Assembly: GCA_946567425.1 (NCBI GenBank)
Contig: CAMNXF010000004.1
Span: 1-64,000 of the forward strand
Length of the DNA stretch: 64,000 nucleotides
From: an uncultured Clostridia bacterium
Lineage (GTDB): Bacteria; Bacillota; Clostridia; Oscillospirales; Ruminococcaceae
Direction: 5' to 3'
Shown: one piece after another, positions 1 to 64,000 of the stretch
Numbering within the stretch: the first letter of the stretch is position 1
Layout of the letters: each line of letters begins with the position of its first letter
Position numbers and translations under genes: made by a program
Notes under the pieces: generated by a model
The model's database searches: none
What the model saw: only the letters and a program-made list of their open reading frames with translations
What the model was told of the DNA's origin: nothing

Positions 1-108
1 GATATAACCACAACAACGGCAATCAGACTTTTGCTCGACAAAGCGGCGAATGTTGATGAAGCGGTCGATTTGTTAAGAGAATATGATATGCATGCCTCAA
101 TGGGATAG
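1..108 (+). pseudogene. C-terminal remnant of a choloylglycine hydrolase-like amidase
   Basis: The first 35 codons read in frame 1 and end at TAG (106-108). The text resembles the region of linear amide C-N hydrolases (penicillin V acylase / bile salt hydrolase family) around the 'LLREYDMHASMG' stretch. In that family the chain normally continues well past this point, so the stop truncates it. The gene runs off the left edge, so its N-terminal nucleophile Cys cannot be checked. The same frame stays open after the stop but switches to unrelated coiled-coil sequence, which suggests a rearrangement junction rather than a natural terminus. The family call is from motif memory only. Confidence 0.4.
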
Positions 109-468
109 CTGCCCACGCTTAAATCAGATATATCGCAACTCCGATTTTTGTTCGCGGCTCATTCCTCAAAGCCCGATGCTATGACGCAGACAAAATTAGT
201 GGCGGCGCGTGAAATAGCCGAGAAGCACGAAGTGAAAACTGAAGCCGATATTGAAAGTCTGGAAAAACGGCTGAAAGTCCTGCCCGACCTCGTCACATCG
301 GCAAAGAACGAAGTCGCAGACGAAAAGTTAAAGCTGAAGCGTGTTTCCGACTTGATAGAGGCTTATGAGAAAACCGTTGAAGGGAATTACATAGATAACC
401 TGATACGCGCTCAAAAAGAACGGGAGCAGACAAGAACGGCTGATAGTCCAAACCTTAAAAAGTCCTGA
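109..468 (+). pseudogene. Relaxase-like C-terminal coiled-coil fragment
   Basis: An open frame of about 120 codons follows in frame after the TAG at 106-108. The only start candidates are TTG at 148 and an ATG at 181, and no convincing ribosome site precedes either. The protein is charged and helical ('AREIAEKHEVKTEADIESL', then 'GNYIDNLIRAQKE' near the end). It resembles the C-terminal helical tail of mobilisation relaxases from clostridial conjugative elements. No relaxase catalytic motifs (three-His or Tyr) are present. I read it as the tail end of a lost mobile-element gene. It could also be an unrelated coiled-coil protein. Confidence 0.35.
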
Positions 469-473
469 TATAT

Positions 474-509
474 AGAAAAACTCTCCGAGCCGTGTGCGGT
501 TTCGGAAAG
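474..509 (-). terminator. Intrinsic terminator of the MATE gene
   Basis: On the - strand an 8-bp stem (502-509 with 481-488, one G-T wobble) is followed by a run of five T (476-480). It lies about 30 bases beyond the MATE stop codon. Confidence 0.6.
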
Positions 510-539
510 GTTATTTTATTTTCTGTTTTCGGCAAGCAC

Positions 540-1937
540 CTAACTTTGTGCGGTGTTTCTGAAAGTTCGCTTAAATCCCATAACGAGCATTATAATCGCA
601 ATAAGAAATGACAGCACACTTGAAACAGGCTTTGCCGACAACACGCCCATAAGACCAAATATCTTGCCAAGAATAAGCATTGCGGGAACAAAGAACAACG
701 CTTGCTTTGATAAAGATACTAACGCTGCTTTCGCACTTTTGCCTGTTGCCTGCAAAAAGATACCGACAGGTGTCTGAACCGACTCAACGACAATCATCAA
801 CAAATATACTCTGAAAGCAAGCACGGCAAATTCCATATACTTCACATCGTTGGTTTTGCCGAAAAGAATAATCAGCTTGTCGGGTATCAGTTGGAACAGC
901 AGAAGCGCAGCGGCACTTATAATTATCGTATTGATAATTACATATTTCAGAGTTTTTTTCACTCTGTCATAATTACGCGCGCCGAAATTATACCCGATTA
1001 TCGGTTGAGAACCCATTGCAAGACCAAGAACAATACTGTTGAGAATTTCGCTCACCTTCATAATAATTCCGATAACGGTGATCGGAATGTCGCTTCCGAA
1101 CTCGGACGAAGCACCGTAATCTCCGAGCAGGTTATTCTGCAATCCTATAACGATCGCCGTGCTTATCTGTGTTATAAAGCTGCTGACGCCAAACTGAACA
1201 ATTTTCAGCGAGAGTTTTACGTTAAATCGGAAATTGCCTTTAAGCGTTATTGTTTTAAGTTTCCTAATATAAATAATATTGAGGACAAAGGAAACTACTT
1301 GACTGATCGCTGTCGCAATTGCCGCACCCTTAACGCCCAAGCCAAACACAAAAATGAAAATCGGGTCTAACACTACATTCAGAACCGCGCCGATAAGCAT
1401 TGTCATCATTGCGTATTTAGGTCTGCCGTCGGCTCGAACAATGGAATTTACAGTTGTTCCGACCAACATAAAAGGCAGTCCTGCCGCGACTATATAGCCG
1501 TAATCCTTGGCAAACGCTTCAAGGCTCGGAGTGCAACCGAACAAATTCAAAAGCTGCGGCATAAACGCAAATGCGATAGACGTAAAAATGACTGCCGAAA
1601 CGACCGAAAGTATTACCCCGTTTGCAACGCCTTTTGCCGCCTCGCGGCTTTCCCCCGCGCCAAGTTTAAGGCTCAGATATGCAGATGAGCCGTCACCAAA
1701 CATCAGCGCAAATGACGCAAATACAATCGCAATCGGGAAAACGATATTTGTCGCTCCGTTTCCCTCATAGCCTACGCCCCAGCCTATAAAAATCTGGTCA
1801 ACAATGTTGTACAGCGCGTTTACGAGTATTGAAACAATACTCGGTATTGCATACATTCGCAGCAGTCTGCCGATTTTCTCTGTTCCGAGGATATTTTCCC
1901 GCTGTTCGCTTGCGGGATTAGTTTTAATATTTTCCAT
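540..1937 (-). CDS. MATE family multidrug efflux transporter
   Basis: This 465-residue polytopic membrane protein has the length and about twelve hydrophobic segments expected of the MATE (MatE/NorM-DinF type) family. Typical features are the N-terminal 'IPSIVSILVNALYNIVDQ' helix and the family phrase 'GAVLNVVLDPIFIFVFGLG' in the first half. MATE pumps export cationic drugs or other metabolites in exchange for Na+ or H+. I chose the ATG at 1937 because AGAGAGGTG lies seven bases upstream. An in-frame TTG at 1961 would add eight residues but has no good ribosome site. The gene is divergent from a MarR regulator at 2111 and shares an operator with it (2018-2063), so drug-inducible derepression is likely. 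The substrate is unknown. Confidence 0.93.
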   Translation of the reverse strand: MENIKTNPASEQRENILGTEKIGRLLRMYAIPSIVSILVNALYNIVDQIFIGWGVGYEGNGATNIVFPIAIVFASFALMFGDGSSAYLSLKLGAGESREAAKGVANGVILSVVSAVIFTSIAFAFMPQLLNLFGCTPSLEAFAKDYGYIVAAGLPFMLVGTTVNSIVRADGRPKYAMMTMLIGAVLNVVLDPIFIFVFGLGVKGAAIATAISQVVSFVLNIIYIRKLKTITLKGNFRFNVKLSLKIVQFGVSSFITQISTAIVIGLQNNLLGDYGASSEFGSDIPITVIGIIMKVSEILNSIVLGLAMGSQPIIGYNFGARNYDRVKKTLKYVIINTIIISAAALLLFQLIPDKLIILFGKTNDVKYMEFAVLAFRVYLLMIVVESVQTPVGIFLQATGKSAKAALVSLSKQALFFVPAMLILGKIFGLMGVLSAKPVSSVLSFLIAIIMLVMGFKRTFRNTAQS

Positions 1938-1979
1938 AACGGACACCTCTCTAAATGGCAAAATTCATCTCAAAGGTAC

Positions 1980-2008
1980 TTGCATTTTTTGCAAAAGTAT
2001 GTTATAAT
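1980..2008 (+). promoter_or_regulatory. Sigma-A promoter of the marR gene at 2111
   Basis: TTGCAT (1980-1985) and TATAAT (2003-2008) are separated by exactly 17 bases. Transcription would start near 2015 and run straight into the inverted repeat at 2018-2063, so a bound repressor would block it. Confidence 0.75.
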
Positions 2009-2017
2009 TATCGCAGA

Positions 2018-2063
2018 AACAAAGATATAACTATAATATAAGTATTATAGTTATATTTTTGTT
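2018..2063. promoter_or_regulatory. Long palindromic operator between marR and the MATE gene
   Basis: The left arm 2018-2038 and right arm 2043-2063 are inverted repeats of 21 bp with a single mismatch (2024 against 2057) and a four-base centre. The inner 14 bp, ATATAACTATAATA, is a perfect repeat. It sits exactly between two outward-reading consensus promoters, just downstream of both -10 boxes. That is the expected place for an autoregulating MarR-type repressor to control both genes. Confidence 0.8.
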
Positions 2064-2066
2064 ACA

Positions 2067-2095
2067 ATTATAGCACATATTATCAGTAATGTCAA
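2067..2095 (-). promoter_or_regulatory. Consensus promoter of the MATE gene
   Basis: On the - strand TTGACA (2095-2090) and TATAAT (2072-2067) are 17 bases apart, a full sigma-A consensus. The start point would fall near 2060, inside the operator palindrome. Confidence 0.85.
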
Positions 2096-2110
2096 GGGGG
2101 TTTTTAAATT

Positions 2111-2593
2111 TTGAAAAAAAATGATGATATAAGGGAAATTCAAGAGGAGTTGCTGTGGCTTCTGCCGCAATGGAACAGCCGTATAGCCAAGCCGTTCAAG
2201 CAGCTTTTGGACGAGGGTATAAGTATCGAAATGTACTACTGTATGCGGCTTTTGCACTGGATGGGCGGCATTGCCACAATGACGGAGCTTGGCAATGTTG
2301 CACTCATACCCAAACAAAATATGACGAAAATGGTCAACCGAATGGTCGAACAGGATTTTGTGGAGCGTGTTTACGACCCTAAGAACCGACGCATTATTCG
2401 CATAAAACTGACAGACAAGTCTTGTGATTATATCAACCATTTTCTCGATGAGGACGCAGGGTGCTTCAAAAATCTGCTTCAGCAAATGGACGAAAATGAC
2501 CTTGCCGTTTTTGGCAAGGCAATAAAGGATATTTTCGAGATATTTAACAAGTTGTCCATTTTGCCGCTTGAAAACGGCTCGGAAGGTGAATAA
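2111..2593 (+). CDS. MarR family transcriptional regulator
   Basis: A 160-residue winged-helix regulator. A helical dimerisation segment leads into the recognition region 'MTELGNVALIPKQNMTKMV' and a basic wing with 'DPKNRRIIRIKLTDKS', the standard MarR layout and length. The start is TTG at 2111, with the G-rich AAGGGGG about ten bases upstream; no ATG fits. MarR proteins usually repress a divergent pump and release DNA on ligand binding. The shared 21-bp-arm palindrome at 2018-2063 makes the MATE gene at 540 the obvious target. A short stem-loop terminator follows at 2683. Confidence 0.9.
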   Translation: MKKNDDIREIQEELLWLLPQWNSRIAKPFKQLLDEGISIEMYYCMRLLHWMGGIATMTELGNVALIPKQNMTKMVNRMVEQDFVERVYDPKNRRIIRIKLTDKSCDYINHFLDEDAGCFKNLLQQMDENDLAVFGKAIKDIFEIFNKLSILPLENGSEGE

Positions 2594-2682
2594 TTCATTT
2601 TCAAAACAAAAAAATGTACCTGCTTGTGAGCGTTATATCACATTGCAATTATAATAATATAAATTTTTTTATATATAACAGT

Positions 2683-2722
2683 GCCCGCCGCATAGCAACA
2701 CGCTTTATGGCGGGCGATTTTT
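2683..2722 (+). terminator. Terminator downstream of marR
   Basis: GCCCGCC (2683-2689) pairs with GGCGGGC (2709-2715) across an 19-base loop that can extend the stem, followed by ATTTTTA. It lies about 90 bases after the marR stop. Confidence 0.7.
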
Positions 2723-2854
2723 AGAACAGATTGTCGAAAAGTCCCCGTTGATTTCAAGAACATCATAAAACGAGAAGTTTGTACCGTCTGTCAAAATGAT
2801 TTTCCTTTCAATCGTGTCAATATTCTTGACCACTCCCCCACTAAACCGAGGCAT
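2705..2854 (-). pseudogene. YolD-like protein, C-terminal remnant
   Basis: About 49 codons on the - strand read through 'GVVKNIDTIERKIILTDG' and 'FSFYDVLEING'. This is the pattern of the C-terminal half of YolD-like proteins, which are about 110 residues and usually encoded next to a Y-family polymerase on mobile elements. No N-terminal part is present. The reading frame overlaps, in another phase, a UmuC-like remnant just upstream, which fits a deletion that fused the two genes. Family assignment is from motif recall. Confidence 0.4.
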
Positions 2855-2919
2855 ATAACGATTTTAAGTCTATCGCAATGTATGTTGCTCGGTCAAACTT
2901 GCTCGCTTCCTCAGCTTTA
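2841..2919 (-). pseudogene. N-terminal scrap of a Y-family DNA polymerase (UmuC/DinB)
   Basis: A 26-codon open stretch on the - strand ends at TAG (2843-2841) and contains 'YIAIDLKSLYASV'. This is the catalytic-Asp N-terminal motif of UmuC/DinB translesion polymerases (normally followed by 'ECVERG'). The rest of the roughly 400-residue enzyme is missing. Together with the adjoining YolD-like tail it marks the former site of a umuC-yolD pair typical of Firmicute plasmids and integrative elements. Confidence 0.5.
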
Positions 2920-3047
2920 TGGTAACGTTATTTCCAATATGATATAATAGCAAAAAAGCAACAAAAGTCAATGACTTTTTCGACATTATTAACAAAAATC
3001 CGAAAATTCTCTTAACATAACATTTTATTAAATCGCTAAAAATCCCC

Positions 3048-3076
3048 TTGACAATCGCCTGTTTATGGATTATAAT
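3048..3076 (+). promoter_or_regulatory. Consensus promoter of the second marR
   Basis: TTGACA (3048-3053) and TATAAT (3071-3076) with a 17-base spacer, 48 bases before the TTG start at 3124. Confidence 0.85.
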
Positions 3077-3123
3077 ATAAATGAGTACGAATTTTGACAC
3101 TTAAAATAAGGGGTGACTGAAAG

Positions 3124-3570
3124 TTGAACTATAATAAGCCTATGGAGATAATTAACGGGCAACTGCAAGAATTAGCGGGAATATACCGCTTTGCTGCAAG
3201 CGAGGTCGGTATTTCGGACAATGAGCTTATGGTGTGGGAGGTCCTGCTTGTAATGGGCGAGAAGTTCTCGCAGCAGGACTTGAGCAGTCTGCTTTCGCTT
3301 TCAAAGCAGACAATAAACTCCATCGTATCCAACCTCGTCAAAAAAGGCTATGTCTATCTTGAAACATTGGCAGGAACACGCAACAGAAAACTCATTCACC
3401 TGACCGAAGCGGGCAAAACCTACTGTAATTCAAAAATTGCTTGGATTTTTCACGCCGAAAAAAGTGCACTGTCAAGAATGTCGGACGATGAAATGCAGCA
3501 GTGTATTTCAATTCTGAACAAATACTCCTCTTTTCTTAAAGAAGAACTTGATAAATCCAAGCCCGATTAA
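3124..3570 (+). CDS. MarR family transcriptional regulator
   Basis: A 148-residue winged-helix protein. The recognition helix region reads 'LSSLLSLSKQTINSIVSNL' and the wing 'LAGTRNRKLIHLTEAGKTY', typical of MarR. It starts with TTG at 3124 after AAGGGGTGA; no ATG gives a complete N-terminus. A CheW-like gene follows after 56 bases on the same strand, so the two may be cotranscribed. A decayed close relative lies at 4188, which points to local duplication. The regulated gene is not evident; autoregulation or control of the CheW-like gene is inference. Confidence 0.88.
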   Translation: MNYNKPMEIINGQLQELAGIYRFAASEVGISDNELMVWEVLLVMGEKFSQQDLSSLLSLSKQTINSIVSNLVKKGYVYLETLAGTRNRKLIHLTEAGKTYCNSKIAWIFHAEKSALSRMSDDEMQQCISILNKYSSFLKEELDKSKPD

Positions 3571-3626
3571 CGCAGTTTATCATGGATAGTTTGAGAAATA
3601 AATACCGGATTTAAAAAGGAGAAACT

Positions 3627-4043
3627 ATGGAAAACAAAACGCAGTCTCAAATTTATGTAACTTTTGAAGCGGGAGGCGCAGATTACGCTTTGCCGATTGA
3701 AAACGTGCGCGGAATAATCAGTACAGGGCAATTCCCGACCAGTCCACTTTCTCCGAATGAAGACCCTTGCATTGACCATATAATTGAAACAGAGGGAACT
3801 TTTGTTTCAATTTTGAACATTGCAAAAACCAACACTGCCTCAAATGAAATGCCGCCCGTTTGCCCGATAATTATGCTTGAATGCAATGGCAATTTCTTTG
3901 GGATACTCGCAGATGTAGTTCGAGGATTAACAAATTTTACCGATGAAGATTTAAAAATTCGACTTAAAGTTAATCATTGGTTGGACGCAATCTCTTTTGA
4001 GCGTAAAACCGTTTTCCTGCTCAATCTGAAAGCGTTTGCATAA
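3627..4043 (+). CDS. CheW-like domain protein
   Basis: A 138-residue stand-alone CheW-like protein. It shows the family pattern: 'DYALPIENVRGII' in the first strand pair, a central 'FVSILNIAK' segment where CheW has its 'vIDLR' loop, and 'GNFFGILADVVRG' near the C-terminus. CheW proteins couple chemoreceptors to CheA at the inner membrane. The usual 'GxINLRGxVVPVIDL' motif is poorly kept, so this may be a diverged or specialised adaptor. AAAAAGGAG precedes the ATG with good spacing. It sits behind a marR gene rather than in a che operon, which is unusual; two chemoreceptors and cheC lie 7 kb away. Confidence 0.72.
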   Translation: MENKTQSQIYVTFEAGGADYALPIENVRGIISTGQFPTSPLSPNEDPCIDHIIETEGTFVSILNIAKTNTASNEMPPVCPIIMLECNGNFFGILADVVRGLTNFTDEDLKIRLKVNHWLDAISFERKTVFLLNLKAFA

Positions 4044-4060
4044 AAATTAAGAATATCTGT

Positions 4061-4094
4061 GCCGCAGACCTTTTAAAGTTCGCGGCAATTTTTT
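4061..4094 (+). terminator. Terminator of the CheW-like gene
   Basis: GCCGC (4061-4065) pairs with GCGGC (4082-4086), with further pairing inside through CTTT/AAAG, followed by AATTTTTT (4087-4094). Confidence 0.8.
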
Positions 4095-4115
4095 GTGAAA
4101 ATTTTAAAAAACCTC

Positions 4116-4158
4116 TTGATAAGTGTCTGTAATCGGACTATAATATAATTACAGTCCG
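4116..4158 (+). promoter_or_regulatory. Promoter with overlapping inverted repeats before the marR pseudogene
   Basis: TTGATA (4116-4121) and TATAAT (4139-4144) are 17 bases apart. Two inverted repeats interlock over the -10: CTGTAAT (4127-4133) with ATTACAG (4148-4154), and CGGACT (4134-4139) with AGTCCG (4153-4158). This looks like a repressor operator whose regulator gene has since decayed. Confidence 0.65.
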
Positions 4159-4187
4159 AAAATTACTCTTAAAGAGAGGGTGCCACT

Positions 4188-4574
4188 ATGAATAACATGA
4201 AATACAGTTATGACAAAATTAACCAACAGCTAAAGTAGATAGCGGGAATATACCGCACAGCGGCTAACAAAACGGGATTTACAGACAACGAGTTTATGGT
4301 ATGGACAATGCTTATGTGCTATGAAGATCTGTCGCAGCAGGATATTAGCGAAGCAATGGCAATACCGAAGCAGACTGTTAATTTATTTGTGGCAAATCTT
4401 TTGAAAAACAGGTATGTTTATTTTGAGAACATTCCGCAATCGCGGGGAAAGAAAATAATTCGCTTGATGAAGTCGTGGACGCGATTAAGAAAAAAATCAC
4501 TTAGTGCATTTTCAAAAAACCAAAATTTAATTGGGAAAAAAAATGAAATTGAAAGCATTACAAGCGCAGCTTGA
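4188..4574 (+). pseudogene. Broken MarR family regulator
   Basis: An ATG at 4188 with AAAGAGAGGG upstream begins a MarR-type protein, but codon 17 is TAG (4236-4238). The same frame then continues with 'IAGIYRTAANKTGFTDNEF' and 'AIPKQTVNLFVANLLKNRY', closely parallel to the intact regulator at 3124. Homology stops near 4466 after 'KKIIRL', where the frame runs into unrelated residues until 4574; another frame reads a short helical stretch there. At least one nonsense change and one frameshift or fusion have occurred. The promoter and operator in front of it remain intact. Confidence 0.8.
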
Positions 4575-4746
4575 CGAATTGAACGCAAGATATACCGCGC
4601 TTGCTCAACGGTATAAGGACCGAAAGAACAGCGCGGTAGTGGTGCTTGGCGTGTGTGAAATTGACGATATTGCAAATATTGTTGCAAAACGTCTTAATGT
4701 ACAAACACACCTTAAGAGTGCCAAATTTACGTGTTTGGAAAAATAA
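4531..4746 (+). pseudogene. Unplaced coiled-coil fragment
   Basis: A 71-codon frame (an ATG at 4543 is also possible) begins with a helical stretch 'QAQLDELNARYTALAQRY', like the tail of a mobilisation protein, and then changes character. No ribosome site or family is recognised. Lower GC and fragmented neighbours suggest degraded mobile DNA. Confidence 0.25.
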
Positions 4747-4977
4747 AGCCTTTTTTCAACGCTTCGGCGCATATGGCTTCTTTTTCGTCACGAGTGCAGC
4801 GACCGCCACGATCCGCACCCCTTAAGCAAGAATGGCGATTTGCTTCACGTTTGCGATATTTGCAACAATATTCGGAATCCCAACAATCCCAAAAGTAACG
4901 GTTTTTATTGTCGAAATCCACATCATCTATTGTCAGTGATGTAAAGGGATCGCGCTAGTGGGCAAAATCAAGTTTAG

Positions 4978-5292
4978 CATTCAAATTTAAAAAAGGTTCG
5001 GGGCGATATTTCGGCATACAAGAAAACGCAAGAAGCTATAAGCGCAACAAAGGCAAAGATTCAGGAATACGAAACAAAGCACAATGCGCTGCCAAAGCGA
5101 ACTTTCGCAGCAGCTTACATACCCGCCGAGGACACACGCAAAACGCTTAAAGTACTCAACAGGCAGTATGCGCAATATTACAAGATACTCATCATGCAAA
5201 AGAACAGTCTGATTATTATCAATTTAAACATGATTTTTCAAAGGACGATGGAACAAAAACCCGCGCCTGTCAAGTTTGATTTCGCCGTTTGA
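4978..5292 (+). pseudogene. Unrecognised gene fragment without a start
   Basis: A frame open from a stop at 4975 to TGA at 5290-5292 encodes about 104 residues, including 'KAKIQEYETKHNALPKRTF' and 'EDTRKTLKVLNRQYAQYYK'. It has no ATG near its beginning and no ribosome site, so it is probably the 3' end of a lost gene, possibly a transposase or relaxase. I do not recognise the family. Between 4747 and 4977 I see no gene. Confidence 0.25.
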
Positions 5293-5293
5293 C

Positions 5294-5320
5294 AAAAAAA
5301 GCGAAGCAATTACGCTCCGC
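5294..5320 (-). terminator. Terminator of the ABC transporter operon
   Basis: On the - strand GCGGAGC (5320-5314) pairs with GCTTCGC (5307-5301) with one wobble, followed by seven T (5300-5294). It lies just after the permease stop. Confidence 0.8.
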
Positions 5321-5346
5321 TTTTGTCTGTTACTGTAATTTCGGTA

Positions 5347-7680
5347 TTATTCACCTGAAAGCAGCTTTCTCGGGACGATTTTCCTTATGCGCAGCGACAT
5401 CAGACAAGCCGCGCCGAACGCGAAAAGAACGATCCCTGCCCCCGCGATAACATTGAAGCACAGCGGCACTGCAAATGTGCATTTCACGATGCCGATACCG
5501 CCCAGAAACAGCGCCATCAACGGATTTATCACAAACGAGCCGAGTGTTAGTCCCAAAGCTGTGAAAATTATCATTGGCGGCATAAATGACAGCGCAGTCT
5601 GAATAATGAGCTGACCTGTCGTGAAGCCAAGCGCTTTATAAACGCCGTAGTCGCGCTTTTTGGCGTTCAGTATCGTGCGCACCAGCAGATACATCACAAA
5701 TACCACTATAACGCCGCTGAGTATCAGCACCGCAATAACTATCACAGTAATCAGCGAGATATACACCCGACCCGTGCCTTCGATTATCGACGCAATATTC
5801 ATCGCCCCGTTGACCTCGCCCGAAAACGGCTCGGTTATCTCTTCACAGAACGCGTCGATATCCGTGCCGTCCGACAGATCTATATAATAGCTGCAGTTGC
5901 CGAGTTTGGCGACGCGTTCAAAGCCGCCGCGCGTCAGCAGGCAGTCCTTGCCTAGATTGTTGGAGAGCTGAGTATACCCCGAAATGATATATTTTTCCTC
6001 GTTTGAACCCGTGGTAAAGGAAATTTCGTCGCCTATCCTCAAGCCCTTTTCCCGCGAGTATTTTATGGCTACCGCCACTTCGTTGTCGTATTTCGGAAAC
6101 CGCCCTTCCACAATAACGCCCTGATTGGTGATCTTTTGGCAGTCGTCGCACACCGTTGCCATAAGAGACACTCCTCCGGCATGAGTAACGTAGGTGCTTG
6201 TAAAAAGATAATATTTTTCTACGCGGGGGTCGCTTTGCAGCGCATCTTTAAGCTCCTCCTCGGAGGTCGGCAGAACATCGATCAGCGCGTCCTCCGTTAC
6301 GCCTATCACTAAGTCCACAAACTTATGTTCGTCCAACACAAAGTTATCCAGCATCACGCTCGAAAACACGATGACCAGTGACAAAACAAGCATCGTGACC
6401 GCAATGGTGACGTTACGTTTTTTCTCCGAGAAAACGTTTTTCAGCGCCAGAGCAAAGTTCAGCGGCGCGGCGGTTTTGTCCAGCGGAACGTGATTTTTGC
6501 GGAAGCTGTGCGTTTGTATCCCGTGCCGCAGTGCGGTTATAGGCTCTATTTTGCGGATACGCTTTGCTGAGAAAAACACCGCCGCCGCGACGACTGTCAC
6601 TGTAAAAACGAGCGTTACCGCGCACGGTATGGGCAAGAAACGCATCGAATAGGGTATTCCCGTCTGTGCGATCATCATTTCGTTCAGTGCGGGAAATATC
6701 GTGTAGGAAAGCGCGGTTCCGATTGCCGCAGTAAGCAGCGCTATCCCCGAAAATTGTGATATCAGCGCCGAAATAAGCTCTCCGGACCGATAACCTACCG
6801 CTTTCAGCGCGCCGAGGTTTTGCATATCCTCGTGAATGTAATTCATCACGTTGGACGAAACCACCACCGCCGCGATAAGCGTTATCAAAAAAGCCATTGC
6901 GCTCAAGATCGACGCGCAGATCGACTGCGAGATATATCTTGACGACGACACCAGCACGTAGCTGCTGCTGACGAAAGGCACGTCGGTATACTCTTCTATC
7001 AGACCCTTAAGCTCGGTTTCTACGGCTTCGCTTTTGGTTTTGTCGTCAATGCGTACCGAGATAAACGTTTCCGACGGGATAGTTCCCAAGCGCGAAAGCT
7101 CGTCGTATTTGTCTTTCGTCAATATCATCGCGCATACGGAGCAGTTATGCGAGCCCACGGAGGCGCTGTTGAAAAATCCGCATACCGTATATCTCAGTGT
7201 TTCACTGCCAACCGACAGCTCGATCTCGTCGCCAATCGAATAGTCGTTGCCGTACAGCATCGGCAGATACAATCCGCTCCCGCCGCCGTCCTCGGTTATC
7301 TCGAATTTTCCGACGTTCCGCGAAAGCGCGGTCTCCTTATCGAGAAAGATAAAATTTGAATTTATCTCGCCGCCGTTGTATTCAAAAAAGCCCACCCAGC
7401 CCATTGTCTCGGTCACGCAGTATTCGGTGACGTCGGAACGTTTTTTCAGCATATCTTCCGTGAAACTTATGAGTTCATCGTCGGCATGGTACACCGCAAT
7501 GGTAACGTGACCGTCGTTCAGCCTGTCGTAGGTGCGGTCGAAATTTTTCTTATAGTCCGTTCCCAGCATGAGCCACAAATTCATCATCAATGACGACAGC
7601 AGCACAAGCACGATAATAGCGGCGGTCTGTCCCTTTGCCTTGCGGATATTCGACCGCGCGAGCAGTAAATTCTTGTTCAT
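5347..7680 (-). CDS. FtsX/MacB-type ABC transporter permease
   Basis: A 777-residue permease with two FtsX-like repeats. Helix 1 is near residue 15; a large outer domain of about 200 residues follows, then three helices, then a second helix/outer-domain/three-helix unit ending near the C-terminus. This is eight helices in all, as in LolE/YknZ-like exporters, not the ten-helix BceB form. I start at the ATG at 7680 ('MNKNLLLARSNIRKAKG') because GGGGTGG precedes it and it follows the ATPase stop after one base; an upstream in-frame start would overlap the ATPase by 100 bases. It pairs with the ATPase at 7682 and is presumably controlled by the two-component system encoded upstream. Likely role: export of, or resistance to, peptides or lipids; the substrate is unknown. 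Confidence 0.88.
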   Translation of the reverse strand: MNKNLLLARSNIRKAKGQTAAIIVLVLLSSLMMNLWLMLGTDYKKNFDRTYDRLNDGHVTIAVYHADDELISFTEDMLKKRSDVTEYCVTETMGWVGFFEYNGGEINSNFIFLDKETALSRNVGKFEITEDGGGSGLYLPMLYGNDYSIGDEIELSVGSETLRYTVCGFFNSASVGSHNCSVCAMILTKDKYDELSRLGTIPSETFISVRIDDKTKSEAVETELKGLIEEYTDVPFVSSSYVLVSSSRYISQSICASILSAMAFLITLIAAVVVSSNVMNYIHEDMQNLGALKAVGYRSGELISALISQFSGIALLTAAIGTALSYTIFPALNEMMIAQTGIPYSMRFLPIPCAVTLVFTVTVVAAAVFFSAKRIRKIEPITALRHGIQTHSFRKNHVPLDKTAAPLNFALALKNVFSEKKRNVTIAVTMLVLSLVIVFSSVMLDNFVLDEHKFVDLVIGVTEDALIDVLPTSEEELKDALQSDPRVEKYYLFTSTYVTHAGGVSLMATVCDDCQKITNQGVIVEGRFPKYDNEVAVAIKYSREKGLRIGDEISFTTGSNEEKYIISGYTQLSNNLGKDCLLTRGGFERVAKLGNCSYYIDLSDGTDIDAFCEEITEPFSGEVNGAMNIASIIEGTGRVYISLITVIVIAVLILSGVIVVFVMYLLVRTILNAKKRDYGVYKALGFTTGQLIIQTALSFMPPMIIFTALGLTLGSFVINPLMALFLGGIGIVKCTFAVPLCFNVIAGAGIVLFAFGAACLMSLRIRKIVPRKLLSGE

Positions 7681-7681
7681 T

Positions 7682-8440
7682 TTACCACCCCATTTTCGCG
7701 AGGAACGCCGCGAGCTTTTCATGACGTTCGCTGTTGTTCGGCTCGTATTTTCCGAGATCGCATTCGCCGAGTATCGAGCCATCCTTTAAGTACAGAATGC
7801 GGTTTCCGCGCCACGCACTGCGCATATCGTGCGTTACCATAACAACGCTCTGCCCCTGCTCGTTAAACTCCGTGAGCGTGTTCAGAACGTCCAGACCCGT
7901 CTGCGAGTTGAGCGCGCCCGTAGGCTCGTCGGCGAACAGTATCTCGGGGGAGTTTATCAGCGCACGGACAATTCCCGCTCTCTGCGCCTCGCCGCCCGAT
8001 ATCTGCGTCGGGAATTTCCGCTGCGTTTCCTCAGGAATATCCACGGCGGCGAACAGCTTTTTCGCGCGTTCCGCAAGCGCCCTTTTGTCGGAATTAACGA
8101 GTAACCCCGCCGCCATAACGTTGTCGAAAACGCTCATGCTGTCGATAAGGTATATCTGCTGGAATACAAACCCACAATGCTCGCGGCGGAACACGGCAAG
8201 CCCGTCGGAGCTCAGATCCGAGATGACCCGATCGCCGAACGTGATTTTCCCGAGCGACGGCGTATCCATACCCGAAAGCGCGTACAGCAGCGTGGATTTT
8301 CCCGCGCCCGACGCGCCCATAATCACCGTAAAATCGCCCTTGTACAGCTTCAGATCGACGTTTTTCAGAACGTGCTGCAAGGCTCCTCCGCTTGAGAAAC
8401 TCTTGCTTAACCCCTCGGTCTTTAACAATATTTCTTTCAT
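7682..8440 (-). CDS. ABC transporter ATP-binding protein (MacB/LolD type)
   Basis: A 252-residue ATPase with Walker A 'GASGAGKSTLL', a Q-loop 'FVFQQIYL', signature 'ISGGEAQRAGIVRAL', Walker B 'EILFADEPTGALNS' and the switch His in 'VVMVTHD'. The 'DEPTGALN' wording is typical of the MacB/LolD/BceA group that partners FtsX-type permeases. ATG at 8440 has GGAGG seven bases upstream; a longer frame to 8488 lacks a site. It powers the permease encoded immediately downstream. Confidence 0.93.
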   Translation of the reverse strand: MKEILLKTEGLSKSFSSGGALQHVLKNVDLKLYKGDFTVIMGASGAGKSTLLYALSGMDTPSLGKITFGDRVISDLSSDGLAVFRREHCGFVFQQIYLIDSMSVFDNVMAAGLLVNSDKRALAERAKKLFAAVDIPEETQRKFPTQISGGEAQRAGIVRALINSPEILFADEPTGALNSQTGLDVLNTLTEFNEQGQSVVMVTHDMRSAWRGNRILYLKDGSILGECDLGKYEPNNSERHEKLAAFLAKMGW

Positions 8441-8523
8441 TGAAATACCTCCGTGATATGTTTTACACGTTCTATTATAGCGTTTCAAATCTTAAATGTC
8501 TTTAAGAGATCCTTAAAATTCCC

Positions 8524-9789
8524 TTAAATATTTCCGCTGAGCAAAATTAAAATTGTAATTTTCAATCCGTTGCGACCGTTTTCGACCTTTAATTCTCCTT
8601 TCATTTCGTTCATAAAGCAGTCGGAGATATACAAGCCCAGACCCGCGCCGTCAATTTTTTCGGAATTGCCTCCGCGTGCGAATTTTTCCTTTAACGTCAG
8701 TAGCTCGTCGGGAGCGACCCCGCCACCCATATCCTCGATCTCGACCGCAAGGCGCTTTTCGTTAATGAAAAAATTTAAGTTTATTTCCGTGTCGGCGTAT
8801 TTATAGGAATTCGCGAAAATATTATCGAAAACCTGCTGAAGACGCAGCTTGTCGGCGTATATCAGACACTTGGGAATTTCGGGTATACAAGCCTTGTGAA
8901 AGTAGTCCGCACTTTCCAGCATACCGCGCAGCTCCGTACTCGGCATATCCGAGGGCGTGACCGTCAGCTGCTGCAATTCCTCCAGTGTCGCCGAAAAAAG
9001 ATTTCCGACAAGCGTGTTGATCTGGTCGGTCTTTTGTATTATCTGTCCGAAATTTTCACGCGTTTTTTCACTCTCGGCGAGCGCCATGCCAAACTCTGAA
9101 ACCGCTTTTATGCTCGCGACGGGCGTTCGGATATCGTGCGACAGTTTCGCGACAAGCTCTTTTTTGGAGGCGTTCGCCCTTGCCTCGGCGAGCCGCGCTT
9201 TTTTCAGCTCAGAGCGCATTATGTCAAAGCTCTCGGTGAATGCGCCGAACAAATTCCCTCTGTCCATTTCAAGAGGAACGTCGAGATTTCCTCCAGCAAC
9301 GCGCTCCGCAAAGCCCTTAAGCCCGCGGAATGGCTTCACGACAACGCGGTTTAGATAAAACAAATACCCCGCGCAGACGATAAGCTGTACCGCCGCTGCC
9401 GACACAGACACCGCAGCAAGCACGTTTCTGTCGTTTTTCAGCGTATCGGAACTGTCATTATATATAATAATTTTCCCGACGATAATGCCGTCGCTTTCGA
9501 TATCCAAAACAGTATCACGGTGAGAAACCGCTGCGTTTATACTTTCAGAAAGTCCCGCTCTCGTTCTGAAAACGACTTCTCCGCTGCTGTCAATAACAAC
9601 ATAATCAAGAGCTGTTCCGTTAGTATGGGTATCTATGCTGTGCCAATTTTCGCGCACGGACTGTACCGCCTCGTTCACCGCGACGGTATCCTGTTCGCTG
9701 TCCGCGCCTTGCACCATAAACCAAATCAGCGCCGCGATCTCAAGCGCGAAAACAGCGATCAGCGCACTCGTACAAAATCCGTTCCTCAT
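8524..9789 (-). CDS. Membrane sensor histidine kinase
   Basis: A 421-residue kinase: TM1 near residues 8-28, an extracytoplasmic sensor of about 95 residues, TM2 near 127-147, a HAMP segment, the HisKA box 'LSHDIRTPVASI' with the phosphorylated His, and a HATPase domain with 'NIFANSYKYA' (N box), 'DMGGGV' (G1) and 'GAGLGLYIS' (G2). The outer sensor separates it from the tiny intramembrane-sensing BceS kinases. It overlaps the response regulator by four bases (ATGA), so the pair is translationally coupled. It probably senses an envelope signal and controls the ABC exporter encoded next to it. Confidence 0.92.
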   Translation of the reverse strand: MRNGFCTSALIAVFALEIAALIWFMVQGADSEQDTVAVNEAVQSVRENWHSIDTHTNGTALDYVVIDSSGEVVFRTRAGLSESINAAVSHRDTVLDIESDGIIVGKIIIYNDSSDTLKNDRNVLAAVSVSAAAVQLIVCAGYLFYLNRVVVKPFRGLKGFAERVAGGNLDVPLEMDRGNLFGAFTESFDIMRSELKKARLAEARANASKKELVAKLSHDIRTPVASIKAVSEFGMALAESEKTRENFGQIIQKTDQINTLVGNLFSATLEELQQLTVTPSDMPSTELRGMLESADYFHKACIPEIPKCLIYADKLRLQQVFDNIFANSYKYADTEINLNFFINEKRLAVEIEDMGGGVAPDELLTLKEKFARGGNSEKIDGAGLGLYISDCFMNEMKGELKVENGRNGLKITILILLSGNI

Positions 9790-10463
9790 CGCTTGCCTCC
9801 GCAGAATTTATAGCCGTCGCCCCACGCGGTAACTATATATTCGGGCGCGCCGGGGTCGCGTTCTACCGCCTCGCGTATCTTGCGGATATGCACGTTTAGC
9901 GTGCCGTCTCCCGTGAATTTATCCTCCCATATGTTTTCAAAAAGCTCCCGTTTTGAAATGACTTTATTTTCATTTTTGATAAGGTACGCGAGCAGCTTAA
10001 ATTCCAGCGCGGTGAGCTTCACGGGACTGCCTTGGACCTCGACCGTTTTCGCGCCGAAGTCGATGCGTAGAAAACCGTCGTCGTATTCGTCGGCGCTCTG
10101 TCCGTAACGCTTTAGTACAGCCCTGACTTTGGCGAGCAGCACGCCGAGAGAATACGGTTTTTGTATGTAATCGTCGCCGCCGATATTCAGCGCGATTATC
10201 TGATCGTCGTCGCTTGTACGCGCCGAGATGAACAGGATAGGTATTTCGGTTTTTTCGCGCAGCTCCTTACACAACTGAAATCCGCTTTCATTGCCGAGGT
10301 TAATATCAAGCAATAACAGATTGGCGGAATTTTCCGCCAGAAAATCACGGCACTCGTCCGCCGTGTACACCGCTGCCGCCGTTACGCCGAACATATTGAA
10401 GTATTCGGCTGTACTGTCAGCAAGCAGCTTTTCATCGTCTATTATAAGGCAATCGTATTTCAT
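9786..10463 (-). CDS. OmpR family response regulator
   Basis: A 225-residue regulator. The receiver domain has the acidic pair 'IDDEK', the phospho-acceptor in 'LLLLDINLG', Thr/Ser 'LFISA' and Lys 'YIQKPYS'. The C-terminal winged helix contains 'LTALEFKLLAYLIKNE' and the 'DGTLNVHIRKIREAV' recognition helix. ATG at 10463 is preceded by TTGGAG; the frame is open to 10559 but that part overlaps the promoter. First gene of the four-gene operon, so it likely autoregulates and drives the exporter. Confidence 0.93.
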   Translation of the reverse strand: MKYDCLIIDDEKLLADSTAEYFNMFGVTAAAVYTADECRDFLAENSANLLLLDINLGNESGFQLCKELREKTEIPILFISARTSDDDQIIALNIGGDDYIQKPYSLGVLLAKVRAVLKRYGQSADEYDDGFLRIDFGAKTVEVQGSPVKLTALEFKLLAYLIKNENKVISKRELFENIWEDKFTGDGTLNVHIRKIREAVERDPGAPEYIVTAWGDGYKFCGGKR

Positions 10464-10530
10464 TTTCGTCTCCAATTCAATTATACAGCCTGTAGCATAA
10501 CATAACTTTTGTATTATCCACCCGATATAT

Positions 10531-10559
10531 ATTTTAGCAAAAATATCTCCGGATGTCAA
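10531..10559 (-). promoter_or_regulatory. Promoter of the regulator-kinase-ABC operon
   Basis: On the - strand TTGACA (10559-10554) and TAAAAT (10536-10531) are 17 bases apart, about 68 bases before the response regulator ATG. Confidence 0.75.
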
Positions 10560-10663
10560 TACGGCATGCCGGCAACGCAGAAAAACAGTTTGTGGTGCTA
10601 AGGACCTGTCTTCATAAGATGTTACACGCGACTTTTCGGCAAATCTTGTGAAACAGGTTTAAA

Positions 10664-10849
10664 ATGTATACATCATTTTTAATCTGTACATACTTCTCAA
10701 GCACAGCACCCGACAAGCCCGCCGCTCCGACTGACATCAAAACCGTTGCTGTCACGAAAGACAATGCCCAAACGACTTGGGACAGCGTATCGGGCGAGGT
10801 TTCCGACTAGGGTACGCCTGCAAATCTCGATACGGTACAATTATTCAAT
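10664..10849 (+). pseudogene. Fragment of a surface protein, FnIII-like
   Basis: A short frame with 'APDKPAAPTDIKTVAVTKD' and 'AQTTWDSVSGEVSD' meets TAG at 10808-10810 and then goes on in frame with 'GTPANLDTVQLFN'. The Pro-rich lead and strand-like text resemble the start of a fibronectin type III repeat of a secreted protein. There is no start region with a ribosome site. The remaining DNA from 10560 to 10663 shows nothing I can support. Confidence 0.3.
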
Positions 10850-10860
10850 AGTAAATTTTT

Positions 10861-10892
10861 CCCCGCTCTCCTTTGTTGATAGAAGAGCGGGG
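10861..10892. terminator. Bidirectional terminator
   Basis: CCCCGCTCT (10861-10869) pairs perfectly with AGAGCGGGG (10884-10892), flanked by TTTTT on one side and AAAAA on the other, so it can act in both directions. Confidence 0.85.
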
Positions 10893-10920
10893 AAAAATTA
10901 AATTAAGCTGAAAAAGGGAT

Positions 10921-10946
10921 GCCGCCGGGATTTTACACCCGACGGC
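10921..10946 (-). terminator. Terminator of the chemoreceptor gene at 11017
   Basis: GCCGCCGGG (10921-10929) pairs with CCCGACGGC (10938-10946), one mismatch. On the - strand it is followed by ATCCCTTTTTC. Confidence 0.65.
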
Positions 10947-11016
10947 AGGAAAATAAGGTTGATCAATTGGATGTTGTCTGAATTAAAACATCTTCAAACA
11001 CCCCGCAAACATGGAT

Positions 11017-13002
11017 TTACTTTTTAAGGATAAACTTGTTTGTAAGGTTCTGAAGTTCTGCAGCCTGATTATTGAGCTCCTCGGAGGAAGCTGCGGACTG
11101 CTCGGCGGTAGCCGCGTTTGTCTGAACGACAGACGAGATCTGGTCTACGCCCGTGTTCACCTGTTCGATCATCGCTGCCTGCTCGGCGGACGCTGTCGAA
11201 ATATCGCCGATAAGCCTGATAGTCTGATTTGTAACATCGACGGACGAGTTAAGCGCTTCCGCAGTTTCTTCAGCAATATGCGAACCGCTTTCAACCGCCG
11301 CAATGGTTTGCTGAATAAGACCTGTCGTATCCGCTGCCGCCTCTGCCGACTTGGACGCGAGGTTTCTGACCTCGTCTGCGACAACGGCAAAGCCCTTGCC
11401 CGCAGTTCCCGCTCTCGCAGCCTCAATAGCGGCGTTAAGCGCGAGTATGTTGGTCTGGAACGCGATATCCTCGATCGTCTTGATAATATTCGAGATCTCA
11501 TTCGACTTATCGGAAATGTTGTTCATCGCGGTTACCATTTCCTTCATGTGCCCGTTAGAAAGCGACATCTGTTCGCCCGCCTGATTTGCCTTTTGATTTG
11601 CTTTCTTAGCGTTCTGTGCGTTGACGTCTACCTTATCCTTAAGCGTTGTGATAATGCTTGCAAGCTCCTGAACAGAGGACGCCTGCTCAGTCGTTCCCGA
11701 CGCAAGAGACGTTGCTCCGTTGGAGATCTGCGCGGCGCCCTGATTTACCTGCGCGGCAGAAATATCGATCTGCCGCATGGTGTCCGACAGTCCGTAAGCA
11801 AGGTTGTTCAGCGCTTCGATTATGCTAATGAAATCTCCGTTGAACTCGATTTGTTGGCGAATGTCAAAGTTGCCGTCCGCCAGCTGGTTGCAAAGGCGCG
11901 AGATCTCGTTGATATAGCCGTTCAGCGAATTTATCGTAAGGTTGATAGAATCTGCAAGCTGACCTGTCTCATCGTCGGACGTGTGTTCCACACCAACGTT
12001 AAGGTTACCCGAAGCCACGGCGTTCATAACGCTGACCGTTTTCCTGATCGGATTTGCAATGCCGTTCGCGGTGACAATACAGATGACGATCGCGGTAATG
12101 ATTGCAAGAATACCCACAATAACCGTAATAATTATCGCGAATGTGGTTTCACCCATCCAGTCCTTGACCTCGGTCGTAACGCCGATTATCCAACCGTCCG
12201 TATTGTTGATCTTAGAATAAGCGAGGTATCTGGCAACACCGCCGCCGCTGACTTCACCGTATACGGTGTCCGTGTCATTTAACGCGATCGCCTGTTTTTC
12301 AAGCTCGCTGCGGCAGTCAAACTCGGCATTGTCCTTGTGAGTGTGATTTACGTTGTTCATGCCCTCATCAACGTATTTCTGATCCATACAAGCAATATAT
12401 GTACCGTTTTCGTCCATAATATAGGTTCTTCCCGACTTGCCCAGATGTATCTCGTCAATAATGTCATAAAGCATAGAACCGTCAATGCCGAAATAGGCAA
12501 CGCCGATAAGCTCACCGTTATTAACGCCGCCTTTTTTAATAGGAGCGCAGAAGTATATAATCGGTCTGCCGCCGACGTCCTGCGGACCAAATACAAACTC
12601 TTCGTTGCCCATACCCTTTATATAGCAATGGTCGGTTCTGTAATCTATTATGTCGTCAAGAGTTTCGTATCCCCAACCGTCCTTGTCAATATAGCCGCGT
12701 TCGGAGAAGCCGTAGGTGTCGGCTCTTTCCTGTAAAAGCTCGAGCTTATCCGCTATGGAATATTCCTCGCCCATACGCGGATCCATACCGACTTCCTTGA
12801 CTATTGCGACATAACGCGCCAGGCTGTTCTGCAAGCGCTCACTCGCCTGATTTGCGATTTCTGAGAGCGATGCCTCTAGGGTCAATTGTGTGCCGTGGAA
12901 ATTCAGATAGCTGCCCAAAACACCGATTACAACAATGCCGATAACAACTACCGACAATATCCGCACAAGCAGCTTTCCCTTGACAGTCTTTAGGATTTTC
13001 AT
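11017..13002 (-). CDS. Methyl-accepting chemotaxis protein with Cache sensor
   Basis: A 661-residue chemoreceptor: TM1 near residues 10-30, an extracytoplasmic double-Cache-like domain to about 285 ('[18 protein letters not shown]', '[11 protein letters not shown]'), TM2 near 287-310, a HAMP region, and a long cytoplasmic coiled coil. The signalling tip contains '[15 protein letters not shown]' and '[13 protein letters not shown]', the invariant hairpin of MCPs. It would sense small ligands outside and control CheA. ATG at 13002 follows GAGGAC. Its promoter (13132-13160) has two 21-bp-spaced direct repeats just upstream of the -35, shared with the cheC operon, so it is probably in the LytTR regulon encoded at 15613. 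Confidence 0.95.
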
Positions 13003-13131
13003 ATAATGTCCTCATTTCATTACGGTTTTAGCGCTTTAATGCAGCCACGCATAAATGATTACAGACCCCGCGTGCCGTATCGAAATTTTCAAAGCTCTTT
13101 GCACTTTTGAAAATTACCAACGCTATAAAAC

Positions 13132-13160
13132 ATTTTAACACATTGAACAAAATTACTCAA
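13132..13160 (-). promoter_or_regulatory. Promoter of the Cache chemoreceptor gene
   Basis: On the - strand TTGAGT (13160-13155) and TAAAAT (13137-13132) with a 17-base spacer. The direct repeats at 13165-13203 begin five bases upstream of the -35 (measured to the shared core), in class-II-like activator position. Confidence 0.75.
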
Positions 13161-13164
13161 TCCG

Positions 13165-13203
13165 TTTGACATAATTGGTTGATTTTTTGACATAATTGGT
13201 TGA
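13165..13203 (-). promoter_or_regulatory. Paired direct repeats, probable LytTR binding site
   Basis: An 18-bp word TTTGACATAATTGGTTGA occurs at 13165-13182 and again, identical, at 13186-13203. The period is 21 bp, two helical turns. On the - strand it reads CCAATTATG-N12-CCAATTATG, the 9-bp/12-bp spacing known for LytTR-domain regulators such as AgrA. The same arrangement occurs before cheC at 15447-15480. The assignment to the LytTR protein at 15613 is inference from geometry and proximity. Confidence 0.7.
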
Positions 13204-13267
13204 GAATTGAGGATTGACTTTTTCAAAACCGCTGTATGTTATGGTTTGCTGCTTGATTATTGGAGAA

Positions 13268-14752
13268 CTACATTTTTTGCAGATCCTCCGCCATAGCCTT
13301 GATATTGTTCACCATTTCGCCAAGATTTTCCGCACTGTGGCTGTTGTCGGAAAGTGCGGCGGCAACGCGGCTTACGGCGATAAAGTTAGAGTTTATGTTC
13401 TCGCCGACCTCCGTGAGGGAACGTGTCAGTTCGTTTTCACTGTCGGCGATATTCTTGATCGCCGCGTTCATTCCCGCGATGTTCTCAAAGATCTCGCGGT
13501 TTGAACCGTCGAGCCTCTGCGCGGAATTTCTTACGTACTCCATTTGAACGCCGCCCTCCGCGGTAAGCTCGGAGCTTCTTTGTATCGCGAAAACGGTTTT
13601 GTCAATAGCGCGAATAATCTTGTCAACAAGAGAAGCAATATCGGCGGCGGACTTTTTAGCGCTGTCGGCGAGCTTCTTCACCTCGCCCGCGACGACCGCG
13701 AAGCCTTTTCCGTGAACGCCCGCGCGCCCCGCCTCTATTGACGCGTTTATCGCAAGTATATTGGTCTGCTCGGAAATTTTCGTTATGACCTTTGTGATCT
13801 CCGCGATCTTCTTTGAGTGCTCGGCAAGCTGCGTGATGACTTGCTCGGTGCGCTCGTTTTCGCTCGTAAGATTTTCGATGCTTTCCATTGCGAGCGCGGT
13901 TTTTTCGCTGTTCTCCACGGCGATCTGATTTGTTTTTTCGGTAAGCGCCGAGATTTTCTCGCTCATTTCCGTGAGATTTTGCAGACGTTCTGAAATCACG
14001 CTCATATTTTCGCCGATCGACCTCATATATTCGGTATTTGCGCGGCTGTCGCGCATTACCGTTTCGGACTCTCCCGCGACGCTTTTGTTCGACGCGGCGA
14101 ATGCTCTTGATATGCTTTCAAGCTCTGTGACCGTGCCGAAAAGCTCAGCCGAAATGCGCTGCTGATTTTCCTGCATTATCCGCTGCTGTTCCGCGCCCAT
14201 AAGGCTGCCGAGCATTTTCGTGGTGCGCTTGGCGAGCATAGTGAAAATCGCCGAAAGCGCTAACAGAAGCAGCGCCCTCGGAATAATTCTGAACAGCCAG
14301 AGCGCCTTTTCGTTGCCCGCATCAATGTCCGTCATAAGTCCCATGTGAAATGAAACGTACTGCGCCGCCGACATTCCCAGAACGGTAACCGCGGCGGTTA
14401 TCGTACCTAATTTTCCGGAGAAATACAAACTTGCGATCGCGATCGGATAGACGTAAGCCACAACAACATGGTGCGTAAGCGTTGTGGCAACGATTATCAT
14501 AAAGACCACCGCGCACGAAACGATCAGGTATTTCACCCACCCCGCCGAGCATTTTATCACGTTCACCGCAAGAGTGGGTACAAGCAGCAGAACCATGCCG
14601 ATTATGTACGAGATCAGCATTGTGGTCATTTCAACCGTGAATATCCCCGCGATATTGAGTATGAACACCACTGTAAAAACGATTGCGGTTATGCGCATTA
14701 CGTTTGCCGCCGCCTTGTTTGCGGTAAGCTCGTTTTGTCTTAAAATTCCCAT
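13268..14752 (-). CDS. Methyl-accepting chemotaxis protein with multi-helix membrane domain
   Basis: A 494-residue chemoreceptor without an outer ligand domain. Residues about 18-180 form six hydrophobic helices ('VLLLVPTLAVNVIKC', 'ALLLLALSAIFTMLA'), so the input is probably within or near the membrane. The cytoplasmic part carries 'NILAINASIEAGRAG' and 'GFAVVAGEVKKLA', a slightly diverged MCP tip. No HAMP motif is obvious. It lies 18 bases downstream of cheC in the same operon and is followed by the intergenic region carrying the next receptor's promoter. Function: transduces an internal or membrane-state cue to CheA, inferred from topology. Confidence 0.9.
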   Translation of the reverse strand: MGILRQNELTANKAAANVMRITAIVFTVVFILNIAGIFTVEMTTMLISYIIGMVLLLVPTLAVNVIKCSAGWVKYLIVSCAVVFMIIVATTLTHHVVVAYVYPIAIASLYFSGKLGTITAAVTVLGMSAAQYVSFHMGLMTDIDAGNEKALWLFRIIPRALLLLALSAIFTMLAKRTTKMLGSLMGAEQQRIMQENQQRISAELFGTVTELESISRAFAASNKSVAGESETVMRDSRANTEYMRSIGENMSVISERLQNLTEMSEKISALTEKTNQIAVENSEKTALAMESIENLTSENERTEQVITQLAEHSKKIAEITKVITKISEQTNILAINASIEAGRAGVHGKGFAVVAGEVKKLADSAKKSAADIASLVDKIIRAIDKTVFAIQRSSELTAEGGVQMEYVRNSAQRLDGSNREIFENIAGMNAAIKNIADSENELTRSLTEVGENINSNFIAVSRVAAALSDNSHSAENLGEMVNNIKAMAEDLQKM

Positions 14753-14770
14753 ATAGCCTCCGGAAAATTT

Positions 14771-15373
14771 TTAAAAAGCAAGACCTAATTTGCCCATAAA
14801 GTCGGTGATAGCGCCGAGCTCAGGATAGAACACCACGTCGAAAACGTTGTGCGTATCGAGAAATTCTATCGAGTTTTTGACGAAACACACTTCGCTGTTT
14901 TTATCTCCGCAAATTTCCTTTGACGGCTGCGGAACAGATTCGGGTATGGAAATATCTACCGGCGATCCCGACATCTGCGATATCGAGTTGGCGTAGGATG
15001 CGGCGGCGATATTCACGGTTTCCCGAACCGCGGAAATCGTCATTTCGTCCATATCGTCCTTTGACTTTACGCTTATCTCGGGGAAGAAATTTCCCGCGAG
15101 CCTTTCGATTGACGGATACGGGAAAATGAACATAAGCGTTCCTTTCATATCGCCGCAGAGTGTTATCTTAAACGCCTCCGCCTTTGCCGAAAGCATATCC
15201 GCGACTTTTCCCGCAACGCTCGCGGGGTTTATCCTAACCTGCGGCGTTGAAATATCCGTCGGCGAGGAATACATTCCCGCGACCTCCGTAGCGGCGTTTC
15301 CCGCGCCCATATTACCGATTTCCTGCAAAAACGATTTGTGTATCTCGTCAAATTCGTTGAAAGCAGAAATCAC
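14771..15373 (-). CDS. cheC: CheC chemotaxis phosphatase
   Basis: A 200-residue CheC/CheX/FliY-type phosphatase with both signature helices: 'LQEIGNMGAGNAATEV' near the N-terminus and 'AVRETVNIAAASYANSISQ' around residue 110. Each carries the E-x2-N pair that dephosphorylates CheY-P. CheC normally works with CheD, which is not in the window. Two GTG starts fit: 15382 and 15373. I prefer 15373 because GAGAGG is then eight bases upstream, while 15382 would overlap the ribosome site. First gene of the cheC-MCP operon behind LytTR-type repeats. Confidence 0.88.
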   Translation of the reverse strand: MISAFNEFDEIHKSFLQEIGNMGAGNAATEVAGMYSSPTDISTPQVRINPASVAGKVADMLSAKAEAFKITLCGDMKGTLMFIFPYPSIERLAGNFFPEISVKSKDDMDEMTISAVRETVNIAAASYANSISQMSGSPVDISIPESVPQPSKEICGDKNSEVCFVKNSIEFLDTHNVFDVVFYPELGAITDFMGKLGLAF

Positions 15374-15412
15374 CGAAATCACCTCTCATTTGATCTATAT
15401 CACATCAAAAAT

Positions 15413-15441
15413 ATTTTAACGCACAAATCGTGATTTTTCAA
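15413..15441 (-). promoter_or_regulatory. Promoter of the cheC-MCP operon
   Basis: On the - strand TTGAAA (15441-15436) and TAAAAT (15418-15413) are 17 bases apart. The direct repeats at 15447 start five bases upstream of the -35, exactly as at the 13132 promoter. Confidence 0.78.
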
Positions 15442-15446
15442 GCCGC

Positions 15447-15480
15447 TTGTCATAATTGGTCATTTTTTTGTCATAATTGG
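15447..15480 (-). promoter_or_regulatory. Second paired direct repeat, probable LytTR binding site
   Basis: TTGTCATAATTGG occurs at 15447-15459 and 15468-15480, period 21 bp, differing from the 13165 site only at one core position (T for A in TTGaCAT). Position relative to the -35 is identical to the other site. It lies in the divergent region between cheC and the LytTR regulator, so the regulator may also act on its own gene. Confidence 0.72.
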
Positions 15481-15559
15481 CTGAAGAGTTGTGACTTGAC
15501 ATTTTTAAAATACAATATATTGCCCACGGCGGTTTGCATTTTAAACAGATTATTCCGAC

Positions 15560-15588
15560 TTGCAAAATCCGTTAAAATACTGTATAAT
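15560..15588 (+). promoter_or_regulatory. Promoter of the LytTR regulator gene
   Basis: TTGCAA (15560-15565) and TATAAT (15583-15588), 17-base spacer, about 25 bases before the ATG at 15613. Confidence 0.78.
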
Positions 15589-15612
15589 ATAAGTTATGAT
15601 CGGGGGGATCGT

Positions 15613-16323
15613 ATGAAGATTGCAGTAGTTGACGATATTGCCGAAGAGCGCGGACGCGCCTGCTCACTTGTTCGGGAATACGCGCGGACAAGCGGCTTAA
15701 CGGCGGAAATAACGGAATTTTCCCGCGCGGAGGAATTTCTCGCCGCCGAGGAACGGTTTGATATTGCACTTTTGGATATATTCATGAACGAAATGAACGG
15801 TATTGACGCGGCACGGAAAGTACGCGAGATAAACGTCGATATGGAGCTTATCTTCCTTACCGCAAGCCGCGATTTCGCGGTCGAGGCTTTTGCGGTGAAC
15901 GCCGCGAATTACCTTGTGAAACCGTTTTCGGGTGAGCAATTGTTTGCTGCGCTGGACAGAATTTTAGGCAAAAAAGCGCCCGAACCGACCGTAACGCTCC
16001 GCTGCGAAAGCGGATTGCAGACGTTTGAGTTGCGCGACGTGGAGTTTTTTGAGGTTCAGGAGCATAATCTTTACATAAATCTTTCGAATGGAAACCGCGT
16101 AGCGGCGCGGCTGTCAATGAAACAGCTGCGCGAGGAGATCGGGAAAAACACGGATCATATACCCTGCGGCGCAAGTTTCCTTGTAAATTTGCGGCATATC
16201 GTGCTGCTGAATAATTTCACGCTGATAACAAAAACGGGGCGTAAAATACCCGTTCCGCGCAGAAGTTTTTCCGAGATCGAAAAAGCGTATCTAGATCATT
16301 GCAGAAAGGCGGTGGGCAAATGA
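15613..16323 (+). CDS. LytTR family response regulator
   Basis: A 236-residue AgrA/LytR-like regulator. The receiver domain (about 1-120) has 'VVDDIAEE', phospho-Asp in 'IALLDIFMNEMNG', 'FLTAS' and Lys in 'YLVKPFS'. The LytTR DNA-binding domain (about 135-232) has 'VEFFEVQEHNLYINL' and the typical closing 'FLVNLRHI', 'RKIPVPRRSF'. I start at the ATG at 15613 behind GGGGGGAT; the longer frame to 15430 runs through its own promoter and operator. It overlaps the kinase start by ATGA. LytTR proteins bind paired direct repeats about 21 bp apart, as found before cheC and the Cache receptor, suggesting it adjusts receptor supply. Confidence 0.92.
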   Translation: MKIAVVDDIAEERGRACSLVREYARTSGLTAEITEFSRAEEFLAAEERFDIALLDIFMNEMNGIDAARKVREINVDMELIFLTASRDFAVEAFAVNAANYLVKPFSGEQLFAALDRILGKKAPEPTVTLRCESGLQTFELRDVEFFEVQEHNLYINLSNGNRVAARLSMKQLREEIGKNTDHIPCGASFLVNLRHIVLLNNFTLITKTGRKIPVPRRSFSEIEKAYLDHCRKAVGK

Positions 16324-17536
16324 CGGAAAACCTGACCGAAAAGGCTGCTCTCGTAGGAATTGTGACGGTGTTCGTATGGCACGGAATTATTCTGTTTTTA
16401 TTGGCGGAGCCGAAATTCTCGCGCAAAAAATGCGTCGCGATAGTCGGCGCATCAATGGGCGCAATGATTTTTTGTGTTATGTTCTGCTGTTTACGGTCGG
16501 AATGACACGCGGCGTAACGATCGCCGGTCTGATCGCGGTCGTCGAGTTTATTGTGATGTTCTGCATTATTTCGCAAGGTAGCATACCCCAAAAAGTATTC
16601 GTGTGTATCGCGTATGCGAATTATTTCTGCGTGACTACGCAGCTTGGTTTTCTTGCCGCAAATATTATCGTCGGAGTAAGCGACCCAAGCTATCAGATCG
16701 TCTCGATAATTTCAAGAAACGTCATAAACCTTGTCGCCGTGCCAATCTACTTTAAATTTATTCATCCGAGATTTCGCGGAGTAAAGATCGCGCAGAACCG
16801 CGAGTGGTGGTCGCTGTGCATCGTTTCGGTGCTGTTTACGGCAACTTATTTTGTTCAATCGGTATCCGTGCCCAACACAATGGATAATTTTGCTCAGTTT
16901 TTTCCGATCATAATTATGATATACGCGCAAGGGTTCGCCTCGTGCATTATGATCTTCCGCACGATCTCGTACATGAACAAATCCGTCGAGACAGAGCGGA
17001 TGAAACAGAACACAAAGTTCCTTACCGAGCAGATCGAGCGTCTGGCGAAAAGCGAGAACAAGGTGCGGCAGCTTCGCCACGATATGCGCCACCACCTCAC
17101 AAATATTGCGGAACATATCCAGAAAGGCGATAACGGCGCGGCATTGGAGTATCTGAAAAATTACGAGACCGAGCTTGACACAACGTCAATTAAACGTTTC
17201 TGCGAAAATGTTACGCTTGACAACATCATTTCCGCTTATTCGCGGCGCGCGGAGCGGCTGCAGATCACGTTTTCGTGCAAGGCAAAAGCAAGCGCGGATC
17301 TGCGGCTCAAGGATACCGATCTTGTAGCGATACTCGCGAATTTGCTTGAAAACGCGCTCAACGAGACTAAAAAATCCGGCATTACGGAGCCGAAGGTCGA
17401 GGTTTACATTTCGGACGAGGATAAGCGGCTTGTTATCGTTGTGAACAACTCGTGTAAAAATTCGGTCATATTCTCAGCGTCGGCTAATCGGCCGGCGCGT
17501 TTTTCTTTCGTCCGATATCTGCAAAAGGCGGGATAA
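16320..17536 (+). pseudogene. Broken AgrC/LytS-like histidine kinase (frameshifted, C-terminally truncated)
   Basis: ATG at 16320 overlaps the regulator stop and opens a polytopic membrane protein, but the frame stops at 16503-16505. The continuation ('FTVGMTRGVTIAGLIAVVEF' onward) lies in another frame, so a one-base shift near 16490 splits the membrane domain. The distal part keeps a His box 'RQLRHDMRHHLTNI' and an N box 'ANLLENALNE', but after 'VVNNS' the text becomes unrelated and ends at 17536, inside a terminator hairpin. The ATP-lid G boxes of GHKL kinases are absent. So it probably cannot phosphorylate. A sequencing error could explain the shift but not the missing C-terminus. Confidence 0.8.
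17477..17504 (+). terminator. Terminator inside the kinase remnant
   Basis: GCGTCGGC (17477-17484) pairs with GCCGGCGC (17491-17498) with one T-G wobble, then GTTTTTC. It sits within the open frame of the truncated kinase, marking the end of its transcription unit. Confidence 0.7.
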
Positions 17537-17554
17537 TAAATTATTTTAAAACCC

Positions 17555-17583
17555 TTGAAAATTTTTCCGATATGTGTTATACT
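17555..17583 (+). promoter_or_regulatory. Promoter of the der operon
   Basis: TTGAAA (17555-17560) and TATACT (17578-17583) with 17-base spacing, about 53 bases before the der ATG. Confidence 0.7.
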
Positions 17584-17642
17584 ATAATATGAGTAATTAT
17601 GTACAAGATCCGTTGAACGTGTCTGATGAAAGGAAAATAAAA

Positions 17643-18959
17643 ATGCAGTTAGTAGCAATAGTTGGACGTCCGAACGTCGGAAAATCCACGCTTTTCAATA
17701 AACTGGTAGGCAAGCGCCTGTCGATAGTCGACGATACGCCGGGCGTTACCCGCGACAGGATCTACAGCCGCTGCGAGTGGCTTAACCGCGAGTTTATGCT
17801 TATCGACACGGGCGGTATCGAACCCAAGACCGACGACGTTATCCTCGCGCAGATGAGAGAACAGGCGCTGCTGGCTATCGAGTCGGCGGATTGTATCATC
17901 TTTGTGACCGATCTCACGACAGGAGTTACCGCAAACGACGCGGATGTTGCGGCTATGCTCACAAAAAGCGGCAAGCCCGTTGTTCTTGCCGTCAACAAGG
18001 ACGATAACATCGGTGAGCCGCCGCCCGAGTTTTACGAGTTCTACAATCTCGGTCTCGGCGACCCAATTGCCGTATCGGCGGTGCACGGTCACGGCACGGG
18101 AGACCTCCTTGACGCGGTGTTCGAACTTATGCCGCCCGAGGAAGCTGAGCCCGAGGACGAGGACGCGATCAAGGTAGCCGTTATCGGCAAGCCGAACGTC
18201 GGAAAGTCGTCGCTCGTTAATCTGATAACGGGCGAGGAGCGCTCGATTGTCTCCGATATCGCTGGAACGACACGCGACGCTATCGACAGCGAGGTAGTAC
18301 GCGGCGAGGACAAGTATATTTTCATAGACACCGCGGGAATGCGCCGCAAGGCAAAGGTTACGGAGAACATCGAGCATTTCAGCGTTCTGCGCGCGCTTAT
18401 GGCGGTCGACAGGGCGGACGTTTGCGTGGTGATGATAGACGCGACGGTCGGCTTCACCGAGCAGGACAGCAAGGTCGCGGGCTATGCTCATGACAAGGGC
18501 AAGGCGTGCGTTATTGCGGTCAACAAATGGGATGCGGTCGAGGACAAGACGGACAAGACCATGAGCGAGTTCACCAAAAAGCTGGAAACAGATTTTTCGT
18601 TTATGAGCTACGCGCCGTTTGTATTTATTTCGGCGAAAACGGGACAGCGGCTTGACAAGCTGTTCGAGCTGATAAAGCTGGTGCGCGAGCAGCATTCGCG
18701 CCGAATTTCCACAGGCGTTCTCAACGATATGCTCAGCTACGCGACTTCAAGAGTTCAGCCGCCCTCCGACAAGGGCAAGCGGCTTAAGCTCTACTATATG
18801 ACGCAGGCGAGCACCAACCCGCCGAATTTCGTCGTGTTCTGCAATAATAAGGAGCTGTTCCATTACTCCTATCAGCGCTACATTGAAAATCAGATACGCG
18901 AGACATTCGGGCTGGATAAAACGCCGATAAAGCTCTCAATACGCGAAAGAGGCGAATAA
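17643..18959 (+). CDS. der: Ribosome-assembly GTPase Der (EngA)
   Basis: A 438-residue protein with two GTPase domains in tandem. G1 motifs are 'GRPNVGKSTL' (near residue 8) and 'GKPNVGKSSL' (near 180); each is followed by 'DTPGVTRD'/'DIAGTTRD', 'DTGG'/'DTAGMRRK' and 'NKDD'/'NKWD'. A KH-like C-terminal domain ends the protein. This is diagnostic for Der, essential for 50S subunit maturation. ATG at 17643 has AAAGGAAAA upstream and begins directly with the first G domain; a longer frame from 17574 starts inside the promoter. It leads an operon of eight genes. Confidence 0.97.
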   Translation: MQLVAIVGRPNVGKSTLFNKLVGKRLSIVDDTPGVTRDRIYSRCEWLNREFMLIDTGGIEPKTDDVILAQMREQALLAIESADCIIFVTDLTTGVTANDADVAAMLTKSGKPVVLAVNKDDNIGEPPPEFYEFYNLGLGDPIAVSAVHGHGTGDLLDAVFELMPPEEAEPEDEDAIKVAVIGKPNVGKSSLVNLITGEERSIVSDIAGTTRDAIDSEVVRGEDKYIFIDTAGMRRKAKVTENIEHFSVLRALMAVDRADVCVVMIDATVGFTEQDSKVAGYAHDKGKACVIAVNKWDAVEDKTDKTMSEFTKKLETDFSFMSYAPFVFISAKTGQRLDKLFELIKLVREQHSRRISTGVLNDMLSYATSRVQPPSDKGKRLKLYYMTQASTNPPNFVVFCNNKELFHYSYQRYIENQIRETFGLDKTPIKLSIRERGE

Positions 18960-19537
18960 TGGGCAAATCAGGCGCGTTCGACAAAATAATCAAGGACTGT
19001 CGGAGGACGTTCCGTCACACCCCGATAGGCTACTGGATAAGCACCGCGTTTGTCACGGCAGGGTTTATGCTGTCGGGAATTTATACGAAAATGCCGCTTG
19101 CCGTTATCGCGGCGGTATTGACGGCAGCGTTCTGGGGGATTTCAGCGTGGGCGACGCTTGATGTGTTTGTGTTCTCGACGAAAAAATTTGCGAAAACGCT
19201 TGACGGTCTACCCGAAAAATCGCGGACGAAGATACTGCAAAAATATGAAAGCGCTCCCGCTCTCGGCAAGCGGTGGTTTCTCGAGGAATATCTGCTCTTT
19301 CACCGAAAAAGGCGGATAGAGCTGCTGCGTTATGACGAGATACGCTCCGCCGAACCGAAGGGAATGAAAATGGAACTGGAGCTTTTAAACGGCAAAGTCG
19401 AACGGCTGCCGCTCGAACCGGACGAAAATCCCGCAATGATAGTCGCGGCGCTGCGCAGCAAAAATCCGCAGATCAGCGTAAAGCTGAACGGAAAGATAAT
19501 TGAAAAGATGGAAAACAGAAAGGACAGCACGGAATGA
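18959..19537 (+). CDS. Membrane-anchored protein of unknown function
   Basis: A 192-residue protein with a short cytoplasmic lead, two hydrophobic helices (about residues 25-43 and 47-70) and a charged soluble tail of about 120 residues ('RRIELLRYDEIRSAEPKG', 'LLNGKVERLPLEP'). The tail's strand-rich pattern resembles PH-like or YcxB-like domains, but I would not name it. Its ATG overlaps the der stop (TAATG) and its own stop overlaps plsY by four bases, so it is translated as part of this operon. Confidence 0.8.
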   Translation: MGKSGAFDKIIKDCRRTFRHTPIGYWISTAFVTAGFMLSGIYTKMPLAVIAAVLTAAFWGISAWATLDVFVFSTKKFAKTLDGLPEKSRTKILQKYESAPALGKRWFLEEYLLFHRKRRIELLRYDEIRSAEPKGMKMELELLNGKVERLPLEPDENPAMIVAALRSKNPQISVKLNGKIIEKMENRKDSTE

Positions 19538-20196
19538 TCTGGTTGTGTTACATTATAATGCTTGTCGTGCCTTATTTGCTCGCGGGGATAAACACCTCGA
19601 TAATTGTGGCGAAAATAAAGACAGGCAAGGATATCCGCACCATGGGCAGCGGAAACGCAGGGCTTACGAACACTCTGCGCGTACTCGGAAAGGGCGCGGC
19701 GGGCATCGTGCTTCTCGGCGACGTCGCGAAATCGGCGATAGCGGTGCTTATCGTGCGGCTGTCGTTCCTGTACCTCGGCAGCGTGAACACCATGGACGCG
19801 GCTTCAAATATGACGTGGGCAGAATTTATGGCGGTGTTTATGGCAATAGTGGGGCATTGCTTTCCGCTGTACTACGGCTTTAAGGGCGGCAAGGGAGTGC
19901 TCGCGGCAATATCAGCGATCTTCGTGCTTGACTGGAGAATTGCCTGTATACTGCTCGGTATTTTTATCGTTCTCGTCGCGATAACGCGCTATGTTTCGCT
20001 CGGGAGCTGCGTCGCCTCGGCGAGCTTCTTTATAGCGGCTCTGCTGTTCGGGTATTTTGCCGACCATGACCCCGCTTTTATCATCAACACAATAATAGCG
20101 GCGTTCTGCGGGGGTCTGATAATCGTCAAGCATAGAGGGAACATTCAGCGGTTGCTTTCGCACAACGAGAAAAAACTCGGCGAAAAAGCAAAGTGA
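19534..20196 (+). CDS. plsY: Glycerol-3-phosphate acyltransferase PlsY
   Basis: A 220-residue polytopic enzyme that transfers acyl from acyl-phosphate to glycerol 3-phosphate, the first step of phospholipid synthesis in most Gram-positives. The three PlsY motifs are visible: 'GSGNAGLTNTLRVLG' near residue 36, 'GHCFPLYYGFKGGKGV' near 108, and the C-terminal 'KHRGNIQRL'. Five hydrophobic segments match the family. The start overlaps the preceding gene (ATGA). gpsA, which makes its substrate, is two genes downstream in the same operon. Confidence 0.96.
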   Translation: MIWLCYIIMLVVPYLLAGINTSIIVAKIKTGKDIRTMGSGNAGLTNTLRVLGKGAAGIVLLGDVAKSAIAVLIVRLSFLYLGSVNTMDAASNMTWAEFMAVFMAIVGHCFPLYYGFKGGKGVLAAISAIFVLDWRIACILLGIFIVLVAITRYVSLGSCVASASFFIAALLFGYFADHDPAFIINTIIAAFCGGLIIVKHRGNIQRLLSHNEKKLGEKAK

Positions 20197-20208
20197 ACGG
20201 AGAGAACA

Positions 20209-20760
20209 ATGAACAGACAGGACTATATATCGTTATTCAACAGTATGCACCCGAACTTTTTTGAGCAGCAACATATCCGCGCGCTGCCCGAGGGGGAGAT
20301 TTTCAGCGAGATGATACTTCTGCTCGGCGAGTTCGACGGGGATAAATACAACAAGACCTTGGACGGCGGTGTTTCGTTCGGCTTCTTTGACGGCACTCTT
20401 GCCGAACTGCGAAATATTGTGGAAAAGGTCGAAGAGGATTGGCCGCAGTTTTTCGACGAAAACTCGCGGACGTATTGCGGCTACATAAACGGCAAGATCG
20501 CGAGCTTCTGCAATATTGACGATATGGGCGAGCATAACGTCAACGGGCGCGTACTTAGGGTCGGAGGTCCGGGGTGCGTGGGAACTCTTCCCGAGTACCG
20601 CGACAAGGGAATAGGCTTGACAATGGTAAAGCACGCTACGCGTATCCTTAAAGACGAGGGGTTTGACCTCGGCTATATTCATTATACTTACGTCGATAAA
20701 TGGTACGGCAAGCTCGGCTACAAAACCGTGCTGCAATGGGGAAAAGACGGTTTTATTTAA
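20209..20760 (+). CDS. GNAT family N-acetyltransferase
   Basis: A 183-residue GNAT protein. The acetyl-CoA loop appears as 'EYRDKGIGLTMVKHATRIL' (R-x-x-G-I-G/A type) preceded by the strand 'LRVGGPGCVGTLP', and motif B-like 'YTYVDKWYGKLGYKTV' ends the fold. CGGAGAGAAC gives a ribosome site before the ATG. The acceptor is unknown. It lies between plsY and gpsA, but nothing in the sequence ties it to lipid synthesis. Confidence 0.82.
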   Translation: MNRQDYISLFNSMHPNFFEQQHIRALPEGEIFSEMILLLGEFDGDKYNKTLDGGVSFGFFDGTLAELRNIVEKVEEDWPQFFDENSRTYCGYINGKIASFCNIDDMGEHNVNGRVLRVGGPGCVGTLPEYRDKGIGLTMVKHATRILKDEGFDLGYIHYTYVDKWYGKLGYKTVLQWGKDGFI

Positions 20761-20791
20761 CGGCGCACACACTTTGTTAGGGGGTATTGAA

Positions 20792-21796
20792 ATGGCGAAG
20801 ATCACTGTTTTGGGCTGCGGCTACGGCACGGCTCTGGGAGTACTGTACACAAAATATGGCCACGAGGTCACGACATGGACGAAATTTGAGCAAGAGGCGG
20901 AACAGCTCCGCACGGAGCGCGAGCATAAACGTCTGCTGCCCGGGGTAAGGCTGCCCGACAATCTGGGCGTTACCACTGACCCGACCTGCGTTTCAGGCGC
21001 GGATATCGTGGTGGTGTGCATACCGTCCGCGTTTTACCGCGAGGCAGTGCGCTCTGTCAAGGAATACGTCAATAAACGCACGGTGGTTGTCAACGCCTCA
21101 AAGGGCTTGGAGGAAGCGACAGGCAAGCGGCTCTCGGAGCTACTTTGTGAGGAGCTTCCCGAAAATCCCGTCGCGGTGATAACGGGTCCGTGCCACGCGG
21201 AGGAAATAGCGCGGTTCGTTCCGACAACGGAGGTATGCGCGGCTTACGACCCCGAAACAGCGAAGTATATTCAGAATACGCTTTCCAACGAATGCTACAG
21301 GATTTATGTCAACGACGACGTTGCGGGTTGCGAGCTGGGCGGTGTGCTGAAAAACCCGATAGCGCTCGGCTGCGGAATAGCGCGCGGAATGGGTCTTGGC
21401 GACAACACCGTCGCGGCGCTCATGACACGCGGAATGACAGAGATAACGCGGCTGGGGGTCGGTCTCGGCGCAAACTGGAAAACGTTCACGGGCATGGCGG
21501 GTATCGGCGATTTGATAGTCACCTGCACCTCGCAGCACTCGCGCAACTACCGCGCGGGATTTCTTATCGGACAAGGCACTCCCGCCGCCGAGGCGGTAAA
21601 GCAGGTCGGCACGGTCGAGGGCTACCTCAACAGCAAGACCGCGTTCAGACTGGCGAAAGAGCACAACATCGACACGCCGATAATTGAGCAGATAGTCAAC
21701 GTCTGCTACAACGGCAGCGATCCGCGCAAGAGCATAAATGCGCTTATGACGCGCGAGAGCAAGCATGAGCGGGAGGTGTTCTGGTTTGACGAGTAA
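20792..21796 (+). CDS. gpsA: NAD(P)-dependent glycerol-3-phosphate dehydrogenase
   Basis: A 334-residue enzyme reducing dihydroxyacetone phosphate to sn-glycerol 3-phosphate for phospholipids. The Rossmann start 'ITVLGCGYGTALGVL' is a slightly unusual version of GxGxxGxxLA. Also present are 'VVVNASKGLEEATGKRLSE', 'VITGPCHAEEIA', the catalytic-Lys region 'ELGGVLKNPIALGCGIARG' and 'TFTGMAGIGDLIVTC'. ATG at 20792 follows AGGGGG; the longer frame from 20663 overlaps the acetyltransferase. Confidence 0.95.
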   Translation: MAKITVLGCGYGTALGVLYTKYGHEVTTWTKFEQEAEQLRTEREHKRLLPGVRLPDNLGVTTDPTCVSGADIVVVCIPSAFYREAVRSVKEYVNKRTVVVNASKGLEEATGKRLSELLCEELPENPVAVITGPCHAEEIARFVPTTEVCAAYDPETAKYIQNTLSNECYRIYVNDDVAGCELGGVLKNPIALGCGIARGMGLGDNTVAALMTRGMTEITRLGVGLGANWKTFTGMAGIGDLIVTCTSQHSRNYRAGFLIGQGTPAAEAVKQVGTVEGYLNSKTAFRLAKEHNIDTPIIEQIVNVCYNGSDPRKSINALMTRESKHEREVFWFDE

Positions 21797-22961
21797 ATTT
21801 CGCACGGAACGGGAAATGCTCGAGCTGATAACGCGTACCGCCGAGGAGGACGAGCGTATTTTCGCGGCGGTGATGAGCGGCTCGCGCGCGGACGTTCACG
21901 CGGTCAAGGACGTTTACCAAGACTATGATATTGTGTACTATGTAAAAGATGTCGCGCCGTTTTGGAACAATACCGCGTGGCTGGAAAAGAAATTCGGAAA
22001 AATTGCGGTGCTGCAAACTCCCGAAACCATGACGCTCATGCCGCCCGACAACAACGGAGCGTTTGTGTTCCTTACGATATTCGAGGACGGCAACCGAATT
22101 GACCTGACAATATCGGACAAGCTCGACATACCTGAGGGCGAGCCTGCCGTCGTGCTGCTGGATAAGGTCGGAATGCTCTCGGATATCCGTCCGCGCAACG
22201 ACTATTGGTTCGTCAAACCGCCGACGGAAAAGCTGTTCCGCGACTGCTGCAACGAGTTCTGGTGGTGCCTGAACAACGTCGCGAAGGGCGTGGCGCGCGA
22301 CGAGCTGCCGTATGCCACGGAGATGTTCCATTACGTTCGTGATATGCTTAACCAAATGACGGACTGGTATATCGGTGTAATGTACGATTTTAAGGTATCG
22401 GCGGGTAAAATGGGCAAAAATTACAAGCGTTATCTCCCCGAAGAGATGTACAGACAATACGCCGCGACCTATTCCGACAGCGATTACGGGCATATCCGCG
22501 CGTCGGTCTATACGGGCTGCGATTTGTTCCGCACAATGGCAAAGAGCGTCGCGGAGCGTTTCGGGTACGAATATAATCTTGCCGAGGACGAGAATATGAC
22601 GGCGTATATGCGCAAAACAATGGGCAGACAAGCGGGGCGCTTCGTATCGGAAATATTCGGCGAAAAGCCCGCTCAATGGGGACTTCGCGGAGACCCGTTT
22701 TTATGGGAACGTTTGCAAAAGCGGTATGCAGACGTTCGTTTGCCGTATCCGTCCAAAGCGTTGAAGCTCGGGATACTGCAAACGTTCGCGGAGTTTGCGG
22801 GAGAGCGTCCGGAGCGCGGGAAAATTTATTATGCTGAGGAATTCGCCAAAGAGCACGTCGGTATGTCAACGGGAGGATTGTCGGGAGATTTCTGGCTGAA
22901 CACCGCGATACCGCTGCTTCTGGAGAGACTGAACGCCGTTAATTCGGAGTTGGGAGAATGA
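21786..22961 (+). CDS. Aminoglycoside 6-adenylyltransferase-like protein with C-terminal extension
   Basis: A 391-residue nucleotidyltransferase of the streptomycin adenylyltransferase (AadE/ANT(6)) family. It shows 'FRTEREMLELITRTAEEDER', the nucleotidyltransferase core 'GSRADVHAVKDVYQDYDIVY' with its DxD, and 'NDYWFVKPPTEKLFRDCCNE'. Known AadE proteins are about 300 residues; here about 100 more follow, including 'LPYPSKALKLGIL' and 'GMSTGGLSGDFWLNTAIPL', which I do not recognise as part of the enzyme. I use the TTG at 21786 behind GGGAGGTG, giving the usual N-terminus and overlapping the gpsA stop. Whether it inactivates streptomycin is untested; chromosomal members often have other roles. 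Confidence 0.82.
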   Translation: MTSKFRTEREMLELITRTAEEDERIFAAVMSGSRADVHAVKDVYQDYDIVYYVKDVAPFWNNTAWLEKKFGKIAVLQTPETMTLMPPDNNGAFVFLTIFEDGNRIDLTISDKLDIPEGEPAVVLLDKVGMLSDIRPRNDYWFVKPPTEKLFRDCCNEFWWCLNNVAKGVARDELPYATEMFHYVRDMLNQMTDWYIGVMYDFKVSAGKMGKNYKRYLPEEMYRQYAATYSDSDYGHIRASVYTGCDLFRTMAKSVAERFGYEYNLAEDENMTAYMRKTMGRQAGRFVSEIFGEKPAQWGLRGDPFLWERLQKRYADVRLPYPSKALKLGILQTFAEFAGERPERGKIYYAEEFAKEHVGMSTGGLSGDFWLNTAIPLLLERLNAVNSELGE

Positions 22962-22962
22962 T

Positions 22963-23838
22963 ATGCGTGAAAAAATACCGTCAACCATAAACGAGCAGAT
23001 CGCCAAAATGAAAGAGCGCGGCTGCGTTTTCGGCGACGAAAGCAAGGCGCGGGAGACCTTGAAATACATAAACTACTATCGCATTTCAAACTACTTCGAG
23101 CCGTTTTCAATAAGCAAACACAAGTACGAGAACGGCACGACGTTCGAGAAGATAATGCAGATCTACGAAATGGACAGAAAGCTCCGCAGCGTGCTCATTG
23201 CGGCGCTTGAGGAGATCGAGATCGCACTGCGCGCCGCCGTGTCGAATTTTCACGCGCTGAAATACGGCGCGACGGGGTATCTCAATCCGTCGAGCTTCGA
23301 CCGCTCTCATAATCACCAGAGCTTTATGGCGCGGATAAATCACCTTATCGACTGCAACGACGAGCGCGAATTCGTCAAGCATTACAACTCGAAGTACGGC
23401 GGAAAATTTCCGCTCTGGGTGGTCATGGAGCTGTTCAGCTTCGGCACGTTGGCATTCTTCTACAAGGATATGCACAGTGCCGACAAAAAGGTGCTCGCGA
23501 ATAACTATTACAGCTGCTCTGCCTCAGAATTGGATAATTGGATGTTCTGCCTGAACGAGCTGCGCAACTACTGCGCGCATTACAACCGTCTTTACGGAAA
23601 CCGTTTTCCCGTGCTGCCGAAAACGCCGCGCGGGTTTGAGCCGGAGCTTTCCGACGACGTTTTCGGGTATATTATTGTAATGAAGCAGCTTTATCATGAC
23701 AAGGGTAACTGGAACGAGCGTGTCGTAAAGCCCATTTCGCGTATGCTGAAAAAGAACGCGGACGCGGCGCGGCTCTCAGACATAGGTTTTCCCGAAGATT
23801 GGGAAACGCTGCTTGCCTTTACCGACATTGAGGATTGA
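22963..23838 (+). CDS. Abi_2 (AbiD/AbiF-like) abortive infection protein
   Basis: A 291-residue protein of the AbiD/AbiF (Abi_2) family. N-terminal signatures are 'TINEQIAKMKERG', 'LKYINYYRISNYFEPF' and 'YEMDRKLRSVLIAALEEIEI'. Near residue 200 is 'LNELRNYCAHYNRLYG', which contains R-x4-H, the RNase motif of HEPN domains. Family members cause phage-triggered growth arrest in lactococci. It starts one base after the adenylyltransferase stop and is followed by a TerB-N/C gene, so the three may form a stress or defence module at the end of a housekeeping operon. Antiphage activity is inference. Confidence 0.87.
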   Translation: MREKIPSTINEQIAKMKERGCVFGDESKARETLKYINYYRISNYFEPFSISKHKYENGTTFEKIMQIYEMDRKLRSVLIAALEEIEIALRAAVSNFHALKYGATGYLNPSSFDRSHNHQSFMARINHLIDCNDEREFVKHYNSKYGGKFPLWVVMELFSFGTLAFFYKDMHSADKKVLANNYYSCSASELDNWMFCLNELRNYCAHYNRLYGNRFPVLPKTPRGFEPELSDDVFGYIIVMKQLYHDKGNWNERVVKPISRMLKKNADAARLSDIGFPEDWETLLAFTDIED

Positions 23839-23861
23839 CCGTGCTTTGGGTGGTGAGTTAA

Positions 23862-25793
23862 TTGTCTGACGAGTTTAAAAAGTTCATTGACACGGGCGGA
23901 AAAACACTCGACGAGATCCGCAAGGCCGTTGAAAGAATGCTGAACAACGCCGTGGACACCGTTGTCGACGGGACCGCACGCATAGTATCCGACGAGATAA
24001 AAAAGCAGATAGACCGCGCGGCAAATAACCCGCGCAAGGACAGCGAGGGCTATTACCGATCGGAAAAAATACCGCCGCGCCGCGAAACCGCGAAAGGCGC
24101 CGTCCGCTCCGAAACGCGCCCCGACAGGACCGCCTATCCGCACGAGCACGTTGACCCGAACATGAGCCGTCAGGACGAGTATATGCTCGAAAAGATCAGG
24201 GAAATGCGCGCGCTGGAGGAGCATTACGACAGAACGTACCGCTGCACCGAGCTTACGCTGGTTAAGCAGGGGCTGTTTATGGCGGACGTTGAGGATGACT
24301 TTTCACGACGGGTGTTCTGCGCGCTGCCCGAGCCGTTTTTCGCGGCGATGTCAAACTCGCAGCTGCGCACCTACTTCACATGGCGAACCGACGTAAGGCG
24401 CGGAAAATATGCCGCCGTTGACAAGCCTTACGTTCTGCTGTACTGCTTTGAAATGCTGAATATGATCGGCGTTGAAAACGCTTCAAATTCATTCGGGAAA
24501 ATGCTGGAGCTATGGGAGAACTGCCGAGGCTGGGCGGGGTATCTCGACGAGCTTATGCCGCGCTGGCTTAAGGATTTTTACGTATATAACGACGTCACCG
24601 AAAAATATCCCGACATCACGCTGTGCATGAATTATCCGTCCAACGGAACGTACAACGGCGTTATTGAGGCGCTGGAGAACGGCGATTACTCAAACAAGCT
24701 GGACTATCTCGCGGAATATTCTGCGTACAATATTAAGGGCAGTATTTTCCTTAACGAGCAGACAAAGCCTTTGCTCAACGGCGCGTGCGAGGCGGCGCTG
24801 ACGTCCCTTTCAACGTACTTTAAAACGTGCGGCGCGGATATGCTGGAACTTATCTGCGGTAAACCGAGGAAAGACCACGCGTGGAAACCGTTCCGCGGCG
24901 CTATCGTAGATATGTCGCGAATGGAGAGCTTCCGTCCCGTGAGGATAAGCACGCGTGAGCGTTACTGCATAAAACGCGGCGAACCCGCGCGGGAGCTGTT
25001 CGATTTCTCGCCGTCGCGCGGATTTATCGGTTATTTGCTGAAAAGCGTGGAAGCGGAGCTGCGCCGCCGTGTTAAGTTTAAACGCTACATTACGCCGAAC
25101 GTTACCATGCTGCTGAACGACATCAAAAACCGCGACAAGTTCATGACGGCGGTCTCGGACGAGCGCTTTGAAAAGATAATCCCCTCGGCGGTCGGCGAAT
25201 ATTGCCGGAAAAACGGCATATCCGCGCCCGAACCCCCTCGGCGCAGCCCTCGGACAAAAGAGGAGGAGCGCAGCGAGTACGTCCGTGAAAAAGTGGAAAT
25301 CGACATTACAAAGCTCGGCATGATACGCGAGCAGTCGGACGAGCTGACGAAAAGACTCATAGTCGGCGAGCCGTCGGAGTACGCGTCGCCGTATACCGAG
25401 GACATCTGCGAAAGGATAGAGCAGCTTTCGGCGGATATCGCCGGCGAGGATTTTGACCAGTGTGTTGCGGACTGCGCAGAGCTTGCTCCCGAGACCGACC
25501 CTGACCGCGAGCTTGCGGCGATAAGCGCGAACCCGCTTTTCGAGGAGCTTCCCGAGGAATGGAAACGTTTTGCGAACCGTCTTACGCCCACGCTGCTTAC
25601 CGTGTTGAAGCTGCTTGCGGACGGTGGCGCGGCAGAGTTCTGCCGCGAAAACGGATATCTGCCCGAGACGCTTTACGAGGAAATAAACACTGAGGCGCTT
25701 GACACGGTCGCCGATATCGTCATCGAGGGTGGGGAGATCATTCCAGACTACGCGGCTGAGATAGCCAAGATCGTTGCTGCTGCGAACCGTTGA
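23862..25793 (+). CDS. TerB-N/TerB-C domain protein
   Basis: A 643-residue protein. After a charged, helical N-terminal region (to about 115), residues 120-260 resemble the TerB-N domain: 'QLRTYFTWRTDVRRGKY', 'YVLLYCFEMLNMIGV', 'LDELMPRWLKDFYVYN'. The C-terminal third resembles TerB-C: 'VEIDITKLGMIREQSDEL', 'LKLLADGGAAEFCRENGYL', 'INTEALDTVADIVIEGGE'. Such proteins occur with tellurite-type stress and defence loci, and no catalytic role is established. The start is TTG at 23862 behind GGTGGTGAG, 23 bases after the Abi_2 stop. A bidirectional terminator follows at 25802. Confidence 0.72.
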   Translation: MSDEFKKFIDTGGKTLDEIRKAVERMLNNAVDTVVDGTARIVSDEIKKQIDRAANNPRKDSEGYYRSEKIPPRRETAKGAVRSETRPDRTAYPHEHVDPNMSRQDEYMLEKIREMRALEEHYDRTYRCTELTLVKQGLFMADVEDDFSRRVFCALPEPFFAAMSNSQLRTYFTWRTDVRRGKYAAVDKPYVLLYCFEMLNMIGVENASNSFGKMLELWENCRGWAGYLDELMPRWLKDFYVYNDVTEKYPDITLCMNYPSNGTYNGVIEALENGDYSNKLDYLAEYSAYNIKGSIFLNEQTKPLLNGACEAALTSLSTYFKTCGADMLELICGKPRKDHAWKPFRGAIVDMSRMESFRPVRISTRERYCIKRGEPARELFDFSPSRGFIGYLLKSVEAELRRRVKFKRYITPNVTMLLNDIKNRDKFMTAVSDERFEKIIPSAVGEYCRKNGISAPEPPRRSPRTKEEERSEYVREKVEIDITKLGMIREQSDELTKRLIVGEPSEYASPYTEDICERIEQLSADIAGEDFDQCVADCAELAPETDPDRELAAISANPLFEELPEEWKRFANRLTPTLLTVLKLLADGGAAEFCRENGYLPETLYEEINTEALDTVADIVIEGGEIIPDYAAEIAKIVAAANR

Positions 25794-25801
25794 ACAGAAC
25801 A

Positions 25802-25836
25802 AAAATCCTCCTTTGAACGAACCAAAGGAGGATTTT
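25802..25836. terminator. Bidirectional terminator between the der operon and clpB
   Basis: AAAATCCTCCTTTG (25802-25815) pairs perfectly with CAAAGGAGGATTTT (25823-25836) over a seven-base loop. A-run and T-run arms serve the two convergent operons. Confidence 0.92.
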
Positions 25837-25845
25837 ACGTAGTAA

Positions 25846-28431
25846 TTATCCGACCGCAAGCGCGCCGTCCTTGACGGTAATGCAAATGATATCGCCCTGC
25901 TTCAGCTTGTCGGCGAGTATCTCACGCGCTATCAGCGTTTCCAGATTGCGCTGAATATAACGCTTGAGCGGACGCGCACCGAAGCTCGGGTCGTAGCTTT
26001 CGTCGACAATAAGCTGCTTTGCTTCGTCGGAAATTTCAAGCGAAAGCTGCTTGTCTTTCAGACGCTTTGCGAGATCCGCCGCCTGAAGATCGATAATGCC
26101 GTTGATCTCCGTCTTGGTGAGCGGCTTGTAGAATACGATCTCGTCAAGACGGTTGAGGAATTCGGGGCGGAACGACTGCTTGAGCAGCCTGTCAACGCTG
26201 TTGCGCGCGTCCTCGGTTATCTGTCCGTCCTCGCCTATGCCGTCGAGAATGAACTGAGAGCCGAGGTTGCTCGTGAGGATTATTATCGTGTTCTTGAAGT
26301 CGATCGTTCGCCCTTGACTGTCGGTAACTCTGCCGTCATCGAGAATTTGCAGCAGCACGTTGAACACATCGGGGTGCGCTTTTTCCACCTCGTCGAACAG
26401 CACAACGGAATACGGCTTGCGGCGCACCGCGTCGGTGAGCTGACCGCCCTCCTCGTAGCCGACGTATCCGGGAGGCGCGCCTATCAGACGGCTGACGGTG
26501 TGCTTCTCCATATATTCGCTCATATCGAGACGGATAATGTTGTGCTCGTCGTCGAACAAGGATTCCGCAAGCGCCTTTGCAAGCTCGGTTTTTCCAACAC
26601 CCGTAGGTCCGAGGAACAGGAACGAGCCGAGCGGCTTACGCGGGTCGTTGATGCCCGCGCGGGAGCGCATAATGCTCTCGGTCACGCGGCTGACCGCCTC
26701 GTCCTGACCCATAACCCGCTTGTGGAGAGTATCAGCGAGGTGAAGTATCTTTTCGCGCTCACCCTCGACGAGCTTCTCGACGGGTATGCCCGTCCAGCGC
26801 CCAACGATACGTGCTATCTCCTCGTCCGTTACCTTGTCGCGGAGCAACGAGCTTGCCTTTGCCTCCTCGGCGAGCTCCTCCTCGTGCTGCAGATCGCCCT
26901 GCAGTTTGGGCAGCTTGCCGTACATCAGTTCGGCTGCTTTGTTGAGATCGTTCTCGCGCTTAGCCTTTTCAATGTCGGCGTTGGTCTGCTCGATCTCCTT
27001 GCGCAGATCCTGTACCTTGGAAATGGCGTTTTTCTCGTTCGTCCACTTCGCTTTCATGGCGTTAAACGCGTCGCGCTTTTCGGCGAGCTCCTTTTGAATG
27101 TCCGCCAGGTGCTCCTGCGAGAGCTTGTCGGTCTCCTTTTTCAGCGCCGCTTCTTCTATCTCAAGCTGCATAATTCCGCGCGAAATTTCGTCAAGCTCCT
27201 GCGGCATACTGTCCATTTCCGTGCGTATCATTGCGCACGCCTCATCGACAAGGTCAATCGCCTTGTCGGGTAAGAAACGGTCGGTGATATAGCGGTTGGA
27301 GAGCGTCGCCGCCGCGATTATCGCGTTGTCGTGTATCTTTACGCCGTGGAACACCTCGTAGCGCTCTTTCAGTCCGCGCAGTATCGAGATCGTATCCTCG
27401 ACTGTCGGCTCGTCGACAAGCACAGTCTGGAAACGACGCTCGAGCGCGGGGTCTTTCTCGATATACTTGGAATATTCGTCGAGAGTGGTCGCGCCGATAC
27501 AGTGCAATTCGCCGCGCGCAAGCATAGGCTTCAAAAGGTTGCCCGCGTCCATTGCGCCCGAGGACTTACCGGCGCCGACTATCAGGTGAAGCTCGTCGAT
27601 AAACAGGATTATGCGCCCATCCGACTTCTTGACCTCATTCAGCACGGCTTTCAGGCGCTCCTCGAACTCACCCTGATACTTCGCGCCCGCAATGAGCGCA
27701 CCCATATCGAGACTGAACAGTTTGCGGTCTTTCAAATTCGCGGGAACGTCGCCGCGCACTATGCGCAGCGCCAGTCCCTCCGCAATAGCGGTTTTGCCCA
27801 CGCCGGGCTCGCCGATAAGGCATGGGTTGTTCTTCGTCTTGCGCGAGAGTATTCGGATAACGTTGCGTATCTCCGAATCGCGCCCAATGACGGGGTCAAG
27901 CTTGTTCTGCCGCGCCAACTCCACCAAATCCTGTCCGTACTTTTTCAGCACGTCGTAGGTCTCCTCGGGATTCTGCGAGGTCACGCGCTGATTGCCGCGT
28001 ATCTCCTGCAAGGCTTTCAGCAGCGCGTTTTTGTCGACGTTAAAGCTCTTGATTATCCCCTTGATGTCGCTGTCGGGCTTTTCAATGAGCGCGAGCAGCA
28101 AATGTTCAACAGAAACGTACTCGTCTTTCATGCGCTCGGCTTGCTTTTCCGCTTCGGTGAACGCATCCTGAAGATCGCGGGAAGCGTAAACGTCGCCTCT
28201 GCCGCCCGTAATGCGCGGCATTCCCTCAATGAATTTCAGCGCCGCCGTTTTTATTCCGTTCGCGTCGACGTTCATTTTCGTGAATATCTGCGGCACAAGT
28301 CCGCCCTCGTCCGCGAGCAGCGCGTACAGCAAATGCATCTGCTCAACGCAGTTGTTCTGGTACGAAACTGACAAGTCCTGCGCGGACTGCACGGCCTCCA
28401 ATGATTTTTGTGTTAATTTGTTTGCGTTCAT
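25846..28431 (-). CDS. clpB: ATP-dependent disaggregase ClpB
   Basis: An 861-residue Hsp100 disaggregase that resolves protein aggregates with DnaK. It has an N-terminal double Clp-N domain, AAA1 with '[13 protein letters not shown]', a middle coiled coil (about residues 405-530, rich in E/K) that marks ClpB, AAA2 with '[14 protein letters not shown]', and the C-terminal D2 domain with '[15 protein letters not shown]'. ATG at 28431 has AAGGAGG upstream. I see no CIRCE repeat upstream, so heat control, if any, is by another route. The gene 59 bases upstream is on the same strand. Confidence 0.97.
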
Positions 28432-28489
28432 AATGTGCCTCCTTATATATTTTAAGAACCTCTAAAAACAACGCTTTCAGAGATGACCT

Positions 28490-29575
28490 TTACATACTTG
28501 CCGTTCTTATTTCGAAGATAAGATATTTGTTTTCAAGCTCGCGGCGGCGCGAGATCAAAAGCCCGTCCTTATACCGCTCGCGAGCTTCCCTTTCAAAAAA
28601 TTCCTCGAGGGAGAGAGGCGTAAGCTCGGGATAATTTTTCCAATAATCCTCTCCGTAAAAGTGTATCTTTCCATCGCTCCCGACACTTGGACCGGTATAC
28701 GGCGGAACAAACTCCGACATTGCAGGTATACGGTAATTTTCACCCTTGCTGCTGCACGTCCATGTGATATAGAGATCCACAGAATATCCTTTATACCAGT
28801 TGCGGGAGAGCGGATAGTCCATAAGGAAACAGGGTGCGTGCCATACATATTCGCGCCCGGCGTACAGCTCGACAAACTCACGCAGACTGTCAGTCAGCTC
28901 CAGACCGTTCGGCTTCAGAAATTCGTTTTCCAGAAAGCTCATATCAACTATGTCTTTTTCGCGTTCATATTCTGTCAGCATTTCGTAAGCTCTGTCAGAG
29001 AGCTTTTCACGCAAACGCTTATCGCTGTCGGCGGGCAACGGAGATTTGATCACGCGCCTGTAATCAATAGTGAAGTGCTTGTCAAAGTGGATTTCAATGC
29101 CGTCATCGTCATTCTGCTTTGCATATTCAAGGCTTTGTATCATTTTCAAGGCGGTTTCTATATCACGGTCAAGCTCCGACTGCTCCTCGGGCGGCAAGAT
29201 AAGCCCATGTGTTTCGGCGCTTCTGTAAGCTGATATCTGTTCCTCATACTCCCGCCTTGAAACCGCCTGTTCGCCTCCCGGCTTCAACGCTTCGATCACG
29301 CGGATCGTATTTGCCATAACATTCTCTGTCATAGCCGCGACGCTCCTATTGTCTTTCGTGAAATACAGCTTTAGGCAAACACACTCGTAAGCCAACGAAA
29401 CACATTCGTGGGGAAAACCGTTCTCGGTAAAAAATTCCATAGACCTTGCAAACTCGCGCTTCATATCCGCGTATGTCCAATGTGAAAGCTTTTGCGTCGT
29501 ATAATCGGCAACGGGCAGACGATGCTCCTCGCGCACATATACGGTATCCCCGATCAAACTCCAAAGTTTGCTCAT
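28490..29575 (-). CDS. Protein of unknown function, 361 residues
   Basis: I do not recognise this soluble, acidic protein. The first 130 residues are helical and TPR-like in feel ('SMEFFTENGFPHECVSLAYE'). The middle is charged ('YEMLTEYEREKDIVDM'), and the C-terminal third is aromatic-rich ('CFLMDYPLSRNWYKGYSVD', 'FYGEDYWKNYPELTPLS'). No signal peptide or membrane helix. GGGAGGG precedes the ATG. It lies 16 bases after a ribbon-helix-helix gene and 58 bases before clpB, probably in one transcription unit. Confidence 0.7.
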   Translation of the reverse strand: MSKLWSLIGDTVYVREEHRLPVADYTTQKLSHWTYADMKREFARSMEFFTENGFPHECVSLAYECVCLKLYFTKDNRSVAAMTENVMANTIRVIEALKPGGEQAVSRREYEEQISAYRSAETHGLILPPEEQSELDRDIETALKMIQSLEYAKQNDDDGIEIHFDKHFTIDYRRVIKSPLPADSDKRLREKLSDRAYEMLTEYEREKDIVDMSFLENEFLKPNGLELTDSLREFVELYAGREYVWHAPCFLMDYPLSRNWYKGYSVDLYITWTCSSKGENYRIPAMSEFVPPYTGPSVGSDGKIHFYGEDYWKNYPELTPLSLEEFFEREARERYKDGLLISRRRELENKYLIFEIRTASM

Positions 29576-29591
29576 TATACCCTCCCACGTC

Positions 29592-30245
29592 TTAAACTAT
29601 CACGCTCTGTCTTGATATCGCCGCGCGGTAATACTCCCAGATACGCGAAATCGCCCTTTCTGTATTGGGCAGCTCCGCGAAATACGCTTTCATCGCCCCG
29701 TCGAACGCCACCATATATTCAGCGACGGCAGTACCCAACTCGTCGTCAGTGAGCTGTCCACGCGGCATATTCAGCGTCCGTTCAAAGCGCCCCTCCGCTA
29801 TCGTATATACTATATCATTGGACAATTTGTCCGCGATATACTTCTGCTCCAGCGCCGCCCAGCAGCGGAAAAATCCCGTAAGATCGGCAATAAGCTGCGC
29901 GTTCTGAGTGCGGAACGACACACGGAGCTGCCCCGCGCGAATGCCGTCACTATGGTAAATCTCCACTGAATATTTCACGGTCGGCTTGTAGCGGTATTTC
30001 AGCGAGGTCCGCGCCGAAAGCGTGCTGCCCGTCGGCTGCTCGGTCAGTATAAACTCGCTGCCTATCGACTGCGCAAGACTTTGCAGCACATCACGGAGCC
30101 GCATTTCGGGAGTCGTATACGCTACGCGCTCGGCAAGTATGCGATTTATCATCGCCGAACGCGACACGCCCTCCGTTCGCGCGAGAGCATCCACCGCTTC
30201 CACAACGTCGTCGGACAATACAAGACTGTATATGCTCTTATTCAC
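29592..30245 (-). CDS. Ribbon-helix-helix domain protein
   Basis: A 217-residue protein whose first 45 residues fit a CopG/Arc ribbon-helix-helix: a strand 'KSIYSLVLSDDVVEAVDAL' then 'EGVSRSAMINRILAERV'. The remaining 170 residues are unassigned; they contain strands with 'YRYKPTVKYSVEIYHSDG' and a helical tail. GTG start at 30245 with GAGGTGAG upstream. A consensus promoter lies at 30285-30313. It may regulate its own operon, which includes the unknown gene at 28490 and perhaps clpB. Confidence 0.72.
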   Translation of the reverse strand: MNKSIYSLVLSDDVVEAVDALARTEGVSRSAMINRILAERVAYTTPEMRLRDVLQSLAQSIGSEFILTEQPTGSTLSARTSLKYRYKPTVKYSVEIYHSDGIRAGQLRVSFRTQNAQLIADLTGFFRCWAALEQKYIADKLSNDIVYTIAEGRFERTLNMPRGQLTDDELGTAVAEYMVAFDGAMKAYFAELPNTERAISRIWEYYRAAISRQSVIV

Positions 30246-30284
30246 TTAGCTCACCTCACAAGAATTTTGCTTCCTCTGTTAATA

Positions 30285-30313
30285 ATTGTATCACATTTTT
30301 AATAATTTGTCAA
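30285..30313 (-). promoter_or_regulatory. Promoter of the ribbon-helix-helix gene
   Basis: On the - strand TTGACA (30313-30308) and TACAAT (30290-30285), 17-base spacer. Confidence 0.78.
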
Positions 30314-30397
30314 GCGGATTTGATAATTTTTTTTTGCAAATTTTCACTTTGGCGGTTTCTTACCCTAAATCTATAAACAGCAAAAGCAGCGCCGATA

Positions 30398-31429
30398 TTA
30401 AAGCAGCGCCGCTTCAACTCCTATAATGCCGTTGATCTCAACCGTGCTCTCCCACTCCACCGAATAAAGGCGACTGCCGTAGTGCACGGTTTTCATTTTG
30501 TCGAGCGCGGCGCAAAGCGGATTATTTTCAAACCCGCCCCAGATTAGCAGCGTATACCCCGTCATCGCTGCCGCAGAGCGCAGAAACCTCTCGCACAACC
30601 GCCTGTCGTTATCGCGAACGTACAGATACGACACGACCCCGTGATTTATCACGCTTCCTGCTTTCGGGAACTCGGGATAACCGAACAGTTTGGTCGGCAT
30701 TTTTGAAAGCAGCCTGTACGCGCTGCCGTAGGAGCACATTTTGTATTGCTTTGTCGCTCGCTGATCGCCGATAAAACAACACGCGGCGATCTTCCCGTTT
30801 TCGCGGTATGAGTAGAACGTTTTCTCGCCGAAGCCGCGCAGCTCACAGTTTACGGGCGTAAGGCATATTTTTGAAAAATGTCCGCGCATAAGCTCCGCAA
30901 AGCCGTCCGTGTTGTTTTTTTCAACGGGCAGCAGCTTTTTCCCGCCGTGAAAGCAGTAGGTGTTGTAGTGCCCGAGATAGCGGTATTCGGGCATATTTTT
31001 GTGCCGCTTTTCAAGCAGAGATATCGCATCCTTGTTATCGTCGAGAATGGTAGTATAGCAGAACTTGCAGTGCCGTGTCCCCTCGCGGAGGAATTGATAA
31101 GCCTTTGCGATAAACGCGATTTTTCTGCGGTAATCGGGGCGTATTTTCAGCCCCGTAAGGTAGGCGCATTTTTCGGGAACGCCGTTCAGATACTCCTCGC
31201 GGACAACCGCGCCGCCCACCGCAATAACCTCTCCGCTCGAATTGTCGACTATGACCATAACGCGGTTTTCCTCGCCGTCCGCCGAAAACGACTCGAACGG
31301 CGAGGGAGCGCGCAGATACTGAACGCTTAAATTTCCCTCAAAGCCGACGCTCTCGAATATCCGCCGCATTCCCTCGTTGTCCGCGCTTTCGGCAAAACGC
31401 AGGGTGTAGCGGTCATTTTGGAAGTTCAT
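30398..31429 (-). CDS. GNAT-like acyltransferase, last gene of the radical SAM operon
   Basis: A 343-residue protein. The first half fits a GNAT fold: 'YTLRFAESADNEGMRRIFES' at the N-terminus, 'VMVIVDNSSGEVIAVGGAVV', then 'YLTGLKIRPDYRRKIAFIAK' where the acyl-CoA loop should be. A second, weaker repeat may follow ('TPVNCELRGFGEKTFYSYRE', 'GKIAACCFIGDQRATKQY'), so it could be a double-GNAT enzyme. I use the ATG at 31429 with AGGAG nine bases upstream; TTG at 31432 is also possible. It overlaps the preceding radical SAM gene by 17 bases. It probably acylates the product of the operon, which is inference. Confidence 0.72.
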   Translation of the reverse strand: MNFQNDRYTLRFAESADNEGMRRIFESVGFEGNLSVQYLRAPSPFESFSADGEENRVMVIVDNSSGEVIAVGGAVVREEYLNGVPEKCAYLTGLKIRPDYRRKIAFIAKAYQFLREGTRHCKFCYTTILDDNKDAISLLEKRHKNMPEYRYLGHYNTYCFHGGKKLLPVEKNNTDGFAELMRGHFSKICLTPVNCELRGFGEKTFYSYRENGKIAACCFIGDQRATKQYKMCSYGSAYRLLSKMPTKLFGYPEFPKAGSVINHGVVSYLYVRDNDRRLCERFLRSAAAMTGYTLLIWGGFENNPLCAALDKMKTVHYGSRLYSVEWESTVEINGIIGVEAALL

Positions 31430-32744
31430 CAAGATTTTCTCCTATCGGCACGTTCATTTTCTGATCTATCTCCTCGCCGAGCCGCAAGTTCATTCCCCAG
31501 AACAGCCACCACAGAAGCGGACTTGTGCGCCCCATTGACGCAAAGCCGCGGCTCATTACGGTCTTCGCGGATGAGAATTCCTTTCGCGCGTCGCGGCATA
31601 GCTTGCTCATCTTCTCGGCGGAAACCAGCTTCGGACGGAACGCCAACTCGCCGTAATTATACCCGTCCGCAAGCCACCATTTGTCGTAGATAAGGCGGTT
31701 ATCCTCTTTCAGACGGTTGTACAGCGCGGTATTCGGGAACGGCAGCAGATGATTGAATGCGGCGGTGTAGAAATTGTGCTTTTTTGCGAACTCCAGCGCG
31801 TCGTTTACTGTGCGCTCGTCGTCGTTGTCGTAGCCGAAAACGAATGTCGCGTAAATGCCTATCCCCGCGTCGTGAATGCGCTTTACAAGCTCGTCGCGCT
31901 CGCCGACCGCAAGATTGAAGGACTTGTTCATCTGCTTAAGGTTTTCGGGGTTAAGGCTCTCGAATCCTATCAGAATTATCTCGCAGCCGCTTTTTTTCAT
32001 GGTTTTCAGGAGCTGTTCGTCGCGCGCCATCGAGAGAGTTCCCTGACCCGCCCATTTTATTTTCAACGAAGTTATCTCCTCAAAAAGACTTATAGCGTTT
32101 TGGCGGTCGGCTACCAGATTATCGTCCACCAGAAACGTATATTTGTGCTTGGAATTTTTAATATCGTCCGCGACAAGCGAATGCTCGCGGCAATAATACT
32201 TGCTGCAGTAGAATTTCGAAATAGAGCAGAACTCGCAGCTGTGACAGCAGCCGCGCCCCGTCTCCACAAGCGACACGGGGAGATATTTCTTGCCGTTGAA
32301 GATACTTTTGTCGGGACGCACGTCGTACTCGCCCACGCTGCCGATATAGTGCCGTTTCAGCGCGCCGTTCTCCGCGTCGCGGAGCATTTCGCCCCAGACG
32401 GTCTCCGCGTTGCCGATGATCACCGAGTCGCAATATTCCTCCGCCTCCTCGGGGCAGAGCGTGACATGATAGCCGCCCATTACGACAGGAATGCCGCGCT
32501 CGCGGAACCTCTCGGCTATTTTGTAGCTGCGTTTCGCCGTGTAGGTCTCGACGGTTATACAGACAAGGTCGGTCTTTGTGCCGTAATCAATAAGCTCAAT
32601 TCGGTCGTCGAACAGCTCCGTTTCTATCTCAGGCGGCGTGAGCGATTTCAGAACGGCGAACATCAGCGGCTCCATTTTCCATGTGCCGATATATTTTTTA
32701 CCAGGCTTTTTCCCGATAGCGGGGAGAATAAACGTGATCTTCAT
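31413..32744 (-). CDS. B12-binding radical SAM protein 1
   Basis: A 443-residue class B radical SAM enzyme. Residues 1-130 look like the cobalamin-binding Rossmann domain, with 'DDRIE' after the second strand and 'PVVMGGYHVTLCPEEAEEY'. The 4Fe-4S motif is C166-x3-C170-x2-C173 in 'GRGCCHSCEFC', followed by the TIM-barrel 'FLVDDNLVAD' and 'ILIGFESLNPENLKQMNKS'. Such enzymes methylate or rearrange unactivated carbons. ATG at 32744; upstream AAGGAAA is somewhat distant. One of three paralogues in this operon sharing 'KMEPL..LKSLTP' and 'VETYTAKRSYKI' (also at 36309 and 37648). Confidence 0.9.
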   Translation of the reverse strand: MKITFILPAIGKKPGKKYIGTWKMEPLMFAVLKSLTPPEIETELFDDRIELIDYGTKTDLVCITVETYTAKRSYKIAERFRERGIPVVMGGYHVTLCPEEAEEYCDSVIIGNAETVWGEMLRDAENGALKRHYIGSVGEYDVRPDKSIFNGKKYLPVSLVETGRGCCHSCEFCSISKFYCSKYYCREHSLVADDIKNSKHKYTFLVDDNLVADRQNAISLFEEITSLKIKWAGQGTLSMARDEQLLKTMKKSGCEIILIGFESLNPENLKQMNKSFNLAVGERDELVKRIHDAGIGIYATFVFGYDNDDERTVNDALEFAKKHNFYTAAFNHLLPFPNTALYNRLKEDNRLIYDKWWLADGYNYGELAFRPKLVSAEKMSKLCRDARKEFSSAKTVMSRGFASMGRTSPLLWWLFWGMNLRLGEEIDQKMNVPIGENLDELPK

Positions 32745-32761
32745 AGCGTATAAAATTTCCT

Positions 32762-34096
32762 TTACAGTATCGGAATATCCGAATTGTCGCACATGACCTC
32801 TTTGGTGAACCTGCTCCACTTGTCAGCGTAACCCTTGTAGCCCATATTCAGCGGCAGCGAGAGCCACGGACTGTGACGGAACGGCGCTAGGCGCTTCATT
32901 ATGTTTCCCGTGGAATACGTCGCGCGCCACGCTCTGTCAGTACCCTGTTCGAGCTGCTCCACGGTCATGCGTTTTGGTTGGAAAACGCAGTGCTGAACAT
33001 CGTACATCGCCCAGTTGCGCTCGATTATCCTGCCCTCGCGTTCAAGCTGATCGTAGTAGCCCATTTTCGGGAACGGCGTAAGTATCGAAAAGCGCGGAAG
33101 GTCTATCTTCGCCTTGATTATCAGCTCGACGGTGCGGTCGAAAACGCTCTCGTCCTCCTCGTCGCCGCCGAACGCGAAGCAGCCCTGAACGAGTATTCCG
33201 TTGTCGTGCAGCTTTTTCATCAGTTCAACGTAGCCGTCGGGCTTGTTTACGCCCTTGTGGATATATTTCTGGCTCTCCTGCGTTATTGACTCGAAGCCGA
33301 TAAGCAAGCCCTTGCAGCCGCTTTTGCGGAACACCCCCATAAGCTCGTCGTCGATACCGACCGAGGAGGTCACAAGCCCAAGCCAGATAATTTTCAGAGG
33401 TATAAGCGCGTTGAAAAGCTCTATCGCGTACTCTCTGTCGGTTATCAGATTAACGTCGGGGAACGTGACGTGCTTGGTGTGGAGCGCCTCTATCTCCGCG
33501 ACGACCTCGTTTACGGGACGTTTGTACACCGTCCTCCCGAACGCCGCAGGGTACGCGCAGAACGTGCAGGTGTGGCAGCAGCCGCGTATTGCCTCGACGG
33601 TCTTGGTGGTGATGTAGCGCTTGGAGTTGAGCAGCTCGCGGCGCGGCGTGGGTCTGCCGACTATCGTGAAATCCTTGTTCTGGCGATAGAATTTTTGATA
33701 ATTTCCGTTCGCGTAATCGTGAATAAACTGCGGGAACGTCTGCTCGGAAAAGCCTGTGAACACAACGTCCGCATGCTGCGCCGCCTCTTCGGGGAGCATT
33801 GACGGATGAACGCCGCCCATAAAAACGGTTTTCCCCCTTTTGCGGAAATAGTCCGCGTAGGCATAGCACCTTGGAGCGGTACCCGTGATACAGGTTATCC
33901 CAATAAGCTCCGCATCTATCTCGAGCGGAATTTTCTCGGCGGTCTCGTCATAAATTTTCACCTCGACGTCAACGTCCTCGGGAATGAGCGCCGCGAGCGT
34001 CGTAAGGGTAAGCGGCGCGTAGTGGAGCGATTTCCCGAAGCTCCCCGAATATCGGTGCATAGCCCCCGCGGGCGCAAGCAAAGCCAGCTTTATCAT
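32762..34096 (-). CDS. B12-binding radical SAM protein 2
   Basis: A 444-residue class B radical SAM enzyme. The N-terminal domain has 'MGGVHPSMLPEEAAQHAD', and the cluster motif is C173-x3-C177-x2-C180 ('RGCCHTCTFC'). The barrel includes 'HVTFPDVNLITDREYAIELF' and 'LLIGFESITQESQKYIHKG'. It differs from protein 1 and groups with the 38961 gene: both have 'YAPLTLTTLAALIPE'/'YPSLTLAVIYSLIPE' and a 'RPVNEVVAEIEAL'/'RPVENVVAEIKSL' segment. GAAAGGAAAA precedes the ATG, which overlaps the GH3 gene by four bases. Substrate unknown. Confidence 0.9.
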   Translation of the reverse strand: MIKLALLAPAGAMHRYSGSFGKSLHYAPLTLTTLAALIPEDVDVEVKIYDETAEKIPLEIDAELIGITCITGTAPRCYAYADYFRKRGKTVFMGGVHPSMLPEEAAQHADVVFTGFSEQTFPQFIHDYANGNYQKFYRQNKDFTIVGRPTPRRELLNSKRYITTKTVEAIRGCCHTCTFCAYPAAFGRTVYKRPVNEVVAEIEALHTKHVTFPDVNLITDREYAIELFNALIPLKIIWLGLVTSSVGIDDELMGVFRKSGCKGLLIGFESITQESQKYIHKGVNKPDGYVELMKKLHDNGILVQGCFAFGGDEEDESVFDRTVELIIKAKIDLPRFSILTPFPKMGYYDQLEREGRIIERNWAMYDVQHCVFQPKRMTVEQLEQGTDRAWRATYSTGNIMKRLAPFRHSPWLSLPLNMGYKGYADKWSRFTKEVMCDNSDIPIL

Positions 34097-35622
34097 TTCG
34101 TTTTCCTTTCAAAGAAATTCTCCCAACCGCCTTTGCTGCTCAGCACGGCGGGTTTTATGTCGCCTATGCGCATTCCGTCGGCGGATAGCTTGTCAATATA
34201 ATTTTTTCGCGGATCGCCCGTTACCCGAACGGCCTCGGCGCAATCGAGCTGCCCCAGCTTGCGGCAGTAGTCGTAGTGATAACCCTCGCGAAGCGCGTTG
34301 TCAAGCGTTTCGTTGGTGATATTCTCACCCGTCGTATACAGGCGGTAGCGCTTTCCGTAAGGCGCAAGCAGACAAAATTCGCCCGAAACGCCGAGCCTTT
34401 TCAGCGTATCGCGGACAAATTCCTCCGTCAGCTTTTCGCCGAACAAATCGGAGGAAACGCCGCCGCGCCGCAGAAAGCGTATTCGCGGCGGTCGGTCGGG
34501 GTAGGTTTCCAGTACCTCAATTATGTCGCCGATACGGTATCTGTAAAAGCCGCCGCCCGTTGTTACGATAAGCTCATATTCGCCGCGTTTCAGTTTTCCA
34601 GCAGTGACGATCTTCCCGTCCGACAGCCGTCGGAACTCGAAGAAATGCGAGTACACGGAGAGCCGTGAGCCGTCCTCGCCGACCAGCGGAAACGACACGA
34701 AACACTCCGTCGCCAGCAAGCCCTTCGGCTGAACGTACACTCCGCGAAAAAGCAATCGCAGCTCCGCGATGTAGTCTGCGGCGCTGCCGTCCGCCCAGCA
34801 GCTGATTATTTTCAGGTCGGGGAATACGCGCTCAAAGCGGTTTTCGGCGGCGTTTTTCAGAAATTCGGCGCGGTCGTTTTCGGGAAGCGTTTTCGAGAGC
34901 GTCACAGCGTGCTCGCGGATATAACCGCAGAGTATCGTCAGAAACGTCGGGTTCCATACGGAAATCAGCGTCAGCGCGCCGCAATTCAGCAGCTGCCGAG
35001 CGGACTCAAAATAAAAACTGTCCATATTCTCGGGGAATTTCACGCTTCCGTCCACCGCGAAAATGCGCCGCATTATGCTCTGCTCGATAAATCCGAAATA
35101 CTCCGCGTCCTCCTCAAAACCGATGGGAATACCCACTTTCGTGCGGCTTTTACCCTCGGTCACTGGAGTTATCGACCAGTAGCTTTTCCCCGCGCGAACC
35201 TCGGGGAGCTTAGTGTAGATATCGCAGAGCCACGGCTTTATCCCGCGCTGAAATTCGCGTTTCAGCGACGGCGTGTACGGTATCAGCTTTTTGCCGCCCG
35301 AAGAGCCGCTCGTGGGCTCGAAGAGCTTTACGCGCTCGCTTGTAAGAACGTTTTCCGCACCGTCCGCCATTGCGCGGATATACGGCTCGTAGTCCTCGTA
35401 TTTCGTCAGCGGAACGCGCTCCGCGAAATCCTTGTAGCAGCGTATTTTATCAAAGCCGTATTTCCGCCCATAGACGGTATCGGAGTTCTTTTTGAGCAGC
35501 GCTTTGAGATATTTCCCTTGAACGCGGCTTACGCTGAGCGGCGAGATGAAGCGTTCGTATTCGTTTTTGTACAGCCGTCTGCAGAGCCCGTTCAGCAGAC
35601 AGCATTCAAGCTCAACGTTCAT
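34093..35622 (-). CDS. GH3-type adenylate-forming amide synthetase
   Basis: A 509-residue member of the GH3 (auxin-responsive promoter) superfamily. These acyl-adenylate enzymes couple a carboxylic acid to an amino-acid amine. Supporting motifs: phosphate loop 'FEPTSGSSGGKKLIPYT' near residue 104, 'LISVWNPTF', and 'TGGGFYRYRIGDIIEV' near 360, the A8-like hinge with the Y-R-x-G-D core. Plants use GH3 to conjugate hormones; bacterial members are scattered and mostly uncharacterised. The ATG overlaps the previous gene by 11 bases without a strong ribosome site, so translation is probably coupled. In this operon it likely forms an amide on a molecule built by the radical SAM enzymes. Confidence 0.85.
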   Translation of the reverse strand: MNVELECCLLNGLCRRLYKNEYERFISPLSVSRVQGKYLKALLKKNSDTVYGRKYGFDKIRCYKDFAERVPLTKYEDYEPYIRAMADGAENVLTSERVKLFEPTSGSSGGKKLIPYTPSLKREFQRGIKPWLCDIYTKLPEVRAGKSYWSITPVTEGKSRTKVGIPIGFEEDAEYFGFIEQSIMRRIFAVDGSVKFPENMDSFYFESARQLLNCGALTLISVWNPTFLTILCGYIREHAVTLSKTLPENDRAEFLKNAAENRFERVFPDLKIISCWADGSAADYIAELRLLFRGVYVQPKGLLATECFVSFPLVGEDGSRLSVYSHFFEFRRLSDGKIVTAGKLKRGEYELIVTTGGGFYRYRIGDIIEVLETYPDRPPRIRFLRRGGVSSDLFGEKLTEEFVRDTLKRLGVSGEFCLLAPYGKRYRLYTTGENITNETLDNALREGYHYDYCRKLGQLDCAEAVRVTGDPRKNYIDKLSADGMRIGDIKPAVLSSKGGWENFFERKTK

Positions 35623-36316
35623 TGAACAGCAGCGCGAGGACGCGCTTTTTCAGTACCGACTTGTCGATTTTCGCAAGGCAAGCCAGATCGTTCCCTATAA
35701 CGTAGTCGGGATTTTTTTCACGGAAAAACGCGATGTCCTTGTTTTTCAGCTCGTGCTCGCCTATATCCGCAACGCCCGTTTTCAGCTTGTCCTTGGTCGA
35801 CGCGTATTCGATAACACCGTTTTCGGGGTTGTATTCGTTCGGGTAAAGCAGCCGCGCGTAAGCGTTGATTATGCGCCGCTCGTATTCGGGCGTTTCGGCG
35901 CGGAAGTTCGGGAAAAATTCCGTCCAGAACAGCGGCATTATGCGGTATGTCTTGTAGCCCTTGCATATCAGGAACCAGTAAAATTCCCCGTATTTCTCGG
36001 CGAACGGAAACCAGAAATTCGCCCAGACCTTAAACAGCTCGATATCGCCCCAATACTCCTTATGGATTATCGTATCGCCTGAGAATATCCCGTTTACGCG
36101 TTTTCCGCCAACATCCAATTCAAGCAGCTTCTGCGTGGTGAAGCCCACAAGCTTGCCCGTTTCCGCGCGCAGCGAAAGACAGTAGTCCTTGTCGAAAAAA
36201 TCGCGGCGGAAAATATCCTCGTCCGTGTTGTCGTAAAACTCGGACATCAGCCTGTACATCGCGGAAATATCGTCCTCGGAATATTCCGATATCGGCAGTA
36301 CCCGTCCTTTAAGCAT
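35612..36316 (-). CDS. GNAT-like protein in the radical SAM operon
   Basis: A 234-residue protein with a possible GNAT fold: N-terminal 'DDISAMYRLMSEFYDNTDED', then 'GKLVGFTTQKLLELDVGGK', 'FSGDTIIHKEYWGDIELF' where the acyl-CoA segment would be, and 'WFLICKGYKTYRIMPLFWTE'. The canonical R-x-x-G-x-G/A loop is not clear, so the assignment is tentative. GGGGAGGAG precedes the ATG, which overlaps the upstream radical SAM gene by eight bases. Rich in aromatics. Likely an acyl transfer step, unproven. Confidence 0.6.
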   Translation of the reverse strand: MLKGRVLPISEYSEDDISAMYRLMSEFYDNTDEDIFRRDFFDKDYCLSLRAETGKLVGFTTQKLLELDVGGKRVNGIFSGDTIIHKEYWGDIELFKVWANFWFPFAEKYGEFYWFLICKGYKTYRIMPLFWTEFFPNFRAETPEYERRIINAYARLLYPNEYNPENGVIEYASTKDKLKTGVADIGEHELKNKDIAFFREKNPDYVIGNDLACLAKIDKSVLKKRVLALLFNER

Positions 36317-37667
36317 TTTTCTCCTCCCCGTTATCCTTTAAACCGAACCTCATTCCCTGTTTCTTGAAAACCTCCTTGCGGAAAAGGGGGTTGTACACAA
36401 GATAGGTCATAAACCTGTACGGCGTGCGCAAATTCGTGTGCGGCTCGAGCGCACGTTTAAATATCGAGCCGAAACTGTTGAAGCGTCTTCGGCAGTCGAA
36501 CGAGACCTCCGTCAGCTCGTCCGCGGTCATATTTTTCGGGATTATGCTCGCGTAGTTGAAACGGTAGTCCTCGTGCAGCCACCATTTGCCGCCGTACAGC
36601 AGCCGCCCCTCGCGCTCCAGTCTTTCATAGAGCGGAGTGTTAGGGTAGGGCATAAGAATGTTGTACGCCGCGAACGTGAACTTGTTCTTTATCGCGAAAT
36701 CGCAAGTCGCCATTATCGATTCAACGGTATCCGAATCGTGACCGACCGTAAATGCCGCCCACGTCTGCAAGCCCCATTTCCGCAGCTGCTCTATCTCCCA
36801 TTTGTACATCTCCGACGAGCCTTTTCTGTTTGTGCCCTTGTTCATCTCGGAAACGCTTTCGGGAGAAATCGACTCGAAACCGATGACCAGCCCCAGACAG
36901 CCGCTTTTCACCATAAGCCGCATAAGCTCCTCATCGTGCAGCATGTCCATGCTCCCTTGGCTCACCCAGCGTATTTTAAGCGGTATCAGCGCGCGGAAAA
37001 GCTCCTTTGCCTTTTCGTGGTCGCAGACGATGTTGTCGTCAACAAAAAACAGCAACTTTCGTTTCTGCGACTTTATCTCCTTAACAACGTCCTCGACGGG
37101 ACGGCAGTAGTGGTGCGCCTTGAAATACACTGACGACGCGCAGAAGCTGCATTTGTGGCTACACCCGCGTGAGAATTGCAGCAGCGTTATCGGCAGATAG
37201 CCCTTGCCCTTGAAGATGTCGCGCCGAGTTATCACATTTATCTGCGGACAGGTCGGCTGAATTACGTCGTAACGCGGCTTAAGCACGCCGTTTCGAAGAT
37301 CGTTCAGCATTGTTTCCCACACGGGTTCCGCGTCTCCGACTATAACGCTGTCGCAGTGCTCACCTACCTCCTCCGGTATAAGCATGGCGTGCATTCCGCC
37401 CATAACGGTCTTTACTCCGCGGCGTCGGAACTCGGCGCTTATCTCGTAAGCTCTCCGCGCCGTGAACGTCTCCACTGTTATCGCGACTAAGTCTGTCGGC
37501 TCGCCGTAGGGGATAGTTTCCATTCGGTCGTCATACATCACGACCTCGATATCGCTCGGAGTGAGCGCCGCAAGTATGCCGAGCTGGAGCGGCTCCATTC
37601 GTCCCTCGTCGATGTACAGGCTGTGTTCGCGCCTGCCTATATTGGGCTTAATCAACGTCAGCTTCAT
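36309..37667 (-). CDS. B12-binding radical SAM protein 3
   Basis: A 452-residue class B radical SAM enzyme: N-terminal 'RMEPLQLGILAALTPSDIEV', 'DDRMETIPYGEPTDLVAITV', 'TVMGGMHAMLIPEEVGEHC'. Cluster motif C169-x3-C173-x2-C176 ('SRGCSHKCSFC'), then 'FFVDDNIVCDHEKAKELF' and 'LVIGFESISPESVSEMNKG'. Closest in wording to proteins 1 and 4, which suggests duplication within the operon. GGGGGAATT precedes the ATG. The first 20 bases overlap the end of the upstream gene. Confidence 0.9.
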   Translation of the reverse strand: MKLTLIKPNIGRREHSLYIDEGRMEPLQLGILAALTPSDIEVVMYDDRMETIPYGEPTDLVAITVETFTARRAYEISAEFRRRGVKTVMGGMHAMLIPEEVGEHCDSVIVGDAEPVWETMLNDLRNGVLKPRYDVIQPTCPQINVITRRDIFKGKGYLPITLLQFSRGCSHKCSFCASSVYFKAHHYCRPVEDVVKEIKSQKRKLLFFVDDNIVCDHEKAKELFRALIPLKIRWVSQGSMDMLHDEELMRLMVKSGCLGLVIGFESISPESVSEMNKGTNRKGSSEMYKWEIEQLRKWGLQTWAAFTVGHDSDTVESIMATCDFAIKNKFTFAAYNILMPYPNTPLYERLEREGRLLYGGKWWLHEDYRFNYASIIPKNMTADELTEVSFDCRRRFNSFGSIFKRALEPHTNLRTPYRFMTYLVYNPLFRKEVFKKQGMRFGLKDNGEEKNA

Positions 37668-38964
37668 TTAAAATTCCCCCTAAAAGCCGCCCCTGTTTCT
37701 TGTGTATCTCCCTGCGCGAAACAAAGTTCGCCAGTACAAAAACAAAAAAGTTTATCGGAATGAAATTCGCGCGGTTGGATAACAGCCGCCTCAGTATGCA
37801 CCCGATCGAATAGAAATCCGTCCGTATTTTCAGGCAGCCGTTTTGCAGCTCCTCGGGCGACATATTTTTTGGCAGAAACGCAGTCTCGCCGTAGCGGTAT
37901 TTGTCGGAAAGCCACCATTTTTTATACCGCAGTCTGCCCTCTTTTTCCATTCGCCCGTAAACTCCCGTGCCTGGCATGGGTATAAGCGGATTGAAATTCG
38001 CAACCGACATTTTGTTTTTCACCGCGAACTCACAGGTCCTTCGGAACACGTCGGGAAAGTCGCCGTCGCACCCGAGTACAAACGTCCCGTAGATGAGCAG
38101 CCCGTGCGAATAAACGCGCCGTATCACATCGGAGTAGTCAGCGGCAGCGTTCGCGGATTTGTGCATTTCGCGCAGACTGTCCGCGTTCAAGCTCTCAAAG
38201 CCCATTAAAACAAGGAAGCAACCCGATTTTTTCATAGCGCGGAGTATTTCGCCGTCGCGCGCCGCATCCATGCTTATCTGACACGCCCAGCGCTTTTTCA
38301 GCGGAGCGATCGCCTTAAAAAGCGACAGCGCAGCCGCTTTGTCCGCGAAAATATTGTCGTCCGCGAAGAAGATTATTTTCTCCCGCATTTGCGAAAGCTC
38401 CTCGGCAACGACTTCAGGCGGCTTGCTGCGGACGCATTTGTACATTGTCTTTATAGAGCAGAAATCGCAGTTGAACTTGCAGCCGCGCGATATCTGATAC
38501 ACTCCTATGCCGTAATAGCTGTGCTTGTAAACGCTCTCGTCAGCGCGCAACGGAGCGATAGGGCGGCTTTCGTCCGAGTAATATTTCCGTTTCGGAGCAC
38601 CGTTTTCACAGTCCGCGAGAAAGTCCTCCCATGCACCCTCCGCGTCGCCGATGATAACCGAATCGGCGTATTTCAGCATTTCGTCGGGCATTACCGCTGC
38701 GTGAAATCCGCCCATTACTATTACATTCTCGGTGGTCTTGTATTTTTTCGAGAGAATATACGCGCGCTTTGCCGTGAACGTTTCCACAGAAAACGCGATA
38801 ATATCCGAGCTTATCTTCTCGGGGAGCTTTTCAACGCGCTCGTCTATAAAGTCTATCTCAAAGCGGCTCGGGGTAAGGCTCTTTATTATCCCGAAGAGCA
38901 GCGGCTTCATCGCGTCGGAGCTTACCCTCTCAAACATATTCACGCGTATAAACGTTATCTTCAC
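37648..38964 (-). CDS. B12-binding radical SAM protein 4
   Basis: A 438-residue class B radical SAM enzyme. It has 'AMKPLLFGIIKSLTPSRFEI', 'IVMGGFHAAVMPDEMLKYAD', cluster C162-x3-C166-x2-C169 ('SRGCKFNCDFC'), 'FFADDNIFADKAAALSLF' and 'LMGFESLNADSLREMHKS'. Start is GTG at 38964 behind AAGGTGA, overlapping the upstream stop by four bases. Its 'VETFTAKRAYILSKKY' segment is shared with proteins 1 and 3. Confidence 0.9.
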   Translation of the reverse strand: MKITFIRVNMFERVSSDAMKPLLFGIIKSLTPSRFEIDFIDERVEKLPEKISSDIIAFSVETFTAKRAYILSKKYKTTENVIVMGGFHAAVMPDEMLKYADSVIIGDAEGAWEDFLADCENGAPKRKYYSDESRPIAPLRADESVYKHSYYGIGVYQISRGCKFNCDFCSIKTMYKCVRSKPPEVVAEELSQMREKIIFFADDNIFADKAAALSLFKAIAPLKKRWACQISMDAARDGEILRAMKKSGCFLVLMGFESLNADSLREMHKSANAAADYSDVIRRVYSHGLLIYGTFVLGCDGDFPDVFRRTCEFAVKNKMSVANFNPLIPMPGTGVYGRMEKEGRLRYKKWWLSDKYRYGETAFLPKNMSPEELQNGCLKIRTDFYSIGCILRRLLSNRANFIPINFFVFVLANFVSRREIHKKQGRLLGGILNEADVD

Positions 38965-40259
38965 TTATTCACCTTGTTTATTCCCAAATATTTGAAGCCG
39001 ATATTAGCGCCGAGCAGAATAAACACATAGGGTTTATTCCGCCACGGCGAACTGACCGTCCGCCCGAACACGCGCCGCCACGTATACGCCTCGCGCCAGA
39101 CACGCCTATAGAGTCTGTCCAACCGCTCGGGAGTGAAATTTTTCGGCTTGAACACCGTGTTATGCTGATTGTAGCGGCTCCAGTCCTCGGTGAGTATGCG
39201 CCCCTGCTTTTTCAGACTGTTGAAAAGCGGCGTTCCGGGGTAGGGGGTCAGCACGGAAAATCGGCACAGGTCAAGACCGAGCCTGTCCACGCGTTTCGGC
39301 AGCGCGAGGATCTCCTTTTCAGTATCGCTGTCGAAGCCGAGTACAAAGCAGCCATTCACCGCTATGCCGTATTTATGTATGCTGGCGATTATTTCCTTGT
39401 ATTTATCGGCTTGATGAAAGCGCTTTGCCGCGCCCTTCAGCGATTGAGAATTAAGCGATTCCAGACCTATCAGCAGTCCTCGGCAGCCGCTTTCGCGCGC
39501 AGCTCGGAGCATTTCGGGGTCGTAACCGATATCGGCGGTAGCGTTCGCCGCCCAGAGTATCTTCAGCGGTTTCAGCGCTCTCATCAGCTTTAAAGCATAC
39601 TCGCGCCGTATAAAAAAATTCGGGTCGTAAAAAACAACCATTTTCGATTTCAGCGACTTTATTTCAGCGACGACGTTCTCCACGGGGCGCGGGTCGCATT
39701 TCCACATCATTCCCATAGAGCAGTAAACGCAGTGATTTGAGCAGCCCCTGTTGGCGGTGACCGCGGGGATCTTCAGCTTTTTTCGCTTGGTAATCTTATC
39801 GCGCGCGGGTATGGGGAACTTCGCAGGGCAAATGTTGAAATTGCGGTACAGCTTTTTCGGCTTGCCGCTCAGAAAATCCGAGATAAACTCGGGTACGGAT
39901 ATTTCGGCGGGTCCCGCTATCACGGTATCGCAGTGCCGTAAAACCTCGTCGGGCAGCGCCGTCGCGTGATAGCCGCCGCACACGACATACGAGCCGCGCC
40001 TGCGGAACTCGGCGCAGTGCTTGTACGCGGTAATGCTCGACGAGGTGTCGAACGATATCATCACCAGACCGTATTTTTCGCGGTCATAGCGCACTCTCTG
40101 CGAGTTTTCGTCAACAACGTCGATACGCTCGAACGCCCCCTCGGGGATAAGCGAATATATTACTGCCAGCGTAAGCGACGGATAGGAGAGCAGACTTGAA
40201 AATCTGCTTCTGTATGAGCGTTCTTTTTCGTTCCACGCGTGGATAAGCAGCAGTTTCAT
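38961..40259 (-). CDS. B12-binding radical SAM protein 5, first gene of the operon
   Basis: A 432-residue class B radical SAM enzyme. The N-terminal domain has 'VVCGGYHATALPDEVLRHC', and the cluster is C173-x3-C177-x2-C180 ('NRGCSNHCVYC'), followed by 'VFYDPNFFIRREYALKLM' and 'LLIGLESLNSQSLKGAAKR'. It belongs with protein 2 rather than with 1, 3 and 4. ATG with GGAGG nine bases upstream and a clear promoter at 40295-40323. It heads eight genes that overlap or nearly touch down to 30398, so all are likely made together. Confidence 0.9.
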   Translation of the reverse strand: MKLLLIHAWNEKERSYRSRFSSLLSYPSLTLAVIYSLIPEGAFERIDVVDENSQRVRYDREKYGLVMISFDTSSSITAYKHCAEFRRRGSYVVCGGYHATALPDEVLRHCDTVIAGPAEISVPEFISDFLSGKPKKLYRNFNICPAKFPIPARDKITKRKKLKIPAVTANRGCSNHCVYCSMGMMWKCDPRPVENVVAEIKSLKSKMVVFYDPNFFIRREYALKLMRALKPLKILWAANATADIGYDPEMLRAARESGCRGLLIGLESLNSQSLKGAAKRFHQADKYKEIIASIHKYGIAVNGCFVLGFDSDTEKEILALPKRVDRLGLDLCRFSVLTPYPGTPLFNSLKKQGRILTEDWSRYNQHNTVFKPKNFTPERLDRLYRRVWREAYTWRRVFGRTVSSPWRNKPYVFILLGANIGFKYLGINKVNK

Positions 40260-40294
40260 CTGTTTTCCTCCGTCAAGATAATTCCTTATTTAAT

Positions 40295-40323
40295 ATTATA
40301 TCATAAAATATCGCACAATGCAA
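40295..40323 (-). promoter_or_regulatory. Promoter of the radical SAM/GH3 operon
   Basis: On the - strand TTGCAT (40323-40318) and TATAAT (40300-40295) with a 17-base spacer, about 36 bases before the ATG at 40259. No cobalamin riboswitch is recognisable between the MATE stop and this gene. Confidence 0.78.
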
Positions 40324-40365
40324 GTGTATTTGAGCATTTTCGACTGTTCCTTTATTTGTGATACG

Positions 40366-41727
40366 CTATCCGTCTTTCGGTAGACGTTTAAGAAAAACAA
40401 TCATACAAGGCAGCGAGATAAGCGCGGTGATAAAGTACGCCAGCGGCTGAGCAGTCTCAATGCCCTTTATTCCCCAAAGCCGCGACAGAATGACGCACAG
40501 CGGTATAAAGACAAGTCCGCTTTGCAGACACGACAGCACCAGCGCGGGAATACTTTTCCCGATACTTTGAAACAGCATATTCACCACCATGGACGCGGGG
40601 AAGAACAGAAGAAATATGCACTGTATCCGCAAGGCTTCGCTGCCTATCTGCACGACCTCGCCTTCGTTTCGGAAAAGCGATATTATCTGCGGCGCAAACG
40701 CGAAGCAGCCCGCGGCGATAACGCCTATCGACGCCATTCCGAGCCCCAGCGTAAACCATGCTCCTTTTTTTACACGCGAATATTTTTTCGCGCCGTAGTT
40801 AAATCCCGAGACGGGCTGAAAGCCCTGTCCTATTCCCAGTCCTATGCTGAATATCAGGCTCGACGTCCTGCCGACATACCCCATAGCCGCTATAGCGGGA
40901 TCGCCGAACGGCTTCGCCTGAGCGTTAAGCACCATGGTCGACGCGCTGTTAAGCCCCTGTCTCGCAAGGCTCGGAAGTCCCGTTAAAACTATGCCCGCCA
41001 AAGTATTGAATTCCCTTGCGATAAAGCGCGGAGAAATTCTGCTCTGCGTTTTTCTGAGCAGAAACATCGACAACAGAATGCCGAACGATATGTACTGCGA
41101 GAGTGCCGTCGCAAGCCCCGCGCCGCTTATTCCCAGATCGAACGCGAATATAAACAGCGGGTCGAGCGCAATATTCAGAACTCCGCCCGCCATAAGACCT
41201 ATCATCGCCAGAGCCGCCTTTCCCTCGTAGCGGAGTATATTGTTAAGCACACAGCTTCCCGTCATAGCGGGCGCGGCGGCGAGTATAAACGTGCAGTAAT
41301 CCACGGCATAAGGCAAGATCGTGTCTGTGCTGCCGAGGAGCAACATAAGCGGTTCGATAAAGACAAGCCCGCCGATCATTATCAGAAAGCCGACAAGCAC
41401 CGCCCAGAAAAACCCCGTCGACGCGAATTGACTCGCCTTTTCATTGTGCTTTGCACCGAGCAGGCGGCTGATGTGACTTCCCGAGCCGTGCCCGAACATA
41501 AACCCGAAAGCCTGAAGAATAGCCATTACGCCGAACACGATGCTTGTCGCGCCGCCGGCGCTGAGCGAAATCCGACTGACAAAATAGGAATCCGCCATAT
41601 TGTATATATTTGTAATGAGCATACTTATAACCGTCGGTATGCCCAGTGATATTATCAGCTTTTCCACGGGCGTTTCGGTCATCTTTTTGTATTGACTGTC
41701 CGCGCCCGCTTCGATTTTCTTCTCCAT
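40366..41727 (-). CDS. MATE family efflux transporter
   Basis: A 453-residue MATE protein with the N-terminal 'LGIPTVISMLITNIYNMADS' helix, 'MFGHGSGSHISRLLGA', and 'GGVLNIALDPLFIFAFDLG' in the middle, about twelve hydrophobic segments in all. GGAGGTAAC precedes the ATG. It is upstream of, and co-oriented with, the radical SAM operon, separated by 106 bases and a separate promoter. Export of that operon's product is possible but only by position. It is not especially similar to the pump at 540. Confidence 0.93.
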   Translation of the reverse strand: MEKKIEAGADSQYKKMTETPVEKLIISLGIPTVISMLITNIYNMADSYFVSRISLSAGGATSIVFGVMAILQAFGFMFGHGSGSHISRLLGAKHNEKASQFASTGFFWAVLVGFLIMIGGLVFIEPLMLLLGSTDTILPYAVDYCTFILAAAPAMTGSCVLNNILRYEGKAALAMIGLMAGGVLNIALDPLFIFAFDLGISGAGLATALSQYISFGILLSMFLLRKTQSRISPRFIAREFNTLAGIVLTGLPSLARQGLNSASTMVLNAQAKPFGDPAIAAMGYVGRTSSLIFSIGLGIGQGFQPVSGFNYGAKKYSRVKKGAWFTLGLGMASIGVIAAGCFAFAPQIISLFRNEGEVVQIGSEALRIQCIFLLFFPASMVVNMLFQSIGKSIPALVLSCLQSGLVFIPLCVILSRLWGIKGIETAQPLAYFITALISLPCMIVFLKRLPKDG

Positions 41728-41790
41728 ATCGTGTTACCTCCGGTTTTTACAGCTCCGTTTTTTTCGCCGCGTGATATTCTTCCATTATAT

Positions 41791-41819
41791 ATTATAACAC
41801 TCCATGGCGGAAACCGCAA
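41791..41819 (-). promoter_or_regulatory. Promoter of the second MATE gene
   Basis: On the - strand TTGCGG (41819-41814) and TATAAT (41796-41791), 17-base spacer. Confidence 0.68.
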
Positions 41820-41916
41820 CAATAATTTACAGTTTTCGTCTTTTTTTGACGTTCACCGGCGGGGAAACCGCTTTTGATGCATGCGGTAAATTTGCGAAAA
41901 ATATTTCACGCTGCTA

Positions 41917-41945
41917 TTTACTTTTGGAAAAAAATGTGTTATAAT
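41917..41945 (+). promoter_or_regulatory. Promoter of cobU-pilT
   Basis: TTTACT (41917-41922) and TATAAT (41940-41945), 17 bases apart, 90 bases before the cobU ATG. The rest of 41728-42035 shows no further structure that I can support. Confidence 0.6.
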
Positions 41946-42035
41946 TATATTAAGAAAATGGTTTTCTCGGCTGAAAACGATTACATTCATCTGTTGCCGA
42001 GCGGCAATTGCCAAAAAAACAGAAGGAGTACCGAA

Positions 42036-42581
42036 ATGTCCAAATCTATTCTAATCACGGGCGGTGCGGCAAGCGGCAAGACGCGGTATGCCGTGACCGG
42101 CTTTGCGGCATTCGATTACGTTCTCTATTTGAGAATGGGCAAGGAGATCGACGCGGATATCCGTCAACGTATCGAGTTCGACAACAATAAGAACGGCGTG
42201 GAATGGGATATCATAAGTTCGCACTGCACGACCCCCGCAGACGAGGTGAAGGATCACAAGTTCGTCATATTCGACAGCGTGTCCTCGTATGCCCGTATGA
42301 TAATGCAGGAAATGTTCCCCGACAGGCAAGCGCCCGACGACGCGGCAAAGAAAAACGTCGAAAGGCGTATAATCGACGATATTTCGGCAGTGCGCGAAAA
42401 GGTTTGCGAAAACCGCGGCAGTTTGCAGATAGTTACGCTGGAAACGGGTTTTTCCGTTATTCCCGAGGACGGCTATCTCGCGGCGTACCGTGAGATAGTA
42501 GGGCGCGTTAATCAGCGTATCGCCAACTCCTCGGACGAGGTTTATTTCTCCGCGAGCGGAATTCAGTTTAAAATCAAATAA
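42036..42581 (+). CDS. cobU: CobU-like adenosylcobinamide kinase/guanylyltransferase
   Basis: A 181-residue protein with the CobU fold: P-loop 'LITGGAASGKTRYAV' at the N-terminus, a Walker B-like 'KFVIFDSVSSYARMIM', and the closing 'IVTLETGFSVIPE', 'YREIVGRVNQRIANSSDEV', matching CobU's 'NExGxGivPe...GR.NQ.iA..adeV'. The family's usual 'GGxRSGKSxxAE' and 'DCLTLW' are altered, so activity should not be assumed. ATG at 42036 has GGAG eight bases upstream; the longer frame from 41874 overlaps the promoter. CobU phosphorylates and guanylylates cobinamide in corrinoid salvage, which would serve the five B12-type enzymes nearby. Confidence 0.7.
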   Translation: MSKSILITGGAASGKTRYAVTGFAAFDYVLYLRMGKEIDADIRQRIEFDNNKNGVEWDIISSHCTTPADEVKDHKFVIFDSVSSYARMIMQEMFPDRQAPDDAAKKNVERRIIDDISAVREKVCENRGSLQIVTLETGFSVIPEDGYLAAYREIVGRVNQRIANSSDEVYFSASGIQFKIK

Positions 42582-42601
42582 AAACGACAAGGAGTTTTGT
42601 T

Positions 42602-43654
42602 ATGACGTTTGAAGAGTTTATTATGCAGGCGCGCACGCTTGGCGCTTCCGATATCCACCTTACCGTCGGTTCTCCTACGGTTATCCGCGTAAACGGCGAG
42701 CTTTGCAAGTTCACGGAGCTTTCCGACCAGGTTGTTCACCGCACGATCGTTTCCATTCTTTCAGCCGAACAGGAAAAGCTGCTCAGCGAGGGGAACGACA
42801 TCGACTTCTCGTTCGAGCTGAAAAACGGCGCGAGACAGCGTGTCAACGTATTCCACCAGAGCGGCAGACTTGCGTGTTCCATTCGTCTGCTGAACGCCGA
42901 AATACCCACGCTTAATCAGCTCGGAATGCCGCCCGTCCTGCTAGATCTGGCGAAAAAGCGCAGAGGTCTGGTGCTGGTAACGGGTCCTACAGGCGCGGGT
43001 AAATCCACCACCCTTGCAGCAATGATACAGCATATCAACGAAACACGCGCTTGTCACATTATTACTATCGAGGATCCTATCGAGTACCGTTACTCACAAA
43101 TAAAGGCTACCGTTCATCAGCGCGAGATCGGGCGCGACGTTCCGACGTTTGACTACGCGCTGAGGAGCGCTCTGCGTGAGGATCCCGACGTTATCCTCAT
43201 CGGTGAGATGAGAGACTATGAGACGATCTCGCTCGCGATGACCGCCGCCGAAACGGGACATCTGGTATTCGGCACGCTGCATACCAGTTCTGCGGCGCAG
43301 ACTATCGACCGTATTATTGACGTCTGCCCGTCGCACGCACAGGAACAGGTGCGCACTCAGCTCGCGAATATGATACAGGGCATAATCGCCCAGACACTTG
43401 TTCCCTCCGTAGACGGAAAGACGAGATGCGCGGCAGTCGAAATAATGCTCGGCACGGACGCTATCAAGAACCTTATCCGCTCCAATAAGATTGCCCAGAT
43501 GGAGACCACCATGCAAGGCGGAACTATGCAGGGAATGCAAACACTCATTGAAAGCCTTTGCAGACTGTACAAGGACGGCAAAATTACATATCAGACCGCG
43601 ATAGAGTATTCCGGAAATCCCATGGAAATGGAGAAAAAGATGCTCAGCAGATAA
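42602..43654 (+). CDS. pilT: PilT-like type IV pilus retraction ATPase
   Basis: A 350-residue hexameric secretion ATPase. N-terminal PilT domain 'LGASDIHLTVGSPTVIRVNG', Walker A 'TGPTGAGKSTTLAAM', Asp box 'IITIEDPIEY', Walker B 'LREDPDVILIGEMRD', His box 'ETGHLVFGTLHTSSA', then the C-terminal helices. Length and the 'ASDIHL' start match PilT rather than PilB. It lies 20 bases after cobU behind AAGGAG. No other pilus genes are in the window, so pili, if made, are encoded elsewhere. Confidence 0.92.
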   Translation: MTFEEFIMQARTLGASDIHLTVGSPTVIRVNGELCKFTELSDQVVHRTIVSILSAEQEKLLSEGNDIDFSFELKNGARQRVNVFHQSGRLACSIRLLNAEIPTLNQLGMPPVLLDLAKKRRGLVLVTGPTGAGKSTTLAAMIQHINETRACHIITIEDPIEYRYSQIKATVHQREIGRDVPTFDYALRSALREDPDVILIGEMRDYETISLAMTAAETGHLVFGTLHTSSAAQTIDRIIDVCPSHAQEQVRTQLANMIQGIIAQTLVPSVDGKTRCAAVEIMLGTDAIKNLIRSNKIAQMETTMQGGTMQGMQTLIESLCRLYKDGKITYQTAIEYSGNPMEMEKKMLSR

Positions 43655-43703
43655 CGCGTCATTCACAAAATAAAAAAGCGGTATCGGCAATAATGTCCGG
43701 TAC

Positions 43704-43764
43704 GGCACTCCATAAAATTTTGTGTAAAAGCAGATCCGATCAGGCAAGGTGTAACTTGCAAAGC
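43704..43764 (+). mobile_element. Solo IS256-type left end
   Basis: The stretch carries AAATTTTGTGTAA (43714-43726) then AAGCAGATCCGATCAGGCA, closely parallel to the reverse strand of 47176-47250, where it precedes an IS256-type transposase remnant. No transposase follows here. From 43765 to 43941 there is a 61-codon frame at 43773 with no recognised relatives; I do not call it a gene. Confidence 0.5.
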
Positions 43765-43941
43765 AAGCAAGATTGGGGATTTCCTCTCAATTGCCGGGCT
43801 CTGTTGAACAAATCCAGCGGAACAAGGTGACAGGGCAACAGAATATTCGACAAAACACCTCCTTGCTTAATGCGGAGAGCGTGTTACTGTATCAAGGTGG
43901 AGTGATATATGCAGCCCTTTTTGATGATGATAAAAAAGGGG

Positions 43942-43970
43942 TTGACAAATCTGATTGAATATGCTATAAT
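43942..43970 (+). promoter_or_regulatory. Consensus promoter of the ABC-F resistance gene
   Basis: TTGACA (43942-43947) and TATAAT (43965-43970), 17-base spacer, 174 bases before the gene. A long leader therefore separates promoter and start codon. Confidence 0.88.
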
Positions 43971-44001
43971 ACCAATATCATAAATGATTTGAGGTGAAAA
44001 G

Positions 44002-44013
44002 ATGCGTAAGTAA
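44002..44013 (+). CDS. Leader peptide MRK upstream of the ABC-F gene
   Basis: GAGGTG (43991-43996) is followed by ATG CGT AAG TAA. A three-codon open frame with a good ribosome site at the start of a structured leader fits a ribosome-stalling peptide of the kind that controls antibiotic resistance genes. Translation is not proven. Confidence 0.55.
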   Translation: MRK

Positions 44014-44071
44014 TCCTGTTATGATTGATTATAAACTATCATTCTGCGGGATTTTTGCGCTCTTTTTGCTG

Positions 44072-44145
44072 TATTAGAGGGATTTTCGGCTCTCCTAATA
44101 ATGCGGCGCATTTTTCCTGCGGGTATTATTGGGAGGCGATTTTTT
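44072..44145 (+). promoter_or_regulatory. Transcription attenuator with alternative hairpins
   Basis: The segment 44090-44102 can pair two ways. Upstream, TATTAGAGGG (44072-44081) pairs with CTCTCCTAATA (44090-44100, one bulged C). Downstream, CTCCTAATAAT (44092-44102) pairs with ATTATTGGGAG (44125-44135, one T-G wobble) and is followed by six T (44140-44145), an intrinsic terminator that also buries the GGGAGG ribosome site. The two structures exclude each other, the logic of a classic attenuator. A ribosome stalled by drug on the upstream leader would favour readthrough. Confidence 0.72.
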
Positions 44146-45643
44146 GTCTTTAATCAAAATTTCAAACCTTTCGTTTTCCTATGACGGAAGCTATGAAAAT
44201 GTTTTTGAGAATGTTTCCATTCAACTTGACACCGCTTGGCGGCTTGGTTTTGTCGGAAGAAATGGTCGCGGGAAAACAACGCTTTTAAAACTGCTGACGG
44301 GCGAACTTCACGGCAGCGGGAGCATATTGGCAAACGTGGATTTTGAATATTTTCCCTATGCCGTTCAGAATAAGGACGATTTCACTATTGATATTATCCG
44401 CGAGATAGCTCCCGATACGAAGGATTGGGAAATACACCGCGAAATGTCGCTGCTGAATATCAGCGAGGAAGCGGACTATCAACCGTTTTCCACCCTTTCA
44501 AGCGGAGAACAGACTAAAGCGTTGCTTGTGGGATTGTTCCTGCGCCAAAATGCTTTTTTGCTGATTGACGAGCCTACAAATCATCTTGACAGCGACGGCA
44601 GAGAACTTTTAGGCAATTATCTGAGCCGCAAAAACGGATTTATTCTCGTATCTCACGACAGAAATTTCATTGACGCTTGTACTGACCATATTCTTTCGAT
44701 AAACAGGTGCAATGTCGAAATAACGCGTGGGAATTATTCAGAGTGGCAGCGTAATAAAGATATGCGCGACAGATTTGAAATATCGCAGAACGAGCGCCTG
44801 AAAAAAGATATTAAGCGTCTTGAAACTGCTGCTCAGCGCACCGCCGAATGGTCTGACAAAGCAGAAAGGGCTAAGATAGGCTTTGACCCCGCGAAGGTCG
44901 AAAAGAGTATAAACAGACGTCCTATGCAGGCGGCTAAAGCTAAAAAGATGATGTCGCGCTCGTCAGCTATCTCCGAACGGTGCGAGAGAGCGATAGACGA
45001 AAAAAGTAAGCTGCTGCACAACATTGAAAGCACCGCAGAACTTAAAATACGCCCGCTTGATTTTCACACAAAACAACTGATATGTCTTGAAAATATTGCA
45101 ATAAGATACGGCAATAAAACAGCTTGCGAGAGCGTAACGTTTAATGTTACGCAAGGTAGCAGAACGGCACTTGTAGGCGCAAACGGATGCGGAAAATCAA
45201 GCGTTCTTAAACTCATCTGCGGAGATTTTCAGGGTGAATACAGCGGAAATCTGATTAAAAACAATGGGCTTAAAATATCCTATGTTCCGCAGAATACAGA
45301 CCATTTACGCGGGTCGCTTAAAGAATACGCGGACAGCCTCAGCATTGATTTCAGCCTGTTCTTGGCGATATTGCGCAAGCTGGATTTTTCGCGTGAGCAT
45401 TTCGAGCAGAACATCGAGAATTTCAGCGCCGGACAGAAGAAAAAAGTTCTGATAGCGGGAAGTTTATGCGAACAGGCGCACCTTTACATCTGGGACGAGC
45501 CGCTGAATTACATTGATATAATCTCTCGCATTCAAATTGAAGAACTCATCTTGAAAAGCCGCGCTACAATTATTTTTGTGGAACACGACAGTGCCTTTCG
45601 TGATAAAATAGCAGATAATATTGTGATTATCAGCGAGAAATAA
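44144..45643 (+). CDS. ABC-F ribosomal protection protein (Lsa/Vga type)
   Basis: A 499-residue protein with two ATP-binding domains and no membrane helices. Domain 1 has 'GFVGRNGRGKTTLLKL' and 'LSSGEQTKALLVGLF', 'LLIDEPTNHLDSDG'. A charged linker (about residues 185-295) follows. Domain 2 has 'ALVGANGCGKSSVLKL', 'FSAGQKKKVLIAGSL' and 'LYIWDEPLNYIDI'. The start 'LIKISNLSFSYDGSYENVFENV' is typical of Lsa/Vga-type ABC-F proteins that displace lincosamides, streptogramin A and pleuromutilins from the ribosome. TTG at 44144 with GGGAGG seven bases upstream. Preceded by a leader peptide and attenuator, and flanked by IS256-type ends. The exact drug range is not predictable here. Confidence 0.88.
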   Translation: MSLIKISNLSFSYDGSYENVFENVSIQLDTAWRLGFVGRNGRGKTTLLKLLTGELHGSGSILANVDFEYFPYAVQNKDDFTIDIIREIAPDTKDWEIHREMSLLNISEEADYQPFSTLSSGEQTKALLVGLFLRQNAFLLIDEPTNHLDSDGRELLGNYLSRKNGFILVSHDRNFIDACTDHILSINRCNVEITRGNYSEWQRNKDMRDRFEISQNERLKKDIKRLETAAQRTAEWSDKAERAKIGFDPAKVEKSINRRPMQAAKAKKMMSRSSAISERCERAIDEKSKLLHNIESTAELKIRPLDFHTKQLICLENIAIRYGNKTACESVTFNVTQGSRTALVGANGCGKSSVLKLICGDFQGEYSGNLIKNNGLKISYVPQNTDHLRGSLKEYADSLSIDFSLFLAILRKLDFSREHFEQNIENFSAGQKKKVLIAGSLCEQAHLYIWDEPLNYIDIISRIQIEELILKSRATIIFVEHDSAFRDKIADNIVIISEK

Positions 45644-45646
45644 AGA

Positions 45647-45696
45647 GGGATAACAACAGCCGCCGAGGGTTAAATCTTAGCGGCTGTTGTTATCCC
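45647..45696. repeat. Perfect 17-bp inverted repeat after the ABC-F gene
   Basis: GGGATAACAACAGCCGC (45647-45663) is exactly complementary to 45680-45696 across a 16-base loop, four bases after the stop codon. No T-run follows, so it is a strong hairpin that may protect the transcript or end transcription weakly. From 45697 to 46014 I see no gene; there is a promoter-like TTACAA...TATAAT near 45865-45890 with nothing intact behind it. Confidence 0.7.
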
Positions 45697-46014
45697 TGTG
45701 TATCCTCAAATATAATGTCACCGTTCATCATAGCTGTTCTTCAATTCGGTAACGGCTTGATTAAGGATAAGCTGCGCTTAAAATGCCCTTGGCAAGGCTC
45801 ACAATCATTACAATTACAGGATATTTGCAGCACTTTTTAATGACGATTGAAAATGGGGGGGTTACAAATCGTAGCAAATATTGTATAATATACAGTAGAG
45901 AACCAAATATTACGATGAGTGTGCAAAGCGCGGGTTTTGCAAAACTATTCGGATTTTCGTGATTACTCCTTTGAGGACATCACCAATTGAAAAAATGTTT
46001 TTTTATAAAGCCTC

Positions 46015-46043
46015 TTGCTTTTTGCAGGAAAATAGTGTATAAT
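46015..46043 (+). promoter_or_regulatory. Promoter of the DUF3788/DUF3795-like gene
   Basis: TTGCTT (46015-46020) and TATAAT (46038-46043), 17-base spacer, 77 bases before the ATG. Confidence 0.65.
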
Positions 46044-46119
46044 GAAAACGATGAAAATTAACCGTTTGAGGCATTGCTGTTATCAATGTGTATAAAAACA
46101 TAATATGTGGAGGTTTATT

Positions 46120-46836
46120 ATGAATGCTCTTGAGAAAATCAGCCATGAAACTATGGTGTTTATGAGAGGGAAATATTGTCTTGATGAGATTGGTGACGGA
46201 AAGGATGAATTGAAGTTTAAGCAAGGTAAGAAAACTGTTCTCACCGTATATACGCATGAGAATTGCTTTACTTTTTTAATTATTTTCGGACAAAAAGAGC
46301 GTGAGATATTCGAAACTCAAACAGACTGTTTTTCGGACTACATACTTGATTATTATAACAATGCAAAGACCTATCATGACGGCAAATGGATGTTCATTGA
46401 TGTAACAACAATGGAGCAGCTTGATGAAATTAAAAAACTGATACTGATAAAGAAAAAACCTAATCGCAAGCCTTTTCCAAAGGAAAACGCTCTTTATTCA
46501 AAATGTGGTCAGCGCTGCGATCTGTGTGTGCATTATGTAGGTACAACGAACGAACAAAGAGAGATAATGATACAAAATCTTAATAAAATATGGGATAACA
46601 CCGATTGGAGTATGCGATGCAATGGGTGCTACAGCGAGGACTGTTCCTGTACTGACTGCAACGCGAAAGACTGCTACCCTTCAAAGGGTATTTCAGAATG
46701 CAAAGAGTGTGGTGAGTTTCCGTGTATAAAAGCTACATCGGCAGACTATCGTTCAATGATTCATAATGAAGTTCATTATGCAGACGAGATTACATGGGGA
46801 ATACTTCCATATGTTCCATGGCAGTATGAAAAATGA
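46120..46836 (+). CDS. DUF3788-like protein with C-terminal Cys-rich (DUF3795-like) domain
   Basis: A 238-residue protein. Residues 1-120 resemble DUF3788 ('WMFIDVTTMEQLDEIKKLI' at the end of a small strand-rich domain). The remainder is Cys-rich: 'YSKCGQRCDLCVHYVG', 'RCNGCYSEDCSCTDCNAKD' and 'CKECGEFPCIKA', the pattern of a DUF3795-type metal-binding domain. No function is established for either part. ATG at 46120 has GGAGG six bases upstream; an ATG at 46105 lies before the ribosome site. Low GC and location between IS256-type ends suggest recent arrival. Confidence 0.78.
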   Translation: MNALEKISHETMVFMRGKYCLDEIGDGKDELKFKQGKKTVLTVYTHENCFTFLIIFGQKEREIFETQTDCFSDYILDYYNNAKTYHDGKWMFIDVTTMEQLDEIKKLILIKKKPNRKPFPKENALYSKCGQRCDLCVHYVGTTNEQREIMIQNLNKIWDNTDWSMRCNGCYSEDCSCTDCNAKDCYPSKGISECKECGEFPCIKATSADYRSMIHNEVHYADEITWGILPYVPWQYEK

Positions 46837-46969
46837 TAAAAAGTTCCGGTTTATGTGGCAGTTAAATTCGGTTATGAAAAAAACATTCAAATGTATAATT
46901 CCCCAAAATAAACCAATAATAAAAAAGGCAGCGCTGAGAATTGAGCTAACGCAAACAATGAGATATCAC

Positions 46970-47009
46970 GGTGAAAGCAGCAATGAAAAATTGCTGCTTT
47001 CACCATTTT
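46970..47009 (+). terminator. Perfect 15-bp hairpin terminator
   Basis: GGTGAAAGCAGCAAT (46970-46984) pairs without mismatch with 46990-47004 over a GAAAA loop, followed by ATTTTT. It sits at the breakpoint of the transposase remnant on the opposite strand. Confidence 0.8.
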
Positions 47010-47250
47010 TCGTAGCCGCGCTTCTCTTCAAGCTCCGTTTCCATTACCGTTTGCAGCACATCGCTGAACAGTTCTTTCATGCCGTTCATAATGTCTGTTG
47101 TGCCTGTAAATTGCCGGCTGTTCACTATTGCCTTTAACAGTTTTTTTAATGTTTATCCCATAATAAAAACACTTCCTTTCAGATTTTCTTTGCCTTAGGT
47201 CCTGTCTGATCGGAAGTGCTTTATTCTTTCTTACACAAAATTTGGTGGGG
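47000..47250 (-). mobile_element. IS256-family remnant: left end plus transposase N-terminus
   Basis: On the - strand the end sequence CCACCAAATTTTGTGTAA (47248-47231) is followed by a transposase start at ATG 47161. The second codon after it is TAA, then the frame continues with 'LLKAIVNSRQFTGTTD' and 'FSDVLQTVMETELEEKRGYEK', the N-terminal region of IS256-type (mutator) transposases. It ends at TGA (47002-47000), so the DDE catalytic core is gone. A related solo end faces it at 43704. Confidence 0.7.
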
Positions 47251-47278
47251 TCTCGCCGATACCGCAATTTTTACGCGT

Positions 47279-47602
47279 TTATTTCTTCTTGATGAGCTTT
47301 GAAAATTCCAAAGCCTTGCCGAGATCGCCCTCTACCTTGAGTTTGCCCGTGGTGTAAGCGGCAACGGGATCGAGCTTGCCATCCATGAGCTTTACGAAAT
47401 TAGCGGGCTCGATCGTAACCGCGCAGGAACGGTCGTGGTAATCGTAAGGCTCGGCGGATACCTTGCCGTCCTTTACTTCAACATAAAATACGCCGCCGTC
47501 CTTTCCCGTAAGGTTCACCTGAACCGCCAGAAAATCTACGCCCTCCGGATTTGCCTTAGATGCCATTTCCTTTACCTTTGCCATGATCTCATCAAATGTC
47601 AT
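47279..47602 (-). CDS. SCP2 sterol-binding domain protein
   Basis: A 107-residue stand-alone SCP2-like protein. The family's strand pattern 'FLAVQVNLTGKDGGVFYVEV' and the closing 'FVKLMDGKLDPVAAYTTGKLKVEGDLGKALEF' region (the lipid-pocket lid) are clear in sequence order. SCP2 domains bind acyl chains or other hydrophobic ligands in the cytoplasm. GAAAGGAGC precedes the ATG and a consensus promoter lies at 47629. The ligand is unknown. Confidence 0.9.
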   Translation of the reverse strand: MTFDEIMAKVKEMASKANPEGVDFLAVQVNLTGKDGGVFYVEVKDGKVSAEPYDYHDRSCAVTIEPANFVKLMDGKLDPVAAYTTGKLKVEGDLGKALEFSKLIKKK

Positions 47603-47628
47603 AAATAAGCTCCTTTCGCTTTTTATAT

Positions 47629-47657
47629 ATTATACCACACTTTTGGGATAATGTCAA
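47629..47657 (-). promoter_or_regulatory. Promoter of the SCP2 gene
   Basis: On the - strand TTGACA (47657-47652) and TATAAT (47634-47629), 17-base spacer, 27 bases before the ATG. Confidence 0.88.
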
Positions 47658-47676
47658 GAAAGTATGCGCATTTAAA

Positions 47677-48432
47677 TTACTGATAGTCGGCTATGTCTAT
47701 CCATGTAAGCAGCAGCTCGCGCTCCTCGGGGCGGCGGAACTTAAGCTGCGCCGCCGCGATAACGGGCAGCCAGTCGTGCACGTACTTCACGGACGTGCCT
47801 GTTTTATTGCAGTATATCTTCAGATATTTCTCCGCCCATTCGGTGCGGTGTTTCAGGCAGAAATTAAGGTAGGTCTTGGCGACGTCGGCGGACGCGTTGC
47901 CCTGTTTGGCTTTAAGCCAGTCAACAATGAAAACACCGTCGCTGTTTACGATAATATTGTCGGGCGAGAAATCGCCGTGGCAGAGCTTGATGTGCTTAGG
48001 CATGGCGTTCAGGCGCGTAAGCAGATCGTACTTCTTTACGTCGTCGATCATATCCAGACCGTCGATCGAGCGTTTGAGATAGTCGGTCAGGCGGCTTATC
48101 TTCGCGGAATGCAGCGAGTTTATCTCGATCTGGAGATCCGCCATTTTGTCAAGGTATTCGTCAAGCTTCGCAGGATTTTCTTTCATAAGCTGTTCAAGCG
48201 TCTTTCCTGCGATATGCTCGTAGATTATCGCCCATTTGCCGTCGATCTTCACGATCTCCTCGAACTGCGGGATGCGCGCGAAGCCCGTTTCCTCAATGCG
48301 AGTGTGGGTCAGCGCCTCGTAAAGCACGACGCTTTTCGGCTCGTTCGGGTCTTTGAACACCTTGACGCACTTGCCGTCCGATTCGTACACCTGCACCTTT
48401 TCACCGTCCGAAATCATCTTTTTTAAATCCAT
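47677..48432 (-). CDS. Aminoglycoside phosphotransferase-family (APH) kinase
   Basis: A 251-residue small-molecule kinase of the APH/choline kinase superfamily. An N-lobe with 'WAIIYEHIAGKTLEQLM', then the Brenner motif 'LCHGDFSPDNIIVNSDG' (catalytic Asp and metal-binding Asn) and 'FIVDWLKAKQGNASADVA' with the metal Asp. ATG at 48432 is preceded by AAAGGAATGA; a start at 48450 would overlap that site. The substrate could be an antibiotic, a sugar or choline; the chromosomal setting favours a metabolic role. Confidence 0.85.
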   Translation of the reverse strand: MDLKKMISDGEKVQVYESDGKCVKVFKDPNEPKSVVLYEALTHTRIEETGFARIPQFEEIVKIDGKWAIIYEHIAGKTLEQLMKENPAKLDEYLDKMADLQIEINSLHSAKISRLTDYLKRSIDGLDMIDDVKKYDLLTRLNAMPKHIKLCHGDFSPDNIIVNSDGVFIVDWLKAKQGNASADVAKTYLNFCLKHRTEWAEKYLKIYCNKTGTSVKYVHDWLPVIAAAQLKFRRPEERELLLTWIDIADYQ

Positions 48433-48480
48433 TTTTGTCATTCCTTTCATTTAAATTTGATTTTATACTTCTCAATGTAG

Positions 48481-49065
48481 TTACAGATTTTCTACAAAGT
48501 GATTTCTATACATGTTCCAATATTTTTTGTATACAAAGGAATTATCCTCACCAAAATTAAGTTGATACAATCTGAATATTACGGGAAAATTTTTTGGCTG
48601 CCATTGTTCTTCATATGAATAACAGTATTTCATGCCGATTTTCTGCAAAACTTTTCCGCTTCTTGGGTTATTTCTGTCATGTGTTGCCGTGATGTAAGGA
48701 AGTCCATCTTTTTTTACCTGTTCGACAACAGCTTTACTTGCCTCTGTAACAATCCCTTGATTCCAAAACTCCTTACGAAGTCCATAACCAAGATCATGGT
48801 GTTCCTCCATATCTACGTGAACATAGCCAATAGGAAAATTGTCACTTTTTAAGCAAATGGCATAAGCGTATGCTTGTGTCTGTGAATATTTTGCGGAGTA
48901 TCTTTCATCATAGAACTTTTTGGCTTCATCAATATTTTGCACAGGATACCAAGGGAGAAATATGTTGACTTCTTCATCTTTAAGAATGAGATAAAGGGCC
49001 TCAATATCTTTATCTGTAAATTTCCTTAAAATCAATCGTTCTGTTTCCAACATAGGTGTGTTCAT
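48481..49065 (-). CDS. GNAT acetyltransferase (RimJ/RimL-like)
   Basis: A 194-residue protein with the RimJ/RimL opening 'LETERLILRKFTDKDIEALY', the acyl-CoA segment 'LGYGLRKEFWNQGIVTEASKAVV' and 'TATHDRNNPRSGKVLQKIGM', characteristic of ribosomal-protein or small-molecule N-acetyltransferases. ATG at 49065 follows GGAGG. It has lower GC than its neighbours, which may indicate transfer. A promoter is at 49099-49127. Confidence 0.9.
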   Translation of the reverse strand: MNTPMLETERLILRKFTDKDIEALYLILKDEEVNIFLPWYPVQNIDEAKKFYDERYSAKYSQTQAYAYAICLKSDNFPIGYVHVDMEEHHDLGYGLRKEFWNQGIVTEASKAVVEQVKKDGLPYITATHDRNNPRSGKVLQKIGMKYCYSYEEQWQPKNFPVIFRLYQLNFGEDNSFVYKKYWNMYRNHFVENL

Positions 49066-49098
49066 AATATTTTCCTCCATAAACCACGACTTAACTAA

Positions 49099-49127
49099 AT
49101 TATACCACGTTCCTGCGTCAATGTAAA
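49099..49127 (-). promoter_or_regulatory. Promoter of the GNAT gene
   Basis: On the - strand TTTACA (49127-49122) and TATAAT (49104-49099), 17-base spacer. Confidence 0.75.
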
Positions 49128-49239
49128 GATATTATTATAAATTTTAAACAATTTGTCACATTTTAAAAAGAACTTTTTGTGACAATTTGCCTCGAATTAT
49201 ATGTAAACAACGTCATAATATTCATCATTTAAAAAAATA

Positions 49240-49268
49240 TTGACATTTGGCAGCAAATATGATATAAT
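49240..49268 (+). promoter_or_regulatory. Promoter of the amino-acid ABC importer
   Basis: TTGACA (49240-49245) and TATAAT (49263-49268), 17-base spacer, 50 bases before the ATG. Confidence 0.88.
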
Positions 49269-49318
49269 AAAAAAATAGGGTAAAAAACCGATAAGGATAA
49301 AAGAAAGGAAAAAACATT

Positions 49319-50134
49319 ATGACTATGAAGAAATTAAGCGCCGCGTTTGCTGCGGTTTGTCTGGGAGCTGCAATGCTGTCGGGGTGCAGCGGCGTTCCCG
49401 CGAATACCGTATTCTCGGCGGACGATCTGCCCGGAAAGTCTATCGGCGTTCAGCAGGGTACGACAGGCGACAACTACGCAAAGGACCTCGAGGAAAAGCC
49501 CGAGGAGGGCAAGGAGGCGGCTAAGGTCGAGCGCTTCAATAAGGGCGCGGACGCTGTTACCGCACTCAAGCAGGGCAAGATCGACTGTGTTATCATCGAC
49601 AACGAGCCTGCAAAGGTGTTCGTTTCCGAAAACGACGATCTTCAGATACTTCCCGACCCGTTTGCCGACGAGGACTACGCTATCGCGATCAAAAAGGGCA
49701 ACAGCGAGCTTACCGAAAAGCTCAACAAAGCTATGCAGGAGCTGAAAGATGACGGCACTATCGCCAAGATACTCGGCAACTACATAGGCGACAACAAGGG
49801 CAGCTATCAGTATACATCTCCCGAGAACGTTGACCGCTCCAACGGCAAGCTCGTAATGGCGACTAACGCAGAGTTCCCGCCCTATGAGATGCATGACGAA
49901 GGCGATAAGATAGTCGGTATCGACCCCGATATTTTCCAGGCGCTCTGCGATAAACTGGGCTATGAGGCGGTCATCACGGATATGGCGTTCGATTCCATTA
50001 TCCCCGCTATCCAAGCGGGCAAGGCGGATCTCGGTATGGCGGGCATGACCGTCGATGAGGACAGACTTGAAAACGTCGACTTTACCGACAGCTACGCAAA
50101 GGGCGTTCAGGTCATAATCACGCGTAAGAAGTAA
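49319..50134 (+). CDS. Amino-acid ABC transporter binding lipoprotein, circularly permuted
   Basis: A 271-residue lipoprotein (lipobox 'MLSGC', Cys23) of the polar amino-acid binding family, but with the two halves in reversed order. Residues 34-157 match what is normally the second half: 'ADDLPGKSIGVQQGTTGD', 'VTALKQGKIDCVIID', 'YAIAIKKGNSELTEKLNKAM'. A linker (about 158-176) then leads into the normal first half: 'GKLVMATNAEFPPYEM', 'DMAFDSIIPAIQAGKADLGM', 'AGMTVDEDRLENVDFTDSYA'. New ends fall at the hinge. All pieces of both lobes are present, so folding is plausible. AAAGGAAA precedes the ATG. Permease and ATPase follow. Confidence 0.9.
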   Translation: MTMKKLSAAFAAVCLGAAMLSGCSGVPANTVFSADDLPGKSIGVQQGTTGDNYAKDLEEKPEEGKEAAKVERFNKGADAVTALKQGKIDCVIIDNEPAKVFVSENDDLQILPDPFADEDYAIAIKKGNSELTEKLNKAMQELKDDGTIAKILGNYIGDNKGSYQYTSPENVDRSNGKLVMATNAEFPPYEMHDEGDKIVGIDPDIFQALCDKLGYEAVITDMAFDSIIPAIQAGKADLGMAGMTVDEDRLENVDFTDSYAKGVQVIITRKK

Positions 50135-50149
50135 TTTAGTTTGGTAATG

Positions 50150-50185
50150 CAATAGTGCGGTGAAACAAACCGCACTATTGTTTTT
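50150..50185 (+). terminator. Terminator-like hairpin between binding protein and permease
   Basis: CAATAGTGCGGT (50150-50161) pairs perfectly with ACCGCACTATTG (50169-50180), followed by TTTTT. Partial termination here would give more binding protein than membrane components. Confidence 0.85.
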
Positions 50186-50208
50186 AAGCGAAACACGGGA
50201 GAGTGAAT

Positions 50209-50922
50209 ATGGAAGGCATTAAGGGGTTTTTTGTTGAATTCGGCAGAAAATTTTCACAGAACTTTATTGAGAAAAACCGTTGGCAATACCTCGCGGACGG
50301 TCTGCTGAACACACTGCTGATAACGTTCGGCGCGGTGCTGCTGGGCTTTCTGCTCGGTTTTATTGTGGCGGTGGTTCGCTCGACCCACGACAAAACCGGA
50401 AGGATGAAATTCTGGAACGCAATAGCGCAGATATACCTCACGGTTATCCGCGGAACGCCTATGATGGTGCAGCTGCTGATAATTTATTACGTCATCTTCG
50501 GCTCGGTGAATATCAACAAAATACTTTGCGCCGTGCTGGCTTTCGGCATTAACTCGGGAGCATACGTCGCCGAGATCATACGCGCGGGCATTATGGCGGT
50601 CGACAACGGTCAAATGGAAGCGGGACGCAGTCTTGGGCTGAATTACCGCCAGACCATGCTGTCGATAATACTTCCGCAGGCGTTCAAGACGGTGCTGCCG
50701 TCGCTTGCCAACGAGTTCATCGTCCTGCTGAAGGAGACCTCGGTCGCGGGCTACATAGCTATTCAGGACCTCACAAAGGGCGGCGATATCATAAGAAGCC
50801 AGACTTTCGAAGCGTTTATGCCGCTGCTGGCTGTCGCGGCGATCTATCTCGTTATGGTAATGGGGCTTACAAAGCTCGTTCGGCTGCTCGAAAGGAGGCT
50901 CGCGAAAAATGATAGACGTTAG
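50209..50922 (+). CDS. Amino-acid ABC transporter permease
   Basis: A 237-residue permease of the HisM/GlnP type with five hydrophobic segments. It contains '[20 protein letters not shown]', '[17 protein letters not shown]' and the ATPase-contact EAA loop '[18 protein letters not shown]' followed by '[18 protein letters not shown]'. ATG at 50209 follows GGGAGAG. Its end overlaps the ATPase start by 14 bases. Works as a homodimer or with itself only, as no second permease is present. Confidence 0.95.
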
Positions 50923-51634
50923 TCATCTGTACAAATCGTTTGGCGATCTTGCCGTTCTCGAGGATATTTCCGAGCACATCAACAAGGGCGAAAAGGTGGT
51001 TATTATAGGTCCGTCAGGCTCGGGGAAGAGCACGTTTCTGCGCTGCCTGAACCTAATGGAAACTCCGACCTCGGGCACTATCACGTTTGACGGCGAGGAC
51101 ATAACCGCCTGTCATGGCAAGGATCTTGACCGTCTGCGCCGCAGAATGGGCATGGTGTTTCAGCATTTCAATCTGTTTCCACATCTGACAATACGCAAAA
51201 ACATTACATTAGCGCCCGTTAAACTCGGACTTATGAGCAAGGACGAAGCAAACGCGACTGCCGACCGACTTTTAAAGCGCGTGGGCTTGCCCGATAAGGC
51301 GGAGAGCTATCCGAATATGCTCTCGGGTGGGCAGAAGCAGCGTATCGCGATTGCGCGGTCGCTGGCGATGAGCCCCGAGGTCATGCTGTTCGACGAGCCG
51401 ACAAGCGCGCTTGATCCCGAAATGGTGGGCGAGGTGCTTGACCTTATGAAGCAGCTTGCCGACGAGGGTATGACGATGATCGTCGTTACACACGAAATGG
51501 GGTTTGCGCGCGAGGTCGCGTCGCGCGTGCTGTTTATGGCGGACGGGAAAATTCTCGAACAGAACCCGCCGCAGAAATTTTTCACCGACCCGAAAAATCC
51601 GCGCCTTAAGGACTTCCTTTCCAAGGTTATATAG
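50909..51634 (+). CDS. Amino-acid ABC transporter ATPase (GlnQ-like)
   Basis: A 241-residue ATPase: Walker A '[15 protein letters not shown]', Q-loop '[11 protein letters not shown]', signature '[15 protein letters not shown]', Walker B '[14 protein letters not shown]' and switch '[13 protein letters not shown]'. The '[11 protein letters not shown]' and '[10 protein letters not shown]' wording is specific to polar amino-acid importers. AAAGGAGG lies before the ATG inside the permease end. The gene meets luxC tail to tail with one base between stops and no separate terminator. Confidence 0.96.
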
Positions 51635-51635
51635 G

Positions 51636-52910
51636 TCATTCCGTGTTGACTATCCGCGTGTACCGCCTTAACGGATATTCGCCGTCGTGCGCCTCGCCCG
51701 CGAAATACGCGGACATCGCACCTGCCGTCATGATACGCACAACGCCGCTGCGTGCTAAAATGTCCGAAATCGCCGCGCGTTCGCCGTCGTGGCAGATCAG
51801 CCCCGCCGTTTGCAGATAATTTTTCTTTCGGCGAAGCACGGGCAATATTTCGCGGCGCGGGAGCTTCTTCACGAGAACGCTGCAAAGCATATCCGATAAT
51901 TCAAGCTCGCTGTCCGTGCCTATCGTCAGCGAGCAGTTTTTTCCCTTGTATACGCGCGGAACGGGCGTTCTGCCGAGGATATCCTCCAGCATATCGGTGT
52001 ACCGCAGCAGCGACAGGTGCGCTCTTCCGCCTATCGAAACGGAGCCCCTCCGCCCGACCTCCCGCTCCAGTATCGGCAGAAATTCCGCACAGAAATCCTC
52101 TAGATCGCCATCGCGTTCGGTGTCAATATAAATTACCTGACACGAGCTGCACAACAGCCCCTTTGTCGCGGCGATATGCGCCGCCAATTCCGACAATTCG
52201 CGTTCCTTGTCGGAATAACCGGAAATATACGCGAAACTGAGTTTGTGACCCCATTCGATAAGCTTTACGCCGACGGGCGCGAGCGCCCTCACTGCCGAAA
52301 CGGCTTCGTCACCGCCCCATACCGCGATGCCGTCCGACAGCGCCGCCATTTTCCGCATTGCATGAACGTCCGAGGACGGCGTGTCAAAAACGTAAATAAA
52401 ATCGGCAAGCTCGGGTTCGTATTCGATCAGCTTGGCGATTATTTCTATGGACAAGCCGTTATCTGCCTGCGGCAGCTTGAGAATATTCACGTTGCCGGTA
52501 AGCAGTCCCTCCGCGAGACTGAACGCGGGCAATCCGTCCATATTCCCCGCAGCAATGTGAAATATCACGCCGAGAGGCATTATACGCGCTTTTACGGCGT
52601 TTTTCGGCAATGGACGGCTTTCGTTTATAAAGCCGCCAAGCTCCGTCTCCAGCTTGTATTCGAGGAACCTGCGGCTGAGCATTTCAGCCGCTATTGCTTT
52701 GTAATGAGCGGGATTGTCGACGGGCAGCGCGTTTATCCTGTCGTCGAAAACGCCCTTTTCAATTTCACACCCGAGCTTGTCGATCGCGGAGATCACCGTT
52801 TCGGCGCGGAGCGTTTTCACGGCTAACGTTTCGTTGATATGCCCGTCCGCTTCGGCAAGTATTTTATCCTGCTGTTCGGACGGGTAAATTTTTCCTTGGG
52901 CGATTATCAT
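51636..52910 (-). CDS. luxC: LuxC-like acyl-CoA (fatty acid) reductase
   Basis: A 424-residue protein of the LuxC/aldehyde dehydrogenase superfamily. Evidence: 'PLGVIFHIAAGNMDGLPAFSL' in two pieces near residue 112, 'SSDVHAMRKMAALSDGIAVW', and the catalytic-Cys region 'ATKGLLCSSCQVIYID' near 250. LuxC reduces activated fatty acids to aldehydes. ATG at 52910 follows AGGGGAAC and overlaps the luxE stop (ATGA). No luciferase (luxAB) genes are present, so the aldehyde feeds some other pathway. Confidence 0.85.
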   Translation of the reverse strand: MIIAQGKIYPSEQQDKILAEADGHINETLAVKTLRAETVISAIDKLGCEIEKGVFDDRINALPVDNPAHYKAIAAEMLSRRFLEYKLETELGGFINESRPLPKNAVKARIMPLGVIFHIAAGNMDGLPAFSLAEGLLTGNVNILKLPQADNGLSIEIIAKLIEYEPELADFIYVFDTPSSDVHAMRKMAALSDGIAVWGGDEAVSAVRALAPVGVKLIEWGHKLSFAYISGYSDKERELSELAAHIAATKGLLCSSCQVIYIDTERDGDLEDFCAEFLPILEREVGRRGSVSIGGRAHLSLLRYTDMLEDILGRTPVPRVYKGKNCSLTIGTDSELELSDMLCSVLVKKLPRREILPVLRRKKNYLQTAGLICHDGERAAISDILARSGVVRIMTAGAMSAYFAGEAHDGEYPLRRYTRIVNTE

Positions 52911-54058
52911 ACACGTTCCCCTTTCAGCGCCGTGACCGTTTCGTTCAGAATTTCCGACGCACCAGCCGCGCAAGTCTTTATGCTGTCGGGGGCTACTCTG
53001 CCTATTATTTCAAAGTACGGCGTTTTAATTCCGCAGCCGCACTCCTCGCCGTCATGCAATATTCCGAGATCGTCCGTCATAACGCTTAATATCGGAGTTG
53101 CGCGTACCATCGGAGTAATCAGATTAACAAGCCCGACTTCTCCATTTTTCATCATCGAAAAATCATCGCAGCTGCGGATAACCACGCGGCTGTATACAGG
53201 AATATGAAAGTGGTGCTTTACGCAGTCGGTGTACATTATCGGGTGTTCCACAGCCCCGAAAAATTCTATAATGTCCTTATCCGCTATACCGAGAACCTTT
53301 TCGGCGAGCCGATAAAACGTTTGCTTATCCGTCTGCTCGGTGTAGAATTGTTTCCAGCCGCCGCCCAGCAATATCTTTGAACGCTTGGGAAGATTTACGA
53401 AGATACCACGGCGCTCCATTTCCTTCAACAGAAAAAACGTATACGCGGGGAAGCCCATAAACCGCACGGGAACGTGCTTTTTCGCGTATTTTTGAACCGT
53501 GTCGATTATTCCGTCAAAATCGAGCGAGTACTTGCCGTCCTTGAATTTCAAAATGTATTTTCGGCTGATGCACGGTGTGAAAAACGTCGCCCCAAATGCG
53601 GTTTTTGTTATCGCGGTGCGGTTGCTGCGGTGGGGCTGATACCCCATAACGATATAGCGGCACGGTATCGGTGAGAACAGCTTGCGCTGCGCGCCGATTT
53701 TCAGCACCATTTTCAGACCGCAGAGCAGTCCGCCCGCGTCGAAGCCTATCTCGCTGAAGCGTCCGCTCGTGCCCGACGAGGTCGCCTTGATGAAAATTCT
53801 GCGGTTCGGCATGGAGAACATTCTGCGGCGCTTGAACAGCAAGGTCGGAATAAACGGCAGCTTTGCAAGATACTCCGAAAGCGGCTTTTCGGAAAGTAAC
53901 TCCGTTTCTCCGAAGTTCAGACCGTCAAGTATTTTGTGGTATTCGGCGCAGTGTCTGTAATGAAAAAGAGCGTTCTCGCGGACGGCGTTCAGAAAAAGCC
54001 CGTCCGAACCGCTGCCGTATGGATGTTTGTAGGAAAAGAGTTTTCGACGGAATTTCAT
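52907..54058 (-). CDS. luxE: LuxE-like acyl-protein synthetase
   Basis: A 383-residue adenylate-forming protein. It has the P-loop-like 'KATSSGTSGRFSEIGFD' near residue 91, 'VPVRFMGFPAYTFFLLKEM', 'LLGGGWKQFYTEQTDK', 'EFFGAVEHPIMYTDC', and a Cys363 near the C-terminus in 'KTCAAGASEILNETV', the position where LuxE carries its acyl-thioester. LuxE activates a fatty acid as AMP ester, takes it onto this Cys and hands it to LuxC. ATG at 54058 is behind AAAGGA; an upstream ATG at 54073 precedes that site. First gene of the luxEC operon. Confidence 0.88.
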   Translation of the reverse strand: MKFRRKLFSYKHPYGSGSDGLFLNAVRENALFHYRHCAEYHKILDGLNFGETELLSEKPLSEYLAKLPFIPTLLFKRRRMFSMPNRRIFIKATSSGTSGRFSEIGFDAGGLLCGLKMVLKIGAQRKLFSPIPCRYIVMGYQPHRSNRTAITKTAFGATFFTPCISRKYILKFKDGKYSLDFDGIIDTVQKYAKKHVPVRFMGFPAYTFFLLKEMERRGIFVNLPKRSKILLGGGWKQFYTEQTDKQTFYRLAEKVLGIADKDIIEFFGAVEHPIMYTDCVKHHFHIPVYSRVVIRSCDDFSMMKNGEVGLVNLITPMVRATPILSVMTDDLGILHDGEECGCGIKTPYFEIIGRVAPDSIKTCAAGASEILNETVTALKGERV

Positions 54059-54105
54059 AGACAGTCCTTTCATAAATGCGCAGATGTTTGTGTATTATCA
54101 AGCTA

Positions 54106-54134
54106 ATTATATCACACCCGCGCACAAAAGTCAA
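54106..54134 (-). promoter_or_regulatory. Promoter of luxEC
   Basis: On the - strand TTGACT (54134-54129) and TATAAT (54111-54106), 17-base spacer. Confidence 0.8.
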
Positions 54135-54176
54135 CCGAGATCATGCTGCGCACCGTATGAGCTTGCGGATAACAGG

Positions 54177-54205
54177 TTGACTTATTACGGTGAATATGGT
54201 ATGAT
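54177..54205 (+). promoter_or_regulatory. Promoter of the lipoprotein gene at 54243
   Basis: TTGACT (54177-54182) and TATGAT (54200-54205), 17-base spacer, divergent from the luxEC promoter 43 bases away. Confidence 0.7.
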
Positions 54206-54242
54206 AAGGAAAACGCGGCACAGTTGATAAATGGAGGAAATA

Positions 54243-55043
54243 ATGCGTAAATACAAAATTTCGGCAATTATTTTATGTTCGCTTATGCTTTCAGCCTGCA
54301 AGGTTCAGTATGAAAATGAGACCTCCGCGCCAAATGAGGAAAGCTCTGTCGTATCTTCAAGCGCCGTCAGCAGCGAAGAAAACTCGGGCGAAACGACCGA
54401 AATCGGCTCTGTTCGCCTCACCGAAAACAACGTCACCGAGGAATTTGCGCTTACCGCCGAGCAGTGGAAGCGGTATTGCGGCATAATAAACGACGTTGTT
54501 TCAGAAGAGCCGCTTGAGATCGCCGCTCCAAAACAAGACGGCGGCGTAAAAATCGCTCCCGTAAGCGGCGGACTTCCCGAGTATTTCTATATGACCAAGC
54601 TCTGCGACGGCTTTTCGGAATATCTGTACACGGACAATACAGCTTATCCCGTGAGCGATGAATTTAACAAGTTTATTGAAGAGCTCATGGATATGTCTCC
54701 CGAAAACCGCTTGATCGGCGCGTCCTTTAAGTGCGCCAAGCCCGTAACGGACGAGCAGCGGTTGCACGCTGCCGAGGGCGCGGTCGGCGCGTGGCTGGAA
54801 ACACTGAAAAGCGAAACGGGTCGGTGGCATATCGACGATTATTTCATTGCAGAAACGGTCTATGACGCGCCGCAGATCGCCGCGGTATCCGAGGACGGCA
54901 GCACATTCGCGGCTTGCGTGTGGTTTGAAAATCCCGACAGTATCGCGGGATTTCAGTCGGACAGCGTTTTCGCGCGTTATGCCGACAGCAGGTTCGTGAA
55001 CAGGGAAAACGTCACGGCAGGCGTTTACAGGCTTTTTAAATAG
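54243..55043 (+). CDS. Lipoprotein of unknown function
   Basis: A 266-residue secreted protein: signal peptide 'ISAIILCSLMLSACKV' with lipobox LSAC, a Ser/Glu-rich linker of about 40 residues, then a soluble domain with no recognised family ('LTAEQWKRYCGIINDVV', 'WHIDDYFIAETVYDAP'). ATG at 54243 follows GGAGG; an ATG at 54231 precedes it. The DNA right after it contains a decayed extracellular protein, which may once have been part of the same locus. Confidence 0.82.
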   Translation: MRKYKISAIILCSLMLSACKVQYENETSAPNEESSVVSSSAVSSEENSGETTEIGSVRLTENNVTEEFALTAEQWKRYCGIINDVVSEEPLEIAAPKQDGGVKIAPVSGGLPEYFYMTKLCDGFSEYLYTDNTAYPVSDEFNKFIEELMDMSPENRLIGASFKCAKPVTDEQRLHAAEGAVGAWLETLKSETGRWHIDDYFIAETVYDAPQIAAVSEDGSTFAACVWFENPDSIAGFQSDSVFARYADSRFVNRENVTAGVYRLFK

Positions 55044-56176
55044 AAAAAAATAAAATAGCCGTTCCTGTTAAGACCGAAAACGGCATTGAAATGCAGGTGT
55101 TTAATTATTTCGATAAGACGGAGTACGGAACGTCGGCAAGCGTTGACAACTACCGCCTTTACTCTCAGCGTTTTTATATGCCGAACGACCTCAGCAGCTA
55201 TTCTTCGGAAACGGAAACGATCGTTTTCAACGCTTGGAACAACACGGCGTGCGACATCGTTTTCGGCGGCGATTATTCGATTGAGCGCAAAAACGGCTAA
55301 ACGTGGGAGCAGACAGCACGCGGAACTTGCGGAACGGCGTCCGTTTCCGCGTATAACTGCGCCGAGCTTTCCGTTGACGTCTCGGACATAGCTGCCGAAG
55401 CACGGGCGGAATACCGCGTCGTTATGACGGTAAACGACGAAACGGTTTACGGCGGGTTTTATATGGGCGGCGGAGAAGCGTCCGCGGAGCTGTCGGTAAC
55501 GGGCGGCGAGCCGCTCCCAGACAATCGCGCCGAAATAAGATTTGCCGTGGAAAATACAAGTCTTGCGGGCGCACGTATTTCTTACGCGGAATTATACAGG
55601 GACAACGCGAAAATTCAGGACGTTGACGCACGTTCGCTCAACGGGCTGCCGAGCGGCGGCTCTGCTATGCTTTCCGTAAAATCGGACGGAGTGCCGTTCG
55701 CCGCAGGAGAATACGAGCTTAAAATATTCACGGACAGCGAAATGTTCTCAGCGGAACAAACGCTCGTGTCCGTTCCCGAGAACGAACGTTTTCATTTGTC
55801 CGCAGTCTCCGCCGAGAAAACCTCCGACGGTGTTAAACTCACGCTGCAAAACAATATGTGGGACAAATCGGATATCACGAACGCGGACGTATCGGGTATT
55901 TATGTGTTGAATGACAATCAATGGCAGCCCTCCGCTCTTGTTCGCACCGAATACTTAAAATTTGACAGCACGTATGAAATCTCGGGAATAACGGATTTTT
56001 CGCTGAAAAACGGAGAGAAAATCGACTTTGAGTTTGTTCCCGTAAGCGCGGTCAAAGCCTTTGACGAAATAAGTGAGCTCTTCGCGGATTTGGTCAAGGT
56101 CAGGTCGGGCAGCAGATGCGCGGTTGTCACAAACGTTGACAATTCGGAGGAATGGGTTTATTTCACAATGCCTTGA
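55040..56176 (+). pseudogene. Decayed extracellular beta-sandwich protein
   Basis: The frame opens at 55040 with no signal peptide or start until ATG 55091, reads 'MQVFNYFDKTEYGTSASVDN', and hits TAA at 55298-55300. It then continues in the same frame to 56176 with strand-rich, immunoglobulin-like text: 'TVNDETVYGGFYMGGGEAS', 'DNRAEIRFAVENTSLAGAR', 'FAAGEYELKIFTDSEMFS', 'KNGEKIDFEFVPVSAV'. No family is recognised. Loss of the N-terminus plus an internal stop indicates an inactive gene, though the reading frame is otherwise clean over 870 bases, so decay or sequence error is recent. Confidence 0.7.
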
Positions 56177-56199
56177 GAAACTCCGCTTTTGGAGGTCGG

Positions 56200-56953
56200 T
56201 CATTCGTTTAAATACGCGTTGAGCTTGCAATCGGATTCCGTTATAAATTCATCAAGAGAAAGACCTCCGCTGTGATATTTGATATACGGTTCAAAACAGA
56301 TCAATTTCGAAACGTTGAATACAAGTCCGGCATTGGAAACTATACGGTAAACGATCTCAATGCCTTGCTCTTCGTATACGCGGCTTTATCTGACAGCATA
56401 AAAGAATTTTTACGTTCACCGAGATATTTCGCCAAGCCGGAAACGCAGGATAACGCGGCATCTAAATTTGAGGACGGGGGATTTATTGAAATGAACGCGC
56501 AGGAGACGGCGGGCTTTACGTCCTCGGATATGCTGGGAGCGGCGCGGAAATCAAAGCACTCAAACCACGAAAGCCACTCTATTCTGTCAAAATCGTAAAG
56601 ATACGAAAACAAGACATCTTTGTCGCCGTCCTGTTTGCTGTCCGTTTTCCCGATATTAAGCGAAAACGGTTTTTCGTCGTTTTTCAGAAATGTTCCGTTT
56701 TTGTCGGAATAAAACAGCGTATCTGTTTTTTGACATATCACATTTTCCCCGGAACGCCGCCTTTCAGATTGACGGAATTGTAATAGCTGCTTTGTTCCGC
56801 GTCCATCGGCTTCAGCTCCGCCCACGCCTGTGTAAACGAGTTCGTTTCTCCTGCCGTTGAATTTATATCGGCACTGTCGGACTGCGCGGCTTCGCCTTTG
56901 GAGCAGCCGCTTATAAACAGCATAAGCAGTATGGAAACAAATACTTTTTTCAC
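56200..56953 (-). pseudogene. Frameshifted lipoprotein
   Basis: ATG at 56953 starts 'MKKVFVSILLMLFISGC', a clean lipoprotein signal, but this frame stops at 56738. The continuation 'ENVICQKTDTLFYSDKNG' and 'FDRIEWLSWFECFDFRAAP' is in a second frame ending at 56340, and the last part 'GIEIVYRIVSNAGLVFNVS' in a third frame ending at TGA 56200. At least two frameshifts in one gene. The protein would be about 245 residues. It converges on the decayed gene at 55040. Family unknown. Confidence 0.75.
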
Positions 56954-57182
56954 ATTTCACGTCCCCTCGGATATAAGGAACACCGTTTTTTGAATGTTCA
57001 AAAAGAACGTTTTATCCCTCTGTATATTTGACGGTAAAAACCCTCAAACACAGTATATCCTTCGGGAAATTCAAATCATTCTGCTTTTTGCACAAATTCC
57101 GCAGTCAAAAACAGGGCATTTTACTGGACTCGGTAAGCCGAGATGGGTAAGGGGGGAGCGTTAAGAAATATCGAACGGGCTT

Positions 57183-57875
57183 CTATACGCCGGCAAGCCC
57201 GCGTATGACCTCGCCCGCGATTATCAGCCCCGCCACGGACGGCACAAACGCGCACGAAGCCGGAACAACGCGCTCCCCCTCTTTTGTCGGAGCGGCGGGG
57301 AGCTCGTCTGACCACACCACCCTGAGCCGCTCAACGCCCGACTTTTTCAGTTCGCGCCGCATTACCCTTGCGAGCGGACATACCGACGTTTCGTAAATAT
57401 CGGAGACGTGAAATCTTGTCGGATCGAGCTTGTTGCCCGTGCCCATGGAACTTATCAGAGGCGTTCCGCATTCACGGCATTTCACCGCGAGCAGAACCTT
57501 TGCACGAACGTCGTCGACAGCGTCTATCACATAATCGTAATCGGCAAAACAAAACCGCCCGACGGTCTCCTCCGACAAGCGGAATTGATGCTTTGTAAGG
57601 CGAATATTCGGAGCGATATCGAGAAATCTTTTTTCCGCCGCATCAGTTTTCGGCATTCCTAAAGTACTGTGAAGAGCGATTATCTGGCGATTTATGTTCG
57701 ACGCGGCTACCTCGTCCCCGTCGATAATGTCAAGCGCGCCGATACCGCTGCGGACAAGCGCTTCGGCAGCATGACCGCCCACTCCGCCTATTCCGAAAAC
57801 CGCGACCCGACAACGGCTGAGGCTTTCCAATGCTGCCGCGCCAAGCAGTCTCTCCGTTCTTGCAAATTCTTCCAT
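57183..57875 (-). CDS. tcdA: tRNA threonylcarbamoyladenosine dehydratase TcdA
   Basis: A 230-residue E1-like ThiF/MoeB-fold enzyme. ATP site 'VAVFGIGGVGGHAAEALVR', 'DIIDGDEVAASNINRQIIAL', 'YDYVIDAVDDVRAKVLL', and the TcdA-type closing 'SSMGTGNKLDPTRFHVSDIY', 'TSVCPLARVMRRELKKSGV'. TcdA cyclises t6A at position 37 of ANN-decoding tRNAs. ATG at 57875 has GGAGG six bases upstream; the frame extends to 58160 but only by reading into pyrD. It follows pyrD after a hairpin. Confidence 0.92.
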   Translation of the reverse strand: MEEFARTERLLGAAALESLSRCRVAVFGIGGVGGHAAEALVRSGIGALDIIDGDEVAASNINRQIIALHSTLGMPKTDAAEKRFLDIAPNIRLTKHQFRLSEETVGRFCFADYDYVIDAVDDVRAKVLLAVKCRECGTPLISSMGTGNKLDPTRFHVSDIYETSVCPLARVMRRELKKSGVERLRVVWSDELPAAPTKEGERVVPASCAFVPSVAGLIIAGEVIRGLAGV

Positions 57876-57897
57876 TTGTCCTCCGTTCAAAAATTCA

Positions 57898-57917
57898 CCG
57901 CCCGAAAAAACGGGCGG
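57898..57917 (-). terminator. Hairpin between pyrD and tcdA
   Basis: CCGCCCG (57898-57904) pairs perfectly with CGGGCGG (57911-57917) with an all-A loop; on the - strand GTGAATTTTTG follows. It lies between the pyrD stop and the tcdA ribosome site. Confidence 0.65.
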
Positions 57918-57934
57918 TTTTGTGTTCACAATTG

Positions 57935-58846
57935 TTACCAAGGCTGACACTGCCCCGTTATCTCGGACAGCGACTTTATGCCGTTCTTCTCCATATACTC
58001 GGCAAGCCCGTCGATAACGTTCAGCGGCGCGTAGGGGTCGGTGAAGATCGCCGTGCCCATTTGTATTGCCGCCGCGCCCGCAAGCATCATTTCGACAGCG
58101 TCCTCCCATGTGGAGATACCGCCCATGCCGATTATCGGAATATTTACCGCCTTGTAGCACTGATAGACCATTCTCACCGCTACGGGGAATATTGCGGGAC
58201 CACTCAGTCCGCCCATATTGTTGCGAAGTATCGGACGCTTGGTGCGAATGTCAATGCGCATTCCAAGCAACGTGTTTATCATTGAAAGAGCGTCCGCGCC
58301 CTCGGCTTCCACCGCTTTGGCGATCGAGGTGATGTCGGTGACGTTCGGGGTGAGCTTTACGATAAGCGGCTTGCTCGTCGCCTTGCGCACCGCCTTGGTA
58401 ACGCCCGCCGCTCCCTCGCAGGTAACGCCCCAAGTCGCGCCGCCCGCCTTGACGTTCGGGCAGGAAATGTTCAGCTCTATCATATCCACGTCTGACGCGT
58501 CGAGAACCTCCGCTACCGCGATATAGTCGTCGATAGTCGCACCCGCAACGTTCGCGATTATAACGTTGCCCTCCTCCTTAAGCACGGGAAGATAAAACTC
58601 GACAAAGCCGTGTACTCCGATATTCTGCAAGCCTACCGAATTTAAAATTCCCGAGTATGTCTCGGCAATTCTGGGCGGCGGATTTCCGAGCTTCGATTCG
58701 ATCGTCATTCCCTTGCAGGAGATGCCGCCGAGCCTTGAAAGCGGGTACAGGTCGGTGTAGCACTCGCCGTTGCCGTAAGTCCCCGAAGCAGCTATAACGG
58801 GGTTCGGGAACTCCACGCCTGCTATTCTCACAGAAAGATCAACCAT
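57935..58846 (-). CDS. pyrD: Dihydroorotate dehydrogenase, class 1B catalytic subunit
   Basis: A 303-residue FMN enzyme: 'NPVIAASGTYGNGECY', the catalytic-Cys motif 'ELNISCPNVKAGG', 'PLIVKLTPNVTDITSIAKA' and 'IIGMGGISTWEDAVEMMLAG'. Oxidises dihydroorotate to orotate; class 1B passes electrons to NAD through PyrK, encoded just upstream. ATG at 58846 with GAGGAGG eight bases upstream, overlapping the pyrK stop. A frame to 58867 lacks a better site. Confidence 0.97.
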   Translation of the reverse strand: MVDLSVRIAGVEFPNPVIAASGTYGNGECYTDLYPLSRLGGISCKGMTIESKLGNPPPRIAETYSGILNSVGLQNIGVHGFVEFYLPVLKEEGNVIIANVAGATIDDYIAVAEVLDASDVDMIELNISCPNVKAGGATWGVTCEGAAGVTKAVRKATSKPLIVKLTPNVTDITSIAKAVEAEGADALSMINTLLGMRIDIRTKRPILRNNMGGLSGPAIFPVAVRMVYQCYKAVNIPIIGMGGISTWEDAVEMMLAGAAAIQMGTAIFTDPYAPLNVIDGLAEYMEKNGIKSLSEITGQCQPW

Positions 58847-59612
58847 CGAAACGCACCTCCTCTGCATTGAATACGGGACCGTCCTTGCATACCCGCGAAT
58901 AGAACTCCTTACCGTTGCGCACGGTCATACACGAACACACCACGCAAGCGCCCACGCCGCAGCCCATTCGCTGCTCGAGAGACACCTGGCACGGGACATT
59001 ATATACCTCACACATTTTAACGACTGCCTTTAGCATCGGCGTAGGACCGCACGCGAGCACAGCGGCTGTTTCGCCCTTTTCAAGCTCCTCCGCAAGCGGA
59101 AACGTTACCAGACCCTCGCGTCCAACGCTGCCGTCGTCAGTACAAAGTACCGTGTTTGCGCCGTTCTCTTTGAACTCGTCAACTAAAATTATTTTTGAAT
59201 AATCACGGAAACCGACTATCGCCGTGCAGAGCTCACCTGCGATATGAGAAACTCCCAACAGCGGCGGCACTCCTATACCGCCCCCGACAACGATTATCCG
59301 CTTTCCGTCAGTTATGTGGAAACCGTTTCCGAGCGGTCCGAGAATATCAAGACTCTCGCCCTCGGCAAGCATGGCAAGCGCCTCCGTGCCTTTTCCGCGA
59401 ACCTCGAACACGAACCGCAAAGTTCCGCGTTCCTTATCGATTCCGCAGATTGAGATCGGTCTGCGCAGCGTAAAGCCCGGGGCAACGATATTCGCGAACT
59501 GCCCGACCCGCGCCTCGTCCGCAAGCTCGGGCGCGTCAACGTACACCGAATAAATGCCCTTGGCAAGCGTTGTTTTTTCAATTATGGGATATTTGCCGCA
59601 AAAATAACTCAT
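58839..59612 (-). CDS. pyrK: Dihydroorotate dehydrogenase electron-transfer subunit
   Basis: A 257-residue ferredoxin-reductase-like subunit. FAD-binding 'FTLRRPISICGID', NAD-binding 'IIVVGGGIGVPPLLGVSH', and the C-terminal 2Fe-2S cluster with Cys in 'RMGCGVGACVVCSC' and a fourth Cys in 'SRVCKDGPVF'. It moves electrons from PyrD-FMN to NAD+. The stop overlaps the start of pyrD by eight bases, so the subunits are coupled. Confidence 0.97.
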   Translation of the reverse strand: MSYFCGKYPIIEKTTLAKGIYSVYVDAPELADEARVGQFANIVAPGFTLRRPISICGIDKERGTLRFVFEVRGKGTEALAMLAEGESLDILGPLGNGFHITDGKRIIVVGGGIGVPPLLGVSHIAGELCTAIVGFRDYSKIILVDEFKENGANTVLCTDDGSVGREGLVTFPLAEELEKGETAAVLACGPTPMLKAVVKMCEVYNVPCQVSLEQRMGCGVGACVVCSCMTVRNGKEFYSRVCKDGPVFNAEEVRFDG

Positions 59613-59620
59613 AGTATATT

Positions 59621-60217
59621 CTACTCCTTATCGTCGTCCTCGTCGACCACGCGTACCTTAACTATGCTGTCGTTCATATCGGACTTTGCTGTGTCTTCTT
59701 TTGTTATCGTTCTTATTCTGTGCACCGTAAAGCGAATTATTATCGCCACAATAATAATATCCAACAGCGCCTGCAAGCTGAACGGACTTATATCTACTCT
59801 GAGCGTTCTCTGATGAAAAATATACATAATGTCGAAAACACCCATAAATATCGGTATCTTGCATACCGACACGCAGAACGCGTACCAGTCATAAACGCTT
59901 TGCGCGTTTTGTTTTGTAATGCGGTACTTCGCGAATTTTCGGCTTGTCAGCGTGAGTATCAGATACGCCGCGAACGTTCCGACCACAAGCGCGGGGAATA
60001 TCAGCGCGAGCCAATAGCTCCACGAAAACGCGCCGATATAATCGTTTTCTATCGCCGAAACGCCCTGCGTGCCTATCTTCCGCAGCATTGTCTGATACTG
60101 CGTAATAAAGTTTATTGTCAGCGAAAAAATAACCGCCGCGATACCGACCGAAATTACATCGCTCACGATCCGCGCGATCCTGAACGAACATTTGACTGGA
60201 TATTTGCCGATTTTCAT
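59621..60217 (-). CDS. Membrane protein of unknown function in the pyr operon
   Basis: A 198-residue protein with four hydrophobic segments (about 20-40, 66-90, 108-130, 142-162) and an acidic C-terminal tail ('VRVVDEDDDKE'). I do not recognise a family. ATG at 60217 with GAGGTGAGC upstream, 15 bases after carB, and eight bases before pyrK, so it is firmly inside the pyrimidine operon. It could be a transporter component or an unrelated hitchhiker. Confidence 0.8.
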   Translation of the reverse strand: MKIGKYPVKCSFRIARIVSDVISVGIAAVIFSLTINFITQYQTMLRKIGTQGVSAIENDYIGAFSWSYWLALIFPALVVGTFAAYLILTLTSRKFAKYRITKQNAQSVYDWYAFCVSVCKIPIFMGVFDIMYIFHQRTLRVDISPFSLQALLDIIIVAIIIRFTVHRIRTITKEDTAKSDMNDSIVKVRVVDEDDDKE

Positions 60218-60232
60218 ATTAAGCTGCTCACC

Positions 60233-63200
60233 TCAAATTTTTGTTATATCCACCATTTCAACGTCCGCGATCGTCTTGTTCATCTCCAGACAGTCAAGCA
60301 GCGCGTTTGCCGTATCAATCGCCGTCAGGCAGACTATCGAACGCTCGACCGCCTTTCTTCTCATGCGAACGCTGTCAAGCGACGGCTTGCGCCCCGTTTC
60401 CGACGTGGAAACGACGTAGTTTATCTCGCCGCTTTCGAGCAGCGTTATAACGTTCGGCTCTTGTGCTTCGTGAATGCGGAAAACATGGTTAGCGGCGATC
60501 ATATTGCGGTTGAGCACCGACGCCGTTCCGCCCGTCGCGTATATCTTGAAGCCGAGTGCCTCAAAGCGCGACGCTATCTCGATTACGTCGTTCTTGTCGC
60601 TGTCGCGCACGGAAATGAGCACTCCGCCCTTGTCGTAGAACTTGTAGCCCGCCGCGATAAGTCCCTTGTACAGCGCTTCGCCGAACGTCTTAGCTATGCC
60701 CAGACATTCGCCCGTAGACTTCATTTCGGGACCGAGCTGGTTGTCAACGTCGTGCAGCTTCTCAAACGAGAACACGGGAACCTTCACCGCGATATAGTCC
60801 GAAACGGGATAAAGCCCGCTCTTGTAGCCCATATCCCTCAGCTTTTTACCGAGAATTATCTTGGTCGCGAGATCGACCATAGGCACGCCCGTCACCTTAG
60901 AAATATACGGCACGGTTCGCGACGAACGCGGGTTCACCTCAATAACGTAAACCTCGTGATTGTACACGACATACTGAATGTTCACCAGACCGATGACATG
61001 GAGCGCCTTTGCGAGTTTTTCCGTATAGTCAACGATAACCTTTTTGATGTGACTGGTAAGGTTCTGGCTGGGATATATCGAAATCGAGTCGCCGCTGTGA
61101 ATGCCCGCGCGCTCGACGTGCTCCATAATGCCCGGGATAACAAAGTCCTCGCCGTCGCAGATCGCGTCGACCTCAACCTCCGTGCCCATCATATACTTGT
61201 CGATAAGCACAGGATTTTCAAGCTCCGTGGCGGTAATTATCTTCATATACTCGTCAACGTCCGCGTCGCAGTGCGCGATTATCATATTCTGCCCGCCGAG
61301 CACATAGCTCGGACGCAGCAGCACGGGATAACCGAGCTCGTTCGCGGCTTTGAGTGCCTGTTTTGTCGTGAACACGGTCTCGCCCTTGGGGCGCGGAATG
61401 CCGCATTTTTCAAGCAGCTCATCAAACAGCTCTCTGTCCTCCGCCGCATCAATGTCCGCCGCCTGTGTACCGAGTATCCGCACACCCATTTCCGTGAGGT
61501 GCTTTGTGAGCGATATCGCCGTCTGTCCGCCAAACTGCACTACGCAGCCGTAGGGCTTTTCGGTCGCGATGAGCGCTTCAACGTCCTCGCGGGTAAGAGG
61601 GTCGAAATACAGGCGCGTGCCCGTGTCGAAGTCGGTGGAGACGGTTTCGGGGTTGTTGTTGCAGATGACAGCCTCGCAGCCCTCTTCTTTCAGCGTCCAG
61701 ACGCAGTGTACGGAGCAATAGTCGAACTCGATGCCCTGTCCGATACGAATAGGGCCAGAGCCGAATACTATCACCTTTTTCTTGTCGGAGGGGTGAGCCG
61801 ATATGAACTCCGCCGCTTCGTTTTCGCGGTCGAAGGTGTTGTAGAAATACGGGGTGTCCGCCGAAAACTCCGCCGCACAGGTGTCGACCATTTTGTAGAC
61901 GGCGAGACGGCGGTCAATTCCGCAGTCGGCGAGCTTCTGCCCCGAAATGCGTTCGACAGTGCTGTCAAGGTAGCAATATTTTTTCGCGGAATCGTATTTT
62001 TCTTGGGTCAATTTGCCATTCGCGAGCCAACGCTCCAGTTCAACCAAATTGTTCAGTTTCGCGATAAACCACTTGTCTATCTTGGTGATGTCGTGAATCG
62101 TGTCAATGGAAATACCGCGCTTTAATGCTTCAAATACGCAGAACGAGCGGTCAACGTCAACGTCCTCGAGCTTTTTGAGGACCTCCTCGTCAGAAAGGAG
62201 CGTGAACTCGCGTTTCGTCATAGTGTCCATTTTCAGCTCTATGGAGCGGACGGCCTTCATCATTCCCGCCTCAAAGGACGGCGCTATCGCCATAATTTCG
62301 CCCGTGGCTTTCATCTGTGTGCCAAGCGTTTTCTTCGCGTAGACGAACTTGTCAAACGGCCATTTCGGAAACTTCACCACAAGGTAATCGAGCGCGGGCT
62401 CGAAACACGCGTAGGTCTTGCCCGTGACCTGATTGATTATCTCGTCGAGCGTGTAGCCGACCGCAATTCTTGCCGCGACCTTTGCTATCGGGTAGCCCGT
62501 CGCCTTGGAAGCGAGCGCCGACGAGCGCGAAACTCTCGGGTTTACCTCGATAACAGCGTAGTCGAAGCTGTCGGGCTTTAACGCGAACTGGCAGTTGCAG
62601 CCGCCCTCGACCTCGAGCGCTTGGATTATGTTGAGCGCAGCCGTGCGGAGCATCTGGTATTCCTTGTCGGCAAGCGTTACGCAGGGCGCAACGACAATGC
62701 TGTCGCCCGTATGAACACCAACGGGGTCGAAATTCTCCATGGAGCAGACGGTGATAACGTTGCCCTTGCTGTCGCGCATAACCTCGAACTCGACCTCTTT
62801 CCAGCCCGAGATGCACTTCTCGACCAGAATTTGTGTAATAGGGGAAAGCCGCAAGCCGTTTGTCGCGATCTCGTGGAGCTCCTCACGCGTTTCGGCGATA
62901 CCGCCGCCCGTGCCGCCCAAGGTGAACGCGGGTCGGACGATAACAGGGTAGCCTATCTCCTCTGCAAAATCCATAGCGTCATTGAGGGTCTCAACCACCT
63001 TTGACGGAATACACGGCTGCCCTATCGCCTCCATAGTATCCTTGAAAGCCTGTCTGTCCTCTGCCTTGTGAATGGTCTCGGGATTCGAGCCGAGCAGCTT
63101 TACGCCGTGTTCCTTGAGAAAGCCGCTCTCGGCAAGCTGCATCGACAGCGTGAGCGCGGTCTGCCCGCCCAGATTTGATACGACGCTGTCGGGCTTTTCT

Positions 63201-63439
63201 ATCTCGATAACGCGCTTTACCACCTCTAACGTAAGCGGCTCGATATAAATTTTGTCCGCCATGTGCTTGTCCGTCATTATCGTAGCGGGGTTGGAGTTGA
63301 TAAGAACGACCTCCAGACCCTCCTGCTTTAACGCGCGGCAAGCCTGCGTTCCTGCGTAGTCAAACTCTGCGGCTTGCCCTATTACGATAGGTCCCGAGCC
63401 GATGACCAGAACCTTTTTTATATCACTTCTTAACGGCAT
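60233..63439 (-). CDS. carB: Carbamoyl-phosphate synthase large chain
   Basis: A 1068-residue protein, full family length. Two ATP-grasp halves: N-terminal 'KVLVIGSGPIVIGQAAEFDY' and 'RPAFTLGGTGGGIAE', C-terminal 'RPSYVLGGQNMIIAH', both with 'EVNPR.SRS' type metal-binding loops. The last 130 residues form the MGS-like allosteric domain ('GFKIYATGGTASVLNRN', 'RRKAVERSIVCLT'). Makes carbamoyl phosphate for pyrimidine and arginine. The ATG overlaps the carA stop by ten bases. Confidence 0.98.
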   Translation of the reverse strand: MPLRSDIKKVLVIGSGPIVIGQAAEFDYAGTQACRALKQEGLEVVLINSNPATIMTDKHMADKIYIEPLTLEVVKRVIEIEKPDSVVSNLGGQTALTLSMQLAESGFLKEHGVKLLGSNPETIHKAEDRQAFKDTMEAIGQPCIPSKVVETLNDAMDFAEEIGYPVIVRPAFTLGGTGGGIAETREELHEIATNGLRLSPITQILVEKCISGWKEVEFEVMRDSKGNVITVCSMENFDPVGVHTGDSIVVAPCVTLADKEYQMLRTAALNIIQALEVEGGCNCQFALKPDSFDYAVIEVNPRVSRSSALASKATGYPIAKVAARIAVGYTLDEIINQVTGKTYACFEPALDYLVVKFPKWPFDKFVYAKKTLGTQMKATGEIMAIAPSFEAGMMKAVRSIELKMDTMTKREFTLLSDEEVLKKLEDVDVDRSFCVFEALKRGISIDTIHDITKIDKWFIAKLNNLVELERWLANGKLTQEKYDSAKKYCYLDSTVERISGQKLADCGIDRRLAVYKMVDTCAAEFSADTPYFYNTFDRENEAAEFISAHPSDKKKVIVFGSGPIRIGQGIEFDYCSVHCVWTLKEEGCEAVICNNNPETVSTDFDTGTRLYFDPLTREDVEALIATEKPYGCVVQFGGQTAISLTKHLTEMGVRILGTQAADIDAAEDRELFDELLEKCGIPRPKGETVFTTKQALKAANELGYPVLLRPSYVLGGQNMIIAHCDADVDEYMKIITATELENPVLIDKYMMGTEVEVDAICDGEDFVIPGIMEHVERAGIHSGDSISIYPSQNLTSHIKKVIVDYTEKLAKALHVIGLVNIQYVVYNHEVYVIEVNPRSSRTVPYISKVTGVPMVDLATKIILGKKLRDMGYKSGLYPVSDYIAVKVPVFSFEKLHDVDNQLGPEMKSTGECLGIAKTFGEALYKGLIAAGYKFYDKGGVLISVRDSDKNDVIEIASRFEALGFKIYATGGTASVLNRNMIAANHVFRIHEAQEPNVITLLESGEINYVVSTSETGRKPSLDSVRMRRKAVERSIVCLTAIDTANALLDCLEMNKTIADVEMVDITKI

Positions 63440-64000
63440 TGCTTGTTCCCTCCAAATTCGCCCATAAGCTTAATAAACTCGTCAAACAGATACGAGGTGT
63501 CGTGCGGTCCGCCGCACGCCTCGGGGTGGAACTGCACCGTAAACGCGGGCGCGTTTGTGTAACGAACGCCCTCGCACGTGCCGTCGTTGCCGTTTATATG
63601 GCTCACCTTGCCGGCGCTTTCGGGCACGCTACCGCCTATGACCGCGTAGCCGTGGTTCTGCGAGGTGATAAACGTCTTATCGAGCGCGAGGTCTTTCACG
63701 GGCTGATTTCCGCCGCGGTGACCGTATTTCAGCTTTTCGGTCTTTGCGCCGTTCGCCAGAGCGAGAAGCTGATGTCCGAGACAAATGCCGAACGTCGGTA
63801 TCTTCGCGGGGATAAGCTCCTTTAACGTGTTTATGGAGACGGTATTGTCGGCGGGGTCACCGGGACCGTTCGAGAGCATAATGCCGTCGGGATCCAGTGT
63901 CTTTATTTCGTCGGCAGACGCGTTGTACGGCATTACGGTGACGTTGCAGCCGCGCTTTACAAGCTCACGGCGAATGTTGAATTTGTAGCCGTAATCCATA
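63430..64000 (-). CDS. carA: Carbamoyl-phosphate synthase small chain (partial)
   Basis: The C-terminal 190 residues of the glutaminase subunit; the N-terminal part lies beyond the right edge. The class I amidotransferase domain is complete: 'LSNGPGDPAD', nucleophile Cys in 'TFGICLGHQLLALANGA', 'GHRGGNQPVKD', and the His/Glu dyad in 'FTVQFHPEACGGPHDT'. It supplies ammonia from glutamine to CarB, encoded immediately downstream. Confidence 0.96.
   Translation of the reverse strand, partial: MDYGYKFNIRRELVKRGCNVTVMPYNASADEIKTLDPDGIMLSNGPGDPADNTVSINTLKELIPAKIPTFGICLGHQLLALANGAKTEKLKYGHRGGNQPVKDLALDKTFITSQNHGYAVIGGSVPESAGKVSHINGNDGTCEGVRYTNAPAFTVQFHPEACGGPHDTSYLFDEFIKLMGEFGGNKQCR

Follow-up and report, generated by a model that had tools for sequence, protein, structure and literature searches.

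A conserved operon of five B12-type radical SAM enzymes, a GH3-family ligase and two GNAT-like proteins: a possible carrier-free route to an amide product

What could be built by five B12-type radical SAM enzymes encoded together with a GH3-family ligase and two GNAT-like proteins? This question is raised by the minus strand at 30398-40259 of a 64,000-nucleotide stretch of DNA from an uncultured Clostridia bacterium (contig CAMNXF010000004.1), which is called the window in the following. Eight open frames are located there in the order (5′ to 3′) R8-R7-R6-GNATb-GH3-R3-R2-GNATa, and it is near certain that they form one operon. The features, each with the evidence used for its assignment, are:

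40295..40323, minus strand: probable promoter, TTGCAT-17-TATAAT with TG ahead of the -10 (sequence)
38961..40259, minus strand: R8, B12-type radical SAM enzyme of the R3/R8 lineage, optional gene (Pfam, tree, locus typing)
37648..38964, minus strand: R7, B12-type radical SAM enzyme of the R2/R6/R7 lineage (Pfam, tree)
36309..37667, minus strand: R6, B12-type radical SAM enzyme of the R2/R6/R7 lineage (Pfam, tree)
35612..36316, minus strand: GNATb, small, weakly GNAT-like protein without CoA loop (no Pfam/NCBIfam match; hhalign)
34093..35622, minus strand: GH3-family acyl-adenylating amide synthetase (PF03321; motifs)
32762..34096, minus strand: R3, B12-type radical SAM enzyme of the five-gene core (Pfam, tree; B12-binding above cut-off)
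31413..32744, minus strand: R2, B12-type radical SAM enzyme of the five-gene core (Pfam, tree; B12-binding just above cut-off)
30398..31432, minus strand: GNATa, 344 aa, N-terminal Acetyltransf_1, last gene of the operon (Pfam)

Six of the seven junctions overlap, namely R8/R7 by 4 bases (38961-38964), R7/R6 by 20 (37648-37667), R6/GNATb by 8 (36309-36316), GNATb/GH3 by 11 (35612-35622), GH3/R3 by 4 (34093-34096) and R2/GNATa by 20 from a TTG start (31413-31432), or by 17 if the next codon, an ATG, is used. R3 and R2 are separated by a 17-base gap from 32762 to the R2 ATG at 32744, the start of R2 being picked by homology. A stretch of 106 bases precedes R8. The promoter has a perfect -10, and since its -35 matches just 3 of the 6 consensus bases it was missing from a consensus pattern scan. 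This layout agrees with the original prediction, which had described eight minus-strand genes, most of them overlapping by 4 to 20 bases, behind a promoter at 40295-40323. Neither RNA families at gathering score nor tRNA genes were found in the window, and none of the eight proteins reaches an NCBIfam cut-off.

The possibility that the genes co-occur only here, which would have spoken against the original prediction, is ruled out by their recurrence in other loci. The genes recur together in many Clostridia. Including the anticipated combination of GH3 with three or more class B enzymes, the full eight-gene order was found in 13 of the 34 loci typed (window apart). Seven further loci are complete except for the first gene R8, three of them having less than 540 bases of contig upstream, and three loci carry the five-gene core GNATb-GH3-R3-R2-GNATa alone. 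GNATb adjoins GH3 in all 29 radical SAM cassettes whose contig reaches that far, and 26 of 27 radical SAM cassettes also have GNATa; at locus L091, R2 and GNATa are absent beside other cassette genes. Strong purifying selection acts on each of the eight genes, with dN/dS values of 0.058-0.160 between the window and L013 at saturated dS. Because the order is kept in these 13 loci and dN/dS is this low, the operon is more than a chance arrangement. Furthermore, the distances of the five core proteins correlate with r 0.89-0.93 across 16 close loci, a value reached by 0 of 2000 permutations, to which shared species history may contribute.

The cassettes mostly have different neighbours. Of the flank groups in the 34 loci, the two largest span 10 and 7 loci and include an ABC ATPase and a histidine kinase, with one member of each group named, and the other flank groups listed cover at most 3 loci; L031 and L033 share flanks. 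Among the flank genes named, no recurring partner beyond the ABC-ATPase-type and sensor-kinase-type groups was seen, and the window contains nothing that matches the ORFs flanking the cassettes of L144, L013, L031 and L014. In some other loci gaps of at least 100 bases occur, e.g., 487 bases in L018.

The GH3 domain, already recognized in the original prediction as an amide synthetase, is firmly assigned (PF03321, 144 bits). Its nucleotide-binding motifs TSGSSGGKK, KGLLATE and YRIGD are all present in the window, and loose patterns of the three motifs match 29, 27, and 23 of 31 sequences (window included). The best PDB matches are plant GH3s, with a best E of 2.4e-19. The single NCBIfam name for the protein is OlsH, a lyso-ornithine lipid synthetase, but with 47 bits against an equivalog cut-off of 620 the cut-off is missed and a transfer of the substrate from OlsH is weak. 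Distant GH3 genes of the phylum sample have no other cassette gene nearby according to BLAST at the six loci opened (L106-L111).

The two GNAT-like proteins are less typical. GNATa matches Acetyltransf_1 in its N-terminal part (26.4, cut-off 20.7), its C-terminal half is without a match, and no internal repeat in the form of a second GNAT half was detected. GNATb has neither a Pfam nor an NCBIfam match, and its kinship to GNATs was suggested by one hhalign comparison at a probability of 85%; when two narrower alignments were compared, the probability was 14%. It was found in 4 of 299 sampled genomes of the phylum, always inside a cassette. The usual CoA pyrophosphate loop of GNATs has the motif [QR]xxGx[GA]. 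This motif is present in 0 of 19 GNATb sequences and in 1 of 18 GNATa sequences (first 190 residues), where the single case, L017, lies 20 residues past the motif place; no CoA loop is seen either where 13 and 10 diverse sequences of GNATb and GNATa are aligned over this region. The original prediction had let the GNATs acylate; since neither family has the loop at the usual place, acylation is unproven. An RG pair is kept at the CoA-loop position in GNATa of L092 and L140.

All five radical SAM enzymes of the window score above the Pfam Radical_SAM cut-off. The CxxxCxxC cluster and the GGxH loop, both noticed in the window enzymes beforehand, are present in all 120 sequences checked from the five families. 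In the tree, the five enzyme groups fall into two lineages, R3 with R8 (support 100/99) and R2 with R6 and R7 (support 100/100), which is the same split as the two subfamilies originally proposed (32762 and 38961 versus 31413, 36309, and 37648). Both clades are separate from the outgroup enzymes sampled, characterized enzymes being absent from this tree. The NCBIfam models scoring best for the window enzymes are HpnJ, BchE, and PhpK, with 87-94 bits against cut-offs of 481-600; for R6 the top model is the PhpK P-methyltransferase (92.7 bits, cut-off 600). In the PDB, the R2 profile matched 9ccb only.

Cobalamin use by these enzymes is unproven. AprD4 is a radical SAM enzyme with a cobalamin-type fold that does not use cobalamin, and the five enzymes might likewise catalyze dehydration or redox chemistry instead of methyl transfer, a reading that we regard as a substantial minority possibility. 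It concerns the chemistry of the enzymes and is compatible with the best explanation of the operon given below. AprD4 (6fd2) is the best PDB sequence match for R6 and R3, the DxHxxG motif was found in 0 of the 120 sequences when the first 200 residues were scanned, and three of the five window enzymes remain under the Pfam B12-binding cut-off of 32.1 (R6 23.1, R7 26.9, R8 26.9), whereas R2 (32.5) and R3 (36.2) exceed it. However, DxHxxG is often missing in class B radical SAM enzymes anyway, and 39 of 40 orthologues of the three low-scoring enzymes have a B12-binding match with E up to 1e-4 (R6 13/13, R7 13/14, R8 13/13). Of 12 cassette genomes, 11 contain cobalamin riboswitches, which also speaks for cobalamin use, although 8 of 14 control genomes contain them as well.

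Relatives of the set occur outside the Clostridia. A plasmid of the gull isolate Citrobacter portucalensis 64A carries the order GNATb-GH3-R3-R2-GNATa-R7-R6-PAP2, followed on the opposite strand by an R8-like gene and a fatty acid desaturase. Its members fall into all five groups of the tree, and R6 of the window is 58% identical to its plasmid relative. No near (megablast) match to this cluster was found in E. coli genomes, and among the plasmids searched it matched itself only. One Burkholderia record contains GNATb, GNATa, and GH3 without radical SAM genes, among three FA_desaturases, a PF10118 protein, a Rieske oxygenase, and an FAD monooxygenase; as these genes lie on both strands, we infer a shared function from their nearness in this one genome. 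One Acinetobacter record, also without radical SAM genes, combines GNATb and GH3 with a weak GNATa, which was missed by the 34-locus typing. Its neighbours are an HlyD-MFS-outer-membrane efflux trio, an amidase, and a gene read from its sequence as LuxR-type, with no desaturase beside the set. In both genera GNATa is weakly recognizable, at 20-21% identity and 46-47 bits, and its Pfam match is either below the cut-off or absent. In Azospirillum, a distant GNATb without GH3 was found in 2 of 8 records opened; here and in Burkholderia, the ORFs of the GC-rich loci were called by codon composition. Lone R3-like proteins on Paraclostridium, Treponema, and Aureibacter plasmids (3 of 7 other records with an R3-like match) have no annotated GH3 or GNAT gene within 8 kb. 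Carriage by phages or viruses was considered and rejected, as no R3 relative was found in viral contigs, nor in phages at E up to 1e-30.

Taken as a whole, we slightly favour the explanation that the eight genes are a self-contained, horizontally spread, carrier-free biosynthetic operon whose product is most likely a lipid-like N-acyl-amide; the product class, N-acyl-amide lipids, has by itself about an even chance. By analogy to plant GH3 and the planctomycete OlsH, the GH3 enzyme would use ATP to adenylate a free carboxylic acid and then couple the acid to an amine or amino acid. GNATb and GNATa may work together with it, either by providing or passing on the amine or acyl partner from a non-CoA source or by shaping the product. 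R3 and R2 are predicted to carry out the initial C-H modification of the carbon chain, which could be methyl transfer, cross-linking, ring formation, or desaturation, and R6, R7, and R8 would be diverged relatives adding further steps. The Clostridial cassettes themselves contain no lipid gene. Fatty acyl chains are suggested by the desaturases near the Citrobacter and Burkholderia sets and by the PAP2 phosphatase of Citrobacter. Of the originally predicted "small molecule or lipid", the lipid half thus gains some support, and the idea of one pathway is supported for a GH3 ligase with several radical SAM steps, which recur together, but neither acylation by the GNATs, which show no CoA loop, nor B12-dependent chemistry is supported as originally stated.

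Oxygen-using bacteria may possess the same GNAT-GH3-GNAT set with desaturases and a Rieske oxygenase replacing the radical SAM enzymes. Tentatively, and with somewhat less than even confidence, GNATb-GH3-GNATa may be seen as a new bacterial carrier-free amide-assembly module with exchangeable C-H chemistry, which moves between phyla and has reached an enterobacterial plasmid. For this chemistry, anaerobes would employ duplicated B12-type radical SAM enzymes, and aerobes would employ desaturases together with Rieske or diiron oxygenases. If this is true, the products would be amide lipids or signals of a new class, in some cases made in animal guts.

The main competitor for the product is a small polar molecule, e.g., a C-modified amino acid or a dipeptide-like antimetabolite or signal, which we consider the less probable outcome though a credible one. 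GH3 would then couple two small parts, and the radical SAM enzymes would alter amino acid carbons. This fits the plant GH3 enzymes found as best PDB matches, which act on small hormones, as well as the PhpK model as the best score of R6, and the efflux trio, amidase, and LuxR-type gene of Acinetobacter would suit an exported signal or antimetabolite. The conserved Clostridial set, however, contains no transporter, and the desaturases and PAP2 named above point to fatty acyl chains.

A RiPP pathway, with a ribosomal peptide as the substrate of the radical SAM enzymes, is improbable: the weak matches include RiPP radical SAM models (ApyD, 57.7 bits versus 750), but six overlaps and one 17-base gap leave no room for a precursor gene between the window genes, and among the listed flank groups, those made up of ORFs of 80-100 aa extend to 2 loci at most. 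A phosphonate or phosphinate pathway with P-methylation, to which the PhpK match of R6 and a phosphonate-binding protein with a phosphoglycerate-mutase-like gene adjoining the L091 cassette could point, is highly improbable and was disfavoured, since only 3 of 12 cassette genomes have a PEP mutase above the cut-off, the window's own genome has a match below it (22.3 versus 31.5 bits), and no such flank group recurs among the flank genes named.

With the N-acyl-amide lipid operon as the preferred reading, the eight genes look like a complete pathway that is not described in the literature searched, in which subscription journals are thinly covered; the passages of PMC8305402 consulted are unrelated. 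This accords with the earlier statement that no described pathway has this combination. The enzyme types are each known, whereas the gene set is new to this literature. Its five-, seven-, and eight-gene versions constitute a ready-made experiment on the chemistry added per radical SAM copy, and since the Citrobacter host of the plasmid is related to E. coli, the product and its steps can be put to the test there. If the aerobic relatives make the same kind of molecule, one pathway would have interchangeable oxygen-free and oxygen-dependent C-H chemistry.

Several known systems share parts of this design. The bottromycin, thienamycin, and ladderane-associated clusters are multi-radical-SAM natural product clusters and resemble the operon in having several class B enzymes per cluster, whereas the eight window genes are without any NRPS, PKS, or carrier-protein domain; to our knowledge, a GNAT-GH3-GNAT set is not known from them. 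The window enzymes share the domain order, CxxxCxxC, and the GGxH loop with HpnJ, BchE, TIGR04072, and AprD4, class B enzymes from lipid and tetrapyrrole pathways, but they score far below the model cut-offs and form two clades apart from the sampled outgroups. The plant GH3s JAR1 and GH3.8 have the three nucleotide-binding motifs in common with the window GH3, which is a distant relative as judged by its best PDB E-value. The OlsH/OlsI pathway for ornithine lipids in planctomycetes also relies on a GH3-family amide synthetase, and as described there this bacterial enzyme makes the amide without ACP or CoA (PMC12493201). The window GH3 differs from it by its score far under the OlsH cut-off, and radical SAM, acetyltransferase, and GNAT are unmentioned in the main text of that paper, which expects other bacterial GH3s to produce other N-acyl amino acids.

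The operon codes for five B12-type radical SAM enzymes (R8, R7, R6, R3, and R2), two GNAT-like proteins (GNATb and GNATa) and an acyl-adenylating amide synthetase of the GH3 family (GH3). Its eight genes occupy 30398-40259 on the - strand, with the following layout in transcription order:

40366-41727, -, MATE transporter gene, 106 bases upstream of the operon and outside the conserved set
40323-40295, -, predicted promoter TTGCAT-17-TATAAT, read from the sequence, with a weak -35 and absent from the consensus scan list
38961-40259, -, R8, first gene
37648-38964, -, R7, second gene
36309-37667, -, R6, third gene
35612-36316, -, GNATb, fourth gene
34093-35622, -, GH3, fifth gene
32762-34096, -, R3, sixth gene
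31413-32744, -, R2, seventh gene
30398-31432, -, GNATa, last gene

Six of the seven gene junctions overlap, and R3 and R2 are separated by a 17-base gap. Elsewhere, the window contains an ABC ATPase with two domains (two PF00005 stretches; 44129-45643, +), a phosphotransferase of the APH family (47677-48450, -) and, ~11 kb from the operon, a LuxC-type acyl-CoA reductase (51636-52973, -; PF05893, 178 bits), which is a possible candidate for a fatty aldehyde source.

The operon is real, recurrent and under selection, and its status as an operon is nearly certain. A GH3 search of genome contigs returned 24 loci, namely 21 cassettes of radical SAM, GNATb, GH3, and GNATa genes (L013-L033) and three distant GH3 genes without the cassette. 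With eight loci from sampled genomes and five from plasmids added, locus typing covered 34 loci, not counting the window. The order R8-R7-R6-GNATb-GH3-R3-R2-GNATa was found in 13 of them and the same order minus R8 in seven, three of which (L019-L021) have less than 540 bases of upstream contig. Three loci (L090, L104, L147) show GNATb-GH3-R3-R2-GNATa alone, L092 shows R3-R2-GNATa-GNATb-GH3, L091 shows R7-R6-GNATb-GH3-R3, and the Citrobacter set (L136) is permuted. Contig ends cut four loci (L030, L033, L103, L105), L103 carrying an additional R3/R8-like gene at its front, and radical SAM genes are absent from four (L140-L143). L014 and L015 appear near-identical; therefore, the typed loci are not all independent.

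Some loci deviate in detail. In L032, an ORF of large size that matches EAL, GGDEF, and peptidase S51 (11478-13988) separates GH3 from R3 in an otherwise full eight-gene cassette. In L091 (2751-8237), genes for a sodium:sulfate symporter, a phosphoglycerate-mutase-like enzyme, a phosphonate-binding protein and a URO-D protein adjoin the cassette, which lacks R2 and GNATa. In-frame stops in R2 of L014 (residue 153) and R7 of L016 (residue 12) could reflect decay, a later start or an assembly error.

The titles of the 21 cassette records name Clostridia groups and one Limnochordia; six mention an animal gut (goat, deer, horse) and the rest are silent on source. The cassette flanks mostly differ. 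Flanking ORFs of L144, L013, L031, and L014 gave no match to the window, some of these contigs offering only 2-3 kb of flank. When all 34 loci were clustered, L031 and L033 had three flank families in common, the two largest flank groups comprised 10 and 7 loci (with one named member each, an ABC ATPase and a histidine kinase), and the remaining groups among those listed comprised two or three.

In the following counts, other than those for the classes of G641 and G761, the window's own genome is included. R3 was found at E <1e-200 in 4 of 391 sampled genomes of the class (31 at E up to 1e-60) and GH3 at E <1e-150 in 5 of 398 genomes of the phylum (13 at E up to 1e-10), every one of the 4 and 5 having a cassette; six distant GH3 loci of the phylum sample had no further cassette gene. 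GNATb was detected in 4 of 299 genomes of the phylum, each time within a cassette, and R2 at E <1e-200 in 3 of 196. Among 150 near relatives, GH3 orthologues were restricted to five genomes, all of the window's genus (nine at E up to 0.001). GH3 was further found in one of three genomes in the class of genome G641 and in 2 of 97 in that of G761. By these counts, the cassette is rare and patchy.

The cassette also occurs in another phylum, on plasmid NZ_CP134684.1 of a Citrobacter portucalensis isolate from a gull cloaca. Its genes are ordered GNATb-GH3-R3-R2-GNATa-R7-R6, followed by PAP2 and a small protein; the opposite strand encodes an R8-like enzyme as well as a fatty acid desaturase. Identity to the window is 58% for R6 and only 29% for GNATb and 27% for GNATa, both of which are distant. 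By BLAST, the R8-like gene is marginally closer to R3 (42%) than to R8 (41%); it was labeled R3 in locus typing and is placed with R8 in the tree. This tree of 75 rows, including outgroup enzymes drawn from the R3 and R2 searches, resolves two clades, R3+R8 (19 rows, 100/99) and R2+R6+R7 (26 rows, 100/100), with a Citrobacter member in all five enzyme groups. Plasmid rows are weakly placed inside R2 (84/28) and R3 (91/69), and a long-branch warning applies to outgroups, some plasmid rows and some L091 rows. The two lineages were also recovered in an earlier, 81-row tree (100/97, 99/97), in which R2, R6, and R7 branch in a different order. From these phylogenies, the full gene set seems to predate the split between the Citrobacter and Clostridial copies. 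Two R3-like radical SAM proteins in tandem in L093 (8674-11219) fall outside the cassette clades, and no GH3 or GNAT matches were found within the 20 kb read there.

Between the window and L013, dN/dS is 0.058-0.160 across all eight genes, with GNATa compared over just 316 codons, at a dS of 1.2-2.5, which is thus saturated. Among 16 close loci, the five core proteins show correlated pairwise distances (r of 0.89-0.93, reached by none of 2000 permutations), although species history can contribute to this correlation.

All five R proteins match Radical_SAM (Pfam). Every one of 120 sequences from the five families contains CxxxCxxC and GGxH, and none has DxHxxG within its first 200 residues. Among the window proteins, only R2 and R3 exceed the Pfam cut-off for B12-binding; in orthologues, a match at E up to 1e-4 was obtained for R6 (13/13), R7 (13/14), and R8 (13/13). 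None reached an NCBIfam equivalog cut-off, the top models being HpnJ, BchE or PhpK at 87-94 bits versus cut-offs of 481-600. When the PDB was searched with R6, R3, and R2, AprD4 was the top match for R6 and R3, and 9ccb the sole match of the R2 profile. Cobalamin riboswitches, present in 11 of 12 cassette genomes versus 8 of 14 control genomes, are suggestive only. A CobU-like cobinamide kinase gene lies past the MATE gene on the strand opposite the operon (41874-42581, +; PF02283 84.3 bits, above cut-off; NCBIfam 85.4 versus 161).

The original prediction that the GNATs acylate is unsupported, since the CoA pyrophosphate loop of GNATs, [QR]xxGx[GA], was not found at the motif place of either family. 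Within the first 190 residues it is missing in all 19 GNATb sequences and in 17 of the 18 for GNATa, the single match (L017) lying 20 residues beyond the motif place; in diverse sets it occurs in 2 of 13 GNATb, both off the motif place, and in none of 10 GNATa. In the stretch aligned there, GNATb reads SGDTIIHKDYWG and GNATa reads LTGLKIxPxYR, or close variants of these, and GNATa of L092 and L140 keeps an RG pair without the full loop. GNATa matches Acetyltransf_1 in its N-terminal part and GNATb does not. With diverse rows, hhalign aligned GNATb to the GNAT core of GNATa at 85% probability; with close orthologues only, the two halves of GNATa gave 14% and 1%. Both proteins may use a non-CoA donor or none.

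The loci without radical SAM genes come from Acinetobacter, Burkholderia, and Azospirillum. In Acinetobacter baumannii NZ_CP064203.1 (L140), one record read of two, the genes run LuxR-like, amidase, HlyD, MFS, GNATb, GH3, outer-membrane efflux protein, GNATa, SurE. The set thus shares this stretch (4219-16583) with genes for tripartite efflux, an amidase and a regulator of LuxR-like type; a literature search found no paper on it. At the Burkholderia arboris locus (L141), which uses both strands, the neighbors of GNATb, GNATa, and GH3 are three FA_desaturase proteins, a PF10118 protein, a Rieske oxygenase and an FAD monooxygenase. At both loci the match to GNATa is weak (L140, 21% identity, 47 bits, Pfam 16.8 versus a cut-off of 20.7; L141, 20%, 46 bits, no Pfam match). 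In Azospirillum, two records read of eight (L142, 10313-14059; L143, 8374-11968) have a distant GNATb near a porin and a NAD_binding_4 protein that resembles fatty acyl reductases; GH3 was not found within 10-12 kb of it.

A literature search found no description of the eight-gene set. The whole pathway would yield a modified amide: GH3 would form the amide, two GNAT-type partners without a CoA loop would act alongside it, and C-H-active enzymes, variable in number and either radical SAM or oxygen-dependent, would contribute. Because two distant relatives have desaturases nearby, and one of the relatives has PAP2, a fatty acyl chain is the likeliest substrate. The product class, a lipid-like amide, is a guess with about an even chance of being right. 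N-acyl amino acids are noted for gut Clostridia in PMC12493201, which fits this reading and is not evidence for the window operon itself. The GH3 family assignment is firm (Pfam), and the protein contains the three nucleotide-binding motifs set out in the same paper. Its only NCBIfam match is OlsH, the planctomycete lyso-ornithine lipid synthetase (47 bits versus a cut-off of 620). OlsH was shown to work without ACP or CoA (PMC12493201), and by analogy the window GH3 may form its amide in the same way.
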